The translations under genes were made by a program, and so were the position numbers. A stretch of 64,000 nt of DNA from Thermoleophilum album (GTDB taxonomy: Bacteria > Actinomycetota > Thermoleophilia > Solirubrobacterales > Thermoleophilaceae), in the NCBI RefSeq assembly GCF_900108055.1, contig NZ_FNWJ01000002.1, positions 630,382 to 694,381 on the forward strand, read 5' to 3'. Each line of letters opens with the position of its first letter. The stretch's first letter is position 1. Under the pieces are notes generated by a model. That model ran no database searches and was not told the DNA's origin. It worked only from the letters and a program-made list of their open reading frames with translations. Shown in pieces: positions 1 to 64,000 of this stretch.

Positions 1-444
1 GCCGTACAGCAGAACGGCCGGCACGTCGAGCCGCGCGAGGGCCATCGCGCAGCCGGGGATCGTCTTGTCGCACCCGCTCAGAGCGACGATCGCGTCGAAC
101 ATGTGCGCGCCGCCGACCAGCTCGATCGAGTCGGCGATCAGCTCGCGACTGACGAGGGAGGCACGCATACCCTCGGTGCCCATCGTGATGCCGTCGGAAA
201 TGGCGATCGTGTTGAACTCCATCGGTGTTCCGCCGGCCGCGCGCACGCCTTCCTTGACGCGCTCGGCCAGCCGGCGCAGGTGGAAGTTGCACGGCATCGT
301 CTCGGTCCAGGTGTTGGCGATCCCCACGATCGGCCGCGCTAGCGCGTCGTCGTCGTAGCCGATGCCCTTGAGGTAGGCGCGTGCCGGCGCCCGGTCGGGA
401 CCGTCGAGCAGTTTGCGGCTTCTGTGACGCAGGTCAGGGGTCAT
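1..444 (-). CDS. ilvD: Dihydroxy-acid dehydratase, N-terminal part (cut by window edge)
   Basis: The first 148 residues of IlvD, the iron-sulfur dehydratase that makes the 2-keto acids of valine and isoleucine synthesis. The frame is open to base 1, so the rest lies outside. Visible family signatures are the NTWTETMPCN stretch (Cys52), SDGITMGTEGMRASL, and SGCDKTIPGC (Cys125 and Cys132), which hold the cluster ligands. The ATG at 444 is preceded by AAGGAGG at good spacing. I see no branched-chain leader peptide in the 54 bases before it, and the gene upstream on the same strand ends at 499, so it may be co-transcribed with the two hypothetical genes. Confidence 0.96.
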   Translation of the reverse strand, partial: MTPDLRHRSRKLLDGPDRAPARAYLKGIGYDDDALARPIVGIANTWTETMPCNFHLRRLAERVKEGVRAAGGTPMEFNTIAISDGITMGTEGMRASLVSRELIADSIELVGGAHMFDAIVALSGCDKTIPGCAMALARLDVPAVLLYG

Positions 445-498
445 TTGGAACGCATCCTCCTTGTGCCAAGACGGTGAGCCGCCGGGCCCCAGCGGAGC

Positions 499-1248
499 TC
501 ACGGACTGAGGCCGACGGAGGGATCGGAGCGGCGACCCGAGCGCCGAGCGCTGCGGCGACGCTCCCACGCTGCGAGTCGCCAGAGGTCGCGACGTACGCG
601 CGCCGGATCGTGTTGGCGTCCGACGAGGTGCATGTTGGCGCGACGCAGCAGACGCTCCTCGTCGGAGGTGAGCGCCATCCATTTAGCGAGCACATCATCG
701 GAGGGCGGTAGACGCTGGCCATCCAGGTCTGGGAACTCCACGCAGTACTCGGCGATCAACTCGCCGGTCGCCGGGAAGAAAGCAACGAGCGGCTTGCGCG
801 GGTACACCAGGTACGCGTAGCGCGGCTGGCCGGCGCGGCGCGACCGGCCATAGACGCGGATAAATCCGAGGTCGCGGTACATCTCCCACTCCTCGGGACC
901 CACGCAGGACTTGAGGAGCTCCCGTGCGCGCCGCTCCGCGCGCCGTTCCCGCCCGGGATCCGGCACGCTTAGCCCCCCCGAGCGAGGGACTGGCTTTTGG
1001 CGCGGCGACGGGAACATCGCTGGCGCGACCCTCGGCCTCGGGGCTGCCGCGGCTGGTAGCTGACTATCGGGCTCGGGCATGCCGAGCGCAGCCTCGTCAT
1101 CGCGCTCAACGAGCGTGCCGCGACGCCGACTTCGCCAGCCCGGACGCCCCCGATTGCAACGCTCGAGATGCGCGATGAGAGCTTCGAACAAGAGTGCTGC
1201 GACCAACGCGCCGCACAAGGCAAGCAGGACGGCCGCGGACGGGCTCAC
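499..1248 (-). CDS. Hypothetical protein with one N-terminal membrane helix
   Basis: About 249 residues; not a family I can name. Residues 5-25 form a strongly hydrophobic helix. A basic, Pro/Ala-rich linker follows to about residue 85. Then comes a compact domain of about 110 residues containing CVGPEEWEMYRDLGF, YLVYPRKPLVAFFPATGEL and ANMHLVGRQHDP. The likely topology is a membrane-tethered cytoplasmic domain. I chose the GTG at 1248 because it overlaps the TGA of the upstream gene as GTGA, which suggests translational coupling; a GTG at 1272 would add eight residues and a 28-base overlap. The very Arg-rich C-terminus (last 40 residues) may bind nucleic acid or lipid, but that is a guess. 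Confidence 0.7.
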   Translation of the reverse strand: MSPSAAVLLALCGALVAALLFEALIAHLERCNRGRPGWRSRRRGTLVERDDEAALGMPEPDSQLPAAAAPRPRVAPAMFPSPRQKPVPRSGGLSVPDPGRERRAERRARELLKSCVGPEEWEMYRDLGFIRVYGRSRRAGQPRYAYLVYPRKPLVAFFPATGELIAEYCVEFPDLDGQRLPPSDDVLAKWMALTSDEERLLRRANMHLVGRQHDPARVRRDLWRLAAWERRRSARRSGRRSDPSVGLSP

Positions 1249-1475
1249 AGCGTGCGGCCCCTGCGCGAGCACCGCTGCTCGCTACTCCCGTCGCCCCCCT
1301 GGGCGCGAGGGAAGAAGATCACCGCTTCGGCGTCGGGCGGAACCTCCGCCAGGTTCGACACCAGGAGCGCCTCGCGCCGGCCGTTGCGCACACCCGAGAG
1401 TGGCACGCCGGCCCACATTCCTGCGTCGAGCTGGCGCCGAAACTCGCGCTCGAGACGCTCGAGGTCGGCATCCAC
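1245..1475 (-). CDS. Small hypothetical protein (76 aa)
   Basis: A short protein beginning VDADLERLEREFRRQLD, with an acidic amphipathic N-terminal helix and a mid-section containing AVIFFPRAQGG. I recognise no family. The GTG at 1475 has GGAGGG about ten bases upstream, which supports this start and the reality of the gene. Its stop overlaps the start of the membrane-tethered hypothetical protein (GTGA), so the two are probably co-translated and may work together. The tail after residue 62 is Arg/Ser-rich and low in complexity. Confidence 0.6.
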   Translation of the reverse strand: MDADLERLEREFRRQLDAGMWAGVPLSGVRNGRREALLVSNLAEVPPDAEAVIFFPRAQGGDGSSEQRCSRRGRTL

Positions 1476-1615
1476 TCGCGGATCTCCCTCCGCTAGGAGG
1501 ACTTCGCCGAACCCTGGTTTGAGCCGTAAGAATTTGATCGTCCGTCCTCGCTTGCGCTGCGGTGTACCCCGACCCGACCGCCGGCGAGCGCTCGCCGTAC
1601 GCTCGGTGCCTCCGA

Positions 1616-2656
1616 TTATGCCAGCGCCCGACGGTCCCCCCTGCCAGCTGGCGACGCCGCCTCGCGCTGCGCGCGCCGCCGCAGACCGAAGACATCAACC
1701 GGTCCGGCGCCTTTACCGACCTCGACGAGTCCGTCGCGCACTGCCGCTCCGGCGACTCGCTTGGCCCGGCGCGCAGCGTCGAGGGGCGTGAAGCCCCGCG
1801 CTAGGAACGCTGCTAGGGCAGCCGAGTGTGTGCAACCTGAGCCGTGCGCGGCAGCTGTCGGCCAACGCCGACCGCGTATCAGGACCGTGCGCGAGCCGTC
1901 GTAGTAGACGTCAGCGGCGTGCGTTGTGTGTCCGCCGGTGACGACGACGACGCGCGGGCCGAGCGCGTGGAGGGCCCGCGCGAGCTGTTCGCTTACGCTG
2001 GTAGCCGACCGATCGGCGACACCGGCGGCGGCGGCGGCCTCAGTGCTGGTGGCGTCTGTGTCGCTGCGCGTGGCGGCCGCGGCGCCGCTCGCCCCGAGGT
2101 CGCGGTCGCTGTGCTCCGCACGGTCACCGTGCTTCGCGTGCTCCGCGAGGACTTGCGCCTCGGCGAGGTTCGGAGTTACCACCGTCGCCCGCGGCAGCAA
2201 GAGCTCGACCAGCGCCGAGATCGCGTCTTCAGCGAGCAGTCTCGCGCCGCTCTCGGCGACCATCACCGGGTCGACGACCAGCGGCACGTGCGACGGCAGC
2301 TCGGCGACCGCCTGCGCCACCGCCTTGATCGTCTTCGCGTCACCCAGCATCCCGGTCTTGACGGCGTCCACCCCGATGTCGTGCACGACCGCGCGAACCT
2401 GCGCTTGGATCGCCTCCGGCGGCAGCTGCCACACGCCCTCCACGGCCAGGGTGTTCTGTGCCGTGATCGCCGTGATCGCCGTCATGCCGTGGACGCCACA
2501 GCGAGCGAAGGCTTTCAAGTCGGCCTGGATTCCGGCCCCGCCACCGGAGTCTGAGCCGGCGATCGAAAGCACACGGCGAATAAGCGGCGAGGGCTGTGAG
2601 CGCGACTGCGGGGGAGAACGGTCGCCAGCGATTGACTGTGTGTCAGCCGCATTCAT
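1616..2656 (-). CDS. thiD: Hydroxymethylpyrimidine/phosphomethylpyrimidine kinase
   Basis: A ribokinase-fold kinase that phosphorylates HMP and HMP-P for thiamine synthesis. Family marks in order: [20 protein letters not shown] (residues 31-50), TAQNT (65-69), AVKTGML (98-104), VVDPVMV (127-133), TPNLAEA (161-167), [14 protein letters not shown] (237-250), and the anion-hole/catalytic motif [10 protein letters not shown] (271-280). At 346 residues it is longer than the usual 260-270, because of a roughly 45-residue Ala/Asp/Thr-rich insertion at about 175-220 and short tails at both ends. The start overlaps the dprA stop as ATGA, so it is translated with dprA and comM. No other thi gene is in the window. 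Confidence 0.93.
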
Positions 2657-3726
2657 CGCGCCGAAGTATCGCGGTCGAGATCGGGAACCCCGCCTCCGTC
2701 AGCGCCGTGCCTAGCGTTCGTGTCGAGATCGGTTAGCAGCGCGGTCGCGCGCCAGGTTCGCTCGAAGCCCTGCAGACCACAAGGTTGCAGCAGCCCCAAA
2801 CTGACGAGTCGTCCCAGGGCAGCCCTCGCCGCTCCCGGCGGGAGGCGGCACCGCGCCGCCACCGTTCCGACGCCGTCGCCGTCCGCGAGCGCTTCGAGCA
2901 CCGCCCGATCGGTGGCGTCGAGCGCCGCGAGTGGCGGGTGCGTGGCGTTCGTCTGCGACTCCGTCAGTCGCTCGTCATGCCCGCCGGGCACGCCCGCCGG
3001 CGAGTCGCCGGGTACGCCCCCGGCTGACCGTGCGCGAGCCGCGTGCACGCGCAGTGCGCCCGCTCCGAAGAGCTCGTCGAGCACGTCCTGTGGTGACTCG
3101 ACGAGAAACGCCCCGTCGCGCAGCAGCGCGTTCGCGCCGCGCGCCAGCGGCGAAGTCGCGCGACCAGGGACGGCACCGACCGAGCGGCCAAGTTCCAGCG
3201 CAATACGCGCAGTGATGAGGGTGCCCGAGCGTTCGCGCGCTTCGACGACCACGACTGCCTGCGCGAGTGCCGCCATGATCCGGTTGCGACGCGGAAAGGC
3301 CCAGCGGGTAAGCGACCGCGACTCGTTCGTCTCGCTCACCAGCGCACCGCAACGTGCCACTGCCGCTGCAAGGCGCGCGTTCCCGGCGGGGTAGGGCCGC
3401 GTGACTGAGCCCGGAAGGACCGCCAGCGCTCGGCCGCTGGTGGTCGCTGCTTCGAGAGCGCAAGCGTCTACCCCACGCGCCAAGCCCGAGACTACGGTCA
3501 CGCCGGCCGCCGCCAGACCGCTTCCGAGCGCCCGCGCCATCTCGAGTCCGTAGGTGCTCGGTTCGCGGGGACCGACGACCGCGACCAGCGGACCGCTGAG
3601 CAGTTCGACCAGGGCCTGCGGCGGGCAGGTCGTGTAGATCGCCGCGGGGGGATCGGAGAGCTGCTCCAGCGCCGGGGGATACGCCGGGTCGACGCGGCGA
3701 ATCCGATGAACGGTCGCGACACTCAT
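2653..3726 (-). CDS. dprA: DNA processing protein DprA (Smf family)
   Basis: A Rossmann-like ssDNA-binding protein that loads RecA during natural transformation. The core runs from about residue 45 to 225: [67 protein letters not shown], and [18 protein letters not shown]-terminal winged-helix-like segment (about 270-330) follows a low-complexity linker. The length of 357 is normal. Both ends use ATGA overlaps, with comM upstream and thiD downstream. The dprA-comM pairing is common and supports a competence/recombination role, although no pilus or comEC genes are here. Confidence 0.95.
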
Positions 3727-5246
3727 GCGACCGCCCGTAGGGCACCCAGACCGATCCGCAAGCCGAGGGCTTCGTCCAAGTCCTGATCGGAGATTGTCTG
3801 GCGACCCTCCAAGTCGGCGATCGTTCGCGCCACCCGCAGCATGCGTTCGGCCGCGCGGCCAGCGAGCCCCGCGCGCCCGGCGCGCGCCAATAGGTCGGCA
3901 AGCCTTTCCCGGCCGCCGACCACCTGTGCGAGCGCTAGCTGGGTGTCTCCGTTAAGGCAACCGGCGCGGCCGAATCGCTCATGTTGCCGCGCCCGCGCTG
4001 CAAGCACTCGACTACGCACCACGCGCGAGCTATTACCGCTCGAGTCGTTCGCCTCGCGATCTCCTCCCGACACCGTGCCAAGCGGCGGCCGCCCGACCTC
4101 GCACAAGAGATCGATTCGGTCGAGCAAAGGGCCCGACAACTTGCGCGCGTAGCGGCGACGCTCCTGATGCGAGCAGTCGCAAACGCTGCCCCCGCAAGGG
4201 CACGGATTGCAGGCCGCGACCAGTAGAGGGCGAGCCGGAAAGACGACCGTTCGCTGGCCACGCGTGATCTGCACCCGGCCGTCCTCGAGCGGCTGTCGGA
4301 GCGCCTCGAGCGCGGCCCGCGACAACTCGTTGATCTCGTCCAGAAAGAGCACGCCGCGATGGGCGAGAGTCACCTCGCCGGGCCTTGGCGGGGCACCACC
4401 GCCTACCAGTCCCTGGGGCGAGATCGTGTGGTGGGGTGCGCGAAACGGTCTGGCTGGGGGCCACTCGAGGGGCATACCTGCAGCGCTGCGGATTCGCGCG
4501 ATATCGATCACCTCCCCCTCGGCGGGCGGGGGCAGCAGACCCGGGAGTCGGCGCGCCAGCATCGTCTTGCCGACGCCTGGCGGTCCGACCATCAAGAGGT
4601 TGTGCCCGCCCGCTGCTGCGATCTCGAGCGCGCGTTTGGCGTCCTCCTGGCCGCGGACGTCGGCGAGATCGAGGCGGAGGTGCGGATCGGCCGTACCGAT
4701 GGCCAGCGGTCTCGCTGGCTCGGACCGCTCGCGCAGTCCGCTGCGCAGCAGCTGCGCGATATGACCAAGCGATTGCACAGGTACAACGTCGACTCCCGTC
4801 ACCAGGGCCGCCTCTGGCGCACTTTCCTGCGGCACTAGCAGCGTGCGCGGCCCGACCGAGCGGGCGGCGAGCGCAGCTACCACCGCTCCTGGGACCGCGC
4901 GAACACGCCCATCGAGCGACAGCTCGCCCCACAAGGCAATTCCGGCCAACGCGTCGGCAGGCACCTGCTCGCTAGCCGCAAGGACGGCGGCGGCGATCGC
5001 GAGATCGAAGCTCGGGCCAGCCTTCTGCAGACTGGCTGGCGCGAGGTTGACCGTCAGGCGCCGCAGCGGGAACTCGAAGTCGGAGTTCAACAGCGCTGAG
5101 CGCACCCGCTCGCGCGCCTCGCGCACCGCGCGATCCGGCAAACCGACGATGCTGAACGCCGGAAGCCCCGAGCGCACATCAACCTCGACGGTGACGCGGA
5201 TGCCGTCGACGCCCTCAAGCGCGAAGGTGTGCGCGTGTGCAAACAC
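3723..5246 (-). CDS. comM: YifB/ComM-type Mg-chelatase-like AAA+ ATPase
   Basis: ComM is a hexameric helicase that promotes branch migration during integration of transforming DNA. The N-terminal ChlI-like domain (about 1-170, containing GLPDRAVREARERVRSAL) precedes an AAA+ module with Walker A GPPGVGKTMLAR (221-232), Walker B GVLFLDEINEL (298-308), and the Cys cluster NPCPCGGSVCDC (347-358). A C-terminal Mg_chelatase_C region ends the 507-residue protein, the usual length. The start is GTG at 5246, giving MFAHAHTFALEGVDG, which fits the family's opening. It is the first gene of the comM-dprA-thiD coupled set. Confidence 0.96.
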   Translation of the reverse strand: MFAHAHTFALEGVDGIRVTVEVDVRSGLPAFSIVGLPDRAVREARERVRSALLNSDFEFPLRRLTVNLAPASLQKAGPSFDLAIAAAVLAASEQVPADALAGIALWGELSLDGRVRAVPGAVVAALAARSVGPRTLLVPQESAPEAALVTGVDVVPVQSLGHIAQLLRSGLRERSEPARPLAIGTADPHLRLDLADVRGQEDAKRALEIAAAGGHNLLMVGPPGVGKTMLARRLPGLLPPPAEGEVIDIARIRSAAGMPLEWPPARPFRAPHHTISPQGLVGGGAPPRPGEVTLAHRGVLFLDEINELSRAALEALRQPLEDGRVQITRGQRTVVFPARPLLVAACNPCPCGGSVCDCSHQERRRYARKLSGPLLDRIDLLCEVGRPPLGTVSGGDREANDSSGNSSRVVRSRVLAARARQHERFGRAGCLNGDTQLALAQVVGGRERLADLLARAGRAGLAGRAAERMLRVARTIADLEGRQTISDQDLDEALGLRIGLGALRAVA

Positions 5247-5282
5247 GGTGCGGACGCTAAGGCGCGCTCAGACACAAGCGGC

Positions 5283-5396
5283 CTACTTAGGCAACGGCTG
5301 AGTGACTTCTGGGCTTCTTGCACGCACTGCGGAGAGGGCCAGCACCAGCGCAAAAGCCAACGCCAGTATCTCCGGCAGCCGCAGTGGTGGCTCCAC
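5283..5396 (-). CDS. Possible 37-residue membrane peptide upstream of comM
   Basis: A short frame from GTG (5396) to TAG, with one clear hydrophobic stretch (ILALAFALVLALSAV) followed by a polar tail SPEVTQPLPK. It lies 36 bases upstream of comM on the same strand. In its favour are the well-formed transmembrane helix and position at the head of an operon. Against it are a weak ribosome site (GGGTGA), some codons rare for this genome (ATA, AGA) and lack of any family I know. It could equally be chance in a 220-base divergent promoter region. Confidence 0.25.
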   Translation of the reverse strand: MEPPLRLPEILALAFALVLALSAVRARSPEVTQPLPK

Positions 5397-5470
5397 CGGC
5401 GTCACCCGGTTTGACTCAAGCGTTGCACCGGTCACTGGCGTGTGTCAGTCGCATCCCTACGTTCGTCGAC

Positions 5471-5851
5471 GTGGGGAACCGACGCCTACGGGTCGGAGCT
5501 GCCGGCGAGCGCTACGCCCTCCTGCACCTCGAAGCACGGGGATTGCAGATTCTCGACCGCAACTTCCGCACGCGCGTCGGCGAACTCGATCTCGTCGCCG
5601 CCGACGAGCACACGATCGTCTTTTGCGAGGTCCGCACGCTTGTCTTCCCAGCAACCGTGGAGCGAGCTCTGGAATCGATCGACCGCCGAAAGCTGCAACA
5701 CCTCCGTGCGGCCGCTGCTCGCTGGCTGGCCGGTCGGCGCGGCGAGTGCGGGCTAGCCGGCAGGAAAGACCTGCGCTTCGACGCTGTCGCCGTGATCGTC
5801 GACGCCGACTTCCGCCTGCGCGAGCTTCGACACCTCGAGGGAGTCCTCTAA
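5471..5851 (+). CDS. yraN: UPF0102 protein YraN (endonuclease-like fold)
   Basis: A small protein of the Holliday-junction-resolvase-like fold whose function is not settled. Visible signatures are GAAGERYALLHLEARGLQIL near the start, then RTRVGELDLVAADEHTIVFCEVR with the conserved Glu, Asp and Glu of the family, and DLRFDAVAVI near the end. The GTG at 5471 gives 126 residues, matching the family's usual size; the frame stays open upstream to an ATG at 5318, but those residues do not look like protein. No clear ribosome site is present. The 3' end overlaps the 3' end of rnhB by 99 bases on the opposite strand. Confidence 0.85.
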   Translation: MGNRRLRVGAAGERYALLHLEARGLQILDRNFRTRVGELDLVAADEHTIVFCEVRTLVFPATVERALESIDRRKLQHLRAAAARWLAGRRGECGLAGRKDLRFDAVAVIVDADFRLRELRHLEGVL

Positions 5852-6571
5852 GCCGCTCGCACCGGCTGGAACGTTCGGCGTAAGCTCGAGTTGCTGGTAG
5901 GCCACCGACGCGAAGGAGCGTCGATGCAAAGGCGTCAAGCCGTGCGTGAGAATCGCCGCGCGGTGCTCCGGGGTGGAGTAGCCGACGTGCTTCTCGAAGC
6001 CCCACAACGGATAGCGCACGGCGAGCCGTTGCATGTGCCGGTCGCGCAGCACCTTGGCGACGATCGAGGCCGCCGCGACGGCCGCACTCTTGCGGTCTCC
6101 GCCGACCACCGCCACCTGCGGGTGGGGAAGCGTGCCGACCTCGAAGCCGTCGACCACACACACGCAGCCCTGGCACGCGACCGCCTGGAGTGCCTCTCGC
6201 AATGCCGACAGGTTGCTGCGGTGAAGGCCGTCGCGGTCGATCTCGGCAGGTCCCCGAAAGACCACTCGAATCCCCGAGGCGGCCGCTAGCACCGCCCTGA
6301 ACAAGCGCTCGCGGTCCGCTTGCTCGTGCCGCTTCGAATCGTCGAGCTCCCGGAGCTCGCGGGGAAAGTGCTGCTCGAGTCGTTCGAGATCGAACAGCAC
6401 CGCCGCGGCGACCAAAGGCCCGGCGAGCGGGCCCCGCCCAGCCTCGTCGGCCCCGGCCACGAAGCGAGCACCGAGCGAACGGTCGAAGGCGAGCAGTTTC
6501 GACAAGGCGGCACTGCGCCTACGTCCGCGGCTACGACCCCGCTCCCCCTTGCTTGCGCGGCGCTGCGGCAC
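5753..6571 (-). CDS. rnhB: Ribonuclease HII
   Basis: This enzyme cleaves RNA in RNA-DNA hybrids and removes single ribonucleotides from DNA. Motifs in order: GADEAGRGPLAGPLVAAAV (catalytic Asp and Glu, about residues 41-59), LDDSKRH (about 76-82), VDGFEVG, GGDRKSAAVAAASIVAKVLRD, and YPLWGFEKHVGYSTPEHRAAI. The protein has 272 residues, somewhat longer than usual. The extra length is a basic N-terminal tail of about 35 residues and a C-terminal tail of about 45 residues. The C-terminal tail is encoded in the stretch that overlaps yraN. It follows lepB in the same direction, as in many actinobacteria. Confidence 0.95.
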   Translation of the reverse strand: MPQRRASKGERGRSRGRRRSAALSKLLAFDRSLGARFVAGADEAGRGPLAGPLVAAAVLFDLERLEQHFPRELRELDDSKRHEQADRERLFRAVLAAASGIRVVFRGPAEIDRDGLHRSNLSALREALQAVACQGCVCVVDGFEVGTLPHPQVAVVGGDRKSAAVAAASIVAKVLRDRHMQRLAVRYPLWGFEKHVGYSTPEHRAAILTHGLTPLHRRSFASVAYQQLELTPNVPAGASGLEDSLEVSKLAQAEVGVDDHGDSVEAQVFPAG

Positions 6572-6662
6572 GCGCTGATCCTAGGCGTGGCGTCCGACGG
6601 CGTGTGTGCCGCAGGGCTTGCGCTCTGGGGCGCCCGCCGAGCGGCACGCTTCGCAACCGCCC

Positions 6663-7295
6663 CTAGAGGGGACCAATGCGGCGCGGGGGCCAGTAGGTGA
6701 AGAAGGCTCTACCAATCATCCAGCGTTTCGGGATTGGCCCCCACTCGCGGCTGTCGGCGCTTGCTCCGCGGTTGTCGCCCATCATGAAGTAGTAGCCCTT
6801 GGGAATCCTGATCTCGAGAGGCAGCGTGCACGTCGAAGCGCAACCCGGATCGATCCGCGCCCAAGGCTCGCGTAGCCGCCGTCCGTTGATGTAAGCGTGA
6901 CCGCCGAGGATCTTGATCCGTTCGCCGGGGAGGCCGATCACGCGCTTGATGTAGTTGGTGTCGGAGCGCTGGGGCGTCGGCCGCGGACACGGCGAATCCT
7001 CGGGATGACTGACGCCGCAGGCCGAGACGTCGGGGTCGGCACCGCGCGGTGGCTTGAACACGACGATGTCGCCGCGACTGGGGTTCCCGAAGCGGTAGGT
7101 GACCCGTTCGACCAGCACCCGCTGACCGACGTCGAGCGTCGGCTCCATTGACTCGCTCGGTATCCGGAACGGCTTCACCAGGAATGCCTGGATCACGAAG
7201 GCCAGGCCCAGCGCAAGACCGACGACCAGCAGGAGCTCGGCGATGCCGGCGAGCCGCGAACGCGGGCTCTTGGCCCCTGCCGCCGGACCCGCCAC
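6663..7295 (-). CDS. lepB: Type I signal peptidase
   Basis: A membrane-anchored Ser-Lys peptidase that removes signal peptides from secreted proteins. One transmembrane helix lies at about residues 17-38. The catalytic serine is in FRIPSESMEPTL (Ser49), the lysine in YIKRVIGLPGE (Lys118), and the GDNR box is MMGDNRGASADSREWG. Total length is 210. I placed the start at GTG 7295, one base after the rplS stop, rather than at the much longer frame reaching 7496, because the extra residues fall inside rplS and are low-complexity. The inserted segment between residues 85 and 112 carries two cysteines and may be an external loop. Confidence 0.93.
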   Translation of the reverse strand: MAGPAAGAKSPRSRLAGIAELLLVVGLALGLAFVIQAFLVKPFRIPSESMEPTLDVGQRVLVERVTYRFGNPSRGDIVVFKPPRGADPDVSACGVSHPEDSPCPRPTPQRSDTNYIKRVIGLPGERIKILGGHAYINGRRLREPWARIDPGCASTCTLPLEIRIPKGYYFMMGDNRGASADSREWGPIPKRWMIGRAFFTYWPPRRIGPL

Positions 7296-7296
7296 G

Positions 7297-7803
7297 TCAG
7301 GAGCCGGCCGGCTGCTCTTCGGCCGCAGAGCCCTCGTCGGCGACCGCGGCCGCTGCCTCCGCGCGCTCTGGCGCGCTGCCCTCGTCGACGTCCGCGGACG
7401 CCGCATCGTCGGCGCCCGTTCCGAGCTCGTCGGTGCGCAGCTGCTCAGCGGTCGCCTCCCCCGCTCGCCGCTCACGCACCCGTGCGGCACGCCCAACTCG
7501 CTCGCGCAGGTAGTAGAGCTTCGCCCGGCGCACGCGCCCGCGCGCAGCTACCTCGATCTTTTGGATCTTCGGGGAGTGCAGCGGAAAAGTGCGCTCGACC
7601 CCGACGCCGAACGACTGCTTGCGGACCGTGAAGGTCTCGCGCGCCCCCGAACCCTGCCGGCGAATCACGATGCCCTCGAAGACTTGGACGCGCCGCCGGT
7701 TGCCCTCGACGACTTCGAAGTGCACGCGCACGCGGTCGCCCGGCGAGAACCGCGGTCGCCGCTTGAGCTGGGCGCGCTCGAGTTTTTCGATCACGTTCTG
7801 CAT
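7297..7803 (-). CDS. rplS: Large-subunit ribosomal protein bL19, with long acidic tail
   Basis: The bL19 protein sits at the 30S-50S interface. The core, residues 1-115, includes [57 protein letters not shown] and [18 protein letters not shown]. The usual protein ends near here. In this one about 50 more residues follow, rich in Ala, Glu and Asp. The start ATG at 7803 fits the family. The order trmD-rplS-lepB-rnhB is the common one. Confidence 0.96.
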
Positions 7804-7924
7804 GGCAATCAGGCGAGCGCCGATTACGACGGTCCGCGGGCCGGCGCAGCGCGGCGGCGAATCCTAGCGAAGGCGGGCCTTTAATTTCGCAGCTTCGCCG
7901 AAGCCGGCGCCTGCGGCACGCAGC

Positions 7925-8677
7925 TCAGGCGTCGTGGGGCCGCCGGTCGCGGCCGGGAGACTCGGCGGGTCCGCCACGCGGTTGCGCGCGTCGGCCCGAA
8001 TAGCGCGTGACGGCGCGCTCGCGGCTGCGTGCCAGTCGCCACTCGCGAATCCGCTGGTGGTGACCGGAGAGCAAAACATCCGGCACGCGAAATCCCCGCC
8101 ACTCCGCCGGGCGCGTGTAGTGCGGGTACTCCGGCGCACCCTCTAGAGCGCTGCTAAACGACTCCTCGCGGGCGCTTTCTTCGTCGCCGAGAACACCCGG
8201 CAGCTTCCGCAACACGGCGTCGGCGACCACCATCGCTGGCAGTTCGCCACCCGACAGCACGTACGGACCGATCGACAACACGTCGGAGGCCAGGTGTTCG
8301 TGGACGCGCTCGTCGAAACCCTCGTAGCGGCCGCACAGGAGCGTCAGCGCCGGTTCCTGCGCGAGCTCGTCGGCCAGCGCGTCGTCGAACTGCCGCCCGC
8401 TCGGGGCGAGCGCGATCACGCGCCGCTTGCGCGGTAGCTTCAGTGGATCGATCCCGTAGCGGGCGCGCAGAGCTGCCTCCACCACGTCGACCCGGATCAC
8501 CATCCCGGCGCCCCCGCCGTAGGGCGTGTCGTCGACCTGACCGGCACGCAAAGGGGTCGTCGCTCTCAGATCGATCGCCTCGAAGCGGTGTCCCAACTCG
8601 AGCGCGCGGCGCACGTGCCGCTGCTCGACGAACCACGAGAACCACTGCGGAAAGAGCGTGAAGACATCGATCTCCAA
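7925..8677 (-). CDS. trmD: tRNA (guanine-N1-)-methyltransferase TrmD
   Basis: TrmD methylates G37 of tRNAs that read CNN and related codons, preventing frameshifts. It opens MEIDVFTLFPQWF, has DDTPYGGGAGMV at about residues 49-60, and a trefoil-knot SAM site in LLCGRYEGFDERV and SIGPYVLSGGELPAMVVADAV. The C-terminal helical part has GFRVPDVLLSGHH. The 250 residues include a basic C-terminal tail beyond the usual end. It sits between rimM and rplS, the classical order. Confidence 0.96.
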   Translation of the reverse strand: MEIDVFTLFPQWFSWFVEQRHVRRALELGHRFEAIDLRATTPLRAGQVDDTPYGGGAGMVIRVDVVEAALRARYGIDPLKLPRKRRVIALAPSGRQFDDALADELAQEPALTLLCGRYEGFDERVHEHLASDVLSIGPYVLSGGELPAMVVADAVLRKLPGVLGDEESAREESFSSALEGAPEYPHYTRPAEWRGFRVPDVLLSGHHQRIREWRLARSRERAVTRYSGRRAQPRGGPAESPGRDRRPHDA

Positions 8678-8762
8678 GGCTCAACCCCTCAGCAACCACT
8701 CTCGCCCTACGGGCATCCTCACTTCCTCCCTACGCGCTGCTCGAAACCCCCGGCTTGCGAGC

Positions 8763-9248
8763 TCACTCTTCGTCATCTGCCAGCCCGAGGAAAGCAGCGC
8801 TGACGGTGATCCGACCGGACTCAAGGTCGACGGCGATCAAGGCATCGCGCACCAGCGGCACGAGCGTGCCCTGATCGAGCTCGAGCAAAGAGACACTCGG
8901 TGCCTCCAGGACCCGCGCAACCCGCCCGAGCGGACGCCCTCGGTCGGTCACCACCGATAGGCCCTCGAGCTCGCCGGCGAGCCACTCGTCGGCGGCGAGC
9001 TCCTGCTCGACCAGCAGGTGCTGTCCCTGCAAAGACCGCGCCTGCTCGCGGCTGCCGACTCCGGAGAGCCGAACGATTGGTCGCTGGTTGGTGCCCGCCC
9101 GGCGCTCGACACGCCTCACCGCGTCGGCGATGCGCACCTCGACCCCTGGCTTCAACGCGTCGGGATCAGCACCGACGACGTAGAAGCTGCCGTCGAGGCC
9201 GTGGGCCCGGCCGACGCGACCGACGCTGACCAGCCGCCTACGCCTCAC
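8763..9248 (-). CDS. rimM: 16S rRNA processing protein RimM
   Basis: RimM binds ribosomal protein uS19 and helps mature the 30S head. The N-terminal beta-barrel starts with RLVSVGRVGRAHGLDGSFYV, and the C-terminal PRC-barrel domain is DEWLAGELEGLSVVTDRGRPLGRVARVLEAPSV in pieces. The GTG at 9248 gives 161 residues, close to family size. The frame is open back to 9368, but that extension overlaps the KH gene and is Arg/Ser-rich. No strong ribosome site is seen, so the exact start is uncertain. Confidence 0.9.
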   Translation of the reverse strand: MRRRRLVSVGRVGRAHGLDGSFYVVGADPDALKPGVEVRIADAVRRVERRAGTNQRPIVRLSGVGSREQARSLQGQHLLVEQELAADEWLAGELEGLSVVTDRGRPLGRVARVLEAPSVSLLELDQGTLVPLVRDALIAVDLESGRITVSAAFLGLADDEE

Positions 9249-9309
9249 GCGGGACGCGCGCGGCTGTCGGAGCCTGCGACTGGTCGGGCTCGACCGCCCA
9301 CGGCGGCGT

Positions 9310-9555
9310 TCAGGCGACGATGTCGACGAGGACACGGCCGCCCCGGCGCGCCGCGACCGCCTTGGCAACCTGGCGGATCGCCTCGGCCGTACGACCGGAG
9401 CGTCCGATTACGTGCCCAGCGTCACCCTCAGCGACGTGCACCTCGATGATCAGCGCGTCCTCCTCCTCGTCGCGCCAAGAGCGCACCTCGACCCCCTCAG
9501 GGTTGCTGACCACCGCCCGCGCGAGAAAAGCGACGAGTTCCTCTAACGACCCCAT
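9310..9555 (-). CDS. khpA: KH-domain RNA-binding protein (KhpA type)
   Basis: An 81-residue single KH domain, beginning MGSLEELVAFLARAVVSNPEGVEV. The RNA-gripping GxxG loop is in HVIGRSGRTAEAIRQVAKAV. This matches the small KH protein found between rpsP and rimM in many Gram-positive genomes (KhpA), which in some species pairs with KhpB/Jag to control cell elongation and division. Position, size and motif all agree. Confidence 0.93.
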   Translation of the reverse strand: MGSLEELVAFLARAVVSNPEGVEVRSWRDEEEDALIIEVHVAEGDAGHVIGRSGRTAEAIRQVAKAVAARRGGRVLVDIVA

Positions 9556-9606
9556 AACGCTCTAAGCCATCGCCCGGACAGCCCGGCCCGCCCTCGGCGC
9601 CGGCGA

Positions 9607-10128
9607 TCAGGTCGCGCCGTCGTCCCCGGCATCCGCCGCCGGTTCTTTCGCCTCCGGGGGGGGCTGCTCGGCGCTGCCTTCGGATGCCTCATCGCCCGCA
9701 GTCCCCTCGGCGGTCGGCTCAGTCTCGGCAGTCGGCTGAGCGTTGGCGGTCGACTCACTATCGGCTTGCGAGTCGGCCTCGTTCGCCTCCGGCCCAGCGG
9801 ACGACTCCGCTACCTCGCTAGCCGCTGTCGCAGCGCGCGCCTTCTGCTGGCGCTCGGCCTCGGCCCTCAGCTCTGCCGCCGGCGGGTGACCGCGCCTCAG
9901 CGCCGCCACCAACTTCGAAACCGCCCGCGTCGGCTGGGCGCCGCGCGACAACCAACGCTCCAAGCGCTCCTCGTCGATTCGGATCTCGGAGGGTGAGCGC
10001 TGTGGGTTGTAGTGGCCGAGCACCTCAATGAAACGCCCGTCGCGGGGCGCGCGATCATCGGCCACCACGACCCGCCAAATCGGGTTATTGCGGTTGCCGA
10101 CGCGAGTTAGTCGAACCTTCACGGCCAT
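9607..10128 (-). CDS. rpsP: Small-subunit ribosomal protein bS16, with long acidic tail
   Basis: bS16 stabilises the 30S 5' domain. The core is residues 1-85: [35 protein letters not shown] and [20 protein letters not shown]. The remaining 88 residues form an Ala/Glu/Thr/Ser tail with repeated short units such as [10 protein letters not shown], making the protein about twice the usual length. The downstream genes are khpA, rimM and trmD on the same strand. Confidence 0.95.
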
Positions 10129-10176
10129 CGGGAGTCCCGCAGGTTAGCGGAGCAGCAAGCCGCGGCGCCGTACGCA

Positions 10177-10201
10177 GCCGACCCGCGGTCGGCGCTTCGC
10201 C
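10177..10201 (-). promoter_or_regulatory. Overlapping hairpins between ffh and rpsP
   Basis: Two hairpins share bases. One has a perfect 7-base-pair stem (10177-10183 with 10187-10193, loop of three). The other has a 4-base-pair stem (10191-10194 with 10198-10201). Both are in the 89-base spacer that the transcript crosses between the ffh stop and the rpsP start. No T-run follows, so a simple terminator is unlikely. They could tune rpsP expression. Confidence 0.35.
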
Positions 10202-10217
10202 GCCCGCCGGGCGAGCA

Positions 10218-11543
10218 TCAGCGGCCGAGCAGCGATCCGAGCGCCCCGAGCCGCCCGCGACTCAGATCGCGCATCAGCCGACGCATCGCTTGGAACTGCT
10301 TGACCAGCTGGGCGACCTGTTGCGGCGAAGTCCCCGATCCGCGCGCGATCCGGCGCCGTCGCGAGGCGTCGATGATCTCCGGACGCCGCCGCTCCTCCGG
10401 AGTCATCGAAAGGATGATCGCCTCCACCCGATCGAGCTCGCGTTCGTCGAGGTCCAGAGCCGCCAGCTGGGAACCCATGCCCGGCAGCATGCCGAGCAAG
10501 CTCTTGAGGGGACCCATTTTTCGTATCTGGCGGAGCTGCTCGAGGAAATCTTCGAGCGTCAGCTCGGCACGGCGCATCTTCCGTTCCAGCTCGGCCGCCT
10601 TGCGCTCGTCGAGCTCACGCTGCGCCCGCTCGACCAGCGTCACGACGTCGCCCATGCCAAGAATCCGCTGAGCAACCCGATCGGGATGGAAGAGCTCGAA
10701 CTCCTCGAGCCGCTCACCGGTCGACGCGAACACGATCGGACGGCCAGTTACCGCCTTCACCGACAGGGCCGCGCCACCGCGCGCATCACCGTCGAGCTTC
10801 GTTAGCACCAGCCCGTCGAACGGCGCCCGCTCAGCGAATGCCGTAGCGACGTTGACGGCGTCTTGACCCGTCATCGCATCAAGCACCAGCAACACGCGAT
10901 GCGGGCGCACCCGTTCGGTGATCGCCTGCAACTCCGCCATCAACTGATCGTCGACGTGCAGCCGACCAGCCGTGTCGACGATCAGCACGTCACGCTGCTC
11001 CTCCCGCGCCCGCCCGAGCGCCCAGCCTGCTACCTCCACCGGCGTCGCGTCGGTGCCGCGCTCGTAGACCGTGCAATCGGCCCGCCCCCCCAGCAGTACG
11101 AGCTGCTCGACCGCGGCCGGACGCTGTAGGTCACAGGCGGCCAGCGCCACGTCCAGGCCCCTCTCCGCGCGCAGATAGCGAGCGAGCTTGGCCGCCGCGG
11201 TTGTCTTACCGGAGCCCTGGAGACCAGCGAGCACAACAACCGCCGGCCGAGCCTTAGGCAGAACGAATTCGCTGGTGGTACCGCCGAGCAGCTCGGTGAG
11301 CTCGTCGGCGACCACCTTCACGACTTGATGAGCGGGATTGACCGAGGCCAGGACCTGCGTGCCGATCGCCCGTTCGCGCACGCGCGCGGTGAACTCCTTG
11401 ACGACCCGGAAGTCGACGTCCGCTTCGAGCAGCGCGAGACGCACTTGCCGCAGCGCGCGCTCGACGTCCTCCTCGCTCAGACGCCCGCGCGAGCGGACTT
11501 CGCCGAGTGCTTGCTGTAGGCGATCGGCGAGCGACTCGAACAC
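10218..11543 (-). CDS. ffh: Signal recognition particle GTPase Ffh
   Basis: The protein subunit of SRP, which binds signal sequences at the ribosome. The N domain (1-90) opens MFESLADRLQQALGEVRSRG. The G domain has the P-loop GLQGSGKTTAAAKLA (about 110-124), DTAGRLHVDDQLM and TKLDGDARGGAALS. The methionine-rich M domain has KMGPLKSLLGMLPGMGSQL and ends RLMRDLSRGRLGALGSLLGR. Length 441 is typical. GTG at 11543 starts it. It follows ftsY directly, so both halves of the targeting system are adjacent. Confidence 0.97.
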   Translation of the reverse strand: MFESLADRLQQALGEVRSRGRLSEEDVERALRQVRLALLEADVDFRVVKEFTARVRERAIGTQVLASVNPAHQVVKVVADELTELLGGTTSEFVLPKARPAVVVLAGLQGSGKTTAAAKLARYLRAERGLDVALAACDLQRPAAVEQLVLLGGRADCTVYERGTDATPVEVAGWALGRAREEQRDVLIVDTAGRLHVDDQLMAELQAITERVRPHRVLLVLDAMTGQDAVNVATAFAERAPFDGLVLTKLDGDARGGAALSVKAVTGRPIVFASTGERLEEFELFHPDRVAQRILGMGDVVTLVERAQRELDERKAAELERKMRRAELTLEDFLEQLRQIRKMGPLKSLLGMLPGMGSQLAALDLDERELDRVEAIILSMTPEERRRPEIIDASRRRRIARGSGTSPQQVAQLVKQFQAMRRLMRDLSRGRLGALGSLLGR

Positions 11544-11552
11544 GGTGCGAGG

Positions 11553-12551
11553 CTACTCGACCAGCGCGGCGGCGAAGGCTTCGGGGTCGAACGGGCGCAG
11601 GTCGGCGATGCCCTCACCGACCCCCACGAGCTTGATCGGGAGACCGAGCTCTTGGGCGATCGCCACGACCACCCCGCCCTTGGCGCTGCCGTCGAGCTTG
11701 GTCAAGACGATCCCCGTGACAGGCGTTTTTTGGGCGAACGCGCTGGCCTGCCGAAGGCCGTTCTGTCCGGTCGTCGCGTCGATCACGAGCAGCGTCTCGT
11801 GCGGGGCGCCCGCCACCTTCCCCGAAACGACCCGCCCGACCTTCGCTAGCTCCTCCATCAGGGGCGTGCGGTTGTGCAGACGACCGGCCGTGTCGATCAA
11901 AACCACGTCGACCCCGCGCGCTTGCGCCGCCTCGAGCGCGTCGAAGGCGACCGATCCGGGATCTTGCCCGGGCTGGCCGCGGACGATCTCGGTATCGGCC
12001 CGCTCCGCCCAGGCAGCAAGCTGCTCTACGGCCGCGGCCCGGTAGGTGTCAGCGGCCGCCACTAACACCCGCAGTCCGAGGTCCCCCCGCAGCGCCGCCG
12101 CCAGCTTGCCGATCGTCGTCGTCTTGCCGGTGCCGTTGACACCGACCACCATCACCACGGCCGGACGGGCGCGCAGGTCGAGACGCGCTTCCGAGCCGTC
12201 CGGACGAGCGGCTTGCGCGATCAGCTCGCGCAGTCGCGCGACCAGCTGCTCGCGTCCCTCGATACGGCCAAGAGCCACTTCCTCCTCGAGCTGCCCGACG
12301 ATGCGAGCGGTGGCGGGAACGCCGAGGTCGGCGCGGATCAACGCCTCCTCGATGCGCTCGAAAACGCCGTCGTCGACGCGCCCGATAACGCTCGCACCGA
12401 GCTCGCCAGCGAGCGCTTCGCGCGTGCGACGCAGGCTTTCGCGCAGGCGAGCGAAGAAACCCCGCCCCCTTTCGCGTTCGTCAGCGCGGGCGTCCTCAGG
12501 GATTTCGCTGCCCGCAGGCAGCAGCACCGCGTCCCGCCATTCGCCAGCCAT
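11553..12551 (-). CDS. ftsY: Signal recognition particle receptor FtsY
   Basis: The membrane-associated GTPase that docks SRP-ribosome complexes. Residues 1-40 form an acidic/basic lead. The N domain has FFARLRESLRRTREALAGEL. The G domain has GVNGTGKTTTIGKLA, VAADTYRAAAVEQL, VVLIDTAGRLHN and GIVLTKLDGSAKGG. I chose the ATG at 12551 (332 residues) because the frame upstream of it, though open, encodes nothing protein-like and covers two strong hairpins. It ends ten bases before ffh. Confidence 0.94.
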   Translation of the reverse strand: MAGEWRDAVLLPAGSEIPEDARADERERGRGFFARLRESLRRTREALAGELGASVIGRVDDGVFERIEEALIRADLGVPATARIVGQLEEEVALGRIEGREQLVARLRELIAQAARPDGSEARLDLRARPAVVMVVGVNGTGKTTTIGKLAAALRGDLGLRVLVAAADTYRAAAVEQLAAWAERADTEIVRGQPGQDPGSVAFDALEAAQARGVDVVLIDTAGRLHNRTPLMEELAKVGRVVSGKVAGAPHETLLVIDATTGQNGLRQASAFAQKTPVTGIVLTKLDGSAKGGVVVAIAQELGLPIKLVGVGEGIADLRPFDPEAFAAALVE

Positions 12552-12581
12552 TGCGCAGGGCAGCTTAGGCGGCACGCAGGG

Positions 12582-12657
12582 GACCCCGGCAGCGACGCAC
12601 AACAGCGGGCTGCCGGGGTCTGCTCCCCTCAGCGGTGCGCGACCCTGTCGCGCACCG
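12582..12657 (-). promoter_or_regulatory. Two tandem strong hairpins in the smc-ftsY spacer
   Basis: In the 209 bases between the smc stop and the ftsY start there are two perfect inverted repeats. One pairs 12633-12643 with 12647-12657 (11 base pairs, three-base loop); the other pairs 12582-12593 with 12609-12620 (12 base pairs, 15-base loop). No T-run follows on the minus strand. They could be U-less terminators, which are common in actinobacteria, or processing sites that lower ftsY expression relative to smc. The rest of the spacer shows nothing. Confidence 0.5.
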
Positions 12658-12760
12658 GTTCGTTCGGCGCACCGGGCGCGCACCGTGAGTCGGGACGCCA
12701 GGAGCGGACGGAAGTAGGGCACGAGGGGCGCGAGGGGGCGAACAGCGGGCGGCGCGGTTC

Positions 12761-15700
12761 TCAAGCCGCGGCGCTTTCGGCGGGCCGCCCAGCCAACCGC
12801 CGAGACACCACGCGGGAGACTCCATCACGCCCCATCGAGACGCCGTAGAGCGTGTCGGCAGCGTCCATCGTGCGTTTCTGGTGGGTGACGACGATGAACT
12901 GGGCGCGGTCCGCGTAGCGCCGTAAAAGCGCCAGGAAGCGCTCGATGTTGACGTCGTCGAGCGCCGCCTCTACCTCGTCGAGGATGTAGAAGGGGCAAGG
13001 CCGCGCCAGGAACACGGCCATCAGGAAGGCGAGCGCCACCAGCGACTTCTCGCCACCGGAGAGCAGTGAGAGTCGCCGCGTCGTCTTGCCGGCTGGCGTG
13101 ACCTCGACCTCGATCCCCGGTTCGACTGCTTCCTCCCCGCTCCCGTCGTCCGTGGACGGCGACGGTTCTTCACCTGTGCTGTCGGGCAAGGGCCGCAGCG
13201 TCGCGTTCTCGTCGACGAGCCGTAGTCGCCCTCTTCCGCCCGGGAAAAGGTGGGCGACCACCTCCTCGAAGTTCCGGGCCGCGGCCTCGAAGGTCTCCTT
13301 GAACCCCTCCTTGATCAAGCGGTCGGTCTCTGCGATCACGCGGTCGAGCTCGGCGACCGCATCTTCGAGGTCGCGGCGCTGCCGCTCGAGCTCTTCGACA
13401 TGCCGCAACGCGTCCTCGTACTCCTGTTTGGCAAGCGGGTTGACCGGCCCGAGCTGTTCGCGACGGCGCACCAGGCGCTCAAGCCGTGCCCCGAGTTCGC
13501 TGCGCTCGTCCTCGCTGAGCGGTAGGTCGCGCGGCGTCGACGGCAAGCCGAGCCGGCTCGCCACCGACTCCAGCTGAGTTGCCGCGAGCTCGTGGGCGTC
13601 GCGCGCGCGTTCGCGCGCCACCCGGGCTGCCGTGAGGTCCTCGCTGGCAGCTCGCAAACGTCGCTGAAGCTCGCTCTCGCGCGCCGCGAGCGCACGCAGC
13701 CGTGCGGCGTGGTCGGTCTCCCCGCCCTCGCCCCTGCGGAGCTCGGCATCGATGCGACCGGCGGCCGCCCGCAGCGCCTCGGCCAGCTCCCCGAGCGCAC
13801 GGGCCGCTCGCTCAGCGGCGCTGACTGTACGGTCGTCGGCTGCGATCGCTGCTCGTAGCTCGCTGCTCTCGGCACGCATCCGTTGTTGCTCAGCCTGCCG
13901 CCGCTCGAGATCCGCACGTAGCGAGCGCAACTCCGCCACCACCTCGGCTCGGCGCACGGCGTCAGGGCCCTCGTCGGGGCTGCGCCGGCGCTCCTCGAGC
14001 GTCCACTCGACGCGACGCAGCTGCTCCTGTGCGACGCTGCGCTGACGGTCCTGCTCGCGCAGCCGCTCGTCGGCCGCGTCGCGCTCGTTCTCCGCCGCTT
14101 CGAGCTCGCGCAGGAGGCTTTCAAGCGCGGCAGCGGCGGCGTGCTCGCGCTCGGCCGCCGCCTCAGCGGCGCACACCAGTTGGTCGCGACGTCGCCGCTC
14201 CTCGAGGACTCGTTCCACCCCGCCCGGCGTGACCCGGGCTACGGCACCGGTGCGCGGATCTAGCGACAGTCCCTCGCGGGTCACGGCAAGACCGTCGAAG
14301 TCGGCGGGGACGTCCTCGAGGCTTTCGAACACCCAGACGTCGGCAAGTGCGCCGTCTACCAGCGCCGCCGGCGCCCCGTGCAACTGAACATGTTCACGCA
14401 GTCGCTGGGCAGCGGCCGGCGGTCGGACGGTCGGCTGGCGCCCACGCGCCCGTTCCGGGACGACCACGACCTCGCCGCCTCGCGCACCCTCGCCGGCAAC
14501 GATCTCGACCGCGTGTTCGAGGCTCGCGGCGACGCCGGCGCTCAACGCCGGTCCAAGGGCCGCTGCTAGCGCCCGTTCGTAGCCAGGCTCGCAGCCGATC
14601 CCGGACAACAGCGAAGGCAGGCCTGCGACCGGCGCGCCGGCGCGGGCCAGGAACTGGTTGGCGGCGGCGAGCTCGCTCCCGATGCGAGCGCTCTCGCGCC
14701 GCGCTGCCGCGAGCGCGCGCTCGCCCTCGCGCACCCGAGCGCGGATCGACTCCGCCACCGCGCTCGCCTCGCGCCGCGCCTGCTGGGCCGCTTCGAAAGC
14801 GCGCTGCGCCGCCGCGACCGCGGCGAGTGCGCGCTCCCGCTCCCGCTCGAGTTCCTCGAGAAGCTCGCGCCGTCTTTGTTCGCGGCGCCGCTCGAGCACT
14901 TCCAGCTCACGCTCGAGCGCGGCGATCCGTTCGCGCATCGACTGTTCGGCAGTGCTCGCCGCGGCCTCGTTGAGCTCGCGCTCAAGCGCCGCGCGGCGCG
15001 CGGCGCGTCGCTCGCGCCGTTCGCTCGCCGCGCGCGCACGCTCGACCGCCACCTCCGCCCGCACAGCTATGCGATCGGCGGCGGCAGCGAGGGCGTGCGA
15101 CGCCGCTCGCAGCCGCTCGCGCTCGCGCGCGCGTGCGGCTAGCTCCTGCTCGCAGCGTCCCCGCTCCTCCGTCACCGTGGCGAGCTCCTGCTCGAGTTCA
15201 CGCAGGCTCGCCTCCGCTGCCTCCGCCTGAGCGCTCGCAAGGCGGTTGCGCTCCTCCGCCGCGCGCAGCTCATCGCGCAGCAGTTCGTAGCGCACCTCGA
15301 GCTGTTGGCGCTCGAGCCTTTCGTGCAGCTCCGCCGCCTCTGCCTGTCGCCGCAGCGGGCGCAAGCGCGAACGGGCTTCGCGCTCCACGTCGAGCAAGCG
15401 CTCGAGGTTGGCGCGCGTGCGCTCCAACTTGAGCTGGGCACGGTGTCGGCGCTTGCGGTGCTTGCCGAGCCCTGCTGCCTCCTCGATCACACGTCGCCGG
15501 TCGCGCGGACGGGAGAGCACGATCTGTTCGACCTTGCCCTGCGAAACGACCGAGTGCATCTCCTTGCCGAGACCGGTGTCGGACAAAACCTCGAGCACGT
15601 CGACGAGACGGCAGCGCGCACCGTTGATGCGGTATTCGCCCTCGCCCGAACGGTCGAGCCGTCGCAGGATCGCGATCTCGCTGAAGTCGCTTCCGAGCCG

Positions 15701-15967
15701 GCCGTCGGAGTTGTCGAGGACGACCTCCACCTCCGCCACCGGCGCCGACGGCACACCAGGCCCGCCAGCGAACAGCACGTCGCGCATCGTCTGACCGCGC
15801 ACCGCCAGTGGACTCTGCTCCCCGAGCGCCCAGAGCACCGCGTCGGTGATGTTCGATTTGCCCGACCCGTTGGGTCCGACGATCACCGAGATCCCCGGCC
15901 CGAACTCGAGCTTGGTGCGGAAGGGGAACGACTTGAAGCCCTTGAGCGTGACGGAGCGCAGGTGCAC
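12761..15967 (-). CDS. smc: Chromosome condensation ATPase SMC
   Basis: A long coiled-coil ABC ATPase that organises and segregates the chromosome. The N-terminal head has GFKSFPFRTKLEF and Walker A GPNGSGKSN (about 31-39). Two coiled-coil arms flank a hinge at about 450-580 (LLSGIGCEPGYERALAAAL). The C-terminal head has the ABC signature LSGGEKSLVALAFL (about 969-982) and Walker B FYILDEVEAALDD (about 993-1005). At 1068 residues it is about 100 shorter than most bacterial SMC proteins, and the shortening is in the arms. The start is GTG at 15967. It is downstream of rnc, the usual order. Confidence 0.96.
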   Translation of the reverse strand: MHLRSVTLKGFKSFPFRTKLEFGPGISVIVGPNGSGKSNITDAVLWALGEQSPLAVRGQTMRDVLFAGGPGVPSAPVAEVEVVLDNSDGRLGSDFSEIAILRRLDRSGEGEYRINGARCRLVDVLEVLSDTGLGKEMHSVVSQGKVEQIVLSRPRDRRRVIEEAAGLGKHRKRRHRAQLKLERTRANLERLLDVEREARSRLRPLRRQAEAAELHERLERQQLEVRYELLRDELRAAEERNRLASAQAEAAEASLRELEQELATVTEERGRCEQELAARARERERLRAASHALAAAADRIAVRAEVAVERARAASERRERRAARRAALERELNEAAASTAEQSMRERIAALERELEVLERRREQRRRELLEELERERERALAAVAAAQRAFEAAQQARREASAVAESIRARVREGERALAAARRESARIGSELAAANQFLARAGAPVAGLPSLLSGIGCEPGYERALAAALGPALSAGVAASLEHAVEIVAGEGARGGEVVVVPERARGRQPTVRPPAAAQRLREHVQLHGAPAALVDGALADVWVFESLEDVPADFDGLAVTREGLSLDPRTGAVARVTPGGVERVLEERRRRDQLVCAAEAAAEREHAAAAALESLLRELEAAENERDAADERLREQDRQRSVAQEQLRRVEWTLEERRRSPDEGPDAVRRAEVVAELRSLRADLERRQAEQQRMRAESSELRAAIAADDRTVSAAERAARALGELAEALRAAAGRIDAELRRGEGGETDHAARLRALAARESELQRRLRAASEDLTAARVARERARDAHELAATQLESVASRLGLPSTPRDLPLSEDERSELGARLERLVRRREQLGPVNPLAKQEYEDALRHVEELERQRRDLEDAVAELDRVIAETDRLIKEGFKETFEAAARNFEEVVAHLFPGGRGRLRLVDENATLRPLPDSTGEEPSPSTDDGSGEEAVEPGIEVEVTPAGKTTRRLSLLSGGEKSLVALAFLMAVFLARPCPFYILDEVEAALDDVNIERFLALLRRYADRAQFIVVTHQKRTMDAADTLYGVSMGRDGVSRVVSRRLAGRPAESAAA

Positions 15968-15982
15968 AGCCAGCCGCGATCC

Positions 15983-16726
15983 TCAGTCCGGGGTGCCTTG
16001 GTCGCGCTCGTCCTCGCGCTCAAGCCGCTCGAGGGCGGCCAGCGCCGCCTCCTGCTCCGCCGCTTTCTTGCTGCGACCCTCACCGCGGCCGAGGTCACGA
16101 CCCCCAGCGCTGGCGACAACCACGAAGCGCCGCTTGTGGGGCGGACCCTCTTCGGCCTCGATCCGGTACTCGACGGTCTGCGACCGGCGCGCCAAGCGTT
16201 CCTGGAGGAGCGACTTGAAGTCGAACGGCTCGGCGATAGCACGCTCGATCTCCGGACCGAAGGCTTGAAGCACGGCGGCAGCCGTCCGCTCGAGCCCGAA
16301 CGCCAAATAACAGGCACCGATCACCGCCTCGCAGATCGAAGCCAGCACCCGTTCCGATTCGAGCAGGGCACGCACAGCGCGTTGGTGGTCCGCTGGCGCG
16401 GCCGCCCGCAGCCGCTCAGGGACCTCGAGAGCGCGGGCGACGCGCGCGCAGGCGGCGCCACTGACGGCCTGGGCGCGCAGCTTGGTCAGACGGCCAGCGC
16501 CGTACTCCTCGAAGCGCGGCAGCAGGTAGGTCGAAACGCTCAGACTGAGCACCACGTCGCCGAGGAAGGCGAGTCGCTCGTACGACTCCGCGCGCGACGG
16601 CGCCCACGATGCGTGCGCGAAAACCTGGCGGTAGAGCTCTGGTGGCAGTTCGTCAAGCAGCTCGCGCAGTGCTTCGGCGCGGCTGGTCGCCACCGGCGAG
16701 GGCTCAAGTTCCGAGCGAGGCGGCAT
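15983..16726 (-). CDS. rnc: RNase III-family protein with altered catalytic site
   Basis: The family cuts double-stranded RNA during rRNA maturation. The N-terminal nuclease domain (about 15-155) has the signature region [12 protein letters not shown] at 49-60 and [16 protein letters not shown] at 129-144. The C-terminal dsRNA-binding domain runs from about 165 to 237 ([28 protein letters not shown]). In the E. coli enzyme the signature is ERLEFLGD; here the second Glu is Ala53. The acidic residue that helps bind metal before the final Glu is Ser130 instead of Asp. Glu50, Asp57 and Glu133 remain. An ATG at 16726 overlaps acpP by 23 bases; a GTG at 16693 is an alternative start. Confidence 0.9.
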
Positions 16727-16958
16727 GGCGGGCGATGTAGTCGGCTGCCTGACCGACCGTCTCGAGCTTCGCGGCTTCCTCGTCGGGTATCCGGATGCCG
16801 TAGCGGTCTTCGAGCTCGACCACCAGCGCCACCAGATCGAGCGAGTCGGCCTCGAGATCCTCGCGGAAACGGGCGTCCTCGGTGATGCGCTCGAGGGGCA
16901 GCTCGAGCTCTTCGGCGAGGTGCTGGCGGATGCGCTCGAGTACTTCGTCGCGGGTCAT
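16704..16958 (-). CDS. acpP: Acyl carrier protein
   Basis: An 84-residue acidic four-helix carrier for growing fatty acids. The phosphopantetheine serine is in the motif [19 protein letters not shown] (Ser39). It starts [20 protein letters not shown]. Its start overlaps the plsX stop as ATGA and its end overlaps rnc, so the three are coupled. The neighbours plsX (acyl-phosphate formation) and rnc match the common plsX-acpP-rnc-smc order. Confidence 0.97.
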
Positions 16959-17971
16959 CGCTGCTGGGCGACGCTACCACCCACCCCGGACCGCAGCACA
17001 CCCGCAGCGGCGAGCGCCGCGGCCGTCCGTTCGACCATCTGCTCGTCAACGGCCCGGCGAGCCAGGCGGATAGCGCTGGCGATGCCAACTGGTCCGAAGC
17101 TGCCGTGCGCGACGATCACGGGCTTGCGCAATCCCAGCAGGATCGCGCCACCGATGCGCTCGGGATCGATGCGCTCACGTAGACGACGCAGCGGTGCGCG
17201 GACCAGCAGACCGCCGACGCGCGGCAGCACCCCTCGCGCGAGCTGTTGCCTGATCGCCCGCCCGAGCTCCGCGGAGGTGCTCTCCATCACCTTCAGCGCG
17301 ACGTTGCCGGTGAAGCCATCGGTGACCACCACGTCGACTGTCGCACGCGGCAGGTCGAAGCCCTCGACATTCCCGTGGAACTCGAACGTCCGTTCCCCCG
17401 CCTCGGCTCGCTCGGCGAGGCGCCGATGCGCCTCGAGCACGTCGGGCGTTCCCTTGGCCCGCTCCTCGCCCACCGAGAGGAGCCCGACGCGTGGTCGCTC
17501 GACGCCCATACAGGCCTGCATGAAGCAAGCACCGAGGTAGGCGAACTGCACGAGGTGCTCGGGCCGGACTTCGACGTTGGCGCCGGCATCGAGCAGCAGG
17601 GTGGGCCGTTCGAGCGTCGGCAGCACAACCGCCAGCGCCGGACGATGAACGCCCCGCAGACGCTTGATGCGCAAAAGCGCGGCCGCCAGCACAGCACCCG
17701 TCGCGCCCGCCGAAACGAGCGCCTCGCAGCGGCCCTCGGCGACCGCTTCGGCGGCCTGCACGATCGAGGCTTCGGGCCGTGAGCGTACCGCCAGGGCCGG
17801 CTCCTCGTCGCCGCCGATCAGCGTTGGCGCGTGCACGATCTCGGCCCGCGGACCACACTCCGCGAGCGCTTCGCGGGGGCCGAAGACCAGCGCCTCGACC
17901 CCGCTCCTTGCGACCCCTGCGGCGACCGCTGCCGGACCGCGGTCGGCCCCGTTGGCGTCGACGGCAATCAT
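16955..17971 (-). CDS. plsX: Phosphate acyltransferase PlsX
   Basis: PlsX converts acyl-ACP to acyl-phosphate, the donor for membrane phospholipid synthesis. It opens MIAVDANGADRGPAAVAAG, the VDANG stretch replacing the usual DAMGGD. It has VSAGATGAVLAAALLRIKRL, LLDAGANVEVRPEHLVQFA, EERAKGTPDVLEAH and VVTDGFTGNVALKVMEST. Length 338 is normal. The spacing to rpmF is 55 bases. The change of the conserved DAMGGD to DANGAD near the start is a small oddity. Confidence 0.95.
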   Translation of the reverse strand: MIAVDANGADRGPAAVAAGVARSGVEALVFGPREALAECGPRAEIVHAPTLIGGDEEPALAVRSRPEASIVQAAEAVAEGRCEALVSAGATGAVLAAALLRIKRLRGVHRPALAVVLPTLERPTLLLDAGANVEVRPEHLVQFAYLGACFMQACMGVERPRVGLLSVGEERAKGTPDVLEAHRRLAERAEAGERTFEFHGNVEGFDLPRATVDVVVTDGFTGNVALKVMESTSAELGRAIRQQLARGVLPRVGGLLVRAPLRRLRERIDPERIGGAILLGLRKPVIVAHGSFGPVGIASAIRLARRAVDEQMVERTAAALAAAGVLRSGVGGSVAQQR

Positions 17972-18026
17972 CCGCGGTGCAGACGACCGACCCAGCGCGC
18001 CACACCGCCGCCGGGCCGATGCGACC

Positions 18027-18218
18027 TCAGGTGGTGGTTTCCTCCTCGGCCGCGAGCACCACGCGGCCGCCGTAGGTCCCGCAGTTCGGGCACACCCGAT
18101 GGGGGCGCTTCGCCGCTCCGCAACGCGGGCAGGCGGCGAGGTTCGGCGGCGAGATGCGGTGCTGGGAGCGCCGCTTGTGCGTACGCGAATGCGACTGGCG
18201 CTGCTTCGGGACGGCCAT
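18027..18218 (-). CDS. rpmF: Large-subunit ribosomal protein bL32 (zinc form)
   Basis: A 63-residue protein beginning MAVPKQRQSHSRTHKRRSQH, then a zinc knuckle with cysteines at 30, 33, 43 and 46 (CPRC and CPNC). This is the zinc-binding C+ form. It lies between DUF177 and plsX, the standard position. The C-terminus EEETTT is acidic. Confidence 0.96.
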   Translation of the reverse strand: MAVPKQRQSHSRTHKRRSQHRISPPNLAACPRCGAAKRPHRVCPNCGTYGGRVVLAAEEETTT

Positions 18219-18272
18219 CGGAGCTGGCAGTCTAACCGTTAGCGCGTGTTCGCCGTGCGCGCCCTGTGGGCG

Positions 18273-18788
18273 TCAGTCGAAGCGCAGTTCGCGCAAGACC
18301 GCCCAACGCGGGTCGGGTGCGCGCTCGTGGCGATGGTCGGGCCCCACCTGATTGAGATTCGCCCCGCACTCTGGGCAGAGACCGCGACACTCCTCGCTGC
18401 AGACGATCCGGTGCGGTAGCTCCAGCGCCAGCGCATCACGGGCCCAACTTGCCACGTCGAGCAGCTCATCCTGGAGATAGGGCGAGCGCAGCTCCTCGCC
18501 ACCGCCCGGCTGATCGATCTCGCGCGCGTCGATCGCGACCGGCCTGCGAGCCACCTCCAGGCAGCGCATGCAGGGCCCCTCGAGCGTCGTCTCGTAGCGC
18601 AGTCGGAGGGCGAACCCGCGAGTGGTGCGTTCCGCATCAAGGGTGGCCGTCACAAAGCCACCTGCAGCGGCGTACGTCTCGCCGCCGAAGGTAAGCGGTT
18701 CGATCGCGACGTCGAGCGTGAAACGACGACCTTCACCCGCCGCCAAGCCGAGGCGCCCGACGTCGAAAGTGTCGGCGCGCTGGGGCAT
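18273..18788 (-). CDS. DUF177/YceD-family protein
   Basis: A 171-residue protein of the DUF177 family, which sits upstream of rpmF in most bacteria and affects 23S rRNA accumulation in E. coli and plants. Marks are FDVGRLGLAAGEGRR at the start, LEGPCMRCLEVARRPVAIDAREI in the middle, and the C-terminal Cys motif CSEECRGLCPECGANLN. I chose the ATG at 18788 because the family begins just before this point; a GTG at 18824 would add twelve residues. No strong ribosome site distinguishes them. Confidence 0.9.
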   Translation of the reverse strand: MPQRADTFDVGRLGLAAGEGRRFTLDVAIEPLTFGGETYAAAGGFVTATLDAERTTRGFALRLRYETTLEGPCMRCLEVARRPVAIDAREIDQPGGGEELRSPYLQDELLDVASWARDALALELPHRIVCSEECRGLCPECGANLNQVGPDHRHERAPDPRWAVLRELRFD

Positions 18789-18858
18789 AGCAACGAGGGT
18801 AACGCGCGCGCCGGCAACCCTCACCGTACGCGTGTTCGCCCGCCCCGAGCGCCGCTAC

Positions 18859-19320
18859 TCAGCCGACTTCGGCTTCTTCGCGCCCTTGTAGGCGCTCGCG
18901 TCCGCGCCGCACCGCTGCGATGAACTTCTCGAGGTTTACCTCGAGCGTGTTGAGGATGTCGTCCGCGTAATCCTCGGCGCCGAGTCGAATCTCGCGCTCG
19001 CGCGCCCGCGCCTCTTCGATGATCTCCTCGGCTTGCCGCTGAGCTTGCTTGACGACTTCTTGCTCGGAGATCAACCGCTCTTGCTCCTCGCGCGCCTCGC
19101 GGATGATCCGCTCGGCCTCGCGCTTTGCCTCGGCGAGCATCTCCTGGCGCTCCTTGACGATCCAGCGCGCCTGCTTGACCTCCTCGGGGAAGGTGGCCCG
19201 CATCTGATCGAGGATCTCGAAGATCGCCTCGCGGTCAACGCGGACCTGATCCGAGAAGGGCACGGGCTTGGCGTTGTGGATCAGGTCGTCGAGTTTGCTG
19301 ATCAGCGCCAGGACGTCCAT
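18859..19320 (-). CDS. DivIVA-like coiled-coil protein (SepIVA-like)
   Basis: A 153-residue, highly charged helical protein: MDVLALISKLDDLIHNAKPVPFS, then IFEILDQMRATFPEEVKQARWIV, then a long coiled coil (about 55-125). It resembles the SepIVA/Wag31-related proteins that in mycobacteria lie beside DUF177 and rnc and take part in division and envelope growth. Placement between coaD and DUF177 agrees. Function here is inferred from that similarity. No membrane segment is visible. Confidence 0.8.
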   Translation of the reverse strand: MDVLALISKLDDLIHNAKPVPFSDQVRVDREAIFEILDQMRATFPEEVKQARWIVKERQEMLAEAKREAERIIREAREEQERLISEQEVVKQAQRQAEEIIEEARAREREIRLGAEDYADDILNTLEVNLEKFIAAVRRGRERLQGREEAEVG

Positions 19321-19334
19321 CGCACGTATCTTCG

Positions 19335-19835
19335 CTAGCGGCGTAGCTCTTCCTCTAAGCGCCGTGCCACGCGTTCTGGGACGAGGCCCGAGAGCTCGCC
19401 CCCGAACATCGCGAGCTCTTTGACGCCACTGGAGCTCAAGAAGCTGTACTGGGGCGCCGCCATCAGATAGACGGACTCGATCTCCGGCGCCATCTTCCGA
19501 TTGAGTTGGTTCATCTCGAACTCGTACTCGAAGTCGGAGATCGCCCGCAGCCCCTTGACGATCGCAGTGGCGCCGTGTTTGCGCGCAAAATCGACAAGCA
19601 AAGTATCAAATGACTCGACCTCTACGTTGCCGAGATCGGCAACCTCAGACCGGATGAAATCGACGCGCTCCTCGGCACTGAACACCGTCTTCTGCTTGCG
19701 GACGGGCTGACGAACGACCGCCACCACCACCCGTTCGAAGACGCGCGCCGCACGGCGGATGATGTCGAGGTGGCCGAGCGTCACCGGGTCGTAGGAGCCC
19801 GGGCAAATCGCGGTCGCGTGGTTGCGCTCGGACAC
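19335..19835 (-). CDS. coaD: Phosphopantetheine adenylyltransferase
   Basis: The fourth step of coenzyme A synthesis: adenylation of 4'-phosphopantetheine. Nucleotidyltransferase motifs are CPGSYDPVTLGHLDII (11-26, with the TxGH element) and FLSSSGVKELA. Length 166 is typical. The GTG at 19835 lies four bases after the rsmD stop, so the two are coupled; the rsmD-coaD pairing is widespread. CoA and ACP phosphopantetheine link it to acpP, 3 kb downstream. Confidence 0.96.
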   Translation of the reverse strand: MSERNHATAICPGSYDPVTLGHLDIIRRAARVFERVVVAVVRQPVRKQKTVFSAEERVDFIRSEVADLGNVEVESFDTLLVDFARKHGATAIVKGLRAISDFEYEFEMNQLNRKMAPEIESVYLMAAPQYSFLSSSGVKELAMFGGELSGLVPERVARRLEEELRR

Positions 19836-19839
19836 CGTC

Positions 19840-20400
19840 CTAGGCCCTCCCGGAAGCGCGATAGAGACTTATCAGGGTGTCGCCATAGCGTCGCTGGCGG
19901 ATCGGCTCGAAGCCGAGCTCGAGCGGCGCGTGTCTGTGCGATTCGGTGACGATCACGGCGTCCTCGGCAAGCAGCGGCGCCAGCCGGCGGTCGATGGTCG
20001 CCGCCAACTGGCTCGCGGAATCATATGGCGGGTCGCAGAAGACGACGTCGAAAGGCGCATCTTCGCGCCCTTGCCGAGAAGCCAGGTAGCGGCGAGCGTC
20101 CGCCGCACGTACCACGGCCAGCGGCGGTCTCAGCTGAAGGCTCCTTAGGTTGGCCTTGATCGTGGTGAGCGCGCGCGCGTCACGCTCGACCAGCACCGCG
20201 CTGGCGGCACCGCGCGAGAGCGCCTCGATCGCGAGGGCGCCGCTGCCGGCGAAGAGGTCGAGCACACGTCGCCCCTCGAGCGGTCCGAGCAGCGCGAACA
20301 GGGCCTCCCGCACCCGCTGTTGAGTAGGCCGTACCGCACCCCCGGGCAGCCGCAGACGGCGACCCCGAAAGCGTCCCGCTATGACACGCGTCTCGGGCAC
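19840..20400 (-). CDS. rsmD: 16S rRNA (guanine966-N2)-methyltransferase RsmD
   Basis: A Rossmann-fold SAM enzyme that modifies 16S rRNA during 30S assembly. It begins MPETRVIAGRFRGRRLRLP, then RPTQQRVREALFALL, the SAM loop VLDLFAGSGALAIEALSRGA (about 46-65), and the catalytic DPPY in FDVVFCDPPYDSAS. Length 186 is usual. It ends just before coaD. Confidence 0.95.
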   Translation of the reverse strand: MPETRVIAGRFRGRRLRLPGGAVRPTQQRVREALFALLGPLEGRRVLDLFAGSGALAIEALSRGAASAVLVERDARALTTIKANLRSLQLRPPLAVVRAADARRYLASRQGREDAPFDVVFCDPPYDSASQLAATIDRRLAPLLAEDAVIVTESHRHAPLELGFEPIRQRRYGDTLISLYRASGRA

Positions 20401-20480
20401 ACCGAGAAGGCTGGCGTATCCGCTGCCAGGCTGATCACTGCGGCTCGCAGCCGCCGCCCTCGGAGCCGGCGCTCCGGCGC

Positions 20481-22622
20481 CTAGCCGGGGATCGGTTCGG
20501 CAGCAGCACCGAAGCGCTCCTCGCTGGCAGCGGCCAACAGCTGATGCTCCGGATCGGCCAGCTCGGGGTCGCGTGCGAGCAGTTCGGCGGCCGCTGCGTG
20601 GGCGCGCTCGAGCAGCGGGGCATCGCTCGGCAACCGCGCGAAGCGCAGCGACGGAAGCCCGTGCTGGCGGGTTCCGAGGACGTCACCCGAGCCGCGCAGC
20701 TGGAGATCGATCTCGGCCAGCCGAAACCCGTCACTGTGGGCAGCGAGCGCGCGCAACCGCGGCAACGAGGGGTCGCCGATCAAGATGCACACCGACGGGG
20801 CGGTCCCTCGCCCCACCCGCCCACGCAGCTGGTGGAGCTGGGCGATTCCCCAGCGGTGCGCCTCTTCGACGACGATCACGGTCGCGTTGGGGACGTCGAT
20901 TCCGACCTCGACGACGCTCGTCGCTACCAGCACATCGATCTCGCCCTGGGCGAAGCGCGCCATCGTTTCCTGGCGTTGCGCCGCCGGCAGCTGACCGTGT
21001 ACGAGCCCTAAGCGGAGGCCGCGCAGCTCGCCCTCGGTGAGCCGCTCAAATTCGGCGGTGGCGGCGCGCGCCGCGAGCGCCTCGGACTCCTCTACGAGCG
21101 GGCAGACCACGAATGCCTGGTGCCCCCGGGCGACGGCCGCTCGTACCCGAGCCATTGCTTCGCGCCGACCTTCCTCTCCAGCAAGCACCAACGTCTCGAC
21201 CGGTCGCCGACCGCGCGGCAGCTCCCGCAGCACGGTCACGTCCAACTCGCCGTAGGCGGTCAGCGCGAGGGTGCGGGGAATCGGCGTCGCCGTCATATGC
21301 AGCACGTGCGGAACCAAGCCGTTCGGCCCCTTGCGCTCCAGCGCCGCCCGCTGGCGGACGCCGAAGCGGTGCTGCTCGTCGATCACGGCCAGCGCGAGCG
21401 CCGCGAACCGCACACCCGGCTCGATCAAAGCGTGGGTACCGACGACGATTGGTAGCTCACCGCTCGCCAACCGTTCGAGCGCCTCGCGGCGGCGGCGCGA
21501 GCCGACGGTGCTGGTGACGAGCGCCAGCGGTACGGTGCCGCCGAGCAGTCGGTCGAGGGTGCGGTGGTGCTGTTCGGCGAGTGTCTCCGTGGGAGCCATC
21601 AACGCCGCCTGGTAGCCGGCACGCGCGACCTGCAGCATCGCCGCCGCCGCCACCAGCGTCTTGCCGGAACCGACCTCTCCCATCAACAGACGGTTCATCG
21701 GTCGCTCGCCCGCCAGCTCGCCGGTCAAGACGGAGATTGCCCGGCGTTGGTCGCCCGTGGGCTCGAACGGGAGCGTTTCGAGCCAACACGCGAGCGCGGT
21801 CGCTGGCGCTTCCACTGCCGGCGCACGGGCCCGCGCACGACGCGCGTTGCGACGCCGCCCGAGCGCCAGCTGCAGGAGCAGCAGCTCCTCGAAGGCAAGT
21901 CGCGCGCGTGCCGCCTCGGCCTCTTCGAAGGAGCGCGGAAAGTGCGCGGCAAGCAGCGCCGCAGCGCGGTCGGGAAGGCCTTCGCGGGCGCGCAAGCGTG
22001 CCGGCAGGGGGTCCGGGCAGGCGAGTGCCCGAGCAGCAAACCGCCGCACCAGGTGACGGAGGCGCCGCGCGCTGAGCTCCGCGCTCGCCGGGTGCACCGG
22101 CACCAGCGAGGCCGGGCGGGACTCGCCGCTGGGCGCGTTACCGGCGGCCCGGGCCGCGGCTTCGCGGTCCAGCCACTCGTGGTCGCGAACCCAGAAGCGC
22201 CCTCCCTCCTTCGGCACTCCCTCGAGGCGGAGAAGATCACCCACCCGCAGGCGATGACGTAGCCAGCGGCGGCCCCACCAGACGGCCACGAGCGCGCCGG
22301 AGGCATCGGCAACGCGCGCCTCGATGCGCGCCCGTCGGGGACCTCGTGCCGGCACCTCGCGGACCTCCTCGACGCTCGCAACCACGGTCGCCGGCTGCCC
22401 CGGCTCGAGCTCGGCGATCGGCCGCGCCCCGGCGGGGTCGCGATGCGTGTGCGGCAAGTGTTCGAGTAGGTCCCCGACCGTTTCGATGCCCAGCGAGCGC
22501 AAGGCCTCCTCGCGGATCCCGGGCAGCCGCAGCGGCGCCTCGAGGATCGCGCGGCTGGGCAAGGACCGCAGCGGCTCCAAGGATGGACGCTCGCGCTTGA
22601 AGTCCGGGCGTCTCCCGAGCAC
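20481..22622 (-). CDS. recG: ATP-dependent DNA helicase RecG
   Basis: RecG remodels stalled replication forks and recombination intermediates. The N-terminal wedge/OB domain (about 25-170) has LLEHLPHTHRDP and VEEVREVPARGPRRARI. The helicase has Walker A LMGEVGSGKTLVAAAA (about 300-315), the RecG-specific DEQHRFGVRQRAAL box (in place of DEAH), MTATPIPRTLALTAYGELDV, and motif VI HQLRGRVGRGTAPS. It has 713 residues, normal length. The start is GTG at 22622, seven bases after the fakA stop. Confidence 0.96.
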   Translation of the reverse strand: MLGRRPDFKRERPSLEPLRSLPSRAILEAPLRLPGIREEALRSLGIETVGDLLEHLPHTHRDPAGARPIAELEPGQPATVVASVEEVREVPARGPRRARIEARVADASGALVAVWWGRRWLRHRLRVGDLLRLEGVPKEGGRFWVRDHEWLDREAAARAAGNAPSGESRPASLVPVHPASAELSARRLRHLVRRFAARALACPDPLPARLRAREGLPDRAAALLAAHFPRSFEEAEAARARLAFEELLLLQLALGRRRNARRARARAPAVEAPATALACWLETLPFEPTGDQRRAISVLTGELAGERPMNRLLMGEVGSGKTLVAAAAMLQVARAGYQAALMAPTETLAEQHHRTLDRLLGGTVPLALVTSTVGSRRRREALERLASGELPIVVGTHALIEPGVRFAALALAVIDEQHRFGVRQRAALERKGPNGLVPHVLHMTATPIPRTLALTAYGELDVTVLRELPRGRRPVETLVLAGEEGRREAMARVRAAVARGHQAFVVCPLVEESEALAARAATAEFERLTEGELRGLRLGLVHGQLPAAQRQETMARFAQGEIDVLVATSVVEVGIDVPNATVIVVEEAHRWGIAQLHQLRGRVGRGTAPSVCILIGDPSLPRLRALAAHSDGFRLAEIDLQLRGSGDVLGTRQHGLPSLRFARLPSDAPLLERAHAAAAELLARDPELADPEHQLLAAASEERFGAAAEPIPG

Positions 22623-22629
22623 TAGCGCA

Positions 22630-24315
22630 CTACTCGGCCGCGACCAGCCACCACCACTCAGGATCTCCGCCCGGCAAGACCTCGAGCTCGGCCCCCGGCG
22701 GGGCGAGCTGCCGCAACTCCTCGTCGCCGATCGGGGCTTGGCGCCCCACCAGCACCGTCACCAGTTCCGCCCCCCGACCGACCTCCTCGAACAGCACGCG
22801 CAGCGCCTCGCTCGGTGAGCGACAGAGGACGGTGCGCTCGTCGCCAAGCCAGGCGACGGCCGCGCCCCCGTCGCCGTCGTCGCGCGCGCTACCAGACCCC
22901 GTCCCCTCCACTTCCGACCCCGTCCCCTCCACTTCCCCTTGCTGTGCTCGCCGCACGCCGCCGTAGGCGACACCATTTGCCCGTTCCGCCATCCGCTTCG
23001 CGTTATCGCGCGCGCTGCGTTCGGGGTCGAACTCGACCAGCAGCGCGAGACCCTGCTGCGGCGCCTCGGTCGGCACGACCACGACGTTCCTCTCGGCCAG
23101 CCGTGCGGCTGCCTCGCAAGCCTCGCGGTGGGTCACTCCGTTGGGCAGCAAGAGCACCTCTTCGCCGCCGGTCGCGTTGACCGCGGCGAGCAGGTCGGGT
23201 GCTCCCAGCTGACGGTCCGCGGCTTCCACGACCACCGCTCCGAGCTCTTCGAAGAGGCGCACAACGCCGCTGCCCGAGGCGACCGCCACGACCCCGCAGC
23301 GCGGGCGCTCCTTAGTGGCAGCGGCGAGCCGCGCGCGCCGCTCGTCGACCTGCGCCCACATGTCCGCGACTTCGAGGCGAGAGACCTCGCCACAGCTCGC
23401 GCAGAGGGCGGTGGCGCGGTCCGGCTCGTTGGTGTGCAGGTGGATCCGTAGGGTGCGTGTGTCGCCGACCACAAGCACGCTGTCGCCGAGCTCTTCGAGG
23501 CGCAGCCGGAGACTTGTGGCATCGAGGTCGCGACCGGTCAGCGCGAAGTTCGTGCAGTAGCGATAGCTGGTGGACGTATGAGCAGGCGAGTGGATCGCTG
23601 GTCGCGCCGCCGGCGCGTGGTGCTCGAGCTGCACAGGGGCGCCGCGCAGCGCGGCGATCGCCCCGGCGAGTAGCGCGCACAGTCCGTAGGCCCCGGCATC
23701 GACGACCCCCGCCTCGCGCAACGCAGCGAGCCGCACAGGGCTCTCGGCGACCGCCTGCCGGCCCGCTTCGAGCGCCCGCTCGAGGACGTCCGCCAGCAGA
23801 CGGTCCTGTTGCTCGGGCGCAATCGTCCCCTCGAAGCGAACCTGTGGCGCCCGTGCCACGAGGTGCGCAACGGCGCTCGCCATCGCACGCACCACGGTGA
23901 GCATCGTGCCCTCCGCGGGCTCCCGGACGGATGCGTAGGCTGCGTCAGCGGCTCTCGCCAGCGCCGCCGAGAGCAGCGCCGGATCGACCGGCTGGCCACG
24001 ACGCGAGGCCAACTCCTCGGCTGCCCCGCGCACGATTTGGGAGAGGATCACACCGCTGTTGCCGCGCGCACCCAGCAGTGCGGCACGGGCGACGGCTGCA
24101 ACTACCTCGTCGCGCCCGATGCGATCCAGACCTTGTGCGGCGAGGCGGTCGAGCTCCTCGACGACCGCGCGCAGCGTCAGGCTCATGTTGTCGCCGGTGT
24201 CGCCGTCGGGGACCGGGAAGACGTTGAGGTCGTTCACCTCCGTGCGGCGGCGCTCGAGCTCCGCCAACGCACCGGCCACGACCTTGCGGAAGCGAGCGAG
24301 GATGTCGTCCGCCAT
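22630..24315 (-). CDS. fakA: FakA-like fatty acid kinase (DAK2 domain)
   Basis: In Firmicutes, FakA phosphorylates host or recycled fatty acids bound by a DegV-fold FakB. The N-terminal DAK2 domain has NVFPVPDGDTGDNMSLTL (31-48), whose Asp residues bind Mg-ATP, and LLGARGNSGVILSQI. The middle has CTNFALTGRDLD and HLHTNEPDRA; the C-terminal third is a DegV-like fold region. The length is 561. A poor-complexity insertion at about residues 460-480 is made by a 21-base tandem duplication. No fakB/degV gene is in the window. The recG-fakA-rpmB order is common in Gram-positives. Confidence 0.9.
   Translation of the reverse strand: MADDILARFRKVVAGALAELERRRTEVNDLNVFPVPDGDTGDNMSLTLRAVVEELDRLAAQGLDRIGRDEVVAAVARAALLGARGNSGVILSQIVRGAAEELASRRGQPVDPALLSAALARAADAAYASVREPAEGTMLTVVRAMASAVAHLVARAPQVRFEGTIAPEQQDRLLADVLERALEAGRQAVAESPVRLAALREAGVVDAGAYGLCALLAGAIAALRGAPVQLEHHAPAARPAIHSPAHTSTSYRYCTNFALTGRDLDATSLRLRLEELGDSVLVVGDTRTLRIHLHTNEPDRATALCASCGEVSRLEVADMWAQVDERRARLAAATKERPRCGVVAVASGSGVVRLFEELGAVVVEAADRQLGAPDLLAAVNATGGEEVLLLPNGVTHREACEAAARLAERNVVVVPTEAPQQGLALLVEFDPERSARDNAKRMAERANGVAYGGVRRAQQGEVEGTGSEVEGTGSGSARDDGDGGAAVAWLGDERTVLCRSPSEALRVLFEEVGRGAELVTVLVGRQAPIGDEELRQLAPPGAELEVLPGGDPEWWWLVAAE
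22895..22936. repeat. Perfect 21-base tandem duplication inside fakA
   Basis: Two exact copies (22895-22915 and 22916-22936) stand head to tail. They read as two copies of the seven-residue unit EVEGTGS in FakA, keep the frame, and fall in a poorly conserved loop. An in-frame slippage event is the simplest origin. Confidence 0.85.
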
Positions 24316-24353
24316 CGGCGCGCGCCCCTCGTGGGGGACTGGACGCCCGCCGC

Positions 24354-24545
24354 TCAGGCGGCCTTCAAGACCTTCCCCGCCTTGATGCAGCGGGTGCAGA
24401 CGTACTCGCGCCGCGGAGCGCCCGCGACCACGATGCGCACCTTCTGCAGGTTCGCATCGAACCGGCGCTTGGTGGCGACCATCGAGTGGCTACGGTTGTG
24501 ACCGAAGCCGGGACCTTTGCCGCATACGAAGCAGATCTTCGGCAC
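24354..24545 (-). CDS. rpmB: Large-subunit ribosomal protein bL28 (zinc form)
   Basis: A 63-residue protein starting VPKICFVCGKGPGFGHNRSH from GTG at 24545, with NRSHSMVATKRRFDANLQKV as the core motif. Cysteines 5, 8, 50 and 53 form the zinc site, so this is the C+ form. The frame continues upstream to 24857, but that part overlaps ribH and is not protein-like. It is placed beside fakA and recG, as is usual. Confidence 0.95.
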   Translation of the reverse strand: MPKICFVCGKGPGFGHNRSHSMVATKRRFDANLQKVRIVVAGAPRREYVCTRCIKAGKVLKAA

Positions 24546-24556
24546 GGCTCGACAGG

Positions 24557-25030
24557 CTAGCGCACCGCGCGGGCCTGTTCTTGCGCCCGTAGCTGTCGGC
24601 GCAGTTCGACCATCGCGAGCACTGCTCGCGCCGCATCCTCCCCGACGTGGCGTTTGCCGGCTCCCGACCTGGCAAGCGCCTGCTCGCGCGTCTCGCAAGT
24701 GATCACACCGAACCCGCAGGGCACACCGGTGGCGCGCTGCGCGGCGCCGATGCCCCGCGCTGCCTCCTGGCAGACGAAGTCGTAGTGGTCGGTTTCTCCG
24801 CGTATCACCACGCCCAAGCAGACGACGCCGTCGAAACGTCCGCTCTCTGCACACCAAAGCGCCGCCAGCGGTAGTTCGAAGGCGCCGGGCACGTCGAACA
24901 CCTCGCTCGCCACCCCTGCCGCGCTCAGCACCCGCTGGGCGCCCTCGACCAAACGATCCGCGAGCTCCGGATAGAAGCGGGCAACGCAGATCGCGACGCG
25001 TAGGGCCGCGTCGCTACTGCTCGCGCTCAC
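24557..25030 (-). CDS. ribH: 6,7-dimethyl-8-ribityllumazine synthase
   Basis: The penultimate step of riboflavin synthesis, condensing the pyrimidinedione with dihydroxybutanone phosphate in an icosahedral or pentameric shell. Motifs: [53 protein letters not shown] and [14 protein letters not shown]. It has 157 residues. The start is GTG at 25030, 17 bases inside the ribBA end. It is the last gene of the rib operon. Confidence 0.97.
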
Positions 25031-26378
25031 GGTCCTCCCCGCTGCCCTTGGGTTTGGCCGGCGCCGGACCCTCTCCGTAGAGGTCGGTTTCGAGCGGAAT
25101 CCGACCGAGCCGCCGGTCGTTCATCCGCTCGGCGTGGATCATCTCCTCGTCGAGCGCCAGACCCTGGTGGTGCAAGAGGTGGCCGAGCTTTTCCCGCTTG
25201 GCTCGCAGGTATTCGCGGTTGTGCTCGTTCGGCGGGTGCTGGATCGGGATCTGGTCGGTTACGCGCAACCCGTAGCCCTCAAGGCCAATGATCTTCTTCG
25301 GGTTGTTGGTAAGCAGGCGGATCGTCGTCAGCCCGAGATCGACAAGGATCTGGGCGCCGATACCGTAGTCGCGGAGGTCCGCCGGCAATCCCAGCTGGAG
25401 GTTGGCGTCGACCGTGTCGAGCCCCTCCTCTTGCAGCTTGTAGGCCTTCAGCTTGTTGAGCAGCCCGATGCCTCGGCCTTCCTGGGAGAGGTAGAGGAGC
25501 ACGCCTTGACCCTCAGCCTCGATCATCGCCAGCGCCGACTCCAGCTGCTCGCCGCAGTCACAACGCAACGAGTGGAAGACGTCACCGGTCAGGCACTCCG
25601 AGTGCACACGCACGAGCACGTCCTCGCGTCCGGCCACCTCACCCTTGACGAGCGCGACGTGGTGCTTGCCGTCGACCAGCGAGCGGTAGCCGATAACCGT
25701 GAACTCGCCGTAGCGAGTCGGCAGACTGGCCTCCGCGACGCGCTCCACCAGCTTCTCGTGTCGCCGCCGGTAGGCGATGAGGTCGGCGATCGTGATCATC
25801 TTCAGCCCGTGGCGCTGGCAGAACCGCTCGAGGTCCGGCACCCGCGCCATCGTGCCGTCGTCGTTCATGATCTCGCAGATCACTCCGGCCGGCGTGAGCC
25901 CGGCCAGGCGGGCGAGATCGACCGCCGCTTCGGTCTGCCCGGCGCGCTCCAGGACCCCGCCCGGCTTCGCCTTGAGCGGGAAGACGTGGCCCGGCTGGAC
26001 CAAGTCGCTCGGTTTCGTGCGCGGGTCGATCGCGACCTGGATCGTGCGCGCCCGATCGTGCGCGGAGATACCGGTCGTGACACCCTCGCGCGCCTCGATC
26101 GAGACGGTGAAGGCAGTCTCGAAGGGTGACTCGTTCTTGGCGGTCATGAGCTCGAGGCCCAGCTCCTCGCAGCGTTCGGGCGTCAGTGCGAGACAGATCA
26201 AACCGCGCCCGTACTTGGCCATGAAGTTGATCGCCTCCGGCGTCACGAACTGCGCGGCGAGCGTGAGGTCGCCCTCGTTCTCGCGGTCCTCGGCGTCGCA
26301 AACGACAACCATGCGCCCGGCGCGGATCTCTTCGATCGCCTCTTCGATCGTGCTGAACGGGGACTTGCGCTCGCTCAT
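25014..26378 (-). CDS. ribBA: Bifunctional DHBP synthase / GTP cyclohydrolase II
   Basis: A fusion of the two entry enzymes of riboflavin synthesis. RibB (about 1-205) has [34 protein letters not shown] and [19 protein letters not shown]. RibA (about 206-400) has the zinc-binding [20 protein letters not shown] and [17 protein letters not shown]. The rest, from about 400, is a charged tail. Length 454 is slightly longer than usual. The start is an ATGA overlap with the ribE stop. Confidence 0.97.
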
Positions 26379-27022
26379 TGGCGCCTCACGCTCCTCGAGG
26401 TGTGCGACCGCTCGGCCGCGTCGACGAAATTGTGCACGTATTCGCGCACGAGTCGTTCGACGTGTTTGGCGATCACGTCGACCTCGAGGTTCACCGGCGA
26501 ACCGACCGACAGGCGACCGAGAGTGGTGCGCTGGCGGGTCTCGGGAATCAACGAGACGGTGAAGCTCTGCTCACCGAGTGCCGCGATCGTCAGCGAGACC
26601 CCGGCAACGGCGATCGACCCCTTCTCCACGAGGTAACGCATGAGTTCCGGCGGTGGCGCGATCTCGAGCAGACGCGCGAAGCCCTCCTCGCCGCTTTTGA
26701 CGATGCGGCCGACGCCGTCCACGTGACCCTGCACGATGTGCCCGCCAAGGCGCGCACCGACGGCGAGGGCGGGCTCCAGGTTGACGGGGTCCCCCCGCGT
26801 AAGCTCGCCGATCGTGGTGCGGCGCAGGGTCTCGGCCATCGCCTGCACCTGGAAGCGATCGCCGGCAACCTGCGTGACGGTCAGGCAGGCCCCGTCGACC
26901 GCCACCGAGTCGCCGGCTGCCAGCTGACCGGCCAGCTCCGCGATCACCGTCAGCTCGGCACCGGCAGCGTCGCGTGCCAGCGCCGCCACCGTCCCCACCT
27001 CTGCGACCAGCCCCGTGAACAC
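26375..27022 (-). CDS. ribE: Riboflavin synthase, alpha chain
   Basis: The last riboflavin step: dismutation of two lumazine molecules. It opens [15 protein letters not shown] and has two lumazine-binding barrels (about 1-97 and 98-200), marked by [20 protein letters not shown] and [20 protein letters not shown]. It has 215 residues. GTG at 27022 lies three bases after the ribD stop. It overlaps ribBA downstream. Confidence 0.97.
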
Positions 27023-27025
27023 CGC

Positions 27026-28144
27026 TCACCACTCCCGCAGGCGGGCGACGATCAAGACGTCGTCGTCGATTCGTTCGAGCGCCACCAGCTCCGCGCGTAC
27101 GGCGTCGGCAATCGCCTCCGGACCGGTTCCCGACAGCGGGCCAGGCGCCTCGCGGTCGCCGACCAGCAGCGGCGCGACGAAGGCGCGCAGCTCGTCGACC
27201 TCGCCGGCCGCCAGAAAGGCGGCCGCCAGGCGCGGGCCGCCCTCGACCAGCAGCGACTGAAGCTGCCGCTGGCCGAGCTCGTCGAGGGCCGCCACGACCC
27301 GCGCCGGCTCGTTCTCGCCGGCCGCGACGACCACCTCCACACCGGCCGCCTCCAGTCGCTGCAGCGCGGGACGCGCAGCCGCCCGTGAGACCACCAGGAT
27401 CAGCGGTGCCTGATCGATCGTGCGAACGAGCTGCGAATCCGGGGGCAGCCGCGCCTCGGAGTCGAAGACGACGCGCACCGGTTGGCGCTCCGCCGACGGA
27501 TGCCTGGCAGTCAACAGCGGATCGTCGGCCAGCGCCGTGCCGATGCCGATCGCCAGGGCGTCGCTTTGTGCCCGCCAGCGATGCACCAACTCCCGGCTGC
27601 GCTCGCCCGAGATCCAGCGCGAGTCGCCGCTCCGCGTAGCGACCGCACCGTCGAGCGTCATCGCGTACTTCAGAGTCACGTGCGGGCGCCCGGTGCGCGC
27701 GTGTTTGCGGAACGGCTGGTTGAGCAGCCGCGCCCGCCGCGCGATCTCGCCCTCGGCGACGACTACCTCCACGCCCTCGTCACGGAGGATCGCAAGGCCG
27801 CGCCCCGAGGCCTTTGGGGTGGGATCGTCGGACGCCACCACCACCCGTTTGATCCCGGCCGCCAGGATGGCGTCCGTGCAGGGTGGCGTACGCCCCTCGT
27901 GACAGCACGGCTCGAGCGACACGTAGAGAGTCGCACCGCGGGGATCGACATCACAGGCGGCGAGTGCGACGCGTTCGGCGTGTGGCTCGCCGGCCGCCGC
28001 GTGAAACCCCTCGCCGAGCACGCGCTCACCGCGCGCCACCACCGCCCCCACACAGGGGTTGGGACTGGTGCGCCCACGCCCCCGCTCCGCGAGATCGAGA
28101 GCGCGTTCGAGGTGACGGAGATCGCTTTCGGTGAGCATCGTCAT
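27026..28144 (-). CDS. ribD: Bifunctional riboflavin deaminase/reductase RibD
   Basis: Two steps of the pyrimidine branch in one protein. The deaminase (about 5-145) has the zinc motif HAERVAL and SLEPCCHEGRTPPC. The reductase (about 147-365) starts RPHVTLKYAMTLDGAVATRSGDSRWISG and has LLVEGGPRLAAAFL. I set the start at ATG 28144 (372 residues); a second ATG two codons later and a frame open to 28180 are the alternatives. No FMN riboswitch is recognisable in the 117-base divergent spacer, so how the operon is regulated is not visible. Confidence 0.96.
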   Translation of the reverse strand: MTMLTESDLRHLERALDLAERGRGRTSPNPCVGAVVARGERVLGEGFHAAAGEPHAERVALAACDVDPRGATLYVSLEPCCHEGRTPPCTDAILAAGIKRVVVASDDPTPKASGRGLAILRDEGVEVVVAEGEIARRARLLNQPFRKHARTGRPHVTLKYAMTLDGAVATRSGDSRWISGERSRELVHRWRAQSDALAIGIGTALADDPLLTARHPSAERQPVRVVFDSEARLPPDSQLVRTIDQAPLILVVSRAAARPALQRLEAAGVEVVVAAGENEPARVVAALDELGQRQLQSLLVEGGPRLAAAFLAAGEVDELRAFVAPLLVGDREAPGPLSGTGPEAIADAVRAELVALERIDDDVLIVARLREW

Positions 28145-28261
28145 GGCGTTGCCCCGACGGCGGCGCCGCCGGACGCGCACAACCCACAGTTAGCCGGTCG
28201 CGCGCCCGCCCTGGTCGGGTGCCGCGTGAGCGTACTGCCGCCGCGACTAGGCTGCTCCGCC

Positions 28262-30106
28262 GTGTCCGAGCGGAAGCGCAAGGTGACGGCCGTTTTGTCG
28301 CTCGCAGCGCTGCTCGCTGCGGCGCTCGCTCTGCGGCTCGCCCACGCCGACTACGGGCTCCCGTTCGTCTGGAACCTGGACGAACGCACCCACTTCGTCA
28401 ACCGCGCGATCCCGATGTTCGCCGGCAATTTCGATCCCGGCTACTACCAGAACCCCGCTGCCTTCACCTACCTCAGCTACCTCTCGCTACGCGTCCTCTA
28501 CGGCCTCTTCGGCTTCGCCTTTTCGCTCGACTGGGGATCGGTCCCGCGCCAGTTCAGTCGCAACCCGACCGAGATCTGGCTCACTGCCCGCGCGCTCGCA
28601 GCGCTGCTCTCGGTCAGCTCTGTGGCGCTGCTTTGGGCGTTCGCCACCCGTGCTTTCGGGCGCACGGTCGGGCTGTGTGCAGCCGCCGTGCTGGCCTTTT
28701 CGTTTCTGGTCGTCTCGTACGGGCGGATCGCTGTCACCGACAGCGGCGCCTTGATCGGTTCAGCAGCGGCCACCGGCGCGGCCTTGTTGTGGCTCAAAGA
28801 GCGCAGGCGGTGGTGGTTGCTCGTCGCTGGGCTCGCCGTCGGCGCAGCCTGCGCGTTCAAGTACACGGCGGGACTGTTGGTCGTTCCGGTCTTGTTGGCG
28901 TCGCTGAGCGTTCGCGGCCAGCGCATCCGCGGCGCGCGAACAGCGTTCGCCGGACTTGCCCTCGGCGCCCTGCTGTTCGCCGCCTTCAACCCCTTCCTGA
29001 TCCTCCACTTCGACCGGGCGTGGCAGGAGCTGCGCGAACAAGCCGCCGTCGCGGGCCTGGCACGCAAGGCCGGCCAGGACCAAGCGCCCTTGCCCTACTA
29101 CCTGGACAGCCTGGGCTGGGGCTTCGGGGTGCTGCCAGCGCTGTCGGCGGCGGTCGGCGCCGTCGTTCTGGGGCGTCGCGACCGCCGGATGTTGGCGGTC
29201 ACCGCCGTCTTTCCCTTGCTGTTGCTCGCCTGGCTTGCGCTCCAGTCGCGCGCGTTCGGGCGGTGGTTGATGCCGGCCTACCCGCAGCTCGCATTGCTCG
29301 CTGGGATCGGCGTGGCGGCCGTCGGCGCGGCGTTGGGCCGAGCGATCGCCACTGTCGGGGACCGCTCAGGAGGCGAGCGTCGGCGGGCAACCGTCGGCAT
29401 TGCGACGACCGCCTTGGTGTTGGCCGTGGCCCTTTGGCAACCGCTGCGCGCCGACCTTCACCAGCTGGCGGTCCTGGGGCGCGCCGACACACGCCAGCAG
29501 CTGCGTGACTGGATCGTCAACAGTGGTCGCCTCGAGCTGCGTGCGGTAATTGAACCGGCAGTGCCCGAACGCTGGTACGTGCTCGACCCAAAGGGTGTGC
29601 CGCCGCCTTGGCTTGGGCGCTGCCGGGGTCCGCGTGCCTGGGGGCACGACGGCTGGCTAGTGACGCTGCCTAACTACCGGCGCTGCGAACGCGGCAAGCC
29701 GGCGTTGACGACGCGCCCTGACGGCGCACTGGCAGCGACCAACTACTACCGGGCGCTTTTCCCACGGCTAATCGACGACTACCGCTTCTACGGCTACTGC
29801 ACGGTGATCACGATGAGCCTTGTCCGTGATCGCGCGCGTGCTGCTTCGAGCGCGGCCCGCGCCTACTACGAGCGGCTAGCCCGCGAGTCGACGCTGGTCA
29901 AGCGCTTCAGTCCGTACCGGCGCGGCGCCCAGCCGGTGCCTTTTCACTTCGACCACTCCTACCTCTACTACCCGCGCGCGTTCGAACGCCCCGGGCCAGA
30001 GATCGAAGTGCGCCGCCTCCACAACTGCGTCCAGCGGCGGGGGCAACCGATCGTGCGCCTGCCGATCGCTCCCGACGATCGCCCGGCGCCGGGCGACGAG
30101 GTGTAA
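28262..30106 (+). CDS. GT-C type membrane glycosyltransferase (GT39/ArnT-like)
   Basis: A 614-residue integral-membrane transferase likely to use a polyprenyl-phosphate sugar. Hydrophobic helices start at residue 8 and repeat through about 390. The first external loop has WNLDERTHFVNRA (Asp40-Glu41), the acidic pair that serves as catalytic base in GT-C enzymes. The last 200 residues form a soluble external domain containing NYYRALFPRLIDDYRFYGYC. The sugar and acceptor cannot be read from the sequence. The GTG at 28262 is preferred because upstream residues overlap ribD and look random. Confidence 0.8.
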   Translation: MSERKRKVTAVLSLAALLAAALALRLAHADYGLPFVWNLDERTHFVNRAIPMFAGNFDPGYYQNPAAFTYLSYLSLRVLYGLFGFAFSLDWGSVPRQFSRNPTEIWLTARALAALLSVSSVALLWAFATRAFGRTVGLCAAAVLAFSFLVVSYGRIAVTDSGALIGSAAATGAALLWLKERRRWWLLVAGLAVGAACAFKYTAGLLVVPVLLASLSVRGQRIRGARTAFAGLALGALLFAAFNPFLILHFDRAWQELREQAAVAGLARKAGQDQAPLPYYLDSLGWGFGVLPALSAAVGAVVLGRRDRRMLAVTAVFPLLLLAWLALQSRAFGRWLMPAYPQLALLAGIGVAAVGAALGRAIATVGDRSGGERRRATVGIATTALVLAVALWQPLRADLHQLAVLGRADTRQQLRDWIVNSGRLELRAVIEPAVPERWYVLDPKGVPPPWLGRCRGPRAWGHDGWLVTLPNYRRCERGKPALTTRPDGALAATNYYRALFPRLIDDYRFYGYCTVITMSLVRDRARAASSAARAYYERLARESTLVKRFSPYRRGAQPVPFHFDHSYLYYPRAFERPGPEIEVRRLHNCVQRRGQPIVRLPIAPDDRPAPGDEV

Positions 30107-30173
30107 CGCCCGCAGGGCCTCCCCCGCGCTCGCTCGCAGGGGTCCGCCGCGCTCGCGCTCGTGCTCGGGCGCT

Positions 30174-31772
30174 TTAGCTCGCGAGCGGCTCCTTCATCGC
30201 CTCGGTCTCGGGCGCGCGGATATACGGCTGCTCCTCGTCCTGGGACTGCTCCTCGTGGTACACGGACTCCGCGTTGACCGCCCAGATGTCGTGGTCGGTC
30301 CCTTGCACGAGGTTCTCGACCGCACGCATCGCCGTCAGCATCGAGTGGTCGGAGTTGTTGTAACGGTGGAGACCGTTGCGCCCAACCTGCACCAGGTTCT
30401 CGATGCCCTCGAGCCACGCCCGGATCGTCGCGACCCGCTCCGCGTAATCCTGGTCGTACATCGGGTAGGCCTTCGGCACGCGCACTACGAAGCCGAACTG
30501 GAGCTTGTCGCGGGTCGCAAGACCGAGCTGCTCGAGCTCGCCCATCGCCATTTGAACGAGATCGTCGTCGTCCATCGACCACAGCTCGTCGCCCGCGAAG
30601 CAGAAGTACTCGAGCCCCACGCACGCTTTCGTGGGATCGGGGACCATCCACGGGCTCCAGGACCGGTAGTTCTGGATGCGGCCGACCTTGACGTGCGGGT
30701 CGTGGATGTAAATCCAGTTGTCCGGGAACAGGTCTTCGCCGTCGAGGACCAGAGCGACGGTCAGGAAGTCGCGGTAACGGAGGCCCTTCGCGGCTGCCCG
30801 GACCTCACCCGGAGCTGGCGGATCGACGATCCCCACGAGGTTGCGCAGGGGCAACGAGGAAATCACCTGTGACGGCTCGAACACCTCGCCGCCGGCGTGG
30901 ATGCGGACGACACGGTTGCCCTTGAGCTCGATCTTCGTGACCTTGTGGTTCAGCAGAACCTTGCCGCCGAGCTTCTCGATGTCATCGGTCATCGTTTCCC
31001 ACATCTGCCCGGGGCCATAGCGTGGGTAGTGGAACTCGGAGATCAAGGACTTGACCTTGTTGCCTTTGTTGCCGAAGAAGGCAGACTTGGCCGCGCTGAA
31101 GAACGACAAACCCTTGATTCGCTGCGCTGCCCACTCGGAGCGGATCTCCGAGGTCGATACTCCCCACACCTTCTCCGTGTAGGACTTGAAGAACTGGTTG
31201 AAGAGCCAGCGTCCGAAGCGGTTGGAGACCCACTGCTCGAAGGTCTCCTCCTTGCCCTTCGGCTTGATCGTCGCCCACAGGTAAGAGAGGAGGGCTTTCG
31301 TCAGATCAACCGGGCCTAGCTTGCGAATCACGTCGGGCCCACGCAGCGGGTAGTCGAGGAACTTCGTGCGGCCGCGGCCATCACGCCAGTAGATGCGCGA
31401 CATACGCGGACGCAAGAGGAACTCTTCGCGCATGATCTCGTGCCAAAGCTCGTCGACCTCGCGCACCTTGGTGAAGAAGCGGTGGCCGCCGAGATCGAAG
31501 CGATAGCCGTCGCGGACGACGGTCTTGGCAATGCCACCCACCTGGTCCTCGGCCTCGAGCACCACCACCGGCAGGCTCTGCTTCGCCAGGAGATAGCCGG
31601 CGGTGAGGCCCGCCGGACCCGCGCCGAGCACGAGCGTCGGCTTCTCAAGCATCTCGGGGTGCGCGAGGTTGGCTGGCGGCGGCAGCTTCACCAGCTCCTT
31701 CTTCGGCTTCGGAGCGGGCACGTGGCGCCCGCGGGCGTCGTCGTTGCCTGTAGGCATGTTCTCGTTGGCCAT
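30174..31772 (-). CDS. FAD-dependent oxidoreductase, UDP-galactopyranose mutase-like
   Basis: A 532-residue flavoprotein. After 44 Pro/Lys-rich residues comes the Rossmann FAD motif VLGAGPAGLTAGYLLAK (about 48-64), then VVVLEAEDQVGGIAKTV, FDLGGHRFFTKVREVDELW and the C-terminal FAD contact VGRNGLHRYNNSDHSMLTAM. This resembles the amine-oxidase/UGM group often found in glycan clusters, where they act on sugar nucleotides or lipid-linked sugars. The ATG at 31772 has GGAG ten bases upstream and lies five bases after the neighbouring stop; a GTG at 31781 is the alternative. Confidence 0.8.
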   Translation of the reverse strand: MANENMPTGNDDARGRHVPAPKPKKELVKLPPPANLAHPEMLEKPTLVLGAGPAGLTAGYLLAKQSLPVVVLEAEDQVGGIAKTVVRDGYRFDLGGHRFFTKVREVDELWHEIMREEFLLRPRMSRIYWRDGRGRTKFLDYPLRGPDVIRKLGPVDLTKALLSYLWATIKPKGKEETFEQWVSNRFGRWLFNQFFKSYTEKVWGVSTSEIRSEWAAQRIKGLSFFSAAKSAFFGNKGNKVKSLISEFHYPRYGPGQMWETMTDDIEKLGGKVLLNHKVTKIELKGNRVVRIHAGGEVFEPSQVISSLPLRNLVGIVDPPAPGEVRAAAKGLRYRDFLTVALVLDGEDLFPDNWIYIHDPHVKVGRIQNYRSWSPWMVPDPTKACVGLEYFCFAGDELWSMDDDDLVQMAMGELEQLGLATRDKLQFGFVVRVPKAYPMYDQDYAERVATIRAWLEGIENLVQVGRNGLHRYNNSDHSMLTAMRAVENLVQGTDHDIWAVNAESVYHEEQSQDEEQPYIRAPETEAMKEPLAS

Positions 31773-31777
31773 CGCTG

Positions 31778-33370
31778 TCACGCTCCGGTCTTCTCGTAGA
31801 GCACGGCTCGCACCCCGATCCTCGTTGCCCGGCGGTAGAAAGGCGGCAGGGTAGCCACCCGCCGGAACCGCCGGTCACCGGCGAGCGCCGCCCCCCACTG
31901 AGCGGCGCGCCGGCGCACGAGCGCGGTCCACGGTGCGTCCCAGTCGTCGCGGCGCGCGGTTATCGGGTGCACTAGCAGCACCCTCGCGCGGGGCGGAAGG
32001 GTAGCAAGCAGGGGCTCGAGGTTCCGAGCGACGGTGGCGCGCTCGATGCGCTCCTGAGAGTCGCGCCAGTCCATCACGTGCGGGTTGCGCACCGGCCCGA
32101 GCGGCGTCGCGTAACGCAAGCCGCGAACGCCGCGCAGGGTTTCGAGGTGGTAGGCAAGCAAGGGCGTCTGCTCTGGCTGCAAAGAGATCACGAGGTCGCC
32201 TCGATGCAACAGCGGGGCGGCCGCCTGCGCCAGGTCAGCGGCGTTGCTCTTGTTCTGCAAGTCGTAGAGGCGCGGGAGGCTCCAGATGGCCAGGACGATC
32301 AGAAGCGCCGCGATACCCAGGCGCCCGGCCCGCGCCAAGCCGGCAGCGAAGATCAAAAGCAGCGGACCCAGCGAAGCGCCGAGGTAGCGCGTCGTCCAGG
32401 CCGGCGAGACCTGCGAAAACAGCCACGCCGAGCCGAGCATTGCGACCACCACGAGCGCGGCGGCGATGATCGCGCGCCGCCGCGGGTCCAAGCGAGCCTC
32501 CTGCAAAAAGCGCGCGAGCCCTGACCCGCCCGCGAGAACCAGCGCACAGGTTGCGGTGCCGCCACCCAAGAGGTACTTGGAGATCTGCACCGGCGCACCG
32601 AGCCGCGGCGGGTTCAGCCAGGGAGCGCCAGTGTGTTGGACCTGAAAGAGCAGCGTCGGCAGCCAGGGCAGGTAGAGAAGCCCAGCACCCCCGAAGGCGA
32701 TCAATCCATCGCGAAACAGCGCACGCCGCTCGCTGCCGCCGGCGGTGAGCAACAGCCAGGCGAGAGCGGTGACCAGGCCAATCGAGACGAATAGCGCCCA
32801 GTTGTGGGTGTACAGCGTCGCCGCGAGAAGCGGCAAAAGCGCGGCCAGGTAACGGCGCCGCCGCATCACGAAGACGTTGAGGAACGCCGCCGTGACCGCC
32901 AGCGACAGCGTGAACATCAGCGAGTACATGCGCACTTCTTGCGCGTAGGTCGTGAGGAACGGGTTGACCGCGCACATCGCGGCCAGGTAGATGCCGGCAC
33001 GGCGACCGAAGAGGCTCCAGCCGGCCCACAGGCCGACAGGAATCGCGGCGAGCGCGATCAGCACTGAGAGGGCCTGGGTCTCGGCCGGGCCGTCGCCGAC
33101 CAGCCGCAGCCAAACGCCGAGCAGCAGGTAGTAGAGCGGCGGCGAGCCGTCCTGGCGCAGGACCTCCGGAATTTCGGTTAGCGGCTGCGAGGCGATACCG
33201 ATCGAAAGCCCCTCGTCCATCCAGAGGGAAGCTCCGAGCGCGCGGGTGCGCAAAAACCACGAGACGGCCACCGCGGCGAGCACGAAAAGAGCGAGCAGAA
33301 ACCGCTCGTCCAGGCGCGCAAAGAGACGTAGGCCGCGCGCGGTCTCAGCCTTTGTCGGCGCTACCGCCAC
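31778..33370 (-). CDS. GT-C type membrane glycosyltransferase
   Basis: A 530-residue multi-pass protein. The first loop has LGASLWMDEGLSIGIASQPL, with Asp52-Glu53 as the likely catalytic pair. About ten hydrophobic helices follow to residue 340, then a soluble domain of about 170 residues with DLVISLQPEQTPLLAYHLETL. It fits PMT/ArnT-like enzymes. I set the start at GTG 33370, which overlaps the neighbouring stop by ten bases; the much longer open frame (to 34804) is a shadow of the other transferase. Confidence 0.8.
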   Translation of the reverse strand: MAVAPTKAETARGLRLFARLDERFLLALFVLAAVAVSWFLRTRALGASLWMDEGLSIGIASQPLTEIPEVLRQDGSPPLYYLLLGVWLRLVGDGPAETQALSVLIALAAIPVGLWAGWSLFGRRAGIYLAAMCAVNPFLTTYAQEVRMYSLMFTLSLAVTAAFLNVFVMRRRRYLAALLPLLAATLYTHNWALFVSIGLVTALAWLLLTAGGSERRALFRDGLIAFGGAGLLYLPWLPTLLFQVQHTGAPWLNPPRLGAPVQISKYLLGGGTATCALVLAGGSGLARFLQEARLDPRRRAIIAAALVVVAMLGSAWLFSQVSPAWTTRYLGASLGPLLLIFAAGLARAGRLGIAALLIVLAIWSLPRLYDLQNKSNAADLAQAAAPLLHRGDLVISLQPEQTPLLAYHLETLRGVRGLRYATPLGPVRNPHVMDWRDSQERIERATVARNLEPLLATLPPRARVLLVHPITARRDDWDAPWTALVRRRAAQWGAALAGDRRFRRVATLPPFYRRATRIGVRAVLYEKTGA

Positions 33371-35238
33371 GCGCGCAGCGTAGTGGTCGCGAACGTCGGC
33401 AGGTGCCGTGACGGAGGCGCGGAGCTCTGCGCCCGTCGCACGAACGGCAGGCCCTCGGGCGGTGGCGGCGCGGTCGGCTGGCCCGGCTTGCGGGGACAGC
33501 TCTGCCGACCGGGACGCTGGCCGCTCGGGGGCACCGTCCAGAGCCGCCAGACACCGACCCGCAACACCTCGCGGAAGCGGGGATCGCGGGGAATCCCGAC
33601 GAGCGGACCATCCGGCACCGTCCGGGTTCGGAAGAGCACGCCCGGGGGCGGCGTCCCCGGCCAGCCGACGTCGCGTCCGTGCAGGCCGAGCTCGTAGGCG
33701 ACCATCTGCGTCTGGAAGGGACCCGAGAAGACGCCTCCACAGGCAAGCAGGCGCTGGCGTCCGCCGGCGCGGTCGATCAGTCGTTTGAGATCCGACCACA
33801 GCCGCGCCTCGTAGCGCAGGCGCTCGCCGACCTTGCGGACGTTGTCGGCCTTCGCGATCACCACCGGTGTCAACAGCAGCGAACCGAGCAGGATCGTCAG
33901 GAGACCGACCGCTGTTGCCAAGCGCGGCGAGCGACGAGCGGCGAACGACATCGCGAGCGCGACCAGCCGTCCCGCCCCCACTCCCGCGAGCACGCAAAGC
34001 GCGACTGTCGCACCGACCAGGTAGCGCTGGTTGCCCGCGTAGCCGCGCTCGGCCATGAACGCCACGAGCGCGAACCACGCCGCGCCGATCAGCGCCAGCG
34101 CCAGCACGATGCGGTGCCGTAGTGCGGAAAGCTCCGCTGGGCTCGTTTCCGCGCTGGCGTCGTCCTTCGGGCGCGTTTCCGGGGCGCCGGCGGACAGACC
34201 ACCGCCCGATGCCCGCCCCCGCTCGCTGCGCCGCAGCAGCGCCAACGACGACCAAGCAACGGCGATTGCCGCCGCCAGCGGCAGCACATGCACGGTGCGG
34301 TGCCAAGTGCGGCGAGCGAGCTCTAGCGCGGGGTGCTCGGCGAAGGCGACGCTGCCCGGATTCGGGTTGGTCGCCCGCTCCGAAGCCCGCAACGGCTCCC
34401 CGGAGCCCCACCACTCGGGGAGGATCCAGAGCGCCGGAACGAGCAGCCCGAGCAGCACTAAACGAAGGCGCAGGCGGGGTTCGCGCAGCCACAGGTAGAT
34501 GCCGTAAAGACCGAGAAACGGCCAGACCTCGGGTCGCAGCAGCGCTGCCGCGACACCGAGATAGAGCGCGTGATCGCGGCGCCCATCGAGGTGGCGCTCG
34601 AAGGCCCAGAGGAGGAGGCCGGCGAGCAGCGGCTCGGAGTTGCCGAGCGCGGCGTCGCGAGCGAAGTTGTAGCTCGTCGCAAGCGCAGCAGCCGCGAGCG
34701 CGCCGGCGACGAAACCGGCCAACCCGGACCCGGTCAAACGGCGCGCCAAACGCCACGCCATCAAGCACGCGAAGATCCCTCCCGCGCGCGCGATCCACAG
34801 CCACAGATAGGGCGCGAAGTCGTGTCCGAAAGCGGCAAAAACGGTGGTGAACAAGACCGGCAGCGGCTTCCAGGAAGGCCCGCCGGTCGTCACTAGGTCG
34901 AGGTGCAGGATCTCACGACCCCACAGGATCCAGGCCCACGGGTCGTAAGTCGGCGTCGAGGGAAAGACGAACGTGGCGGCCGACGCGGCCAGCGAAAAAG
35001 CCAGCACCAGGGGCATCGGCAACGGTTGGTGGCGTCGCAAGCGGCGCAGCGAGGCGCGCGCGAGCGCCCCCGCCCCGCCGCGTCCCCCAGCTTCGGACCC
35101 TGCTCGGGGAGTTGAACGCGGAGCTGTCCCGCCGCGCGCGTCGGTCGACCCGGCTGACGCCCCGGCGGTCGACCCCGCTGACGCCCCGGCCTCCCGCGCG
35201 TCGGCTTTCGCAAGCTCTGGCGAGCGCTGCGGACCCAT
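33361..35238 (-). CDS. GT-C type membrane glycosyltransferase with disordered N-terminus
   Basis: A 625-residue multi-pass protein. Residues 1-70 are Ala/Gly/Ser/Arg-rich and carry an eight-residue repeat. Helices begin at about 75. The first loop has PTYDPWAWILWGREILHLD, with Asp99 as probable base. Further helices run to about 475, then a soluble domain with ACGGVFSGPFQTQMVAYELG. A low-complexity insertion lies at about 315-345. It overlaps the next transferase, so the two are likely made together. Substrate unknown. Confidence 0.75.
   Translation of the reverse strand: MGPQRSPELAKADAREAGASAGSTAGASAGSTDARGGTAPRSTPRAGSEAGGRGGAGALARASLRRLRRHQPLPMPLVLAFSLAASAATFVFPSTPTYDPWAWILWGREILHLDLVTTGGPSWKPLPVLFTTVFAAFGHDFAPYLWLWIARAGGIFACLMAWRLARRLTGSGLAGFVAGALAAAALATSYNFARDAALGNSEPLLAGLLLWAFERHLDGRRDHALYLGVAAALLRPEVWPFLGLYGIYLWLREPRLRLRLVLLGLLVPALWILPEWWGSGEPLRASERATNPNPGSVAFAEHPALELARRTWHRTVHVLPLAAAIAVAWSSLALLRRSERGRASGGGLSAGAPETRPKDDASAETSPAELSALRHRIVLALALIGAAWFALVAFMAERGYAGNQRYLVGATVALCVLAGVGAGRLVALAMSFAARRSPRLATAVGLLTILLGSLLLTPVVIAKADNVRKVGERLRYEARLWSDLKRLIDRAGGRQRLLACGGVFSGPFQTQMVAYELGLHGRDVGWPGTPPPGVLFRTRTVPDGPLVGIPRDPRFREVLRVGVWRLWTVPPSGQRPGRQSCPRKPGQPTAPPPPEGLPFVRRAQSSAPPSRHLPTFATTTLRAWR
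35142..35189. repeat. 24-base tandem repeat in the glycosyltransferase N-terminus
   Basis: Two copies (35142-35165 and 35166-35189) differ at one base. They encode the eight-residue repeats of the disordered N-terminal segment (AGSTAGAS-like) of the membrane glycosyltransferase. Confidence 0.7.
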
Positions 35239-35253
35239 CGGCCCCGGTCGGCG

Positions 35254-36213
35254 CTAAGCCTTCGAAGCCTCGACGCGCAACGCCGAGCGCATCGCGGCCC
35301 AGCCGCCGTAGCGGGCGATCAGAACGCCCAGACCGACGAGCGTGATCGGGACGAACAACACAAATCGCAGCAGCACCAGGTAGCTGAGCGCAAGCGAAGA
35401 CGCCGCCCCAACTGCCTTGATCCCGAACAGCACGGCGGCGTCGAAGGTGCCAACGTACCCAGGTGCCGCCGGAAGCATCGCGAAGAGGTTGGTGATCGCG
35501 ACGATGTAGAGCGCGTCGATCGGATTGATTTCGATGCCGACGGCCCGCGCGACCGCGAAGTAGACGCTGGCCTCGAGCGACCAGATCACGATCGAACCGG
35601 CCAGCGGCAGGATCCCGCGTCGACCGAGCAACGCGCGCGGCGCTTGCGCGAGCGGGCGAACGAGCTGGCGCAGGCGCGCCAACGCGGGATGGCTGCGCAA
35701 CAGCTGGAGCAGCGCCACTGCGAGGGCCAGCACGAGCGCCCCGCCGGCGGCGACCAGCAAGGGCCGCTCACTGGGCAGGCCGGCGCCGTGCAGCAGGCCG
35801 TAGGCCACGACCACGAGGATCAGCCCCAGAGCCGCGGCGTCCAACACGCGCTCGGAGACAACGGTGCCGAGGAGCTGCCGCTTGCCGGCCTGAGAACGGC
35901 GCGAGAGCAGAACGACCCGCAGCATCTCGCCCGCGCGAGCGGGCAAAACGTTGTTGCCCATGTACCCGACGACCGTCAGCGCGTAGACGTCGCGCGCCGG
36001 CGCCCGCAGCCCGGCGACAGCGATGATGCGCCGCCAACGCTCCGCCCGCAAAAGCGTCGCCAAGGCGTAAACGCCGAGCGCCCCCACGAGCCACGCCAGC
36101 GCACCCGAGGAGTGCGGGATTTGAGGAGCGTCCTGACGCGACGCCCACCACACGACGGCGGCCAGAGCGACCGCCGAAACCGCGACCTGGAGTGCAGCAA
36201 AACGCCTGTTCAT
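35254..36213 (-). CDS. LPG_synthase_TM / UPF0104-family membrane protein
   Basis: A 319-residue integral membrane protein with about eight helices, of the family that includes the membrane half of MprF (a lipid flippase) and AglD. Marks: ALATLLRAERWRRII, GYMGNNVLPARAGEMLRVVLL, LLGTVVSERVLDAAALG, and FAMLPAAPGYVGTFDAAVLFGI. Such proteins next to GT-C enzymes are often thought to move lipid-linked sugars. There is no lysyl-transferase domain. The start is ATG at 36213; it is probably first in a four-gene minus-strand operon with two transferases and the FAD enzyme. Confidence 0.85.
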   Translation of the reverse strand: MNRRFAALQVAVSAVALAAVVWWASRQDAPQIPHSSGALAWLVGALGVYALATLLRAERWRRIIAVAGLRAPARDVYALTVVGYMGNNVLPARAGEMLRVVLLSRRSQAGKRQLLGTVVSERVLDAAALGLILVVVAYGLLHGAGLPSERPLLVAAGGALVLALAVALLQLLRSHPALARLRQLVRPLAQAPRALLGRRGILPLAGSIVIWSLEASVYFAVARAVGIEINPIDALYIVAITNLFAMLPAAPGYVGTFDAAVLFGIKAVGAASSLALSYLVLLRFVLFVPITLVGLGVLIARYGGWAAMRSALRVEASKA

Positions 36214-36366
36214 TTGCGCTGACGGAAGGGCTGGCCACCGGAGCCTCTGTCAGCACCGGCGACCCGGGCGCGCCCGCTGCGGGACCGTAGCAGGAGCCGG
36301 GCGCTCCCTAACTGTAAGCCGACGGTGATCCGCCGCGCGGCTCTGTAGCCTGAAGCGCTCGCGCCC

Positions 36367-38712
36367 GTGGCTAAGTCGGCCCGTCGGCAAACTGCTGCGA
36401 GCGCGCCCATCCGCGCGCGCTCAACACGATCTGCGCACGCTCGCAACGAGCTGTGCCGTCGATCCCTGCGACCGCTCGCGAACCGCGCGCTCACCGTAGC
36501 CCTGGCGCTGGGCTCGCTGGCGTCGGTGGCCGCTGTCGGAGGCGAGCGACCAGCGGCGGCGGTCGCGGCCGCTCATCGCGTCGCAACCTCCCCCACGCCC
36601 CGAGCGCTCCCCACGCCTACCGGCAGCGCAAGCCGCTGGGGCCGGGCCGACGCTTCCCAGTACTCGATCGACGCGCGGCGCGCCAGCACTACCGCTCAGG
36701 CTCCCGACGAAGGCGAGGGGACGGGCGGCGGCGCCGCACCGACACCGACCCCGTCCTGCCAACCGGTTCCGTTGCCGCCCCAACCGGTCGCGCCGGCGCC
36801 GCCGCTCGTAGTTGACGCGCCGCGCCCAGGTGTGCCCGAACGCGAAGGGCCGAGCGGGCGTCTGCTGTTGGGTGGCGTCTGGTACTTCCAGCTCGACGAA
36901 GAGCGCACCGGCGAGCAGCGGGAGCTGCCGACCGTGAGCGACCTGACTGGTTGGCGGCAGGTGGCGGTGCCCTACGTCTGGAACGGCGACGACACGACCC
37001 GCAACCGCGCCGCTTGGGGCTGGTATCGCAAGGAGTTCCGGTTGCCCGAACCGCCTGCTGGCGCGCCTCGGCCAACGCTCTGGCGTTTGCGCTTCTTGGG
37101 GGTGAAGGAGCGGGCCACGGTGTGGCTCAACGGTCGCCTGATCGGCCAGCACTCGGGCGGCTACACGCCCTTCGAGCTCGACGCCCAGGGATTGCGGACG
37201 CGAGGTGTCAACCGCCTCGTGGTGCGCGCCTCGACGATGCGCGGGCCTTATGACCTCTCGCACTGGCGTTTCGAGTCGCGCGCTTGTCGCTATGGACGAG
37301 GCGGCTGGTGGAACTTCGGGGGTATCGACCGCGAAGTCGAGATCCGCCCGGTCTACGGCGTCGATCTCGAGCGAGCGCAGGCGCTACCGCGTTTGCGTTG
37401 CCCGCGCTGCCCCGCGCGACTGGAGCTGCGTGCCCTGCTGCGCAACGCCAGCCGCAAACCACTGGCGGTGACGCTGCACGCGCGTGTGCGTGCGCCTGAC
37501 GGGCGGCACGTGATCAACGAAGTGATCGCTCGTCGCCGTCTAGCAGCCGGGGAACGAGCGTGGGTAGAGGGTTCGGTCGTGCTCGGTCGGGCGATGCTCT
37601 GGGAGCCCGCGCGTCCGGCTCTCTACGACGTTTCGCTGACCGCGCTCGGCGCGCCCGTCGTGACGACCGCGCGGGGCAGGGCGCAACTGCGACGGACAGC
37701 GGAAGCGACCAGCGCGACCGCCCGGGCGAACTACCACCTGAACGTCGGCGTGCGCCTGCTCGAAACGCGACCGGGCGGGATCCTGCTGCTAAACGGGCGG
37801 CCGCTCTCGGCGCTCGGCGTGAGCTTCCACGAGGATGACCCGCGCCTCGGTTCGGCTCTCGGGGCCCGCGAGCGAGGTTGGCTTGTGAGGCGGCTGCGCG
37901 ATCTCGGGGCCACGATAACCCGCTCGCACTATCCCCCGCACCCCGCGTTGCTAGAAGCGTTCGACCGCGCGGGGATCCTCTATTGGGCGCAGCCACCCGT
38001 CTACCAACTGAGCAACGGTGCCCTCAACGAGGCCTGGGTGCGACGCGACGCGCTCGAAGCGGTACGCCAGATGGTCGAGGCGCAGATCAACCACCCGTCG
38101 GTGGTGGTCTGGTCGCTCGGCAACGAGCTGGCCCTCGGTGACGGGCGCTACGCGGGCGGCGTCGGTGCCGGCTACGAACGCTACGTGGAGGCTGGCGTGC
38201 AGCTCGTGCGCTCGCTCGATCCGACGCGGCTCGTCGGCATCGACCGGGCCGCCCCGGAAGACCCAACGCGCGTCTGGCATCCGGTGTTCGACCTTCTCGA
38301 CGTGCTCGGCGTAAACGAGTATTTCGGCTGGTACCGCGGCCGCGACAGCGCCGCCGGGGCGATTCTCGACCAGTTCCACAAGGCCTACCCCGACCGGCCG
38401 ATCGTCGTCACCGAGTTCGGCGCCGAGTCCACGCACGAAGGGCCCGCCGACCGCAAAGGGACCTACGCCTTCCAAACGCGCTACCTCCTCGACCACCTCG
38501 CCCAGTTTGAGCGTCGGCGTTGGATCGCCGGCTCCCTGGTGTGGATCCTGCGCGACTTCCGGGTCAATCCGGACTGGACGGGTGGCAACCCGAACCAGCC
38601 GACGCCGCCGTGGAACAACAAGGGCCTGATCGACGAAACCGGGGCGCCGAAGCCAGCGTACTGGGAGCTGCGCAAACTCTTCCGGGCGCGCCGCGGCGCG
38701 GCGAGGGGCTAG
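36367..38712 (+). CDS. Secreted glycoside hydrolase family 2 enzyme
   Basis: A 781-residue GH2-type enzyme (beta-galactosidase/glucuronidase/mannosidase group). A hydrophobic signal segment is at about 41-60, with an unusually long basic lead before it (RRSLRP is a weak Tat-like motif). A Pro/Thr/Ala-rich linker runs from about 65 to 155. The sandwich domain has WRQVAVPYVWNGDDTTRNRAAWGWY and WLNGRLIGQHSGGYTPFEL. The TIM barrel has the acid/base in WSLGNELALG (Glu587) and the nucleophile in VTEFGAES (Glu683). Substrate not readable. GTG at 36367 is the only start visible, and the signal peptide may lie further in. Confidence 0.85.
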   Translation: MAKSARRQTAASAPIRARSTRSAHARNELCRRSLRPLANRALTVALALGSLASVAAVGGERPAAAVAAAHRVATSPTPRALPTPTGSASRWGRADASQYSIDARRASTTAQAPDEGEGTGGGAAPTPTPSCQPVPLPPQPVAPAPPLVVDAPRPGVPEREGPSGRLLLGGVWYFQLDEERTGEQRELPTVSDLTGWRQVAVPYVWNGDDTTRNRAAWGWYRKEFRLPEPPAGAPRPTLWRLRFLGVKERATVWLNGRLIGQHSGGYTPFELDAQGLRTRGVNRLVVRASTMRGPYDLSHWRFESRACRYGRGGWWNFGGIDREVEIRPVYGVDLERAQALPRLRCPRCPARLELRALLRNASRKPLAVTLHARVRAPDGRHVINEVIARRRLAAGERAWVEGSVVLGRAMLWEPARPALYDVSLTALGAPVVTTARGRAQLRRTAEATSATARANYHLNVGVRLLETRPGGILLLNGRPLSALGVSFHEDDPRLGSALGARERGWLVRRLRDLGATITRSHYPPHPALLEAFDRAGILYWAQPPVYQLSNGALNEAWVRRDALEAVRQMVEAQINHPSVVVWSLGNELALGDGRYAGGVGAGYERYVEAGVQLVRSLDPTRLVGIDRAAPEDPTRVWHPVFDLLDVLGVNEYFGWYRGRDSAAGAILDQFHKAYPDRPIVVTEFGAESTHEGPADRKGTYAFQTRYLLDHLAQFERRRWIAGSLVWILRDFRVNPDWTGGNPNQPTPPWNNKGLIDETGAPKPAYWELRKLFRARRGAARG

Positions 38713-38722
38713 CCTGCCGCCC

Positions 38723-39082
38723 GTGAACGCTCGCAGCAAGTGGTTGGCGTTGGCGCTGGTCGGCGCGCTTGCCGGATGCTCTCCCGGCCGCGCCGCGAGC
38801 GGCGGCGGCCCTAACCCCAACGACAAGCGCGGACAGGCGCTCGCCTGTCTGCGCGCCGACGGCCTGCCGGCGCTTCCGGTCGGTGATGACCGCATCGTCG
38901 TCGGCGAGGGCCGCGGCGCGCCGCGTATCCGCTACTTCACGACCAGTGGCGAGGCCGAGGCACTGCAGTTCAAGGGTGGTGCGGAGGGCGCCGAACAAAT
39001 CGGCAACGCGCTGCTCTGGACGGGCTCGGCCTCGGACCGCCTGCTCGAGCGCATCGAGGCGTGCCTCGACGAAGTGCCGTAG
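38723..39082 (+). CDS. Small lipoprotein
   Basis: A 119-residue protein beginning MNARSKWLALALVGALAGCS, with a clear lipobox (Cys19). The mature part has RGQALACLRADGLPALPVGDDRIVV and EGAEQIGNALLWTGSASDRLLERIEACLDEVP. Two further cysteines could form a disulfide. I do not recognise the family. It starts ten bases after the GH2 stop and is likely co-transcribed, so it may help the glycosidase at the cell surface. Confidence 0.7.
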   Translation: MNARSKWLALALVGALAGCSPGRAASGGGPNPNDKRGQALACLRADGLPALPVGDDRIVVGEGRGAPRIRYFTTSGEAEALQFKGGAEGAEQIGNALLWTGSASDRLLERIEACLDEVP

Positions 39083-39150
39083 CCGCGGCGCCCGCAAGCG
39101 CTCGGGGCTGGCGGTGAGCGGCGACCAGCAACGTCGGGCGGCGCGCGAAG

Positions 39151-41337
39151 CTACGGCGCTTTGCCGATCAGCGCGAGCGTAGTGCGAGCCCCGAAGCGCC
39201 GCACCTCGTAGATCGCGACGTCGTTGCGCCCCCGCCGGAATACCCACCAGGGCACGACGATCGAGAAGTTTTCGCCCTGGTCACGGACCAGATGGAAGGT
39301 GCGACCGACCCCCACGATCGTGCCGTTCACTGCGACCGCGACGTCGCGCGTCGCGCCGCGCGGCGACCCGGTCACCGTTCCCGTGACCCACACCGGGACC
39401 GTCGACGAGCGGGGGTCGACGTTGCGGTACTCGGCCCGCTCGACGAACCGCGCACCGAGACCGGCAGCCCGCACGCTGGCGAAGGCGCTCACCGGCTTAC
39501 GCAGAAGGTCTTTGTTCGGTCCGATCTCGAAGAACCGCCAGGGACCATCCGCACCCTCTCCGAACAGCGCAAGCTTGCGCCGGAGCAGCGCTTGCTTGCG
39601 CTGCTGCCATTCGCGCGCCGAGAAAACGAGCGGCCGGAACGTCCCTCGCTCGAATATGCGCACCCGTCGTCGCCGCCGCACCACAGCGCTGCCGGCCGGG
39701 TGGCCGTCCATCTTCACACGCGGGTCGACACCGAGGGTGCGCAGGATCGTCGGCAAGATGTCGACCGTCTCGACGTAGGAATCGTCGATCCGTCCACGGC
39801 GTTGGAACGGCGCCTTGAGGATGAAGGGGATCGCGCCGACCGCCTCGGCGTTGCGTCGTGTCAAGCGCCTGCGGTCGTACACGCCGACGTCGAAAGCCAC
39901 CCCGTGGTCGGCGGCGATCGCGATCAATGCTTTGTCGTAAAGGCCGCTTTGCTTGAGGTGGCGGATTAGCCGACCGAGAAGGTAGTCGGCGAACCCCACC
40001 TGCAGAAGGTGCCGCTGCCAGAGCACGGCGACTTGCCCGGGGTCGCGGTAGGAGTAGCGGTTGATCCCCGGAATCGGGTCGCTAGCGACGCGGCGGTACT
40101 GCTGACCGGTGGGCAAGTACTGCCAGGGAACGTGCGGCAGCAGCGTGTGCTTGAAGTTGAGTGACGGCCGCACACTCGGCCGGATGCGCGCTACCCAGGT
40201 GAGAAACCGGTGGTTGCGATTGCCGTTGAGGTTGGCGCGCGTGTTAGGGCGCTCCCCAGCCGCAGCCGCCGCCGCAGACACGCGCTCGGACTCCTCTGCT
40301 TCGTCGTCACTGCCGCCGAAGTTCCCCCAGGTCTGCGAGACCGATGGCAGTCGCTCCTCGATCCCCTCGGGGGCAACCACGTGCGCCCACACCAGTGAGA
40401 GGTCGTCGACCATCGAGCGCACCCGCGCGGCGAACGCCTGGCTCGTACGTTCGTCTTTGCACAGCGAGGTCGGACAGACGCTGGTGGCCTCCTCGGAGAC
40501 GTTCATCGAGTAGCTGCGCCCGAGCAGCGTGAAGATGCTGTGGGGGTGGTCGGACGCCGTCGGCAAGCGGTCCCGTCGCGGATAGTTGCCGTCCATGATC
40601 GCCGGCTGGGCCCGCTCGGTCGAGTCGTACACGGTGTAGGCATTGCGGTACCAAGTGCCGTCGGCGGCGAGCGCCGCGAAGTTCGGGTAGCGACGGGCAT
40701 CGATCTGTCCCCGCGAGTCGAGCAGCGAAACGACCGGGAACTCGTCGAACAGCACAACCACCACCGGCGCGCGCGGCACCCCGCCAATCGCGCGCGCACT
40801 AGCCTCGCTCGGGAAGACCAGCTTCGAAACCGGTGAAAACAGCAGGAGCAAGGCCAGGAACAAGACCGGAGCGATCGCAAGCGCCGAGACGAACGATCGC
40901 GCGACCGAGATGCGGGCGTACAGCGCAGCCACGGCCAAGCCGACAGCGATCGCCAGCGCCAGGTGTGCGCCGATGCCGAGCTCGAAGAGCCGCTTGAGCG
41001 TCGGCGAGACGATCAGCGCCACAAGCCCGGCGACGAACAGCAGATGGAGGATGCGCGCGGCCGACTGCGACGCCAGGGCCACGAGCCCTTCGACCACGAC
41101 CAGCGCGAGCGGCGGCACCAGTACCCAGCCGACAGCGAAAACGACGATGTCGACGGGGGCCGAACCGCGAGCAGCGAAGAACTCCGGGTTTTTGCGCAGC
41201 AGGTCAAAGAGGGGCTCAGCAAAGGCGAGCGAGGAGAGCGCCAGCAGGTGCAGGAACGCAAAGCCGAGCTGGCGGATACCGCCCGCCTCCGGCGCCCACG
41301 TGGGTGCCGTTGCCGACCGCGCAGCGACCTGACTCAT
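39151..41337 (-). CDS. Membrane sulfatase-fold hydrolase/transferase
   Basis: A 728-residue protein with about five helices in residues 20-165 followed by an external alkaline-phosphatase-superfamily domain. Metal and catalytic marks: VVVVLFDEFPVVSLLD, YDSTERAQPAIMDGNYP (Thr as possible nucleophile), LPHVPWQYLP, IAIAADHGVAF (Asp-His metal pair) and DSYVETVDILPTIL. The C-terminal 170 residues form a beta-rich tail. This is the layout of enzymes like lipoteichoic acid synthase and EptA, but which group it moves is not known. It begins in an ATGA overlap with the methyltransferase gene. Confidence 0.8.
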   Translation of the reverse strand: MSQVAARSATAPTWAPEAGGIRQLGFAFLHLLALSSLAFAEPLFDLLRKNPEFFAARGSAPVDIVVFAVGWVLVPPLALVVVEGLVALASQSAARILHLLFVAGLVALIVSPTLKRLFELGIGAHLALAIAVGLAVAALYARISVARSFVSALAIAPVLFLALLLLFSPVSKLVFPSEASARAIGGVPRAPVVVVLFDEFPVVSLLDSRGQIDARRYPNFAALAADGTWYRNAYTVYDSTERAQPAIMDGNYPRRDRLPTASDHPHSIFTLLGRSYSMNVSEEATSVCPTSLCKDERTSQAFAARVRSMVDDLSLVWAHVVAPEGIEERLPSVSQTWGNFGGSDDEAEESERVSAAAAAAGERPNTRANLNGNRNHRFLTWVARIRPSVRPSLNFKHTLLPHVPWQYLPTGQQYRRVASDPIPGINRYSYRDPGQVAVLWQRHLLQVGFADYLLGRLIRHLKQSGLYDKALIAIAADHGVAFDVGVYDRRRLTRRNAEAVGAIPFILKAPFQRRGRIDDSYVETVDILPTILRTLGVDPRVKMDGHPAGSAVVRRRRRVRIFERGTFRPLVFSAREWQQRKQALLRRKLALFGEGADGPWRFFEIGPNKDLLRKPVSAFASVRAAGLGARFVERAEYRNVDPRSSTVPVWVTGTVTGSPRGATRDVAVAVNGTIVGVGRTFHLVRDQGENFSIVVPWWVFRRGRNDVAIYEVRRFGARTTLALIGKAP

Positions 41338-42848
41338 CCGTCGCTATCCGCCGAGCTCGCTATCAGACGCGTCGCCTCGGCTCCCGCGCCGCGGGGCCGC
41401 GCCGCGTACAGCACGCGCGTTCCCGACGGCAGTTCGAGGCGACGGTCGACCTCGAAGAACTCGCCGAGCTCGCGCTCGAAGCGCTCCAGCTGGTAGTCCG
41501 GGTGTAGGCCCTCGCGCTTGCCGGAGAGCAGTTTGCGCACCATCGGATCATCGCGGGTCGGGAACTCGATCACGAGCTCACCACCCAGCGACCACAGCCA
41601 GCCAAGGAACTCGCGAACCGGCACGTTGGCGGTGATCGCCACGTGGTGGATGAGCGCCAGCGCGAGCACAAGGTCTGGACGACCGCGCTCCCAGAGCGGC
41701 TTGCGCTCGGCCCCCCGCCAGCCGAGCCCCGGCGAGGGGTCGGCGAGGTTCACGACCAGCGGCAGGATGCGTTCTTCCCCTTCCTCGCGCAGGTCGCGGT
41801 AGAGCAGCTCCACCGGCCCCTGGTCGGCGTCGAGCGCGACCACGTAATCGGCGTGGCGCGCCGCGATCCGCGCGTAGCGACCGTTGTTGCAGCCGAGATC
41901 CCAGACCAGTCGCCGGCGACGAGCGCCCGCGGCTTCCTCCACGAAGCGCTCCTTGAGCTGCGTGTCTTCGTCGGTGTAGGTGTTCCGCTCGCCGTAAGCG
42001 ACCCAAACGCCCCGCGGCGGCTGCCAGCGCAAGCGCTCGACGAGACGCTGCATCTTGCGGACGTTGGCCTCGAGCAGGCGTCGTTGCAGCTCGCGGTCCT
42101 GCAACTGCCGGTTGAGGCTCGACCGGATCTCGCCGGCTCGATCGGCGTAGCGCGCCTGCAGCCGTGCGTGCAGCGTCACGTGCGTGAAGACGCCGCGACG
42201 CAAGCGGTCGCGCAGCGGCAACAGCGACCGCATGTGCAAGGGATCGATGCCGTCGATCGCGCCGCGCAACAGAGGCTGGTAGGGAACGCGGCGCAGCGCT
42301 TGCAGGAGCAACGGGTAGAGGAAGAGCATGCAGAATTGGCGGTAGGCGGTCCAAGTCTCGCCCGGACGCAAACGCTCGAACGAGCCGACGTCCACGAAGG
42401 TCGGCCGCGACCCCACGAACTGCACGTTGTAAGGCGAGGCGTCCTTCAGCGTCAGCCCCTCGGCGAGCGCCTCCTGCAAAAGCCCGAGCTGCAGCAGCGC
42501 AGCGTCCTTGAGCATCGAAAACGGCCACTCGTAGGGGTACGAGACGAACGGCACACGCTCATGGCGCAGCACCGCCGCGGGCTCCTTCACCAGTGGTAAG
42601 TCGAGGGACCGCCAGTCGTCGACCCGCTCGGTGCGTACGACACGGCCGTCCTCCTGCGTTCGCGCGAAAAGACGCGTGCTCGCAAAGGCGTTGAAGTCCT
42701 CCAGGCCCTCGCGACTCAACACGCGCAGCACCTCCCCCGCCGCGTAGAACACGCGGCTCTCCGGATCGCGGAAGGAACCCGCGTCGAGGCGCGCGTCGAG
42801 GGCCTGCGGCGAGCGCGCGCCGTCGCCGCGCGGCGAAACCGGCTCCAC
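41334..42848 (-). CDS. Kinase-like / SAM methyltransferase fusion protein
   Basis: A 504-residue two-part protein. The N-terminal half (about 40-245) holds LKDASPYNVQFVGSRPTFVDVGSFE, which resembles the kinase loop DxxxxN followed by a metal-binding DxG. Between the halves is a charged helical stretch (about 225-275). The C-terminal half (about 290-480) has the SAM motif LVWDLGCNNGRYARIAARHADYVVALDAD in pieces and LALALIHHVAITANVP. Whether the kinase half is active is inferred. E. coli WbdD, which caps O-antigen, joins the same activities in the reverse order. It starts four bases after the small membrane protein's stop. Confidence 0.75.
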   Translation of the reverse strand: MEPVSPRGDGARSPQALDARLDAGSFRDPESRVFYAAGEVLRVLSREGLEDFNAFASTRLFARTQEDGRVVRTERVDDWRSLDLPLVKEPAAVLRHERVPFVSYPYEWPFSMLKDAALLQLGLLQEALAEGLTLKDASPYNVQFVGSRPTFVDVGSFERLRPGETWTAYRQFCMLFLYPLLLQALRRVPYQPLLRGAIDGIDPLHMRSLLPLRDRLRRGVFTHVTLHARLQARYADRAGEIRSSLNRQLQDRELQRRLLEANVRKMQRLVERLRWQPPRGVWVAYGERNTYTDEDTQLKERFVEEAAGARRRRLVWDLGCNNGRYARIAARHADYVVALDADQGPVELLYRDLREEGEERILPLVVNLADPSPGLGWRGAERKPLWERGRPDLVLALALIHHVAITANVPVREFLGWLWSLGGELVIEFPTRDDPMVRKLLSGKREGLHPDYQLERFERELGEFFEVDRRLELPSGTRVLYAARPRGAGAEATRLIASSADSDG

Positions 42849-42852
42849 TACC

Positions 42853-43044
42853 TCAGCCGGCGTCGGCGCCGCCCTGCGCTTCCTTGCCAGCGCTCGTCTC
42901 GTCGGGCTTGCGAATGCGTAGGAGGACGAGCAGGCGGTGCCAGTACATGCGGATCGTGACCGCTACGGCGGCGAGACCGCCGGCGATGATCGTGAGGATC
43001 TGCCCTCCGCTCGACGGGTCGATGTATGCGATCAGCTCTTTCAT
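42853..43044 (-). CDS. Tiny membrane protein with an IDPSSGG motif
   Basis: A 63-residue protein MKELIAYIDPSSGGQILTII, one transmembrane helix (about 16-35), a basic stop-transfer stretch, and an acidic tail. I recall similar proteins carrying IDPGTGS-type motifs in other bacteria near sulfatase-like and glycan genes, but know no established function. The ATG at 43044 has GGAG seven bases upstream. It is first in a three-gene coupled operon with the methyltransferase fusion and the sulfatase-fold enzyme, which suggests it acts with them. Confidence 0.8.
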   Translation of the reverse strand: MKELIAYIDPSSGGQILTIIAGGLAAVAVTIRMYWHRLLVLLRIRKPDETSAGKEAQGGADAG

Positions 43045-43193
43045 GGCAGCTCCGTTCTTGACGTCGCGAGACTTTAGACTGCGATTCGCGGTCGGGCCGC
43101 GAGCGACCTCCGGGCGACCGACGACGCGACCCCGCCCGACCGCGACAAGGGGGTCGAACGCCTCTACAGGCTACCGACCGGCGCCCCGGCGAG

Positions 43194-44285
43194 ATGAAGC
43201 TGATCATCCAAATCCCCTGTTACAACGAGGAGTCGACGCTGCCGCTCACGCTGCGCGAGCTGCCGCGCAGCGTCCCCGGCTTCGACCGTGTCGAGTGGCT
43301 GGTGATCGACGACGGCTCGACCGACCGCACGGTCGAAGTGGCGCGCCAGCACGGCGTGGATCACATCGTCCGTCTCACTAAGAACAAGGGTCTCGCGATG
43401 GCCTTCCAAGCGGGGCTCGACGCCTGCCTCAAGCTCGGCGCCGACGTGATCGTCAACACCGACGCCGACAACCAGTACTGCGCGGCCGACATCCCGCGCC
43501 TCGTCGAACCGATCCTGCGCGGCGAGGCGGACATGGTGATCGGCGATCGGCGAGTCGACTCGATCGAGCACTTCTCCCCTCTCAAGAAACGCCTGCAGCG
43601 GCTCGGCAGTGCGGTCGTGCGGCGCGCGTCCGGCACCCAAATTCCCGACACCACCTCGGGCTTCCGGGCCTACAACCGTGAGGCAGCGCTGCAGGTACAG
43701 GTCGTCTCGCGCTTCACCTACACCCTCGAGACGATCATCCAAGCGGGCAAGATGGCGATCGCCGTCGACCACGTCCCGATCCGCACCAATCCGAAGACCC
43801 GCGAGTCGCGCCTGTTTCCATCGATGTGGGCGTACGTGCGCCGCAGCGCGGCCGCGATCCTCCGCGTTTACACGCTGTACGAGCCGCTGCGTGTGTTCCT
43901 GATCGCGGCGGGCGCGGTGGCGTTGCTGGCGCTCGTGATCTGGGGGCGGTTCCTCTACTTCTTCGCGATCGGCGAGGGCAAGGGGCACATCCAATCGCTG
44001 ATCCTGGGAGCGACGCTTTTCGTCGTGGCGACCCAGCTCGCCGCCCTGGGCGTGATCGGCGACGTGCTGGCCGGCATGCGCGTGCTCCAGCAGCGGACAC
44101 TCGAGCGTGTGCGACGGGTGGAGCTGGCGCTAGGCGTTCCTCCCTCCCACTACGAGCCAGGCGGGCGGTGGCCGCACAAAGACGCACCGGCCACCGCCAG
44201 CGAGGCCGGCGCAGAAGATCCACCACCGGCCGTTCCCGGTGACCCCGCCCACCAGTCGCAAGCAGCGGCCGGGAGGGGCCGTTGA
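43194..44285 (+). CDS. GT2-family glycosyltransferase (DPM1/GtrB-like)
   Basis: A 363-residue transferase that probably loads a sugar onto polyprenyl phosphate. It begins MKLIIQIPCYNEESTLPLTL, has LVIDDGSTDRTVEVA and NKGLAMAFQAGL, the metal-binding VNTDADNQY (D-x-D), and two helices at about 240-260 and 275-305. The membrane-bound C-terminus supports a polyprenyl donor role, and such a product could feed the GT-C enzymes 10 kb away. It overlaps the next methyltransferase as TTGA. Confidence 0.9.
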   Translation: MKLIIQIPCYNEESTLPLTLRELPRSVPGFDRVEWLVIDDGSTDRTVEVARQHGVDHIVRLTKNKGLAMAFQAGLDACLKLGADVIVNTDADNQYCAADIPRLVEPILRGEADMVIGDRRVDSIEHFSPLKKRLQRLGSAVVRRASGTQIPDTTSGFRAYNREAALQVQVVSRFTYTLETIIQAGKMAIAVDHVPIRTNPKTRESRLFPSMWAYVRRSAAAILRVYTLYEPLRVFLIAAGAVALLALVIWGRFLYFFAIGEGKGHIQSLILGATLFVVATQLAALGVIGDVLAGMRVLQQRTLERVRRVELALGVPPSHYEPGGRWPHKDAPATASEAGAEDPPPAVPGDPAHQSQAAAGRGR

Positions 44286-44932
44286 GGGAGACGCAGACGC
44301 ACCTGTCTGGGCGGTCGTCTGGGCTCTCGGCGAGCGACGTCCCCACCGGCAACACCTTCGACAAGTACGGCTCACGCAACCCGCTCGTACGACGTCTCGT
44401 GAGCGCCTTCGAACGCGACCTCGACGAGTTGCTCAGGCGCGCGGACCCGCAGAGCCTGGTCGACGTCGGCTGCGGTGAAGGCATCCTCAGCGAGCGGATC
44501 GCGCGACGCTTCGGCTGCCCGGTCGTGGGACTCGACCTCGACGACCCCAAGCTGCGCGAGCACTGGCGCCAGCGCAGCGCTCCCCGCCTGGAGTTCGTAG
44601 CCGGCGACGGCCATGAGCTGCCGTTCGCCGACGACAGCTTCGACTGTGCCGCGGCGATCGAGGTCCTAGAACACGTTCCCGACCCCCGCAAGACGCTCGC
44701 CGAAATGCGGCGAGTGGCCCGCCGCTACATCGTCTGCTCGGTTCCGCGGGAGCCGCTGTGGCGGATCCTCAACATGATGCGTGGCGCCTACCTTCGTGAG
44801 CTCGGCAACACGCCGGGCCACATCAACCACTGGAGCAAGCGCAGCTTCATCGCCCTGCTTTCGAGGTATGGCACGGTCGAGGAGGTGCGTACGCCGCTGC
44901 CGTGGACGATGGCGCTCGTGCGCATCGGTTGA
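44282..44932 (+). CDS. Class I SAM-dependent methyltransferase
   Basis: A 216-residue Methyltransf_11-type enzyme. SAM motif LVDVGCGEGILSERIARRFG (about 60-79) is followed by VVGLDLDDPKL, the strand motif FAGDGHELPFADDSFDCA (with V for F), and EVLEHVPDPRKTLAEMRRVA. The start is TTG at 44282, in a TTGA overlap with the upstream GT2 gene. Its substrate is likely a lipid or glycan intermediate, inferred from context. Confidence 0.85.
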   Translation: MRETQTHLSGRSSGLSASDVPTGNTFDKYGSRNPLVRRLVSAFERDLDELLRRADPQSLVDVGCGEGILSERIARRFGCPVVGLDLDDPKLREHWRQRSAPRLEFVAGDGHELPFADDSFDCAAAIEVLEHVPDPRKTLAEMRRVARRYIVCSVPREPLWRILNMMRGAYLRELGNTPGHINHWSKRSFIALLSRYGTVEEVRTPLPWTMALVRIG

Positions 44933-46314
44933 GCTCCCGGCGGCTCGCCGCGCGAGCCCGTGTCAGCCGCGGCTACGGGCGCGGCGCCGCGGTGCTGTCG
45001 ATCGGTATCGGCACCACCGGGCTCGTCACTTTCGGCTACTTCGCGCTCGCCAGTCACGCGCTCTCAGCGACCGACTACGGCGGCATCGCTCTGCTCTGGT
45101 CGGTCGTCTTCGTCACCGCTTCGGTGATCTGGCGGCCGGTCGAGCAGTTCCTCTCGCGCTCGATCGCCGACTGTGACGCGCGGGGGGTATCACCCCGCCC
45201 CTATCTCGCCTCAGCGGGAGCGATCCAAGTCGCTCTTGCCGGGCTCTTCGTAGCGGTCGCACTGCTTTTGCGCGGACCACTCGAGGAGGGACTGTTCGGG
45301 GATCGCGAGACGCTGTACTGGATCCTCCTGGCGACCGTAGTGGCGTACGCCGCCAGCTACTTCGCGCGCGGGTTCCTAGCTGGCCACGGCCGTTTCGGCC
45401 TCTACGGTGGGCTGGTCCTCTTGGAGGCCACCTCGCGCTGCGCCTTCGCGCTTGCCGCGGTTTCCGGCGTGACCCACGGGCAGACGGCGGTCGCGCTCGG
45501 AATGGTCGCGGCACCGCTCGTTTCCCTCGCCGTGGTGCCTTGGGGCATCCGCCGTGTCGAAGCGCCGGCCATAACGCCCCCGGCAGCGCGACCGGCCGAG
45601 GGTGTGGCAGCGGGGCTGCGTAGTGGCACCGGCTTCGCCGGCGCGCTGGTCGTGATCATGGCCTGCGAACAGACCTTCCTCAACGCCGGGCCGTTGCTCG
45701 TCAAGCTGCGCGACGGGGCAACCGGGGCGGCGCTCGCCGGCCAAGCCTTCAACGTGCTGTTGATCGCCCGTGCCCCGCTGCAGCTCTTCCAAGCGATCCA
45801 GACTTCGATCCTGCCCCACCTCACCCGCTTGCGCGCGCACGGCGAGCGCGAATCTTTCGCCCGCAGCGTCGCTGCCACGATTGCGCTGATCGGCGCTTTC
45901 GCAGCGGCCGTCGCCAGCGCCATGGCGGTCGCCGGGCCGCAGCTCATGGCGCTGGTCTTCGGCGGCGACTACGAACGCCTGCCGCTGGTCGTGATGGCTG
46001 TCGGGATGGGGATCTACCTGGCGGCCGCCACGCTCAACCAGGCGGTGCTCGCGGCCGGCCGCGCAGCGTCGGCAGCCGCCTGCTGGCTCGCGGCGCTCGC
46101 CCTCTTCACTCTCGCGCTCGTGGCTCCGCTGGTCGACGACCGCATCCTCCACGTGACGATCGCCTACACGCTCGGCGCGCTGGCGCTAATGGTGCTCTTG
46201 GCGCGACTGGCACGCGCCAGCGCAGCGTCCCCCGATCAGCAAGCGCCGACCGCCTCAGATCGGCTGCAACATCGAGTGCCCGCAGGAGGGGCAAGCGACG
46301 TTGGCGGTCGCTGA
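44929..46314 (+). CDS. Polysaccharide flippase (MOP/Wzx-like)
   Basis: A 461-residue protein of about twelve to fourteen transmembrane helices. Motifs include GTTGLVTFGYFALASHALSA near the start, FLSRSIADCDARG, GFLAGHGRFGLYGGLVLLE and FNVLLIARAPLQLFQAIQTS. The family moves lipid-linked oligosaccharide across the membrane. The TTG at 44929 overlaps the upstream stop as TTGA. The 3' end overlaps the zinc-ribbon gene by 60 bases on the opposite strand. Confidence 0.85.
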   Translation: MSSRRLAARARVSRGYGRGAAVLSIGIGTTGLVTFGYFALASHALSATDYGGIALLWSVVFVTASVIWRPVEQFLSRSIADCDARGVSPRPYLASAGAIQVALAGLFVAVALLLRGPLEEGLFGDRETLYWILLATVVAYAASYFARGFLAGHGRFGLYGGLVLLEATSRCAFALAAVSGVTHGQTAVALGMVAAPLVSLAVVPWGIRRVEAPAITPPAARPAEGVAAGLRSGTGFAGALVVIMACEQTFLNAGPLLVKLRDGATGAALAGQAFNVLLIARAPLQLFQAIQTSILPHLTRLRAHGERESFARSVAATIALIGAFAAAVASAMAVAGPQLMALVFGGDYERLPLVVMAVGMGIYLAAATLNQAVLAAGRAASAAACWLAALALFTLALVAPLVDDRILHVTIAYTLGALALMVLLARLARASAASPDQQAPTASDRLQHRVPAGGASDVGGR

Positions 46315-46503
46315 CATGCGCGCGATCGTCGAGTGCGCGCCGCAGCCCGGACACGCGGAGGTCAGCTGGAAGCGCCGCAGACACGCCACGCACCGGTAGC
46401 GCCCCGCCAAGTTCGTGCCGTGCAGGGCTGGCTGCCCACAGGCCGGACAGCGCGGGGCACGCGGCACCGCCGACGCCGATCCGCCGTCGCGATCCAGGCT
46501 CAA
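46255..46503 (-). CDS. Zinc-ribbon protein (YfgJ-like)
   Basis: An 82-residue protein with four CxxC-type pairs: RCPACGQ, RCVACLRRFQ, ACPGCGAHS and ACPSCGHSML, so two zinc ribbons. E. coli YfgJ has a similar pattern; its function is unknown. The TTG at 46503 overlaps the fmt stop as TTGA; the frame upstream overlaps fmt and is discarded. The last 60 bases overlap the flippase end on the other strand. Confidence 0.75.
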   Translation of the reverse strand: MSLDRDGGSASAVPRAPRCPACGQPALHGTNLAGRYRCVACLRRFQLTSACPGCGAHSTIARMSATANVACPSCGHSMLQPI

Positions 46504-47426
46504 CAAACCGCCGCCTCCACCCTGCGCACGGAACGACCATGACCGCGCAGAAACTCGGCCGCTCCCATTGCCCGTCCGCCCGCGGGCTGCACACGCAGTA
46601 GCTCGAGTAGCCCGTCGACGGCGACCAAAAACAGTCGTTCGCGGCAAGCCACGAGCTCTCCCGGCCGCGCGTCGACCGCCGACGATCCCGGGTGGGCGCG
46701 CGCAGCACGCACCTTGAGGTCGCCGCCGCCGGGGATCTGCAGGTGGCAGCCGATGTGCGGGTTGAGGGCGCGCACGCGACGCGCCAAGCGCTCGCATCCG
46801 AGCGCCGGATCGAGGACCCGCTCGTGCTTCTCCACCCGCGACGCGTAGGTGATCCCGTACGACGGCTGCGGGCGCGGCGGCGGACGTAGGTCGAGCGCGT
46901 CGACCAACAGCTCGCCGGCCAGACGGGCGATGCGCGCCGACAGCGACCCCCAGTCGTCGTCGGGCAGGATCGGCTCGCTGCGTTGCAGCAGCAGCGGCCC
47001 GGCATCGAGCTCGCGCTCGGTGAGCATGATCGACACCCCGGTCAGCGGATCACCAGCTTCGATCGCCCGCTCCAACGGAGCGGCCCCGCGCCAGCGGGGC
47101 AACAAAGATGGATGCACGTTGAGGATCTCCCACCGCGACAAGAGTTCGTCACCGAGTAGCGCGCCGTAGGCGCACATGCACAGCAGTTCGGGGCGCGCCG
47201 CCGAGATCCTGGCGATCGCCGCTTCGGCGTTGACATCTTCGGGTTGGAAGACCTCGAGTCCGAGCGTGCGTGCGGCGTCAGCCACCGGCGGCGATTGCAC
47301 ACGCTGGCCGCGCCCCCTTGGACGGTCGGGTCGGGTGACGACGAGCGACGGCCGGTGGGGACTTGCGACCAGCCGTTCAAGCACCGCCGCCGCCAGCTCG
47401 GTCGTGCCGAGGAAGACGGTGCGCAC
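46500..47426 (-). CDS. fmt: Methionyl-tRNA formyltransferase
   Basis: Formylates initiator tRNA. It opens MRTVFLGTTELAAAVLERLV, with CMCAYGALLGDELLSRW, LNVHPSLLPRWRGAAPLERA (catalytic Asn and His) and IMLTERELDAGPLLL (Asp). The C-terminal OB-like domain is at about 205-300. It has 308 residues. The initial Asn-His-Asp triad is complete. def, which removes the formyl group, lies 1.6 kb away on the same strand but separated by aceB. Confidence 0.95.
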   Translation of the reverse strand: MRTVFLGTTELAAAVLERLVASPHRPSLVVTRPDRPRGRGQRVQSPPVADAARTLGLEVFQPEDVNAEAAIARISAARPELLCMCAYGALLGDELLSRWEILNVHPSLLPRWRGAAPLERAIEAGDPLTGVSIMLTERELDAGPLLLQRSEPILPDDDWGSLSARIARLAGELLVDALDLRPPPRPQPSYGITYASRVEKHERVLDPALGCERLARRVRALNPHIGCHLQIPGGGDLKVRAARAHPGSSAVDARPGELVACRERLFLVAVDGLLELLRVQPAGGRAMGAAEFLRGHGRSVRRVEAAVC

Positions 47427-47466
47427 GCGGGCAGCGTAGCCCGCGCGTCAATAAGGTTCGCGAGCC

Positions 47467-49074
47467 GTGATCGGCACCAACCCAGACGTCGAGCTCGCCG
47501 GTCCGCGCGGACCGCGTGACGAGGAGGTCCTTGGCGAACGCGCGCTGGCGCTGGTCGGGCGCCTGCACGCCGAGCTCGAACACGAACGTCAGCGGCTGTT
47601 GGCGGCTCGTCGCGAGCGGCAAAGCCGGCTCGACGCCGGCGAGCTCTTCGACTTTCCGGCGGCGACGCGGGAGGTTCGCGAGCGCGCCTGGACGGTTCCC
47701 GAGCCGCCGCCCGATCTGCGCGACCGGCGCGTCGAGATCACCGGTCCGCCCGAGCGCAAGATGGTGATCAACGCTCTCAACTCGGGGGCGCGCTGCTTCA
47801 TGGCCGACTTCGAGGATGCGACGGCCCCAAGCTGGCGCAACCTGGTGGAGGGACAGATCAACGTCCTCGACGCCGTCGAGCGGCGGATCGAGTTCGTCGC
47901 GCCCGACGGGCGCGTTTACCGGCTGGTAGAGAACCCGGTGACGCTGCTCGTGCGCGTGCGCGGCCTACACCTGCCCGAGCGCCACGTCCGGGTGGGCGGC
48001 CAGACGGTAGCCGGCTGCTTCGTCGACGCCGCGCTGTTTCTCGCGAACTGCGCCGAGCCGCTGCTGAAAAGGGGCAGCGGGCCGTACCTCTACCTGCCGA
48101 AGCTCGAGTCGCGGCACGAGGCCCGTTTCTGGAACGAAGCGCTCCGGCTCTGCGAGGACCAGCTCGGTCTCGATCGCGGCACCGTGCGCGTGACGGTGCT
48201 GATCGAGACGCTGCCAGCAGCGTTCGAAATGGACGAGATCTTGTGGGAGCTGCGGGAACGCGTCCTCGGCCTCAACGCCGGGCGCTGGGATTACATCTTC
48301 TCGGCGATCAAGCGTCTGCGCGCGCACTCCTGGGCGGTACTGCCGGACCGCTCCCAGGTGACGATGACGGTGCCCTTCATGCGTGCGTACACGGAGCTTT
48401 TGGTGCGGACCTGTCACCGCCGTCGCGCCCAGGCCATCGGTGGCATGGCCGCGGCGATCCCGTCGCGCAGCGATCCTGCCGCCCGCGAGCGGGCGCTTGC
48501 CGCGGTGGCCGCCGACAAGCGTCGAGAAGCGGCCGACGGTTTCGACGGAACCTGGGTCGCGCACCCCGACACGGTCGCGACAGCGAAAGCCGAGTTCGAC
48601 CGCGTGCTGGGCGACCGCCCCGACCAACGCGACCGCTTGCGCGAAGACGTGGCGGTCGAAGCGCGCGATCTCCTGGCTCTCGATCGCACCCCGGGCGAGC
48701 GCACCCTGCAAGGGCTGGAGGGCGCGTTCGAGGTAGCGCTGCGGTACCTCGCCACCTGGCTGGCCGGGCGCGGTGCAGTCGCCATCCACGGCCTGATGGA
48801 GGACGCCGCCACCGCCGAGATCTGTCGCGCGCAGGTCTGGCAGTGGCTGCGCCACAAAGCGCAGCTGGCGGATGGCCGCACGGTCGCTCCGGAGCTTGCG
48901 AGGGAGGCGCTAGAGCGGGCTTACGAGCGGGCACGCGCAGGACTCGAAGAAGTGGCCGACTGGCCGGCCCTGGCGCGCCTCGGCGAAGCCGCCGAGCTGG
49001 TGCGCCGGCTCGTCTTCAGCGACGAGTTCGTGGAGTTCCTGACCTTGCCGGCGTACGAGCGCCTGCGCGGCTAG
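47467..49074 (+). CDS. aceB: Malate synthase A
   Basis: Condenses acetyl-CoA with glyoxylate. Family marks: INALNSGARCFMADFEDATAP, VEGQINVLDAV, GPYLYLPKLESRHEARFWNE, VLIETLPAAFEMDEILWELR, and WVAHPDTVATAKAEFDRVLG, with the catalytic Arg and Asp of the TIM barrel. It has 535 residues, typical of the A form. GTG at 47467. No isocitrate lyase is in the window, so glyoxylate may come from another source. Confidence 0.96.
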   Translation: MIGTNPDVELAGPRGPRDEEVLGERALALVGRLHAELEHERQRLLAARRERQSRLDAGELFDFPAATREVRERAWTVPEPPPDLRDRRVEITGPPERKMVINALNSGARCFMADFEDATAPSWRNLVEGQINVLDAVERRIEFVAPDGRVYRLVENPVTLLVRVRGLHLPERHVRVGGQTVAGCFVDAALFLANCAEPLLKRGSGPYLYLPKLESRHEARFWNEALRLCEDQLGLDRGTVRVTVLIETLPAAFEMDEILWELRERVLGLNAGRWDYIFSAIKRLRAHSWAVLPDRSQVTMTVPFMRAYTELLVRTCHRRRAQAIGGMAAAIPSRSDPAARERALAAVAADKRREAADGFDGTWVAHPDTVATAKAEFDRVLGDRPDQRDRLREDVAVEARDLLALDRTPGERTLQGLEGAFEVALRYLATWLAGRGAVAIHGLMEDAATAEICRAQVWQWLRHKAQLADGRTVAPELAREALERAYERARAGLEEVADWPALARLGEAAELVRRLVFSDEFVEFLTLPAYERLRG

Positions 49075-49802
49075 TCGCTCGCTGTAACCGGCGAGCTCTG
49101 GTCGCGCGGCGAGCTCGAGTCGCTCGCGGCAGCCGGCGAGCTCAGGACGACGTCGGCGCCAGCGGCCGGGCGTTCAAGCGCCTCTCGCAGCGCGCGCAGC
49201 GCGGCGCGGCGCTGATCGCGCGGCACGCGGTCGAGGATCAGGATGCCGTCGAGGTGGTCGAGCTCGTGCTGGATCACACGCGCCTCGAGACCCGACGCCT
49301 CGAGCTCGATCGCCGCGCCGTCGAGTTGCTGGGCGACCACGCGGATCGCGAGGGGTCGCTCGACCTCGAGCAGCACCCCGGGGAGCGAGAGGCATCCTTC
49401 CTCCGCCACCTCGAGCTCCTCGCTGTGCCACACCAGCTCGGGGTTGACGAGGACCCGGGCTTCGCTCTCCTCATCGATCTGGTAGACGAGCAAGCGTTGC
49501 GAAAGCCCCGCCTGGGGTGCCGCCAACCCGATGCCCAGCGCGTCCCGCATCAGTTCGATCATCTCTTGCGCCTGACGCCGCAGCTCGTTGTCGAAGCGTG
49601 CCACCGGCGTCGCCCGTGAGCGCAGAATCGGGTCGCCGTACTGGCGAATGCGGGCGAGCGCCCGACGGCGCCGTGCGGCCGTTTCGGGGTCGAGCTGCTG
49701 GGGCTCGCGCAGCTCACCCTCGAGCCGCCCGGGCGGCCGCTCGCAGGCTTCGCCGAGGGAGGTCGTTCGGTCGGTCGGCACGTCGGCGAGTGTACGGCTC
49801 AC
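49071..49802 (-). CDS. def: Peptide deformylase with N- and C-terminal extensions
   Basis: Removes the formyl group from new proteins. Motifs: GIGLAAPQAGL, EEGCLSLPG and the metal site IQHELDHLDGIL. The core (about residues 50-215) has IRQYGDPILRSRATPV at its start. The N-terminus is long for the family; GTG at 49802 is a guess, since GTG at 49784 or 49832 are possible too. The last 25 residues are Ser/Pro-rich and arise from a repeat. Its end overlaps the aceB stop by four bases. Confidence 0.92.
   Translation of the reverse strand: MSRTLADVPTDRTTSLGEACERPPGRLEGELREPQQLDPETAARRRRALARIRQYGDPILRSRATPVARFDNELRRQAQEMIELMRDALGIGLAAPQAGLSQRLLVYQIDEESEARVLVNPELVWHSEELEVAEEGCLSLPGVLLEVERPLAIRVVAQQLDGAAIELEASGLEARVIQHELDHLDGILILDRVPRDQRRAALRALREALERPAAGADVVLSSPAAASDSSSPRDQSSPVTASD
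49073..49143. repeat. Imperfect 26-base direct repeat across the aceB/def ends
   Basis: Copies at 49073-49098 and 49118-49143 share 23 of 26 bases. They lie in the coding end of def and just touch the aceB stop codon. The repeat makes the Ser-rich tail of the deformylase. Confidence 0.65.
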
Positions 49803-49854
49803 GGTCGTGGACTCGACGCCGGCACGCCCACTCACGGGCCGGCAACGGTGCGTC

Positions 49855-52035
49855 TCAACACGGGTCGACGTCCACCACCAGTGTCGCCTCACCGAGCGCA
49901 CGCGCCCGCGCAAGTTCGGCGACGACCTCGCGGATCGCTTGAAGCTTGTGCTCGGCCGGCGGTTCGGCTTTGACCACCAGGCGCGCGCGGAACTTGCCGG
50001 CGCGCCGGAACAGCGGGGCCGGACCGAGCGCCGCTACGCCGGCCTGCGCGAGCTCGCTGCGGACGCGCTCAGCGGCCGCCAGCTCCGCGCCAGCGGTCGC
50101 GCTCCCCAGCTCGATCTCGATGAGCTCGACGAACGGGGGGTAGCCGAGCGCTCGCCGCCATTCCAGTTCTTCGCTTACGAAACCGTCGGCGTCGTGGCGC
50201 GCAGCGTAGCGCAGTGCCCGGGCCTGCGGATCGCTTGCCTGCACGATCACGCGCCCGCGTTGGCTGCCGCGGCCGACGCGACCCGCGAGCTGCGTTACCA
50301 GCTGAAAGACCCGTTCCTGGGCGCGGTGGTCGGGGAGCGCCAAGGCCGCGTCGGCGGCGACCACGAGACCCAACTCGACGCCCGCGAAGTCGTGGCCTTT
50401 GGCGACCATCTGGGTGCCTAACAGCACGCCCGCCTCCGCGCGTTCGAAGGCCGCGAGCACGCGCGCCGGCCCGGTGGCGGCGGAGGTGTCGGCGTCGAGA
50501 CGGAACACCGGCAAGGGGTCGACGAGCGCCGCCAGCGCCTGCTCCAGCTGCTCGGTCCCAGCGCCGCCGAGAACTAGCGACACCGACCCGCAACTCGGGC
50601 AGCGACCAGTTGGTCGCTCCGCGTAACCGCAATGGTGGCAGCGCAGCAACCGCACAGCGCGGTGCCAAACGAGGGCAACGTCGCAGTTCGGACATCCAAG
50701 CGCGCGACCACAGGAGCGGCAGGCCGCGTAGGGCGCGTAGCCGCGGCGATTGAGCAGCACGATCGCTTTCGCCCGCCGCGTGCGCACCTCTTCGAGCGCG
50801 TCGATCGCGGCCTGGGCCAGGCGTCCATGGGCTTCCGACCGCACGACCTCGACCGGCGGCAGCCGCGAGCCGTCGGCGCGCTCCTGCAAAGCGACCCGCT
50901 GCCACCGCGCGAAGCTCTCGACGCGCGGGGTCGCGCTGCCGGCGAGAAGCAGCGCGCCCGCTCGCCGCGCCAGTTCCTCGGCGACGCGGCGGGCGTCGTA
51001 GCGAGGGTCCTGTTGCTGCTTGTAGGCGTCGTCGTGCTCTTCGTCGACGATCACTAGCCCCAACTGCTCACACGGGGCGAAGAGGGCCGAGCGGGCACCC
51101 ACGCAGACGCGCGCAGCGCCGCTTCGCAGGCGCTGCCACTCGCCGCGCCGGACGGCTTGTTCGAGACCGGAGTGCAGGACCGCCACGGCGTCGCCGAAGC
51201 GCGCCTCGAAGCGCGCCACGGTCTGCGGCGCAAGCGCTATCTCCGGCACCAGGACAATCACCGACCGTCCCTGCTCGAGACAGCTTTCGGCTGCGCGCAG
51301 ATAGACCTCGGTCTTGCCGCTACCGGTGACGCCATGCAGCAACAGCGGCGCGGGCTGCGGTTCGCTAAGGCGCGCCTCGATCACCTCGAGCGCTTTTCGC
51401 TGGGCCGCGGTCGGCACGGCGTCGCGCAGTAGTCGACCGACGGCGATTCCCCGGCCTCTTAGTGCGACGGTTCCCACGGGGCGCCGCCTGACCAAACCTC
51501 GCCGTTCCAAGCGTCGCAGGCTCTCCCGCGTCGCCGCGAGACCGGCTTCGGCAAGGGCCTCGGTGGCGAGCGGGCCGTCGGCAAGCGCCGCAAGCAGCTC
51601 ACGCTGGCGCGCCCCTAGACGTTGGTTCGCCGCCCCTAACGCTTGGCGACCGGCTTCCGTGAGCTCGAGCAGCGCTCGCCGCGCCGTGCCCTGCCTACGC
51701 GCCCGCGCCGTCAGTCCCGGTGGCAGCGCCAGCGCGAAAGCGCGGGCGGGTGTCGTGCAGTAACGCTCGGCAAGCCATAGGCAGAGCTCGACGAGGCTCG
51801 ACGGGAGTGACTCCGCGAGCAGCGCCAGCGGTCTGCGCAGACGCGAACGGGGCAACTCGCTCTCGCGCAGCAGCTCGACGACGACGCCGATCGCCCGCTC
51901 GCGGCCGAAGGGGACGACTAGCAGCGAGCCGCGCCCGAGCTCGCCAGCATCGCCGCCCACAAACGTGTCGACCAGGTAGTCGAAGGGACGATCGACGGCA
52001 CGGGTGGAGAGCAGCGGGTAAACGCGCGCGATCAC
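49855..52035 (-). CDS. priA: Primosomal protein N' (PriA helicase)
   Basis: PriA restarts stalled replication forks. With GTG at 52035 the protein begins VIARVYPLLSTRAVDRPFDYL, which matches the family start; an open frame reaches 52140. The helicase has HGVTGSGKTEVYLRA (Walker A), the DEEHDDAYKQ box, the zinc-binding region with eight cysteines in CRSCGRALGCPNCD and CHHCGYAERPTGRCPSCG, and QLAGRVGRG. About 726 residues, normal. It is followed by def, as in many bacteria. Confidence 0.94.
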   Translation of the reverse strand: MIARVYPLLSTRAVDRPFDYLVDTFVGGDAGELGRGSLLVVPFGRERAIGVVVELLRESELPRSRLRRPLALLAESLPSSLVELCLWLAERYCTTPARAFALALPPGLTARARRQGTARRALLELTEAGRQALGAANQRLGARQRELLAALADGPLATEALAEAGLAATRESLRRLERRGLVRRRPVGTVALRGRGIAVGRLLRDAVPTAAQRKALEVIEARLSEPQPAPLLLHGVTGSGKTEVYLRAAESCLEQGRSVIVLVPEIALAPQTVARFEARFGDAVAVLHSGLEQAVRRGEWQRLRSGAARVCVGARSALFAPCEQLGLVIVDEEHDDAYKQQQDPRYDARRVAEELARRAGALLLAGSATPRVESFARWQRVALQERADGSRLPPVEVVRSEAHGRLAQAAIDALEEVRTRRAKAIVLLNRRGYAPYAACRSCGRALGCPNCDVALVWHRAVRLLRCHHCGYAERPTGRCPSCGSVSLVLGGAGTEQLEQALAALVDPLPVFRLDADTSAATGPARVLAAFERAEAGVLLGTQMVAKGHDFAGVELGLVVAADAALALPDHRAQERVFQLVTQLAGRVGRGSQRGRVIVQASDPQARALRYAARHDADGFVSEELEWRRALGYPPFVELIEIELGSATAGAELAAAERVRSELAQAGVAALGPAPLFRRAGKFRARLVVKAEPPAEHKLQAIREVVAELARARALGEATLVVDVDPC

Positions 52036-52402
52036 TGCCTCGGCAGGTGCGGTGACCGGCGCTGGCCGCTCGCGGTTATTGGCGCGCTCGCCGACAGTCC
52101 CGGCCTCGCGGTCCACGGGAGTTCGCCTGCTGGCGCGCATCTCGGAGGACGGTAAAGGCCGCGTCGGTCAGTCGTTCTGGGCCGCCGCCGCGCTGAGCGA
52201 GTGCTGCGCCGGGCGCTCGCGAGCGCCGCTACGGCCGTTAGGATGCGGTCCGGTCCGAGGGCGACCGTCGCGTTCGGGGGAGCGCGATGGTCGTGTGACC
52301 AACCGCACTCGATCCGGTGTCACCGCTACTTGCGCCGGGCACGGGTGTTGTACCCACAAGACCCCCTGGCCAATTGCTCGAAAGACCCCAAGGAGGAGTG
52401 GA
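52036..52402. other. Divergent spacer between priA and a secreted-protein gene
   Basis: 367 bases. The 5' part may encode an N-terminal extension of priA. The right end has a strong ribosome site, AAGGAGGAG, just before ATG 52403. A short GGGT/ACCC inverted repeat lies near 52343-52354. I see no convincing promoter hexamers or other gene. Confidence 0.4.
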
Positions 52403-53212
52403 ATGCGACCGAAAGGAAGGCTTGCGTTAGGCGCGCTGGTGGCGTGCGTGGCGCTGCTTGCGATCGCCGCCGTCGCGTACGCGGCCAACACGTACAAGGT
52501 GTTCGGGAAGGGCACGCCGTACGGTGCCGGCTCGCCCGCCAAGCCGTTGCCAAAGAAGCTCTTCATCGGCTACCAAGTCGACTCCGACGACGGCAAGCAG
52601 CCGAGCCCGGTAAAGAGCTACGAGTTCCGGATTCAGGGCGGCACGCAGTTCGCCAAGTACTTCCCGAAGTGCACGATCAAGCAGGCGAATGCGAAAGAGT
52701 TCGCGAAGGCCGACGCCGCCTGTCGGAAGGCGAAGGTCGGCTTCGGTTGGGTGCGTAACACGACCGCCCCGCCCGGTGCCGATCTCAACGGACCGGAGAT
52801 CCTCACCTGCAACCTGCGCCTGACGATGTACAACCTCGGCTACGGCATCGCCCTGAGGCTCGACGGCAGCCCGGAGGCGACCGATCCACGCATGAAGTGC
52901 GTGATCCCAATCGGCCAGTCGATCGAGGCGCGCTGGACCAAGCCGCGGGTGCGTGGGAAGCCCGGGTCCGGCCTCAAGTTCACGGTTCCGCCGAACCTGC
53001 TGCGTCCGCTCCCCGGTCTCGACAATTCGGTGCGCTACGTGGAGTCGACGATCAACCGGATCGTGCGCACCGTGACGATCAACGGGCGCAAGCGCAGGGT
53101 CCCCTACATCGGCTCGATCGCCTGCGCGAACAAGACGACGCGCTACGTGCAGGTGGTCTTCACCTCCGAGGCGGGGCAGACAACCGTCGCCGAACAGAAG
53201 ACCCGCTGCTGA
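52403..53212 (+). CDS. Secreted six-cysteine protein A
   Basis: A 269-residue exported protein: signal peptide RLALGALVACVALLAIAAVA, cleaved near AYAAN. The mature part has KGTPYGAGSPAKPLPKKLFI, EFRIQGGTQFAKYFPKC, LRLTMYNLGYGIALRLDG, and GSIACANKT, and ends exactly in Cys. It has six mature cysteines. I know no assigned function. Its paralog lies directly downstream, sharing motifs and all six cysteines. ATG at 52403 has AAGGAGGAG upstream. Beta-rich composition suggests a compact extracellular domain. Confidence 0.8.
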   Translation: MRPKGRLALGALVACVALLAIAAVAYAANTYKVFGKGTPYGAGSPAKPLPKKLFIGYQVDSDDGKQPSPVKSYEFRIQGGTQFAKYFPKCTIKQANAKEFAKADAACRKAKVGFGWVRNTTAPPGADLNGPEILTCNLRLTMYNLGYGIALRLDGSPEATDPRMKCVIPIGQSIEARWTKPRVRGKPGSGLKFTVPPNLLRPLPGLDNSVRYVESTINRIVRTVTINGRKRRVPYIGSIACANKTTRYVQVVFTSEAGQTTVAEQKTRC

Positions 53213-53224
53213 GACCAAGCGTCG

Positions 53225-53259
53225 GCGGCTCGCACCGGCCACAGCGCGGTGCGAGCCGC
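53225..53259 (+). promoter_or_regulatory. Perfect 13-base-pair hairpin after secreted gene A
   Basis: Bases 53225-53237 pair with 53247-53259 without mismatch around a nine-base loop. It stands 12 bases after the stop of the first secreted-protein gene and ahead of a second hairpin. No T-run follows. It could protect the mRNA 3' end or act with the second hairpin in termination. Confidence 0.6.
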
Positions 53260-53277
53260 AGAAGCAGCTACTGCCGC

Positions 53278-53314
53278 GGGGGGCCCGGGCTACGCCCGGG
53301 CCCCCCGCTCTTTT
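53278..53314 (+). terminator. Intrinsic terminator after secreted gene A
   Basis: A perfect 13-base-pair all-GC stem (53278-53290 with 53294-53306), three-base loop, followed by GCTCTTTT. This is a textbook intrinsic terminator and the clearest in the window. It should separate the two paralogous genes into independent transcripts. Confidence 0.9.
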
Positions 53315-53394
53315 CGGCGAACGGGATAGTCTTGACATGTTCGATGAGACATGGAACAGTGTTATGTGCCTTGGTAGTGCGTGAGGAGGAGTCG

Positions 53395-54222
53395 ATGCTC
53401 ATAGGTTCTCGACGTGCCGGTACCCGTAAAGCGGCATCGCCGCGCGGTCGCAAGGTGCTCTTGGTGAGCGCGGCCACGCTCGCGGCGGCGCTGGGCGCGA
53501 CGACCGCCGTCAGTGCCCAGGACAACCTGTTGACGATCAACGGCCGGGGGCTGCCGCTCGGCGCGGGCAGCCCGACCCGGCCGCTCGCGAAGGATCTTTC
53601 GTTCCGTGTCGAGGTTCATCCACCCGGCGGTGTTCTGCCGGCACCGTTCGAGCGCTACCGCATCGTGATCCAGGGTGGTCGCGTCTACCCTCGGGTGCTA
53701 CCGAGCTGCTCCGTGGCAAAAGCCGCGGCTGCCGACCACGCGCGGCGCTGCCAGTCGGCGCGCGTCGGCACCGGCACCGTCGACATCTGGTACGGAGCTC
53801 CCAAGGACCCGATCGCGACGACGCCGAGCTGCCGCATCTTCTCGACCTTCTACAACCTCGGCAGCGGCCTAGCGATCCGCTTGGACATCAATGAGCGGTC
53901 GCGCTGCCCGGTGGCCGCGCTGCCCCGCAACGTGCTCGTGGCCAACTTCATCAGGCCACGCCTGGGCGGCAAAGCGGCGAGCGGCATCGAGTTCACGGTG
54001 CCCCCGGAGCTGCGACACATAGCCGGCCTCTCGATCGTCGTGAAGAGCCTGACCGGGAAGTTCCGGCGCGTGCTCGGACAGGCCCGCGTAGCGGGGACGA
54101 AACGCAGCGTCGGCTACTTCTCCTCAGTCGCCTGCGCGAACCGCAGCCAGCGGCTTGTGGCGGTTAGCGCGGTCGACGAGAACGGACTCAGCTACCGAGC
54201 CAGAGCGCGCGTGCCCTGCTGA
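53395..54222 (+). CDS. Secreted six-cysteine protein B
   Basis: A 275-residue exported protein with a signal segment [20 protein letters not shown], cleaved near SAQDN. The mature part has [51 protein letters not shown] and SSVACANRS, and also ends in Cys. It keeps the same six cysteines as the first gene. ATG at 53395 has GAGGAG upstream. A TTGACA at 53332 could be a -35 box, but I see no matching -10. The last 31 bases overlap the metK end on the other strand. Confidence 0.8.
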
Positions 54223-55460
54223 TCACTGTCGGCGCTGGCGGATGCCAGCCCGGCCTGCTCGCGCAGGAGATCGGCCTTGTCGGTGCGCTCCCAGGTGAAC
54301 TCCGGCTCTTCGCGTCCGAAGTGGCCGTAGGCAGCCGTCTTGCGGTAGATCGGGCGGTGCAAGTCGAGGTGCTTGCGGATCGCCATCGGCCGCAGGTCGA
54401 AGTGCTCGTCGATCAGCTCGAGGATCCGGGCCTTCGGAACCCGCTCGGTGCCGAACGTCTCGACCATCAAGGAAACCGGACGGGCAACACCGATCGCGTA
54501 GGCCACTTGCACTTCGCAGCGGTCGGCGAGACCGGCGGCGACCACGTTCTTCGCTACGTAACGAGCCGCGTAAGCGGCGGAACGGTCGACCTTTGAGGGG
54601 TCTTTGCCGGAGAACGCACCGCCGCCGTGGCGAGCCATGCCGCCGTAGGTGTCGACGATGATCTTGCGGCCGGTCAGTCCGCAGTCGCCCATCGGACCAC
54701 CGATCACGAACTTGCCGGTGGGGTTGACGAGGAACGAGCGCTTGAGCGCGGCCTCGTCGAACATGTCCTGATAGCGCTCCGAGAGCACCGGCAACACCAC
54801 GTGCTCCCAAAGGTCGGGCTTGATGTCCCGCTCGGCGTCCTTGCCTTCGGCGTGCTGCGTGGAGATCAGGAGCTTGACTATCTCCACTGGTCGGTCGTCG
54901 ACGTAGCGAACTGTGACCTGGGTCTTACCGTCGGGACGCAGGTACGGCACCACCCCCTGCTTGCGGACCTCCGCCAGCCGGCGCGCGAGGGTGTGGGCGA
55001 GCTGAATCGGTAGCGGCATCAGCTCTGGCGTCTCACGCGTGGCGTAGCCGAACATCATGCCCTGGTCCCCGGCACCGGCGATATCGAACTCGTCGGCCTC
55101 TCCACCACGCGCCTCGAGCGCACGGTTGACACCCTGAGCGATGTCCGGCGACTGCTTGTCGACCGCGCACAGCACCGAGCAGGTGTGGCAGTCGAAACCG
55201 AAGGCCGCGTCGGTGTAGCCGATCTCGCGGATCCGTTCGCGCGCGATCTCGACGAAGTCGATGTGGGCATCGGTCGTGATCTCCCCGGAGATGATCACGA
55301 GCCCCGTGTTGACGAGGGTCTCGCAGGCCACACGGCCGTGCGGGTCCTCAGCCATCACCGCATCGAGCACCGAATCCGAGATCTGGTCGGCGATCTTGTC
55401 GGGATGGCCCTCGGTGACCGACTCAGAAGTGAACAGGAACTCGTTCTCGCTCAGACGCAT
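54192..55460 (-). CDS. metK: S-adenosylmethionine synthetase
   Basis: Makes SAM from methionine and ATP. Motifs: [20 protein letters not shown] near the start, [54 protein letters not shown]. It has 422 residues. ATG at 55460 has GGAGAG just upstream. The short tail after residue 400 ([16 protein letters not shown]) lies in the part overlapping the secreted-protein gene. Several SAM methyltransferases elsewhere in the window depend on its product. Confidence 0.97.
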
Positions 55461-55617
55461 CTGCTCTCCGTGGATATCCGACTTGGGCTCGGTCTTCTCG
55501 GTAAGTCTGACGGGTTGCCGCCGTTGGCGGGGGCCAAACCGCAGGCCGAGACGCGGGGGCGGCGGCCGCGGCCCCGGCGATCGCGCGAAGCGGCACCGCC
55601 CCGCGATCGCCTGGATC
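55461..55617 (-). promoter_or_regulatory. Structured leader upstream of metK
   Basis: The 157 bases between der and metK hold a perfect 10-base-pair hairpin (55576-55585 with 55602-55611, GCGATCGC core) and, nearer metK, a TGGCCC element followed by a small CCGCC/GGCGG hairpin and GGCAACC. That element recalls part of the SAM-I and SAM-IV riboswitch core, but I cannot build the rest of the aptamer by eye. The 3' end of the leader is open in frame with metK. Confidence 0.3.
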
Positions 55618-57096
55618 TCAAGATACCCGGCGGCGGCCGCGTTCGGCGGCTGCGCTGCGCTCGCCGCGTTCGCGCAAGTCGATCACCAGCGGTACGCCCT
55701 CGAGGCCGAAGCGCTCGCGCAGGCGATTCTCCAGGAACAAGATCCAGTCGCGCGCTACCAGCCCCTTGTCCGAGACCTGGAGCGCAAAGCGTGGCGGCGC
55801 GGTCGCGTACTGCGTGAAGTAGTAGGCGCGCAGCCGCTTGCCGCGCACCGCCGGGGGCTGCCGCAGCGCCAAGGTCTCGCTCAACAGGCGATTGAGAGCC
55901 GGCGTCGGCAAGCGCTCGTGCACGCGCTCTGCGAGCTCCAGGGCTAGCGCCACCAGGCGCTTGAGCCCACGCCCGGTGAGCGCCGAGACGGGCACGACCG
56001 GCGGGCGCTGACGCAAGCGGCTCGCCACGCGGGCCTTCACCTCCTCAAGGTCGCAGGTCGCGACATCCCACTTGTTGAGCGCGATCACGGTCGCACAGTG
56101 GGAGCGCATGGCGAGCTCGGCGATCCGTAGATCGTCGGCAGTGACGCCCTCCCGCGCGTCCGCGACGACGATCGCGACGTCGGCTCGCTGAGCGGCGCGT
56201 TCGGCGCGCAAGCGTGCGTACCACTCCACCGGCTCGTCGATTCGCCCGCGGCGCCGGATGCCCGCGGTATCGACGAGAACAAAGCGTCGCCCTTCGAACT
56301 CGACTTCGCTGTCGATCGGATCGCGGGTGGTTCCCGCGATCGGTGTGACGATCACCCGCTCTTCACCGACCAGGCGGTTGAGTAACGACGACTTGCCGAC
56401 GTTCGGGCGCCCGATCAAAGCGACACGGCGCAGGTCCTCCGCCGGCGGCGTTGCGGCCGCCGACTCACCGACGTTCCCCGCCTGGTCGCGCTCGCGATCC
56501 CCCACGCTGCGCTCCAGCAGCTCGACGACCTGGTCGAGGAGGTCGCCGGTGCCGAGCCCGTGGGCGGCCGAGACAGCCAGCGGTTCGCCGAGCCCGAGCG
56601 CCCAGAACTCTTGAGCGAGACCGAGCTGCCGCGGGTCGTCGACCTTGTTGGCGACGACCAACGCTGGCCGCCCGGAGCGGGAGACGGCGCGCGCGGCTTC
56701 CACGTCGCCCGGCCGCAGGCCGGCGCGCGCGTCGCACACGAGCAGCACCAAGTCGGCCTGTTCGAGCGCCCGCGCCACCTGGGCACGCACCTGCCGCTGG
56801 ATCTCGCCCTCGTCGCGCTCGTCGACGCCACCGGTGTCGACCAGCAGGAAGCGACGGCCCCGCCACTCTGCTGGCAGCTCCTTGCGGTCGCGCGTAACCC
56901 CGGGCTGGGCATCGACGACCGCTTCGCGCACCCCGGCGAGGCGGTTGACGAGCGTCGATTTGCCGACGTTCGGGAAGCCGACGACGGCAACGCGGGCGAG
57001 CGCCGGCGCGCCGCTGTTGGGCGCTTGCTCAGCGCGCACCGGCTCGGCGCGAAGCGGCGCCGACAGTGGCGTTCGCTCGTCAACCACTAGCGACAC
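55618..57096 (-). CDS. der: Ribosome-assembly GTPase Der (EngA)
   Basis: A double GTPase for 50S maturation. The first G domain has [20 protein letters not shown] and [15 protein letters not shown]; the second has [32 protein letters not shown] and [10 protein letters not shown]. The KH-like C-terminus has [20 protein letters not shown]. It has 492 residues with an N-terminal lead of about 33. GTG at 57096 overlaps the cmk end by 17 bases; a GTG three codons in is possible. cmk-der pairing is common. Confidence 0.96.
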
Positions 57097-57742
57097 CTCC
57101 GTCTTTACGGGTCGCCGAGCGAGCGAGGCGCGCGCGCTCGACGAGCGCAGCGATCCGCTCGACCACCTCGCCGATCGAGAGCGCGGTGGTGTCGATCACG
57201 ACCGCGCCGTCGGCGGCGCGCAGCGGCGAATGCGGGCGCTCGGCATCGCGGCGGTCGCGCAGCTCCTGTTCGCGCAAGACCGCGTCGACGTCGCGTCCGA
57301 GCTCGAATGCGCGGCGCCGTGCTCGCTCCAACGCGTCGGCTACGAGAAAGACCTTGACATCCGCACCCGGGGCGACAACGGTGCCGACGTCGCGGCCCTC
57401 GGCCACCCAGTCGCCTTGCGCCAGCAGTTGTCGCTGCTTCTCCACCAGCACCGCCCGCAGCTCGGGATCGGTGGCGATCCGCGAGGCCGCCTCAGCGGTC
57501 TCGGGTCGACGCAAAAGCTCCGTCACGTCCTCCCCGTTCAGGAGGACGCGGTCATCGGTCAGCTCGATGGTCGCCTCGCGCGCGGCTTGCGCAGGCGTGC
57601 GTCCAGCCGCGCGTTCGGCAGCGAGTGCGGCCGCCCGATACATCGCACCGGTGTCGAGATAACGGAAGCCAAGCTTGCGCGCGAGCTCGCGCGCGACCGT
57701 GCTCTTGCCGGCACCGGCGGGACCGTCGATTGCAACGACCAT
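57080..57742 (-). CDS. cmk: Cytidylate kinase
   Basis: Phosphorylates CMP and dCMP. It begins [20 protein letters not shown], with [13 protein letters not shown], and [21 protein letters not shown]. It has 220 residues. The frame is open upstream to 58081, but that part overlaps aroA; the ATG at 57742 fits the family exactly. It sits between aroA and der, a frequent order in actinobacteria. Confidence 0.97.
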
Positions 57743-57767
57743 CGCGCCAAGCGTAGGGACCCGTGCG

Positions 57768-59096
57768 CTAGGCGGACGCTGCGGTGAGGCGCGCGAGGTC
57801 GTCGACGAACCCCGGATAGGACACGGCAGCCGCGTCGATCCCGCGCACCACGACGCCAGCTTGCGAAGCGAGCCCGGCGATCGCGCCGAGCATCGCCAAG
57901 CGATGGTCGCCGCGCGCGTCGACGACACCGCCGCGCAGCGGCGCTCCGGTGCCGTGAACGACGAACCCGTCGGGCAGTTCCTCGATCTCCGCGCCGAGCG
58001 CGCGCAGGTTCTCGCAGACCGCACTGATCCGATCGGACTCCTTGATCCGCAGTTCCTCCGCCCCCCGCACAACCGTGTCACCGTCGGCGAAAGCGCCCAG
58101 CAACGCGACCAGCGGCAGCTCGTCGATCGCCAACGGCACCTCCTCGGGCGCCACCGTCGTGCCCTCGAGCGGCGCGGCGGCGACGTCCAACTCGCCGACC
58201 GGCTCCTCCGGTGCGAAGGAGCCTTCCGGCTCGCGGGAACCGACGATCACGGCGCCCATCCGCTCGGCGATCGCGAGGAAACCGCAGCGCGTCCAGTTCA
58301 GGCCGACGCCCCGCACGACGATCCTGGACCCTGGGACCAGCAACGCGGCGGCGATCACGAAGGCGGCGGAAGAGGGATCGCCAGGAACCGCGATCGGTTC
58401 GAGCTCGAGCGCGTCCACCGGACACACGCGCAGCCGTCGACCGCGACGCTCAAAGGGCACGCCGGCGCGCACCAGCAAACGCTCGGTGTGGTCGCGACTC
58501 GGTACCGGCTCGCTGACCTCCGTCACCCCCTCGGCCAAAAGCCCGGCGAGCAACACGCACGATTTGACCTGTGCGCTCGCGACCGGCAGGTCGTACTCGA
58601 TGCCACGGAGCTGCGCGCCGGTTACCGTGAAAGGCGGGTAGCGCCCTTCGCGCGCTGCGATCTGGGCGCCCATCCGCCCAAGCGGCTCGGCGATGCGGTC
58701 AACCGGGCGTCGACGAATCGAAGCGTCGCCGTCGATCGTCCAGCGGCGCCCCGCCTGACCGGCAAGCCAGCCGGGAAGCATGCGCATCAAGGTCCCGGAG
58801 TTGCCGACGTCGAGCAGTCCGCCGGTCGTTTCCAGCGCCCCCCGCAACCCGACGCCACGCACGACGAGCTCGTCGCCGCGCCGCTCGATGCCGGCACCGA
58901 GCCGCTCGAGCGCCGTGAGGGTCGAGCGCGTGTCGGCAGCGTCGAGGTAGTTACGGATCACCACCGGCTCGTCCGCCATCGCGGCCAGTAGCGCGGCGCG
59001 ATGGGAGATCGACTTGTCGGCGGGTGGCAGGTACTCGCCGCGCAGCGGACCCACCGGTTCGAACCGTCGCTCGCCCACCGCTTGCCTACCCCTCAC
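57768..59096 (-). CDS. aroA: 3-phosphoshikimate 1-carboxyvinyltransferase (EPSP synthase)
   Basis: The sixth step of the shikimate pathway. Motifs: LPPADKSISHRAALLAAMAD, LLDVGNSGTLMRML, DGDASIRRRPVDRI, VASAQVKSCVLLAGLLA, EELRIKESDRISAV, and DHRLAMLGAIAGL. It has 442 residues. GTG at 59096 overlaps the tyrA stop as GTGA. The motif GNSGTLMRML (with S and L for the usual A and R around the conserved Gly) deserves notice when predicting glyphosate response, but that is only inference. Confidence 0.96.
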   Translation of the reverse strand: MRGRQAVGERRFEPVGPLRGEYLPPADKSISHRAALLAAMADEPVVIRNYLDAADTRSTLTALERLGAGIERRGDELVVRGVGLRGALETTGGLLDVGNSGTLMRMLPGWLAGQAGRRWTIDGDASIRRRPVDRIAEPLGRMGAQIAAREGRYPPFTVTGAQLRGIEYDLPVASAQVKSCVLLAGLLAEGVTEVSEPVPSRDHTERLLVRAGVPFERRGRRLRVCPVDALELEPIAVPGDPSSAAFVIAAALLVPGSRIVVRGVGLNWTRCGFLAIAERMGAVIVGSREPEGSFAPEEPVGELDVAAAPLEGTTVAPEEVPLAIDELPLVALLGAFADGDTVVRGAEELRIKESDRISAVCENLRALGAEIEELPDGFVVHGTGAPLRGGVVDARGDHRLAMLGAIAGLASQAGVVVRGIDAAAVSYPGFVDDLARLTAASA

Positions 59097-60166
59097 CGCT
59101 CGGCGACCGCGAAGCCGAGGCTCTCGATCAGTCGTCGCGCCCGCCGCGCAGGCTCGTCACCGGCGATCCACAGGGTGATCGAGCCGGAGCGCATGTCGGG
59201 AGCCGGCGCGAGGGTCATATCGGCGATGTTGACACCCTCTCGGCCGAGCGCGAGCGCCACCTGGGCGACGACGCCGGGACGGTTCGGCACCACGAAGGCC
59301 AGCTCGTGCAACGGACCCTCCGCGAGATCACGCTCGACGAGCTCCTTGCGGGCGGCGCGTGCCCGCTCATTCCAGTCGCGCAGCCATGCCTCATCGCCGG
59401 CGCGCAAGGCGTTCGCCACCTCGCTGAGGGCGGCGCTCGTACGCTCGAGCTCCTTAGCGATCGCCGCTCGGTTGGCGAGGTAGATATCCACCCAGACGTC
59501 GCTGTTGGAACCGGCGACACGGGTGGCGTCGCGAAAGCTGGGAGCGATCGCGGGGATCGGTTCGCCCTCCCTTTGACTGGCCGCGACGACTTGCCCGACC
59601 AAGACGTTGGCGAGCACGTGCGGGAGGTGACTGAGCGCTGCCATCAGGCGGTCGTGACGCTCCGCCTCGATCGCCACCGGACGCGCCCCGAACGCCTTGA
59701 GCAAGCGGTGCAAGCGCTCGTAGAGGATGCCGGAGCTGTGGGGCATCGGCGTCAAGTACCAGATCGCCCCGTCGAAGAGGTCGCCGCGTGCATGCTCGAC
59801 CCCCGCCGTCTCGGCCCCCGCGATCGGGTGCCCGCCGATGAAGCGCTCGTCGCGAGCGGCGGCCGCGAGCGGCGCCTTCGTCGAGCCGACGTCGCTGACC
59901 ACGCACTCGGCGCCCGCCGCCGCGAGCGCCCGCTCGGCTAAAGCCGCCAAGGCGCCGACCGGAGCGCACAGAAAGCACGCCTCGGCGTCAGCCACCGCCG
60001 CTTCCACCGTCGGCGCGGCGACATCGATCGCGCCGCGCTCAAGGGCCCGCTCCAGCGCCTGCGGATCGGGGTCCCACCCGGACACCCGCGCGCCCTCCAC
60101 GCGCTCGCGCGCGGCGAGGCCGATCGACCCTCCGATCAGGCCGACGCCAAGAACCCCGATCCTCAC
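59093..60166 (-). CDS. tyrA: Prephenate dehydrogenase with C-terminal ACT-like domain
   Basis: Oxidises prephenate to 4-hydroxyphenylpyruvate for tyrosine. The Rossmann start is MRIGVLGVGLIGGSIGLAA. It has VVSDVGSTKAPLA, FIGGHPIAGAETAGVEHAR and SHLPHVLANVL. Residues from about 285 to 355 are ACT-like (LAFVVPNRPGVVAQVALAL), suggesting allosteric control by tyrosine. It has 357 residues. GTG at 60166, 21 bases after aroF. Confidence 0.95.
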   Translation of the reverse strand: MRIGVLGVGLIGGSIGLAARERVEGARVSGWDPDPQALERALERGAIDVAAPTVEAAVADAEACFLCAPVGALAALAERALAAAGAECVVSDVGSTKAPLAAAARDERFIGGHPIAGAETAGVEHARGDLFDGAIWYLTPMPHSSGILYERLHRLLKAFGARPVAIEAERHDRLMAALSHLPHVLANVLVGQVVAASQREGEPIPAIAPSFRDATRVAGSNSDVWVDIYLANRAAIAKELERTSAALSEVANALRAGDEAWLRDWNERARAARKELVERDLAEGPLHELAFVVPNRPGVVAQVALALGREGVNIADMTLAPAPDMRSGSITLWIAGDEPARRARRLIESLGFAVAER

Positions 60167-60187
60167 CGCGCGACCACGGGACGCCCC

Positions 60188-61219
<1,032 letters not shown>

Positions 61220-61289
61220 CCGTTGCTGCCTCCTGGCCTGCTCGAAGACTACGTCGGCTGCGCTCTCGCAACCCTTTCGCCCGCTTCGT

Positions 61290-61352
61290 GCGGCCGACGG
61301 CCGCTCGCGGCGTCCGGCTGGCGCGGGCAAGACCTCTTGGGCGCCGGACGCC
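61290..61352 (-). promoter_or_regulatory. Three mutually exclusive hairpins before aroF
   Basis: In the transcript, segment 1 (61352-61344) pairs perfectly with segment 2 (61317-61309), nine base pairs. Segment 2/3 can instead form 61314-61307 with 61304-61296 (eight pairs, one bulged C at 61299). Segment 3/4 pairs 61304-61299 with 61295-61290 (six pairs, three-base loop). The overlaps make these alternatives, as in attenuators. Segment 1 begins at the last base of the leader stop codon. No T-run follows the last stem, so the mechanism may be Rho-dependent or translational. Confidence 0.5.
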
Positions 61353-61480
61353 TAGCTAAATCGCCAGTAGTACGCGTAGCGGGCACGCAGAGCGCGCGCA
61401 CCAGCGGGCGCGCCGAGACCCGAGCGCACGACCGCCGTCACGGTCGTGGAGAGAGCTCGTGGCTTGAGCGCGCCTGCCAT
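61352..61480 (-). CDS. Candidate aromatic leader peptide upstream of aroF
   Basis: A 42-codon frame from ATG 61480 to TAG 61354-61352, starting MAGALKPRALSTTVTAVV and ending ARYAYYWRFS. Six of the last nine residues before Ser are the aromatic Tyr, Tyr, Tyr, Trp and Phe plus spacing Arg/Ala, which is what attenuator leaders look like. It stands 49 bases after the hisC stop and 132 before aroF. No Shine-Dalgarno is visible at ATG 61480, so it may be leaderless or start at the GTG codons at 61441 or 61429. Proposed role: sensing charged Tyr/Trp/Phe tRNA. Confidence 0.5.
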   Translation of the reverse strand: MAGALKPRALSTTVTAVVRSGLGAPAGARALRARYAYYWRFS

Positions 61481-61529
61481 GTCTGAGCTATGGATAGCAG
61501 ACGCGCTGCGTCGCCGCGACACCCGGCGC

Positions 61530-62636
61530 TCAGGCGTCCGCCGCCGGTACCGCCGCCAGCGCCGCATCGAGCGCGTCGAGGAAGCGTTCGTTCTCATCGC
61601 GGGTCCCGAACGTGACGCGCAAGTGCCCGGGCCCGCCGAGAGCGCTGCCCGCGCGCACGATCACCCCCTGCCGCGCGAGCTCGTCGCAGACCAGCCGATC
61701 GTCGCGTCCGCCGAGACCGACCCAACAGAAGTTGGCTTCGCTGTCGGCCACCGGGAGCCCCCGCGCACGCAGCTCCTCGACGACGTGCAGGCGCTCAACG
61801 GCGGTTTGCTCGACCCGCCGTTCGACCTCCTCCTGGAGGTCGATTGCGACCGTCGCCGCGGCCTGGGCGAGCGCGTTGACGGTGAACGGTTGGCGCACCT
61901 TCTCGCAGGCGACGCGGAAACTCTCCGGCCCGATCGCGTACCCGCAGCGCAGTCCGCAGAGGCCGTAGACCTTCGAGAACGTGCGCAAGAGCACGACGTT
62001 CGGGTGGCGTCGCACAAGGTCGATCGACTCGTCCGGGTCCTGCAGCGTCGAGAACTCGACGTAGGCCTCGTCGACGATCACGCACACGTGGCGCGGTACC
62101 TCCGCGACGAAGGCGTCGATCGCCGCCACCGGCAGGGCGGTTCCGGTCGGGTTGTTGGGGTTGCAGACGAGCACGAGACGGGTCGCCGCGGTGACCTCAC
62201 GCGCGATCGCTGCCAGGTCGTGACGCTGCTCGCGGTCGAGCGAAACCCGCACTTCACGCGCACCGGTCAAGGCCGCCAGTTGCGGATAAACAGAGAACGA
62301 CGGCCAAGCGAAGACCACCTCGGCGCCGGGCTCGAGCAGTGCCTGTGCGGCCGCCAACAGAATCTCGCAGGAGCCGTTGCCGACCGTCACCATCGACGCG
62401 TCGACGCCGCAGCGCGCTGCGATCCGCGCGCGCAGCTCGGACTTTTCGGGGTCGGGGTAGCGGTTGAGGCTGCCGATCCGGGCGACGATCGCCTCGCGCA
62501 CCGCCGGCGCCGGGGTGAACGGCGTCTCGTTGGAAGCCAGCAACACCAACTCGCGCCCGTCGCCGTACGCATCGGCGGCCGGGTAGTACGGGATGCTCTC
62601 GAGACGGGCGTTGAACTCGATCGTCATCTGGCTCAC
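61530..62636 (-). CDS. hisC: Histidinol-phosphate aminotransferase (or aromatic aminotransferase)
   Basis: A fold-type I PLP enzyme. Marks: LLASNETPFTPAPAVREAI, VTVGNGSCEILLAAAQALL, VCNPNNPTGTALPV, VIVDEAYVEF, and the PLP lysine in LLRTFSKVYGLCGLRCGYAI. About 368 residues. The GTG at 62636 overlaps the aroH stop as GTGA. Given its place between chorismate mutase and DAHP synthase it may act on aromatic keto acids as well as histidinol phosphate; sequence alone cannot tell. Confidence 0.92.
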   Translation of the reverse strand: MSQMTIEFNARLESIPYYPAADAYGDGRELVLLASNETPFTPAPAVREAIVARIGSLNRYPDPEKSELRARIAARCGVDASMVTVGNGSCEILLAAAQALLEPGAEVVFAWPSFSVYPQLAALTGAREVRVSLDREQRHDLAAIAREVTAATRLVLVCNPNNPTGTALPVAAIDAFVAEVPRHVCVIVDEAYVEFSTLQDPDESIDLVRRHPNVVLLRTFSKVYGLCGLRCGYAIGPESFRVACEKVRQPFTVNALAQAAATVAIDLQEEVERRVEQTAVERLHVVEELRARGLPVADSEANFCWVGLGGRDDRLVCDELARQGVIVRAGSALGGPGHLRVTFGTRDENERFLDALDAALAAVPAADA

Positions 62637-62998
62637 TGGGCGGCCTGCAGGTCGCGCCGCAGCGCGACCGCTTCGCGCAGGTAAACGTGCTGGGGCTGCA
62701 CCTCGACCGGTTGATAGCAGTGCACGAGCACGCGCACGGTCCGCGGCAAGGCGCCCGGGACGTCGATTTCCTGGGCACACAAAAGGGGCACGCGGTCGAG
62801 GCCGAGGCGCCTAGCCGCCACAGCCGGAAACTCGGCGTCGAGGTCGGGGGTCGAGGTGAAGATGCAGCTCACGAGATCTTCCGGCGTCAGCCGATTGCGC
62901 TCCATCAGTTCGCGCAGGAGCTCCTCAGTCGCCTCGAGGATCGCCTCGGCGCTGTTCTCGGTCGCCGTCGTCGCGCCGCGCAAAGCCCGCAGTCTCAC
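62633..62998 (-). CDS. aroH: Chorismate mutase, AroH type
   Basis: The small trimeric chorismate mutase that makes prephenate. GTG at 62998 gives 121 residues: RLRALRGATTATENSAEAIL, then EELLRELMERNRL, DLVSCIFTSTPDLDAEFPAVAAR in pieces, VPLLCAQEIDVPGALPRTVR, VLVHCYQPV. The size and order match the B. subtilis AroH family. The frame upstream to 63115 overlaps the VOC gene and is rejected. It feeds tyrA in the same cluster. Confidence 0.95.
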   Translation of the reverse strand: MRLRALRGATTATENSAEAILEATEELLRELMERNRLTPEDLVSCIFTSTPDLDAEFPAVAARRLGLDRVPLLCAQEIDVPGALPRTVRVLVHCYQPVEVQPQHVYLREAVALRRDLQAAQ

Positions 62999-63012
62999 GG
63001 CGCGCGATTGTT

Positions 63013-63516
63013 TCAGAGCGGCACCCCGGCGCCGCCGTCGGCCAGCGCCAACAGATCGCCGAGATCGAGCGGGCGCGTGTACATCGCGACCTGACCGTCC
63101 GGGGTGGTCGGCCACAGCTCGCGCGGCCGGTCCCAGTACAGCTCGATGCCGTTGCGGTCGGGATCCTCCAGGTACACCGCCTCACTCACGCCGTGATCGG
63201 AAGCGCCAACCAGCGGCCAACCGTGCGCGAGCACGCGCGCTACGGCTTGCGCCAGCGCCCGACGGGTCGGGAAGAGGATCGCGAAGTGATAGAGACCCAC
63301 AGACCCGGGGGGCGGCGGGCTGCCCCCTGCGCTCTCCCAGGTGTTGAGCCCGATGTGGTGGTGGTAGTCGTTGGCCGCCAGGAACGCCGCCTGCGGCCCG
63401 AAGCGTTGCCTCAACCTGAAGCCCAAGACGTCACGGTAGAAGGCGATCGAGCGCTCGAGGTCGGCGACCTTGAGATGGACGTGCCCAATCCGCGCCCCCG
63501 GATCGATCCCGCTCAT
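63013..63516 (-). CDS. VOC-family (glyoxalase/extradiol dioxygenase-like) protein
   Basis: A 167-residue protein of the vicinal-oxygen-chelate superfamily. It starts MSGIDPGARIGHVHLKVADL, then FYRDVLGFRLRQRFGPQAAFLAAN in pieces, YHHHIGLNTWES, SVGLYHFAILFP and YLEDPDRNGIELYWDRP. The His and Glu metal ligands are visible. Resembles CatE-like dioxygenases of Gram-positives, but with one fold copy. It is 14 bases upstream of aroH, so perhaps co-transcribed. Substrate unknown. Confidence 0.88.
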   Translation of the reverse strand: MSGIDPGARIGHVHLKVADLERSIAFYRDVLGFRLRQRFGPQAAFLAANDYHHHIGLNTWESAGGSPPPPGSVGLYHFAILFPTRRALAQAVARVLAHGWPLVGASDHGVSEAVYLEDPDRNGIELYWDRPRELWPTTPDGQVAMYTRPLDLGDLLALADGGAGVPL

Positions 63517-63538
63517 GCCAGCGAGCTTAGTGCGCCCC

Positions 63539-64000
63539 TCAACGCCCCGCGCGCCTGCGGGGGCGCAGCGCTGCACGGCGCAGCGCGTCGATCTCACGGG
63601 TGCCGAGACGGCGCGACTCGCCGGGAGCGAGACCGAGGCTCTGCAACGTGAGCGGCCCTATGCGCACGCGTTCGAGCTCGACCACGCGGTAGCCGAGCGC
63701 GTCCAACATTCGCCGCACCTCGCGTTTGCGGCCCTCCCCCATCGTGATCTCGAGCCTGCCGCGGCCGATCGCCCGAGCGCGCAGCGCTCGGGCGGGGCCG
63801 TCTTCAAGCTCGACACCCCGCTGCAGGCGTTCAACCAGCCGCTGCCCGAACCTCGGCGGCTCGACGCGGACGTGATAGACGCGCTCGACCCCGTAGCGCG
63901 GGTGCATCACGAGTTCGGCGAGCTCGCCGTCGTTGGTCAAGAGCAACAAGCCCGTCGAGTCAGCGTCGAGGCGCCCGACCGGGTACAGCCGCCTGCGCGA
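63539..64000 (-). CDS. RluB/RsuA-family rRNA pseudouridine synthase (cut by window edge)
   Basis: The C-terminal 153 residues of a pseudouridine synthase, open to base 64000. The catalytic Asp is in VGRLDADSTGLLLLTNDGE, followed by YHVRVEPPRFGQRLVERLQ, the conserved EGRKREVRRMLDALGYRV and LERVRIGPLTL. A basic tail ends it. The N-terminal S4 domain would lie outside. In many Gram-positives rluB precedes aroH/cmk/der, which agrees. Confidence 0.93.
   Translation of the reverse strand, partial: SRRRLYPVGRLDADSTGLLLLTNDGELAELVMHPRYGVERVYHVRVEPPRFGQRLVERLQRGVELEDGPARALRARAIGRGRLEITMGEGRKREVRRMLDALGYRVVELERVRIGPLTLQSLGLAPGESRRLGTREIDALRRAALRPRRRAGR

Follow-up and report, generated by a model that had tools for sequence, protein, structure and literature searches.

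Organization of the gene trio

The 64,000-nt stretch of Thermoleophilum album DNA that was analyzed, called here the window, contains three genes arranged head to tail on its minus strand, to which all module coordinates below refer. The first gene (positions 42,853–43,044, ATG start) encodes a small single-helix membrane protein of 63 amino acids (aa), which was recognized from its open reading frame, a family alignment and helix prediction. The second gene (41,334–42,848, GTG start) encodes a 504-aa fusion of a kinase-like domain followed by a class I SAM methyltransferase, which was placed in the NoeA family by its similarity to noeA, by 57 related loci and by an AlphaFold model. The third gene (39,151–41,337, ATG start) encodes a 728-aa NoeB-like membrane enzyme of the alkaline-phosphatase/sulfatase fold, as seen from a Pfam match, a model and structure matches. 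The open reading frame coordinates bear out the tight packing described in the initial annotation, with a 4-nt gap (42,849–42,852) between the small gene and the fusion gene and an ATGA overlap (41,334–41,337) between the fusion gene and the NoeB-like gene. The reading frames, motifs and models also confirmed the description of the products as a tiny membrane protein, a kinase-like/methyltransferase fusion and a membrane enzyme of sulfatase fold. Because relatives of the fusion exist at 57 loci in other genomes, the three open reading frames are not chance occurrences.

The co-occurrence of the three genes, suggested earlier as a check, was found both among loci and among genomes. The small gene lies directly upstream of the fusion gene on the same strand at 51 of the 57 loci, and the sulfatase-fold gene is adjacent on the same strand at 46 of them. 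Several of the exceptions are loci cut by contig ends, and L016, L021 and L053 have a sulfatase gene close by on the opposite strand. In a sample of 99 genomes of the class, the fusion was present in 10 and the small protein in exactly the same 10 (P 6e-14, uncorrected for relatedness); in one genome (G035) the small gene stands beside the sulfatase gene with the fusion gene on another contig. The long form of the NoeB-like protein was found in 8 of these 10 genomes and in 0 of the 89 others; the remaining two carry short NoeB-like proteins beside the fusion, and the long and short subfamilies substitute for each other among genomes. The trio was also detected at loci of Actinomycetota, Binatia, Acidobacteriota, Pseudomonadota and Bacteroidota, sometimes with changed gene order, and loci of Chloroflexota and Gammaproteobacteria have the order sulfatase–small–fusion. 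The patchy distribution of the full fusion, which is present in about 30 of 299 class genomes, could suggest that three unrelated envelope genes became neighbors by chance, but this explanation is extremely improbable, because it is ruled out by the co-occurrence across loci and across the 99 class genomes, and it also does not agree with the recurrence of the trio across phyla in changed order.

Relationship to NoeA and NoeB

A host-range function of noeA and noeB on Medicago has been on record since 1995. The comparison with Sinorhizobium meliloti noeA using tblastn showed 33% identity over 91% of the fusion query, with an E value of about 5e-48. The kinase-methyltransferase family of NoeA and Lani_1194 has already been published (PMC9758233); the fusion is a member of this family, which is therefore not new, and the third protein is NoeB-like. 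NoeA and Lani_1194 share with the fusion the domain order, the invariant residues of the kinase-like and methyltransferase parts, and the same neighbors, while the window gene differs from S. meliloti noeA in belonging to an actinobacterium of the Thermoleophilia group and in lying outside any nod operon. Similarly, NoeB and Lani_1195 resemble the third protein in having N-terminal membrane helices, an alkaline-phosphatase (AP) superfamily domain with a Thr nucleophile, and a gene beside that of NoeA. The window enzyme, in contrast, is longer than S. meliloti NoeB (728 versus 553 aa) and belongs to a subfamily of greater length whose members end in a beta domain (about residues 600–727 here).

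The gene order in S. meliloti is nodL, an unnamed small DPGTGS open reading frame, noeA and noeB. Both the small frame and noeA were detected in 61 rhizobial plasmids. In the published Legionella work, gene order suggests Lani_1193 as the counterpart of the small protein. The publications found to contain strings such as DPGSGS or DPGTGS concern other subjects, as far as their titles and abstracts tell. It is nearly certain that the three genes of the window form a NoeA–NoeB module with a constant small membrane partner, and the exact co-inheritance adds to noeA and noeB a third, unnamed protein, which had been overlooked although its gene lies in the S. meliloti operon of nod box n5. A role of noeA and noeB in the host range of nodulation, together with the Nod-factor acetylase gene nodL, was previously described (PMC9758233, PMC9048898), and no report of a biochemical activity of either product was found in the literature searched.

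The kinase-like half of the fusion

In the AlphaFold model of the fusion (pLDDT 88, pTM 0.89) the N-terminal half, consisting of a kinase-like domain and a helical linker (residues 18–275, 42,024–42,797), has strands and helices in the order of a protein kinase. The conservation of the catalytic Asp and Asn, which the initial annotation had proposed to check, was upheld by the alignment. K135, D136 and N141 of the catalytic loop LKD136xxxxN141 (K135 to N141, 42,426–42,446) are identical in 52/52 aligned relatives, as is D153 (42,390–42,392), the equivalent of the DFG Asp. R42 is also invariant in this set, and R42, D136, N141 and D153 are all kept in NoeA. Equivalents of D166, N171 and D184 of PKA are thus present, while Arg (R42) replaces K72. 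The presence of Arg in place of the typical kinase Lys, with no ion-pair Glu identified, agrees with the published analysis of the family (PMC9758233).

At the sequence level, the profile of the N-terminal half gave no match in the PDB, its individual members gave nothing in Pfam beyond one match to RIO1 at an E value of 0.068, and an hhalign comparison with nine aminoglycoside-kinase relatives, which has low power, was empty. The Foldseek and VIA searches with the whole model listed only methyltransferases and covered the methyltransferase half alone, which says nothing on a match to kinases. Because the structure searches were confined to that half, no kinase structure was matched to the N-terminal half. 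The model did not give the non-kinase fold that would have counted against the initial annotation, since its strands and helices follow the order of a kinase. A Pfam match of residues 245–274 to the DMPK coiled coil (E 0.09) was below threshold and was ignored. The N-terminal half may act as a kinase.

The methyltransferase half and its similarity to WbdD

The methyltransferase domain (residues 276–488, 41,385–42,023) contains the SAM-binding motif D317LGxNxG323, with invariant key positions. Its closest structural match in the Foldseek and VIA searches was NodS (Z 14.3, rmsd 2.7, 180 aligned residues), while the best match of its family profile among 177,635 PDB sequences was WbdD (E 3.7e-5). 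In the profile alignment the pair H401-H402 (41,643–41,648) coincides with H132-H133 of the WbdD phosphate site and is identical in 49/49 sequences; the His-His pair was present in 83/83 family members and in 1/8 usable background methyltransferase reading frames, a small and weak control. The invariant Y285 and R478 lie where WbdD has Y16 and R203, a correspondence by position and not by residue-level alignment; the Tyr-to-His spacing is 116 in both proteins, and the His-to-Arg spacing is 76 in the fusion versus 70 in WbdD. In WbdD, H132 and H133 have a phosphate-site role, and mutants in Y16, H132, H133 or R203 phosphorylate but do not methylate (PMC3482155). The residues on which sugar-phosphate methylation by WbdD depends, a Tyr, a His-His pair and an Arg, are thus kept without exception in the sequence of the methyltransferase half, an observation that is new here and that supports the earlier proposal of WbdD-like activities in the form of a WbdD-type methyltransferase site. 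Phosphate is a candidate methyl acceptor of the fusion.

WbdD, the chain terminator of E. coli O9a, also joins kinase-like and class I methyltransferase activities in one protein, although with the methyltransferase first, followed by the kinase and a coiled coil. The model and the motifs support the initial view that a kinase-loop-like region is fused to a SAM methyltransferase in the order reversed from WbdD. With this reversed order the fusion was not assigned as WbdD; it also lacks the long C-terminal coiled coil, has different neighbors, and its kinase half has no detectable sequence relation to that of WbdD.

These observations can be read in another way, in which the fusion modifies a glycan by methylating a sugar hydroxyl, amine or carboxylate, the kinase-like half is a glycan-binding or regulatory pseudokinase, and NoeB works independently in attaching or taking off a head group that contains phosphate. 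This reading would agree with the Lys-to-Arg exchange and the ion-pair Glu not being identified (PMC9758233), with the lack of a kinase sequence match, and with the closest methyltransferase structure being that of NodS, an N-methyltransferase of Nod factors. A point against the WbdD-type mechanism is that His-His also occurs in methyltransferases which do not act on phosphate, as NodS and RebM carry His or Tyr pairs in this region (PMC3482155). On the other hand, the invariance of D136, N141 and D153 across 52 relatives would be unusual for a pseudokinase, and we consider this alternative rather unlikely.

The NoeB-like enzyme

The 728-aa protein matched the Pfam Sulfatase family with an E value of 2.4e-14, and its model (pLDDT 85) has the sulfatase/alkaline-phosphatase fold, with structural matches to YejM/PbgA, LtaP and EptC (Z 24 to 26) and also to sulfatases. 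LtaP and EptC are phosphotransferases. In envelope enzymes of the YejM/PbgA, LtaS/LtaP and EptC type, an AP-superfamily domain that faces outward likewise comes after membrane helices, although the superposition of the whole chain on PbgA was poor (rmsd 13). Modelled secondary structure and hydropathy define five N-terminal membrane helices (residues 19–165, 40,843–41,283). The predicted nucleophile is T240 (40,618–40,620), and alignment columns showed Thr in 22/25 and Ser in 3/25 relatives at this position, never Cys, within the sequence T/S-x-x-A-x-P, which has no signature Arg. The metal-ligand pair of the fold is D477-H478 (39,904–39,909). The features of LtaS/Ept-type phosphotransferases and phosphodiesterases of the AP superfamily, which are membrane helices, a Thr nucleophile, Asp/His ligands and a predicted outward domain, are thus all found.

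The formylglycine-type Cys of the sulfatase signature C/S-x-P/A-x-R is absent, and the name sulfatase for the third gene is ruled out by the Thr/Ser nucleophile. The enzyme is unlikely to be a sulfatase, and the nucleophile, which is Thr or Ser and never Cys, leads to the prediction, also new here, that its substrates are phosphate esters and not sulfate. The five membrane helices together with an invariant Cys pair (C288/C293) suggest that the catalytic domain faces outward. The outward orientation proposed for the sulfatase-fold partner agrees with these features, while the fold appears to serve a phosphate-ester enzyme.

The small membrane protein and the gene neighborhood

The small protein consists of a YIDPSSGG motif, a predicted helix at about residues 16–34 and a basic tail. 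Y7, D9 and P10 are invariant in the family alignment (Y-x-D-P), and this motif probably faces outside, which is likewise a new observation. It was suggested earlier that the IDPSSGG peptide holds the complex at the membrane. In relatives, however, the equivalent stretch forms the outer N-terminus of the mature protein, so that an anchoring of the cytoplasmic enzyme by this peptide is improbable and the basic C-terminal tail is a better candidate. The small protein may serve as an adaptor.

Divergent from the module, on the plus strand (43,194–46,314), lie genes assigned using Pfam to a GT2 glycosyltransferase of the polyprenyl-phosphate-sugar type, a SAM methyltransferase and a 470-aa multi-helix membrane protein, which are context outside the module. 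The GT2 gene also adjoins the module at L001, L002, L005, L006 and L046, and the 470-aa gene at L005 and L046. The commonest neighbors of module loci are GT2 and GT4 glycosyltransferases, and the NoeB paralogue of the same genome adjoins genes for acyltransferases, an LCP ligase and UDP-glucose dehydrogenase. It is this neighborhood that points to a possible glycan substrate and to possible chain capping. A point against this is that the window's own cluster is not a complete polysaccharide locus.

Alternatively, the module could be a membrane regulatory system that does not modify glycans, in which the kinase-like half AMPylates or phosphorylates a protein such as NoeB or its small partner. 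This would be consistent with the invariant motif of the small membrane partner, with the constant association of the fusion and the small gene, and with the treatment of the Legionella relatives as possible effectors (PMC9758233). It is, however, distinctly unlikely in view of the nodulation host-range role shared with nodL (PMC9758233, PMC9048898), the glycosyltransferase-rich neighborhoods, and the methyltransferase half being nearest to a glycan-phosphate methyltransferase.

Proposed mechanism and implications

We give about even chances to the reading in which the NoeA–NoeB module phosphorylates a glycan and then methylates the phosphate inside the cell, with phosphodiester chemistry following outside. 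The steps might proceed in the following order. At the cytoplasmic face, the kinase-like half of the fusion would phosphorylate a hydroxyl group on a glycan that is lipid-linked or still being made, and the WbdD-type methyltransferase half would then methylate this phosphate, so that the sugar carries a methyl phosphate. The small protein would span the membrane, with the Y-x-D-P end outside and the basic tail in the cytoplasm, and link the cytoplasmic fusion to the outward NoeB-like enzyme. Once the glycan has been exported, this enzyme, using a Thr nucleophile and metal ions, would split or transfer one of its phosphate esters.

More tentatively, the trio could be a system of general use in bacteria of several phyla, by which exported glycans receive a methylated phosphate and the resulting phosphodiester is then processed outside the membrane, with the small protein as an obligate transmembrane coupler. 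In rhizobia, the target would be a surface glycan, either the Nod factor or a different one. If true, such a target would explain the part played by noeA and noeB in host range, and glycans decorated with methyl phosphate would be much more common than is apparent from the few O-antigens known to carry it. For the kinase-like methyltransferase of the NoeA family, the correspondence of residues with WbdD provides one definite, testable reaction.

The fusion protein as a member of the NoeA family

Three genes on the minus strand of the window encode a 63-aa protein with one predicted membrane helix (43044-42853), a 504-aa fusion (42848-41334), and a 728-aa sulfatase-fold protein (41337-39151). 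These open reading frames are packed as tightly as the initial annotation had described, with a 4-nt gap between the small gene and the fusion gene, and an ATGA overlap at the junction of the fusion and the third gene. The host genome of 2.2 Mb contains one copy of the fusion, and the nearest named relative found was bacterium HR41, in which the fusion is 84% identical. In a search against plasmids, noeA of S. meliloti matched the fusion with 33% identity over 91%; the fusion belongs to the NoeA family, and the window copy adds a new member to this already known family. A survey of Legionella kinases covered the Lani_1194/NoeA family, which has a kinase-like domain with active-site Asp, Asn, and Asp, and with the usual Lys replaced by Arg, as well as a class I methyltransferase (PMC9758233). 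Among 816 neighborhoods of this family, Lani_1193 was a conserved neighbor in 65%, and Lani_1195/NoeB, an alkaline-phosphatase-fold protein, in 38% (PMC9758233). The identity of the window module as NoeA–NoeB with a small protein is near certain.

The catalytic Asp/Asn residues proposed for the kinase-like half were indeed conserved: D136, N141, and D153 are the same in all 52 aligned relatives, as is R42, which matches the Arg-for-Lys exchange of the family. Ahead of the catalytic loop, the AlphaFold model of the fusion (pLDDT 88, pTM 0.89) has, in order, three strands, one helix, two strands, one long helix, and one strand; after the loop come two strands, then D153, then another long helix, and the methyltransferase follows. 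This predicted order of strands and helices is that expected for a kinase. Structure searches with the model returned methyltransferases only, leaving the N-terminal half unmatched to a solved kinase, and profile searches gave no kinase match for this half. Published work on its relatives, together with the topology of the model and the residue conservation, is the basis for assigning this half to the kinases.

A WbdD-type methyltransferase site

When a profile of the methyltransferase half, S. meliloti NoeA included, was run against 177,635 distinct PDB sequences, all four best matches were WbdD (E 3.7e-5 to 5.3e-5), and the next was Trm5b (E 8.8e-4). In the profile alignment H132-H133 of WbdD align with the invariant His-His of the fusion family, which was present in 83 of 83 members, the control set of other methyltransferases being small. 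Y285, H401, H402, and R478 are invariant in the family; the Tyr-to-His spacing is 116 residues in both the family and WbdD, while the His-to-Arg spacing is 76 in the fusion versus 70 in WbdD. The Tyr and Arg would thus correspond to Y16 and R203 of WbdD by position, without residue-by-residue alignment. WbdD mutated at Y16, H132, H133, or R203 still phosphorylates but no longer methylates (PMC3482155). As judged from sequence, the link to WbdD reaches past shared domain names. The domain order of the fusion is opposite to that of WbdD, and therefore the fusion is not a WbdD.

The NoeB-like third protein

In the model of the third protein (pLDDT 85), five membrane helices are followed by an alkaline-phosphatase/sulfatase domain, and a beta domain lies at the C-terminus. 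Structure comparison gave Z of 24 to 27, whether the match was a sulfatase or one of YejM/PbgA, LtaP, and EptC. In all members of the long and short subfamilies, S. meliloti NoeB included, the residue at the nucleophile position is Thr or Ser and never Cys, so that the protein is probably not a sulfatase. Together with D198, D477, H478, and two more conserved His, this nucleophile forms what we take to be the site of a phosphate-ester enzyme of the superfamily, as in LtaS and Ept enzymes. Besides this NoeB-like third protein, two more such proteins are encoded in the host genome without an adjoining fusion gene (L128:6760-8907 and L129:6077-7678), the latter being a profile match without the membrane-helix region. 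The former lies in a surface-polysaccharide gene group, next to genes for UDP-glucose dehydrogenase, a nucleotidyltransferase, an LCP-family polymer ligase, and acyltransferases. At four other loci (L028, L034, L043, and L055) the sulfatase-fold gene is repeated upstream of the fusion gene, with up to four copies or fragments at L028, and at some of them the small gene is also repeated. These repeats suggest that one fusion may serve several outward enzymes.

Co-inheritance of the module

The full fusion was found in about 30 of 299 genomes of the class, and co-occurrence was counted in the first 99 of them. The genes do co-occur elsewhere, as the fusion and the small protein were present in the same 10 of 99 genomes and in no others. 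The long sulfatase-fold subfamily was present in eight of these ten genomes and in 0 of the 89 others, while in the remaining two a short NoeB-like protein adjoins the fusion. The Fisher P values, uncorrected for relatedness, were 6e-14 for the fusion with the small protein and 3e-10 for the fusion with the long form; the ten genomes span five families. Two genomes keep all parts despite broken linkage: in G035 the small gene adjoins the sulfatase gene and the fusion is on another contig, and the small gene of G091 has a separate contig from the other genes. The order small–fusion–sulfatase occurs in Actinomycetota, Binatia, and Bacteroidota, and sulfatase–small–fusion in Chloroflexota and Gammaproteobacteria.

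Within the module, the small protein is a constant member. In plasmids of S. meliloti and Rhizobium (L060:7718-7966 in S. meliloti 1021 pSymA, L131:2751-2966, and L132:3748-3963) its ORF, encoding a signal peptide and one helix, has nodL on one side and noeA on the other; it is annotated as an unnamed hypothetical protein and is present in 61 rhizobial plasmid records, the same count as those with noeA. It overlaps the noeA start in the nod box n5 operon, whose published name (nodL, noeA, noeB) leaves it out. In Gram-negative relatives the signal peptide ends in A-x-A, with the cleavage site assigned by eye, and an invariant Y-x-D-P directly follows it in the alignment (S. meliloti, for example, has VPAHA|YLDPGTGS); a single membrane helix comes next, and then a basic tail. 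Because this signal peptide precedes Y-x-D-P, the motif should be outside and the basic tail inside. The window protein is without a signal peptide.

Genomic context and proposed role

In the window, three genes are divergent from the module; their products are a GT2 glycosyltransferase, a methyltransferase, and a membrane protein of many helices. In a set of 120 ORFs that neighbor the module at about 30 loci, the commonest families were the GT2 and GT4 glycosyltransferases. These neighbors, the surroundings of the L128 paralogue, and nodL/noeA/noeB point to a surface or secreted glycan as the target. The membrane protein of many helices (470 aa; 44902-46314), without a Pfam or NCBIfam match, looks by pattern like a Wzx/MurJ-type flippase, and its gene is kept next to the GT2 gene and the module at two other loci (L005 and L046). 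An envelope-type gene group (27482-36213) holds a PMT-like glycosyltransferase, an amine oxidase, a flippase-like LPG-synthase-TM protein, and a 1008-aa ORF without a family match, whose C-terminal half resembles a membrane glycosyltransferase. A glycoside hydrolase family 2 gene (36367-38712; beta-glucuronidase/galactosidase-like), convergent with the module, encodes an apparent N-terminal export region.

We propose that the fusion would phosphorylate a membrane-associated glycan and then methylate the glycan phosphate, while the small protein would couple the fusion to the NoeB-like enzyme, which, facing outward, would handle the phosphodiester. A glycan is the likely substrate, the chances that the fusion methylates a phosphate are about even, and the modification may cap a chain. 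Three findings are worth passing on, as they make the so far unexplained function of noeA and noeB testable: the WbdD-type site, a small protein that is inherited exactly with the fusion, and the Thr nucleophile.
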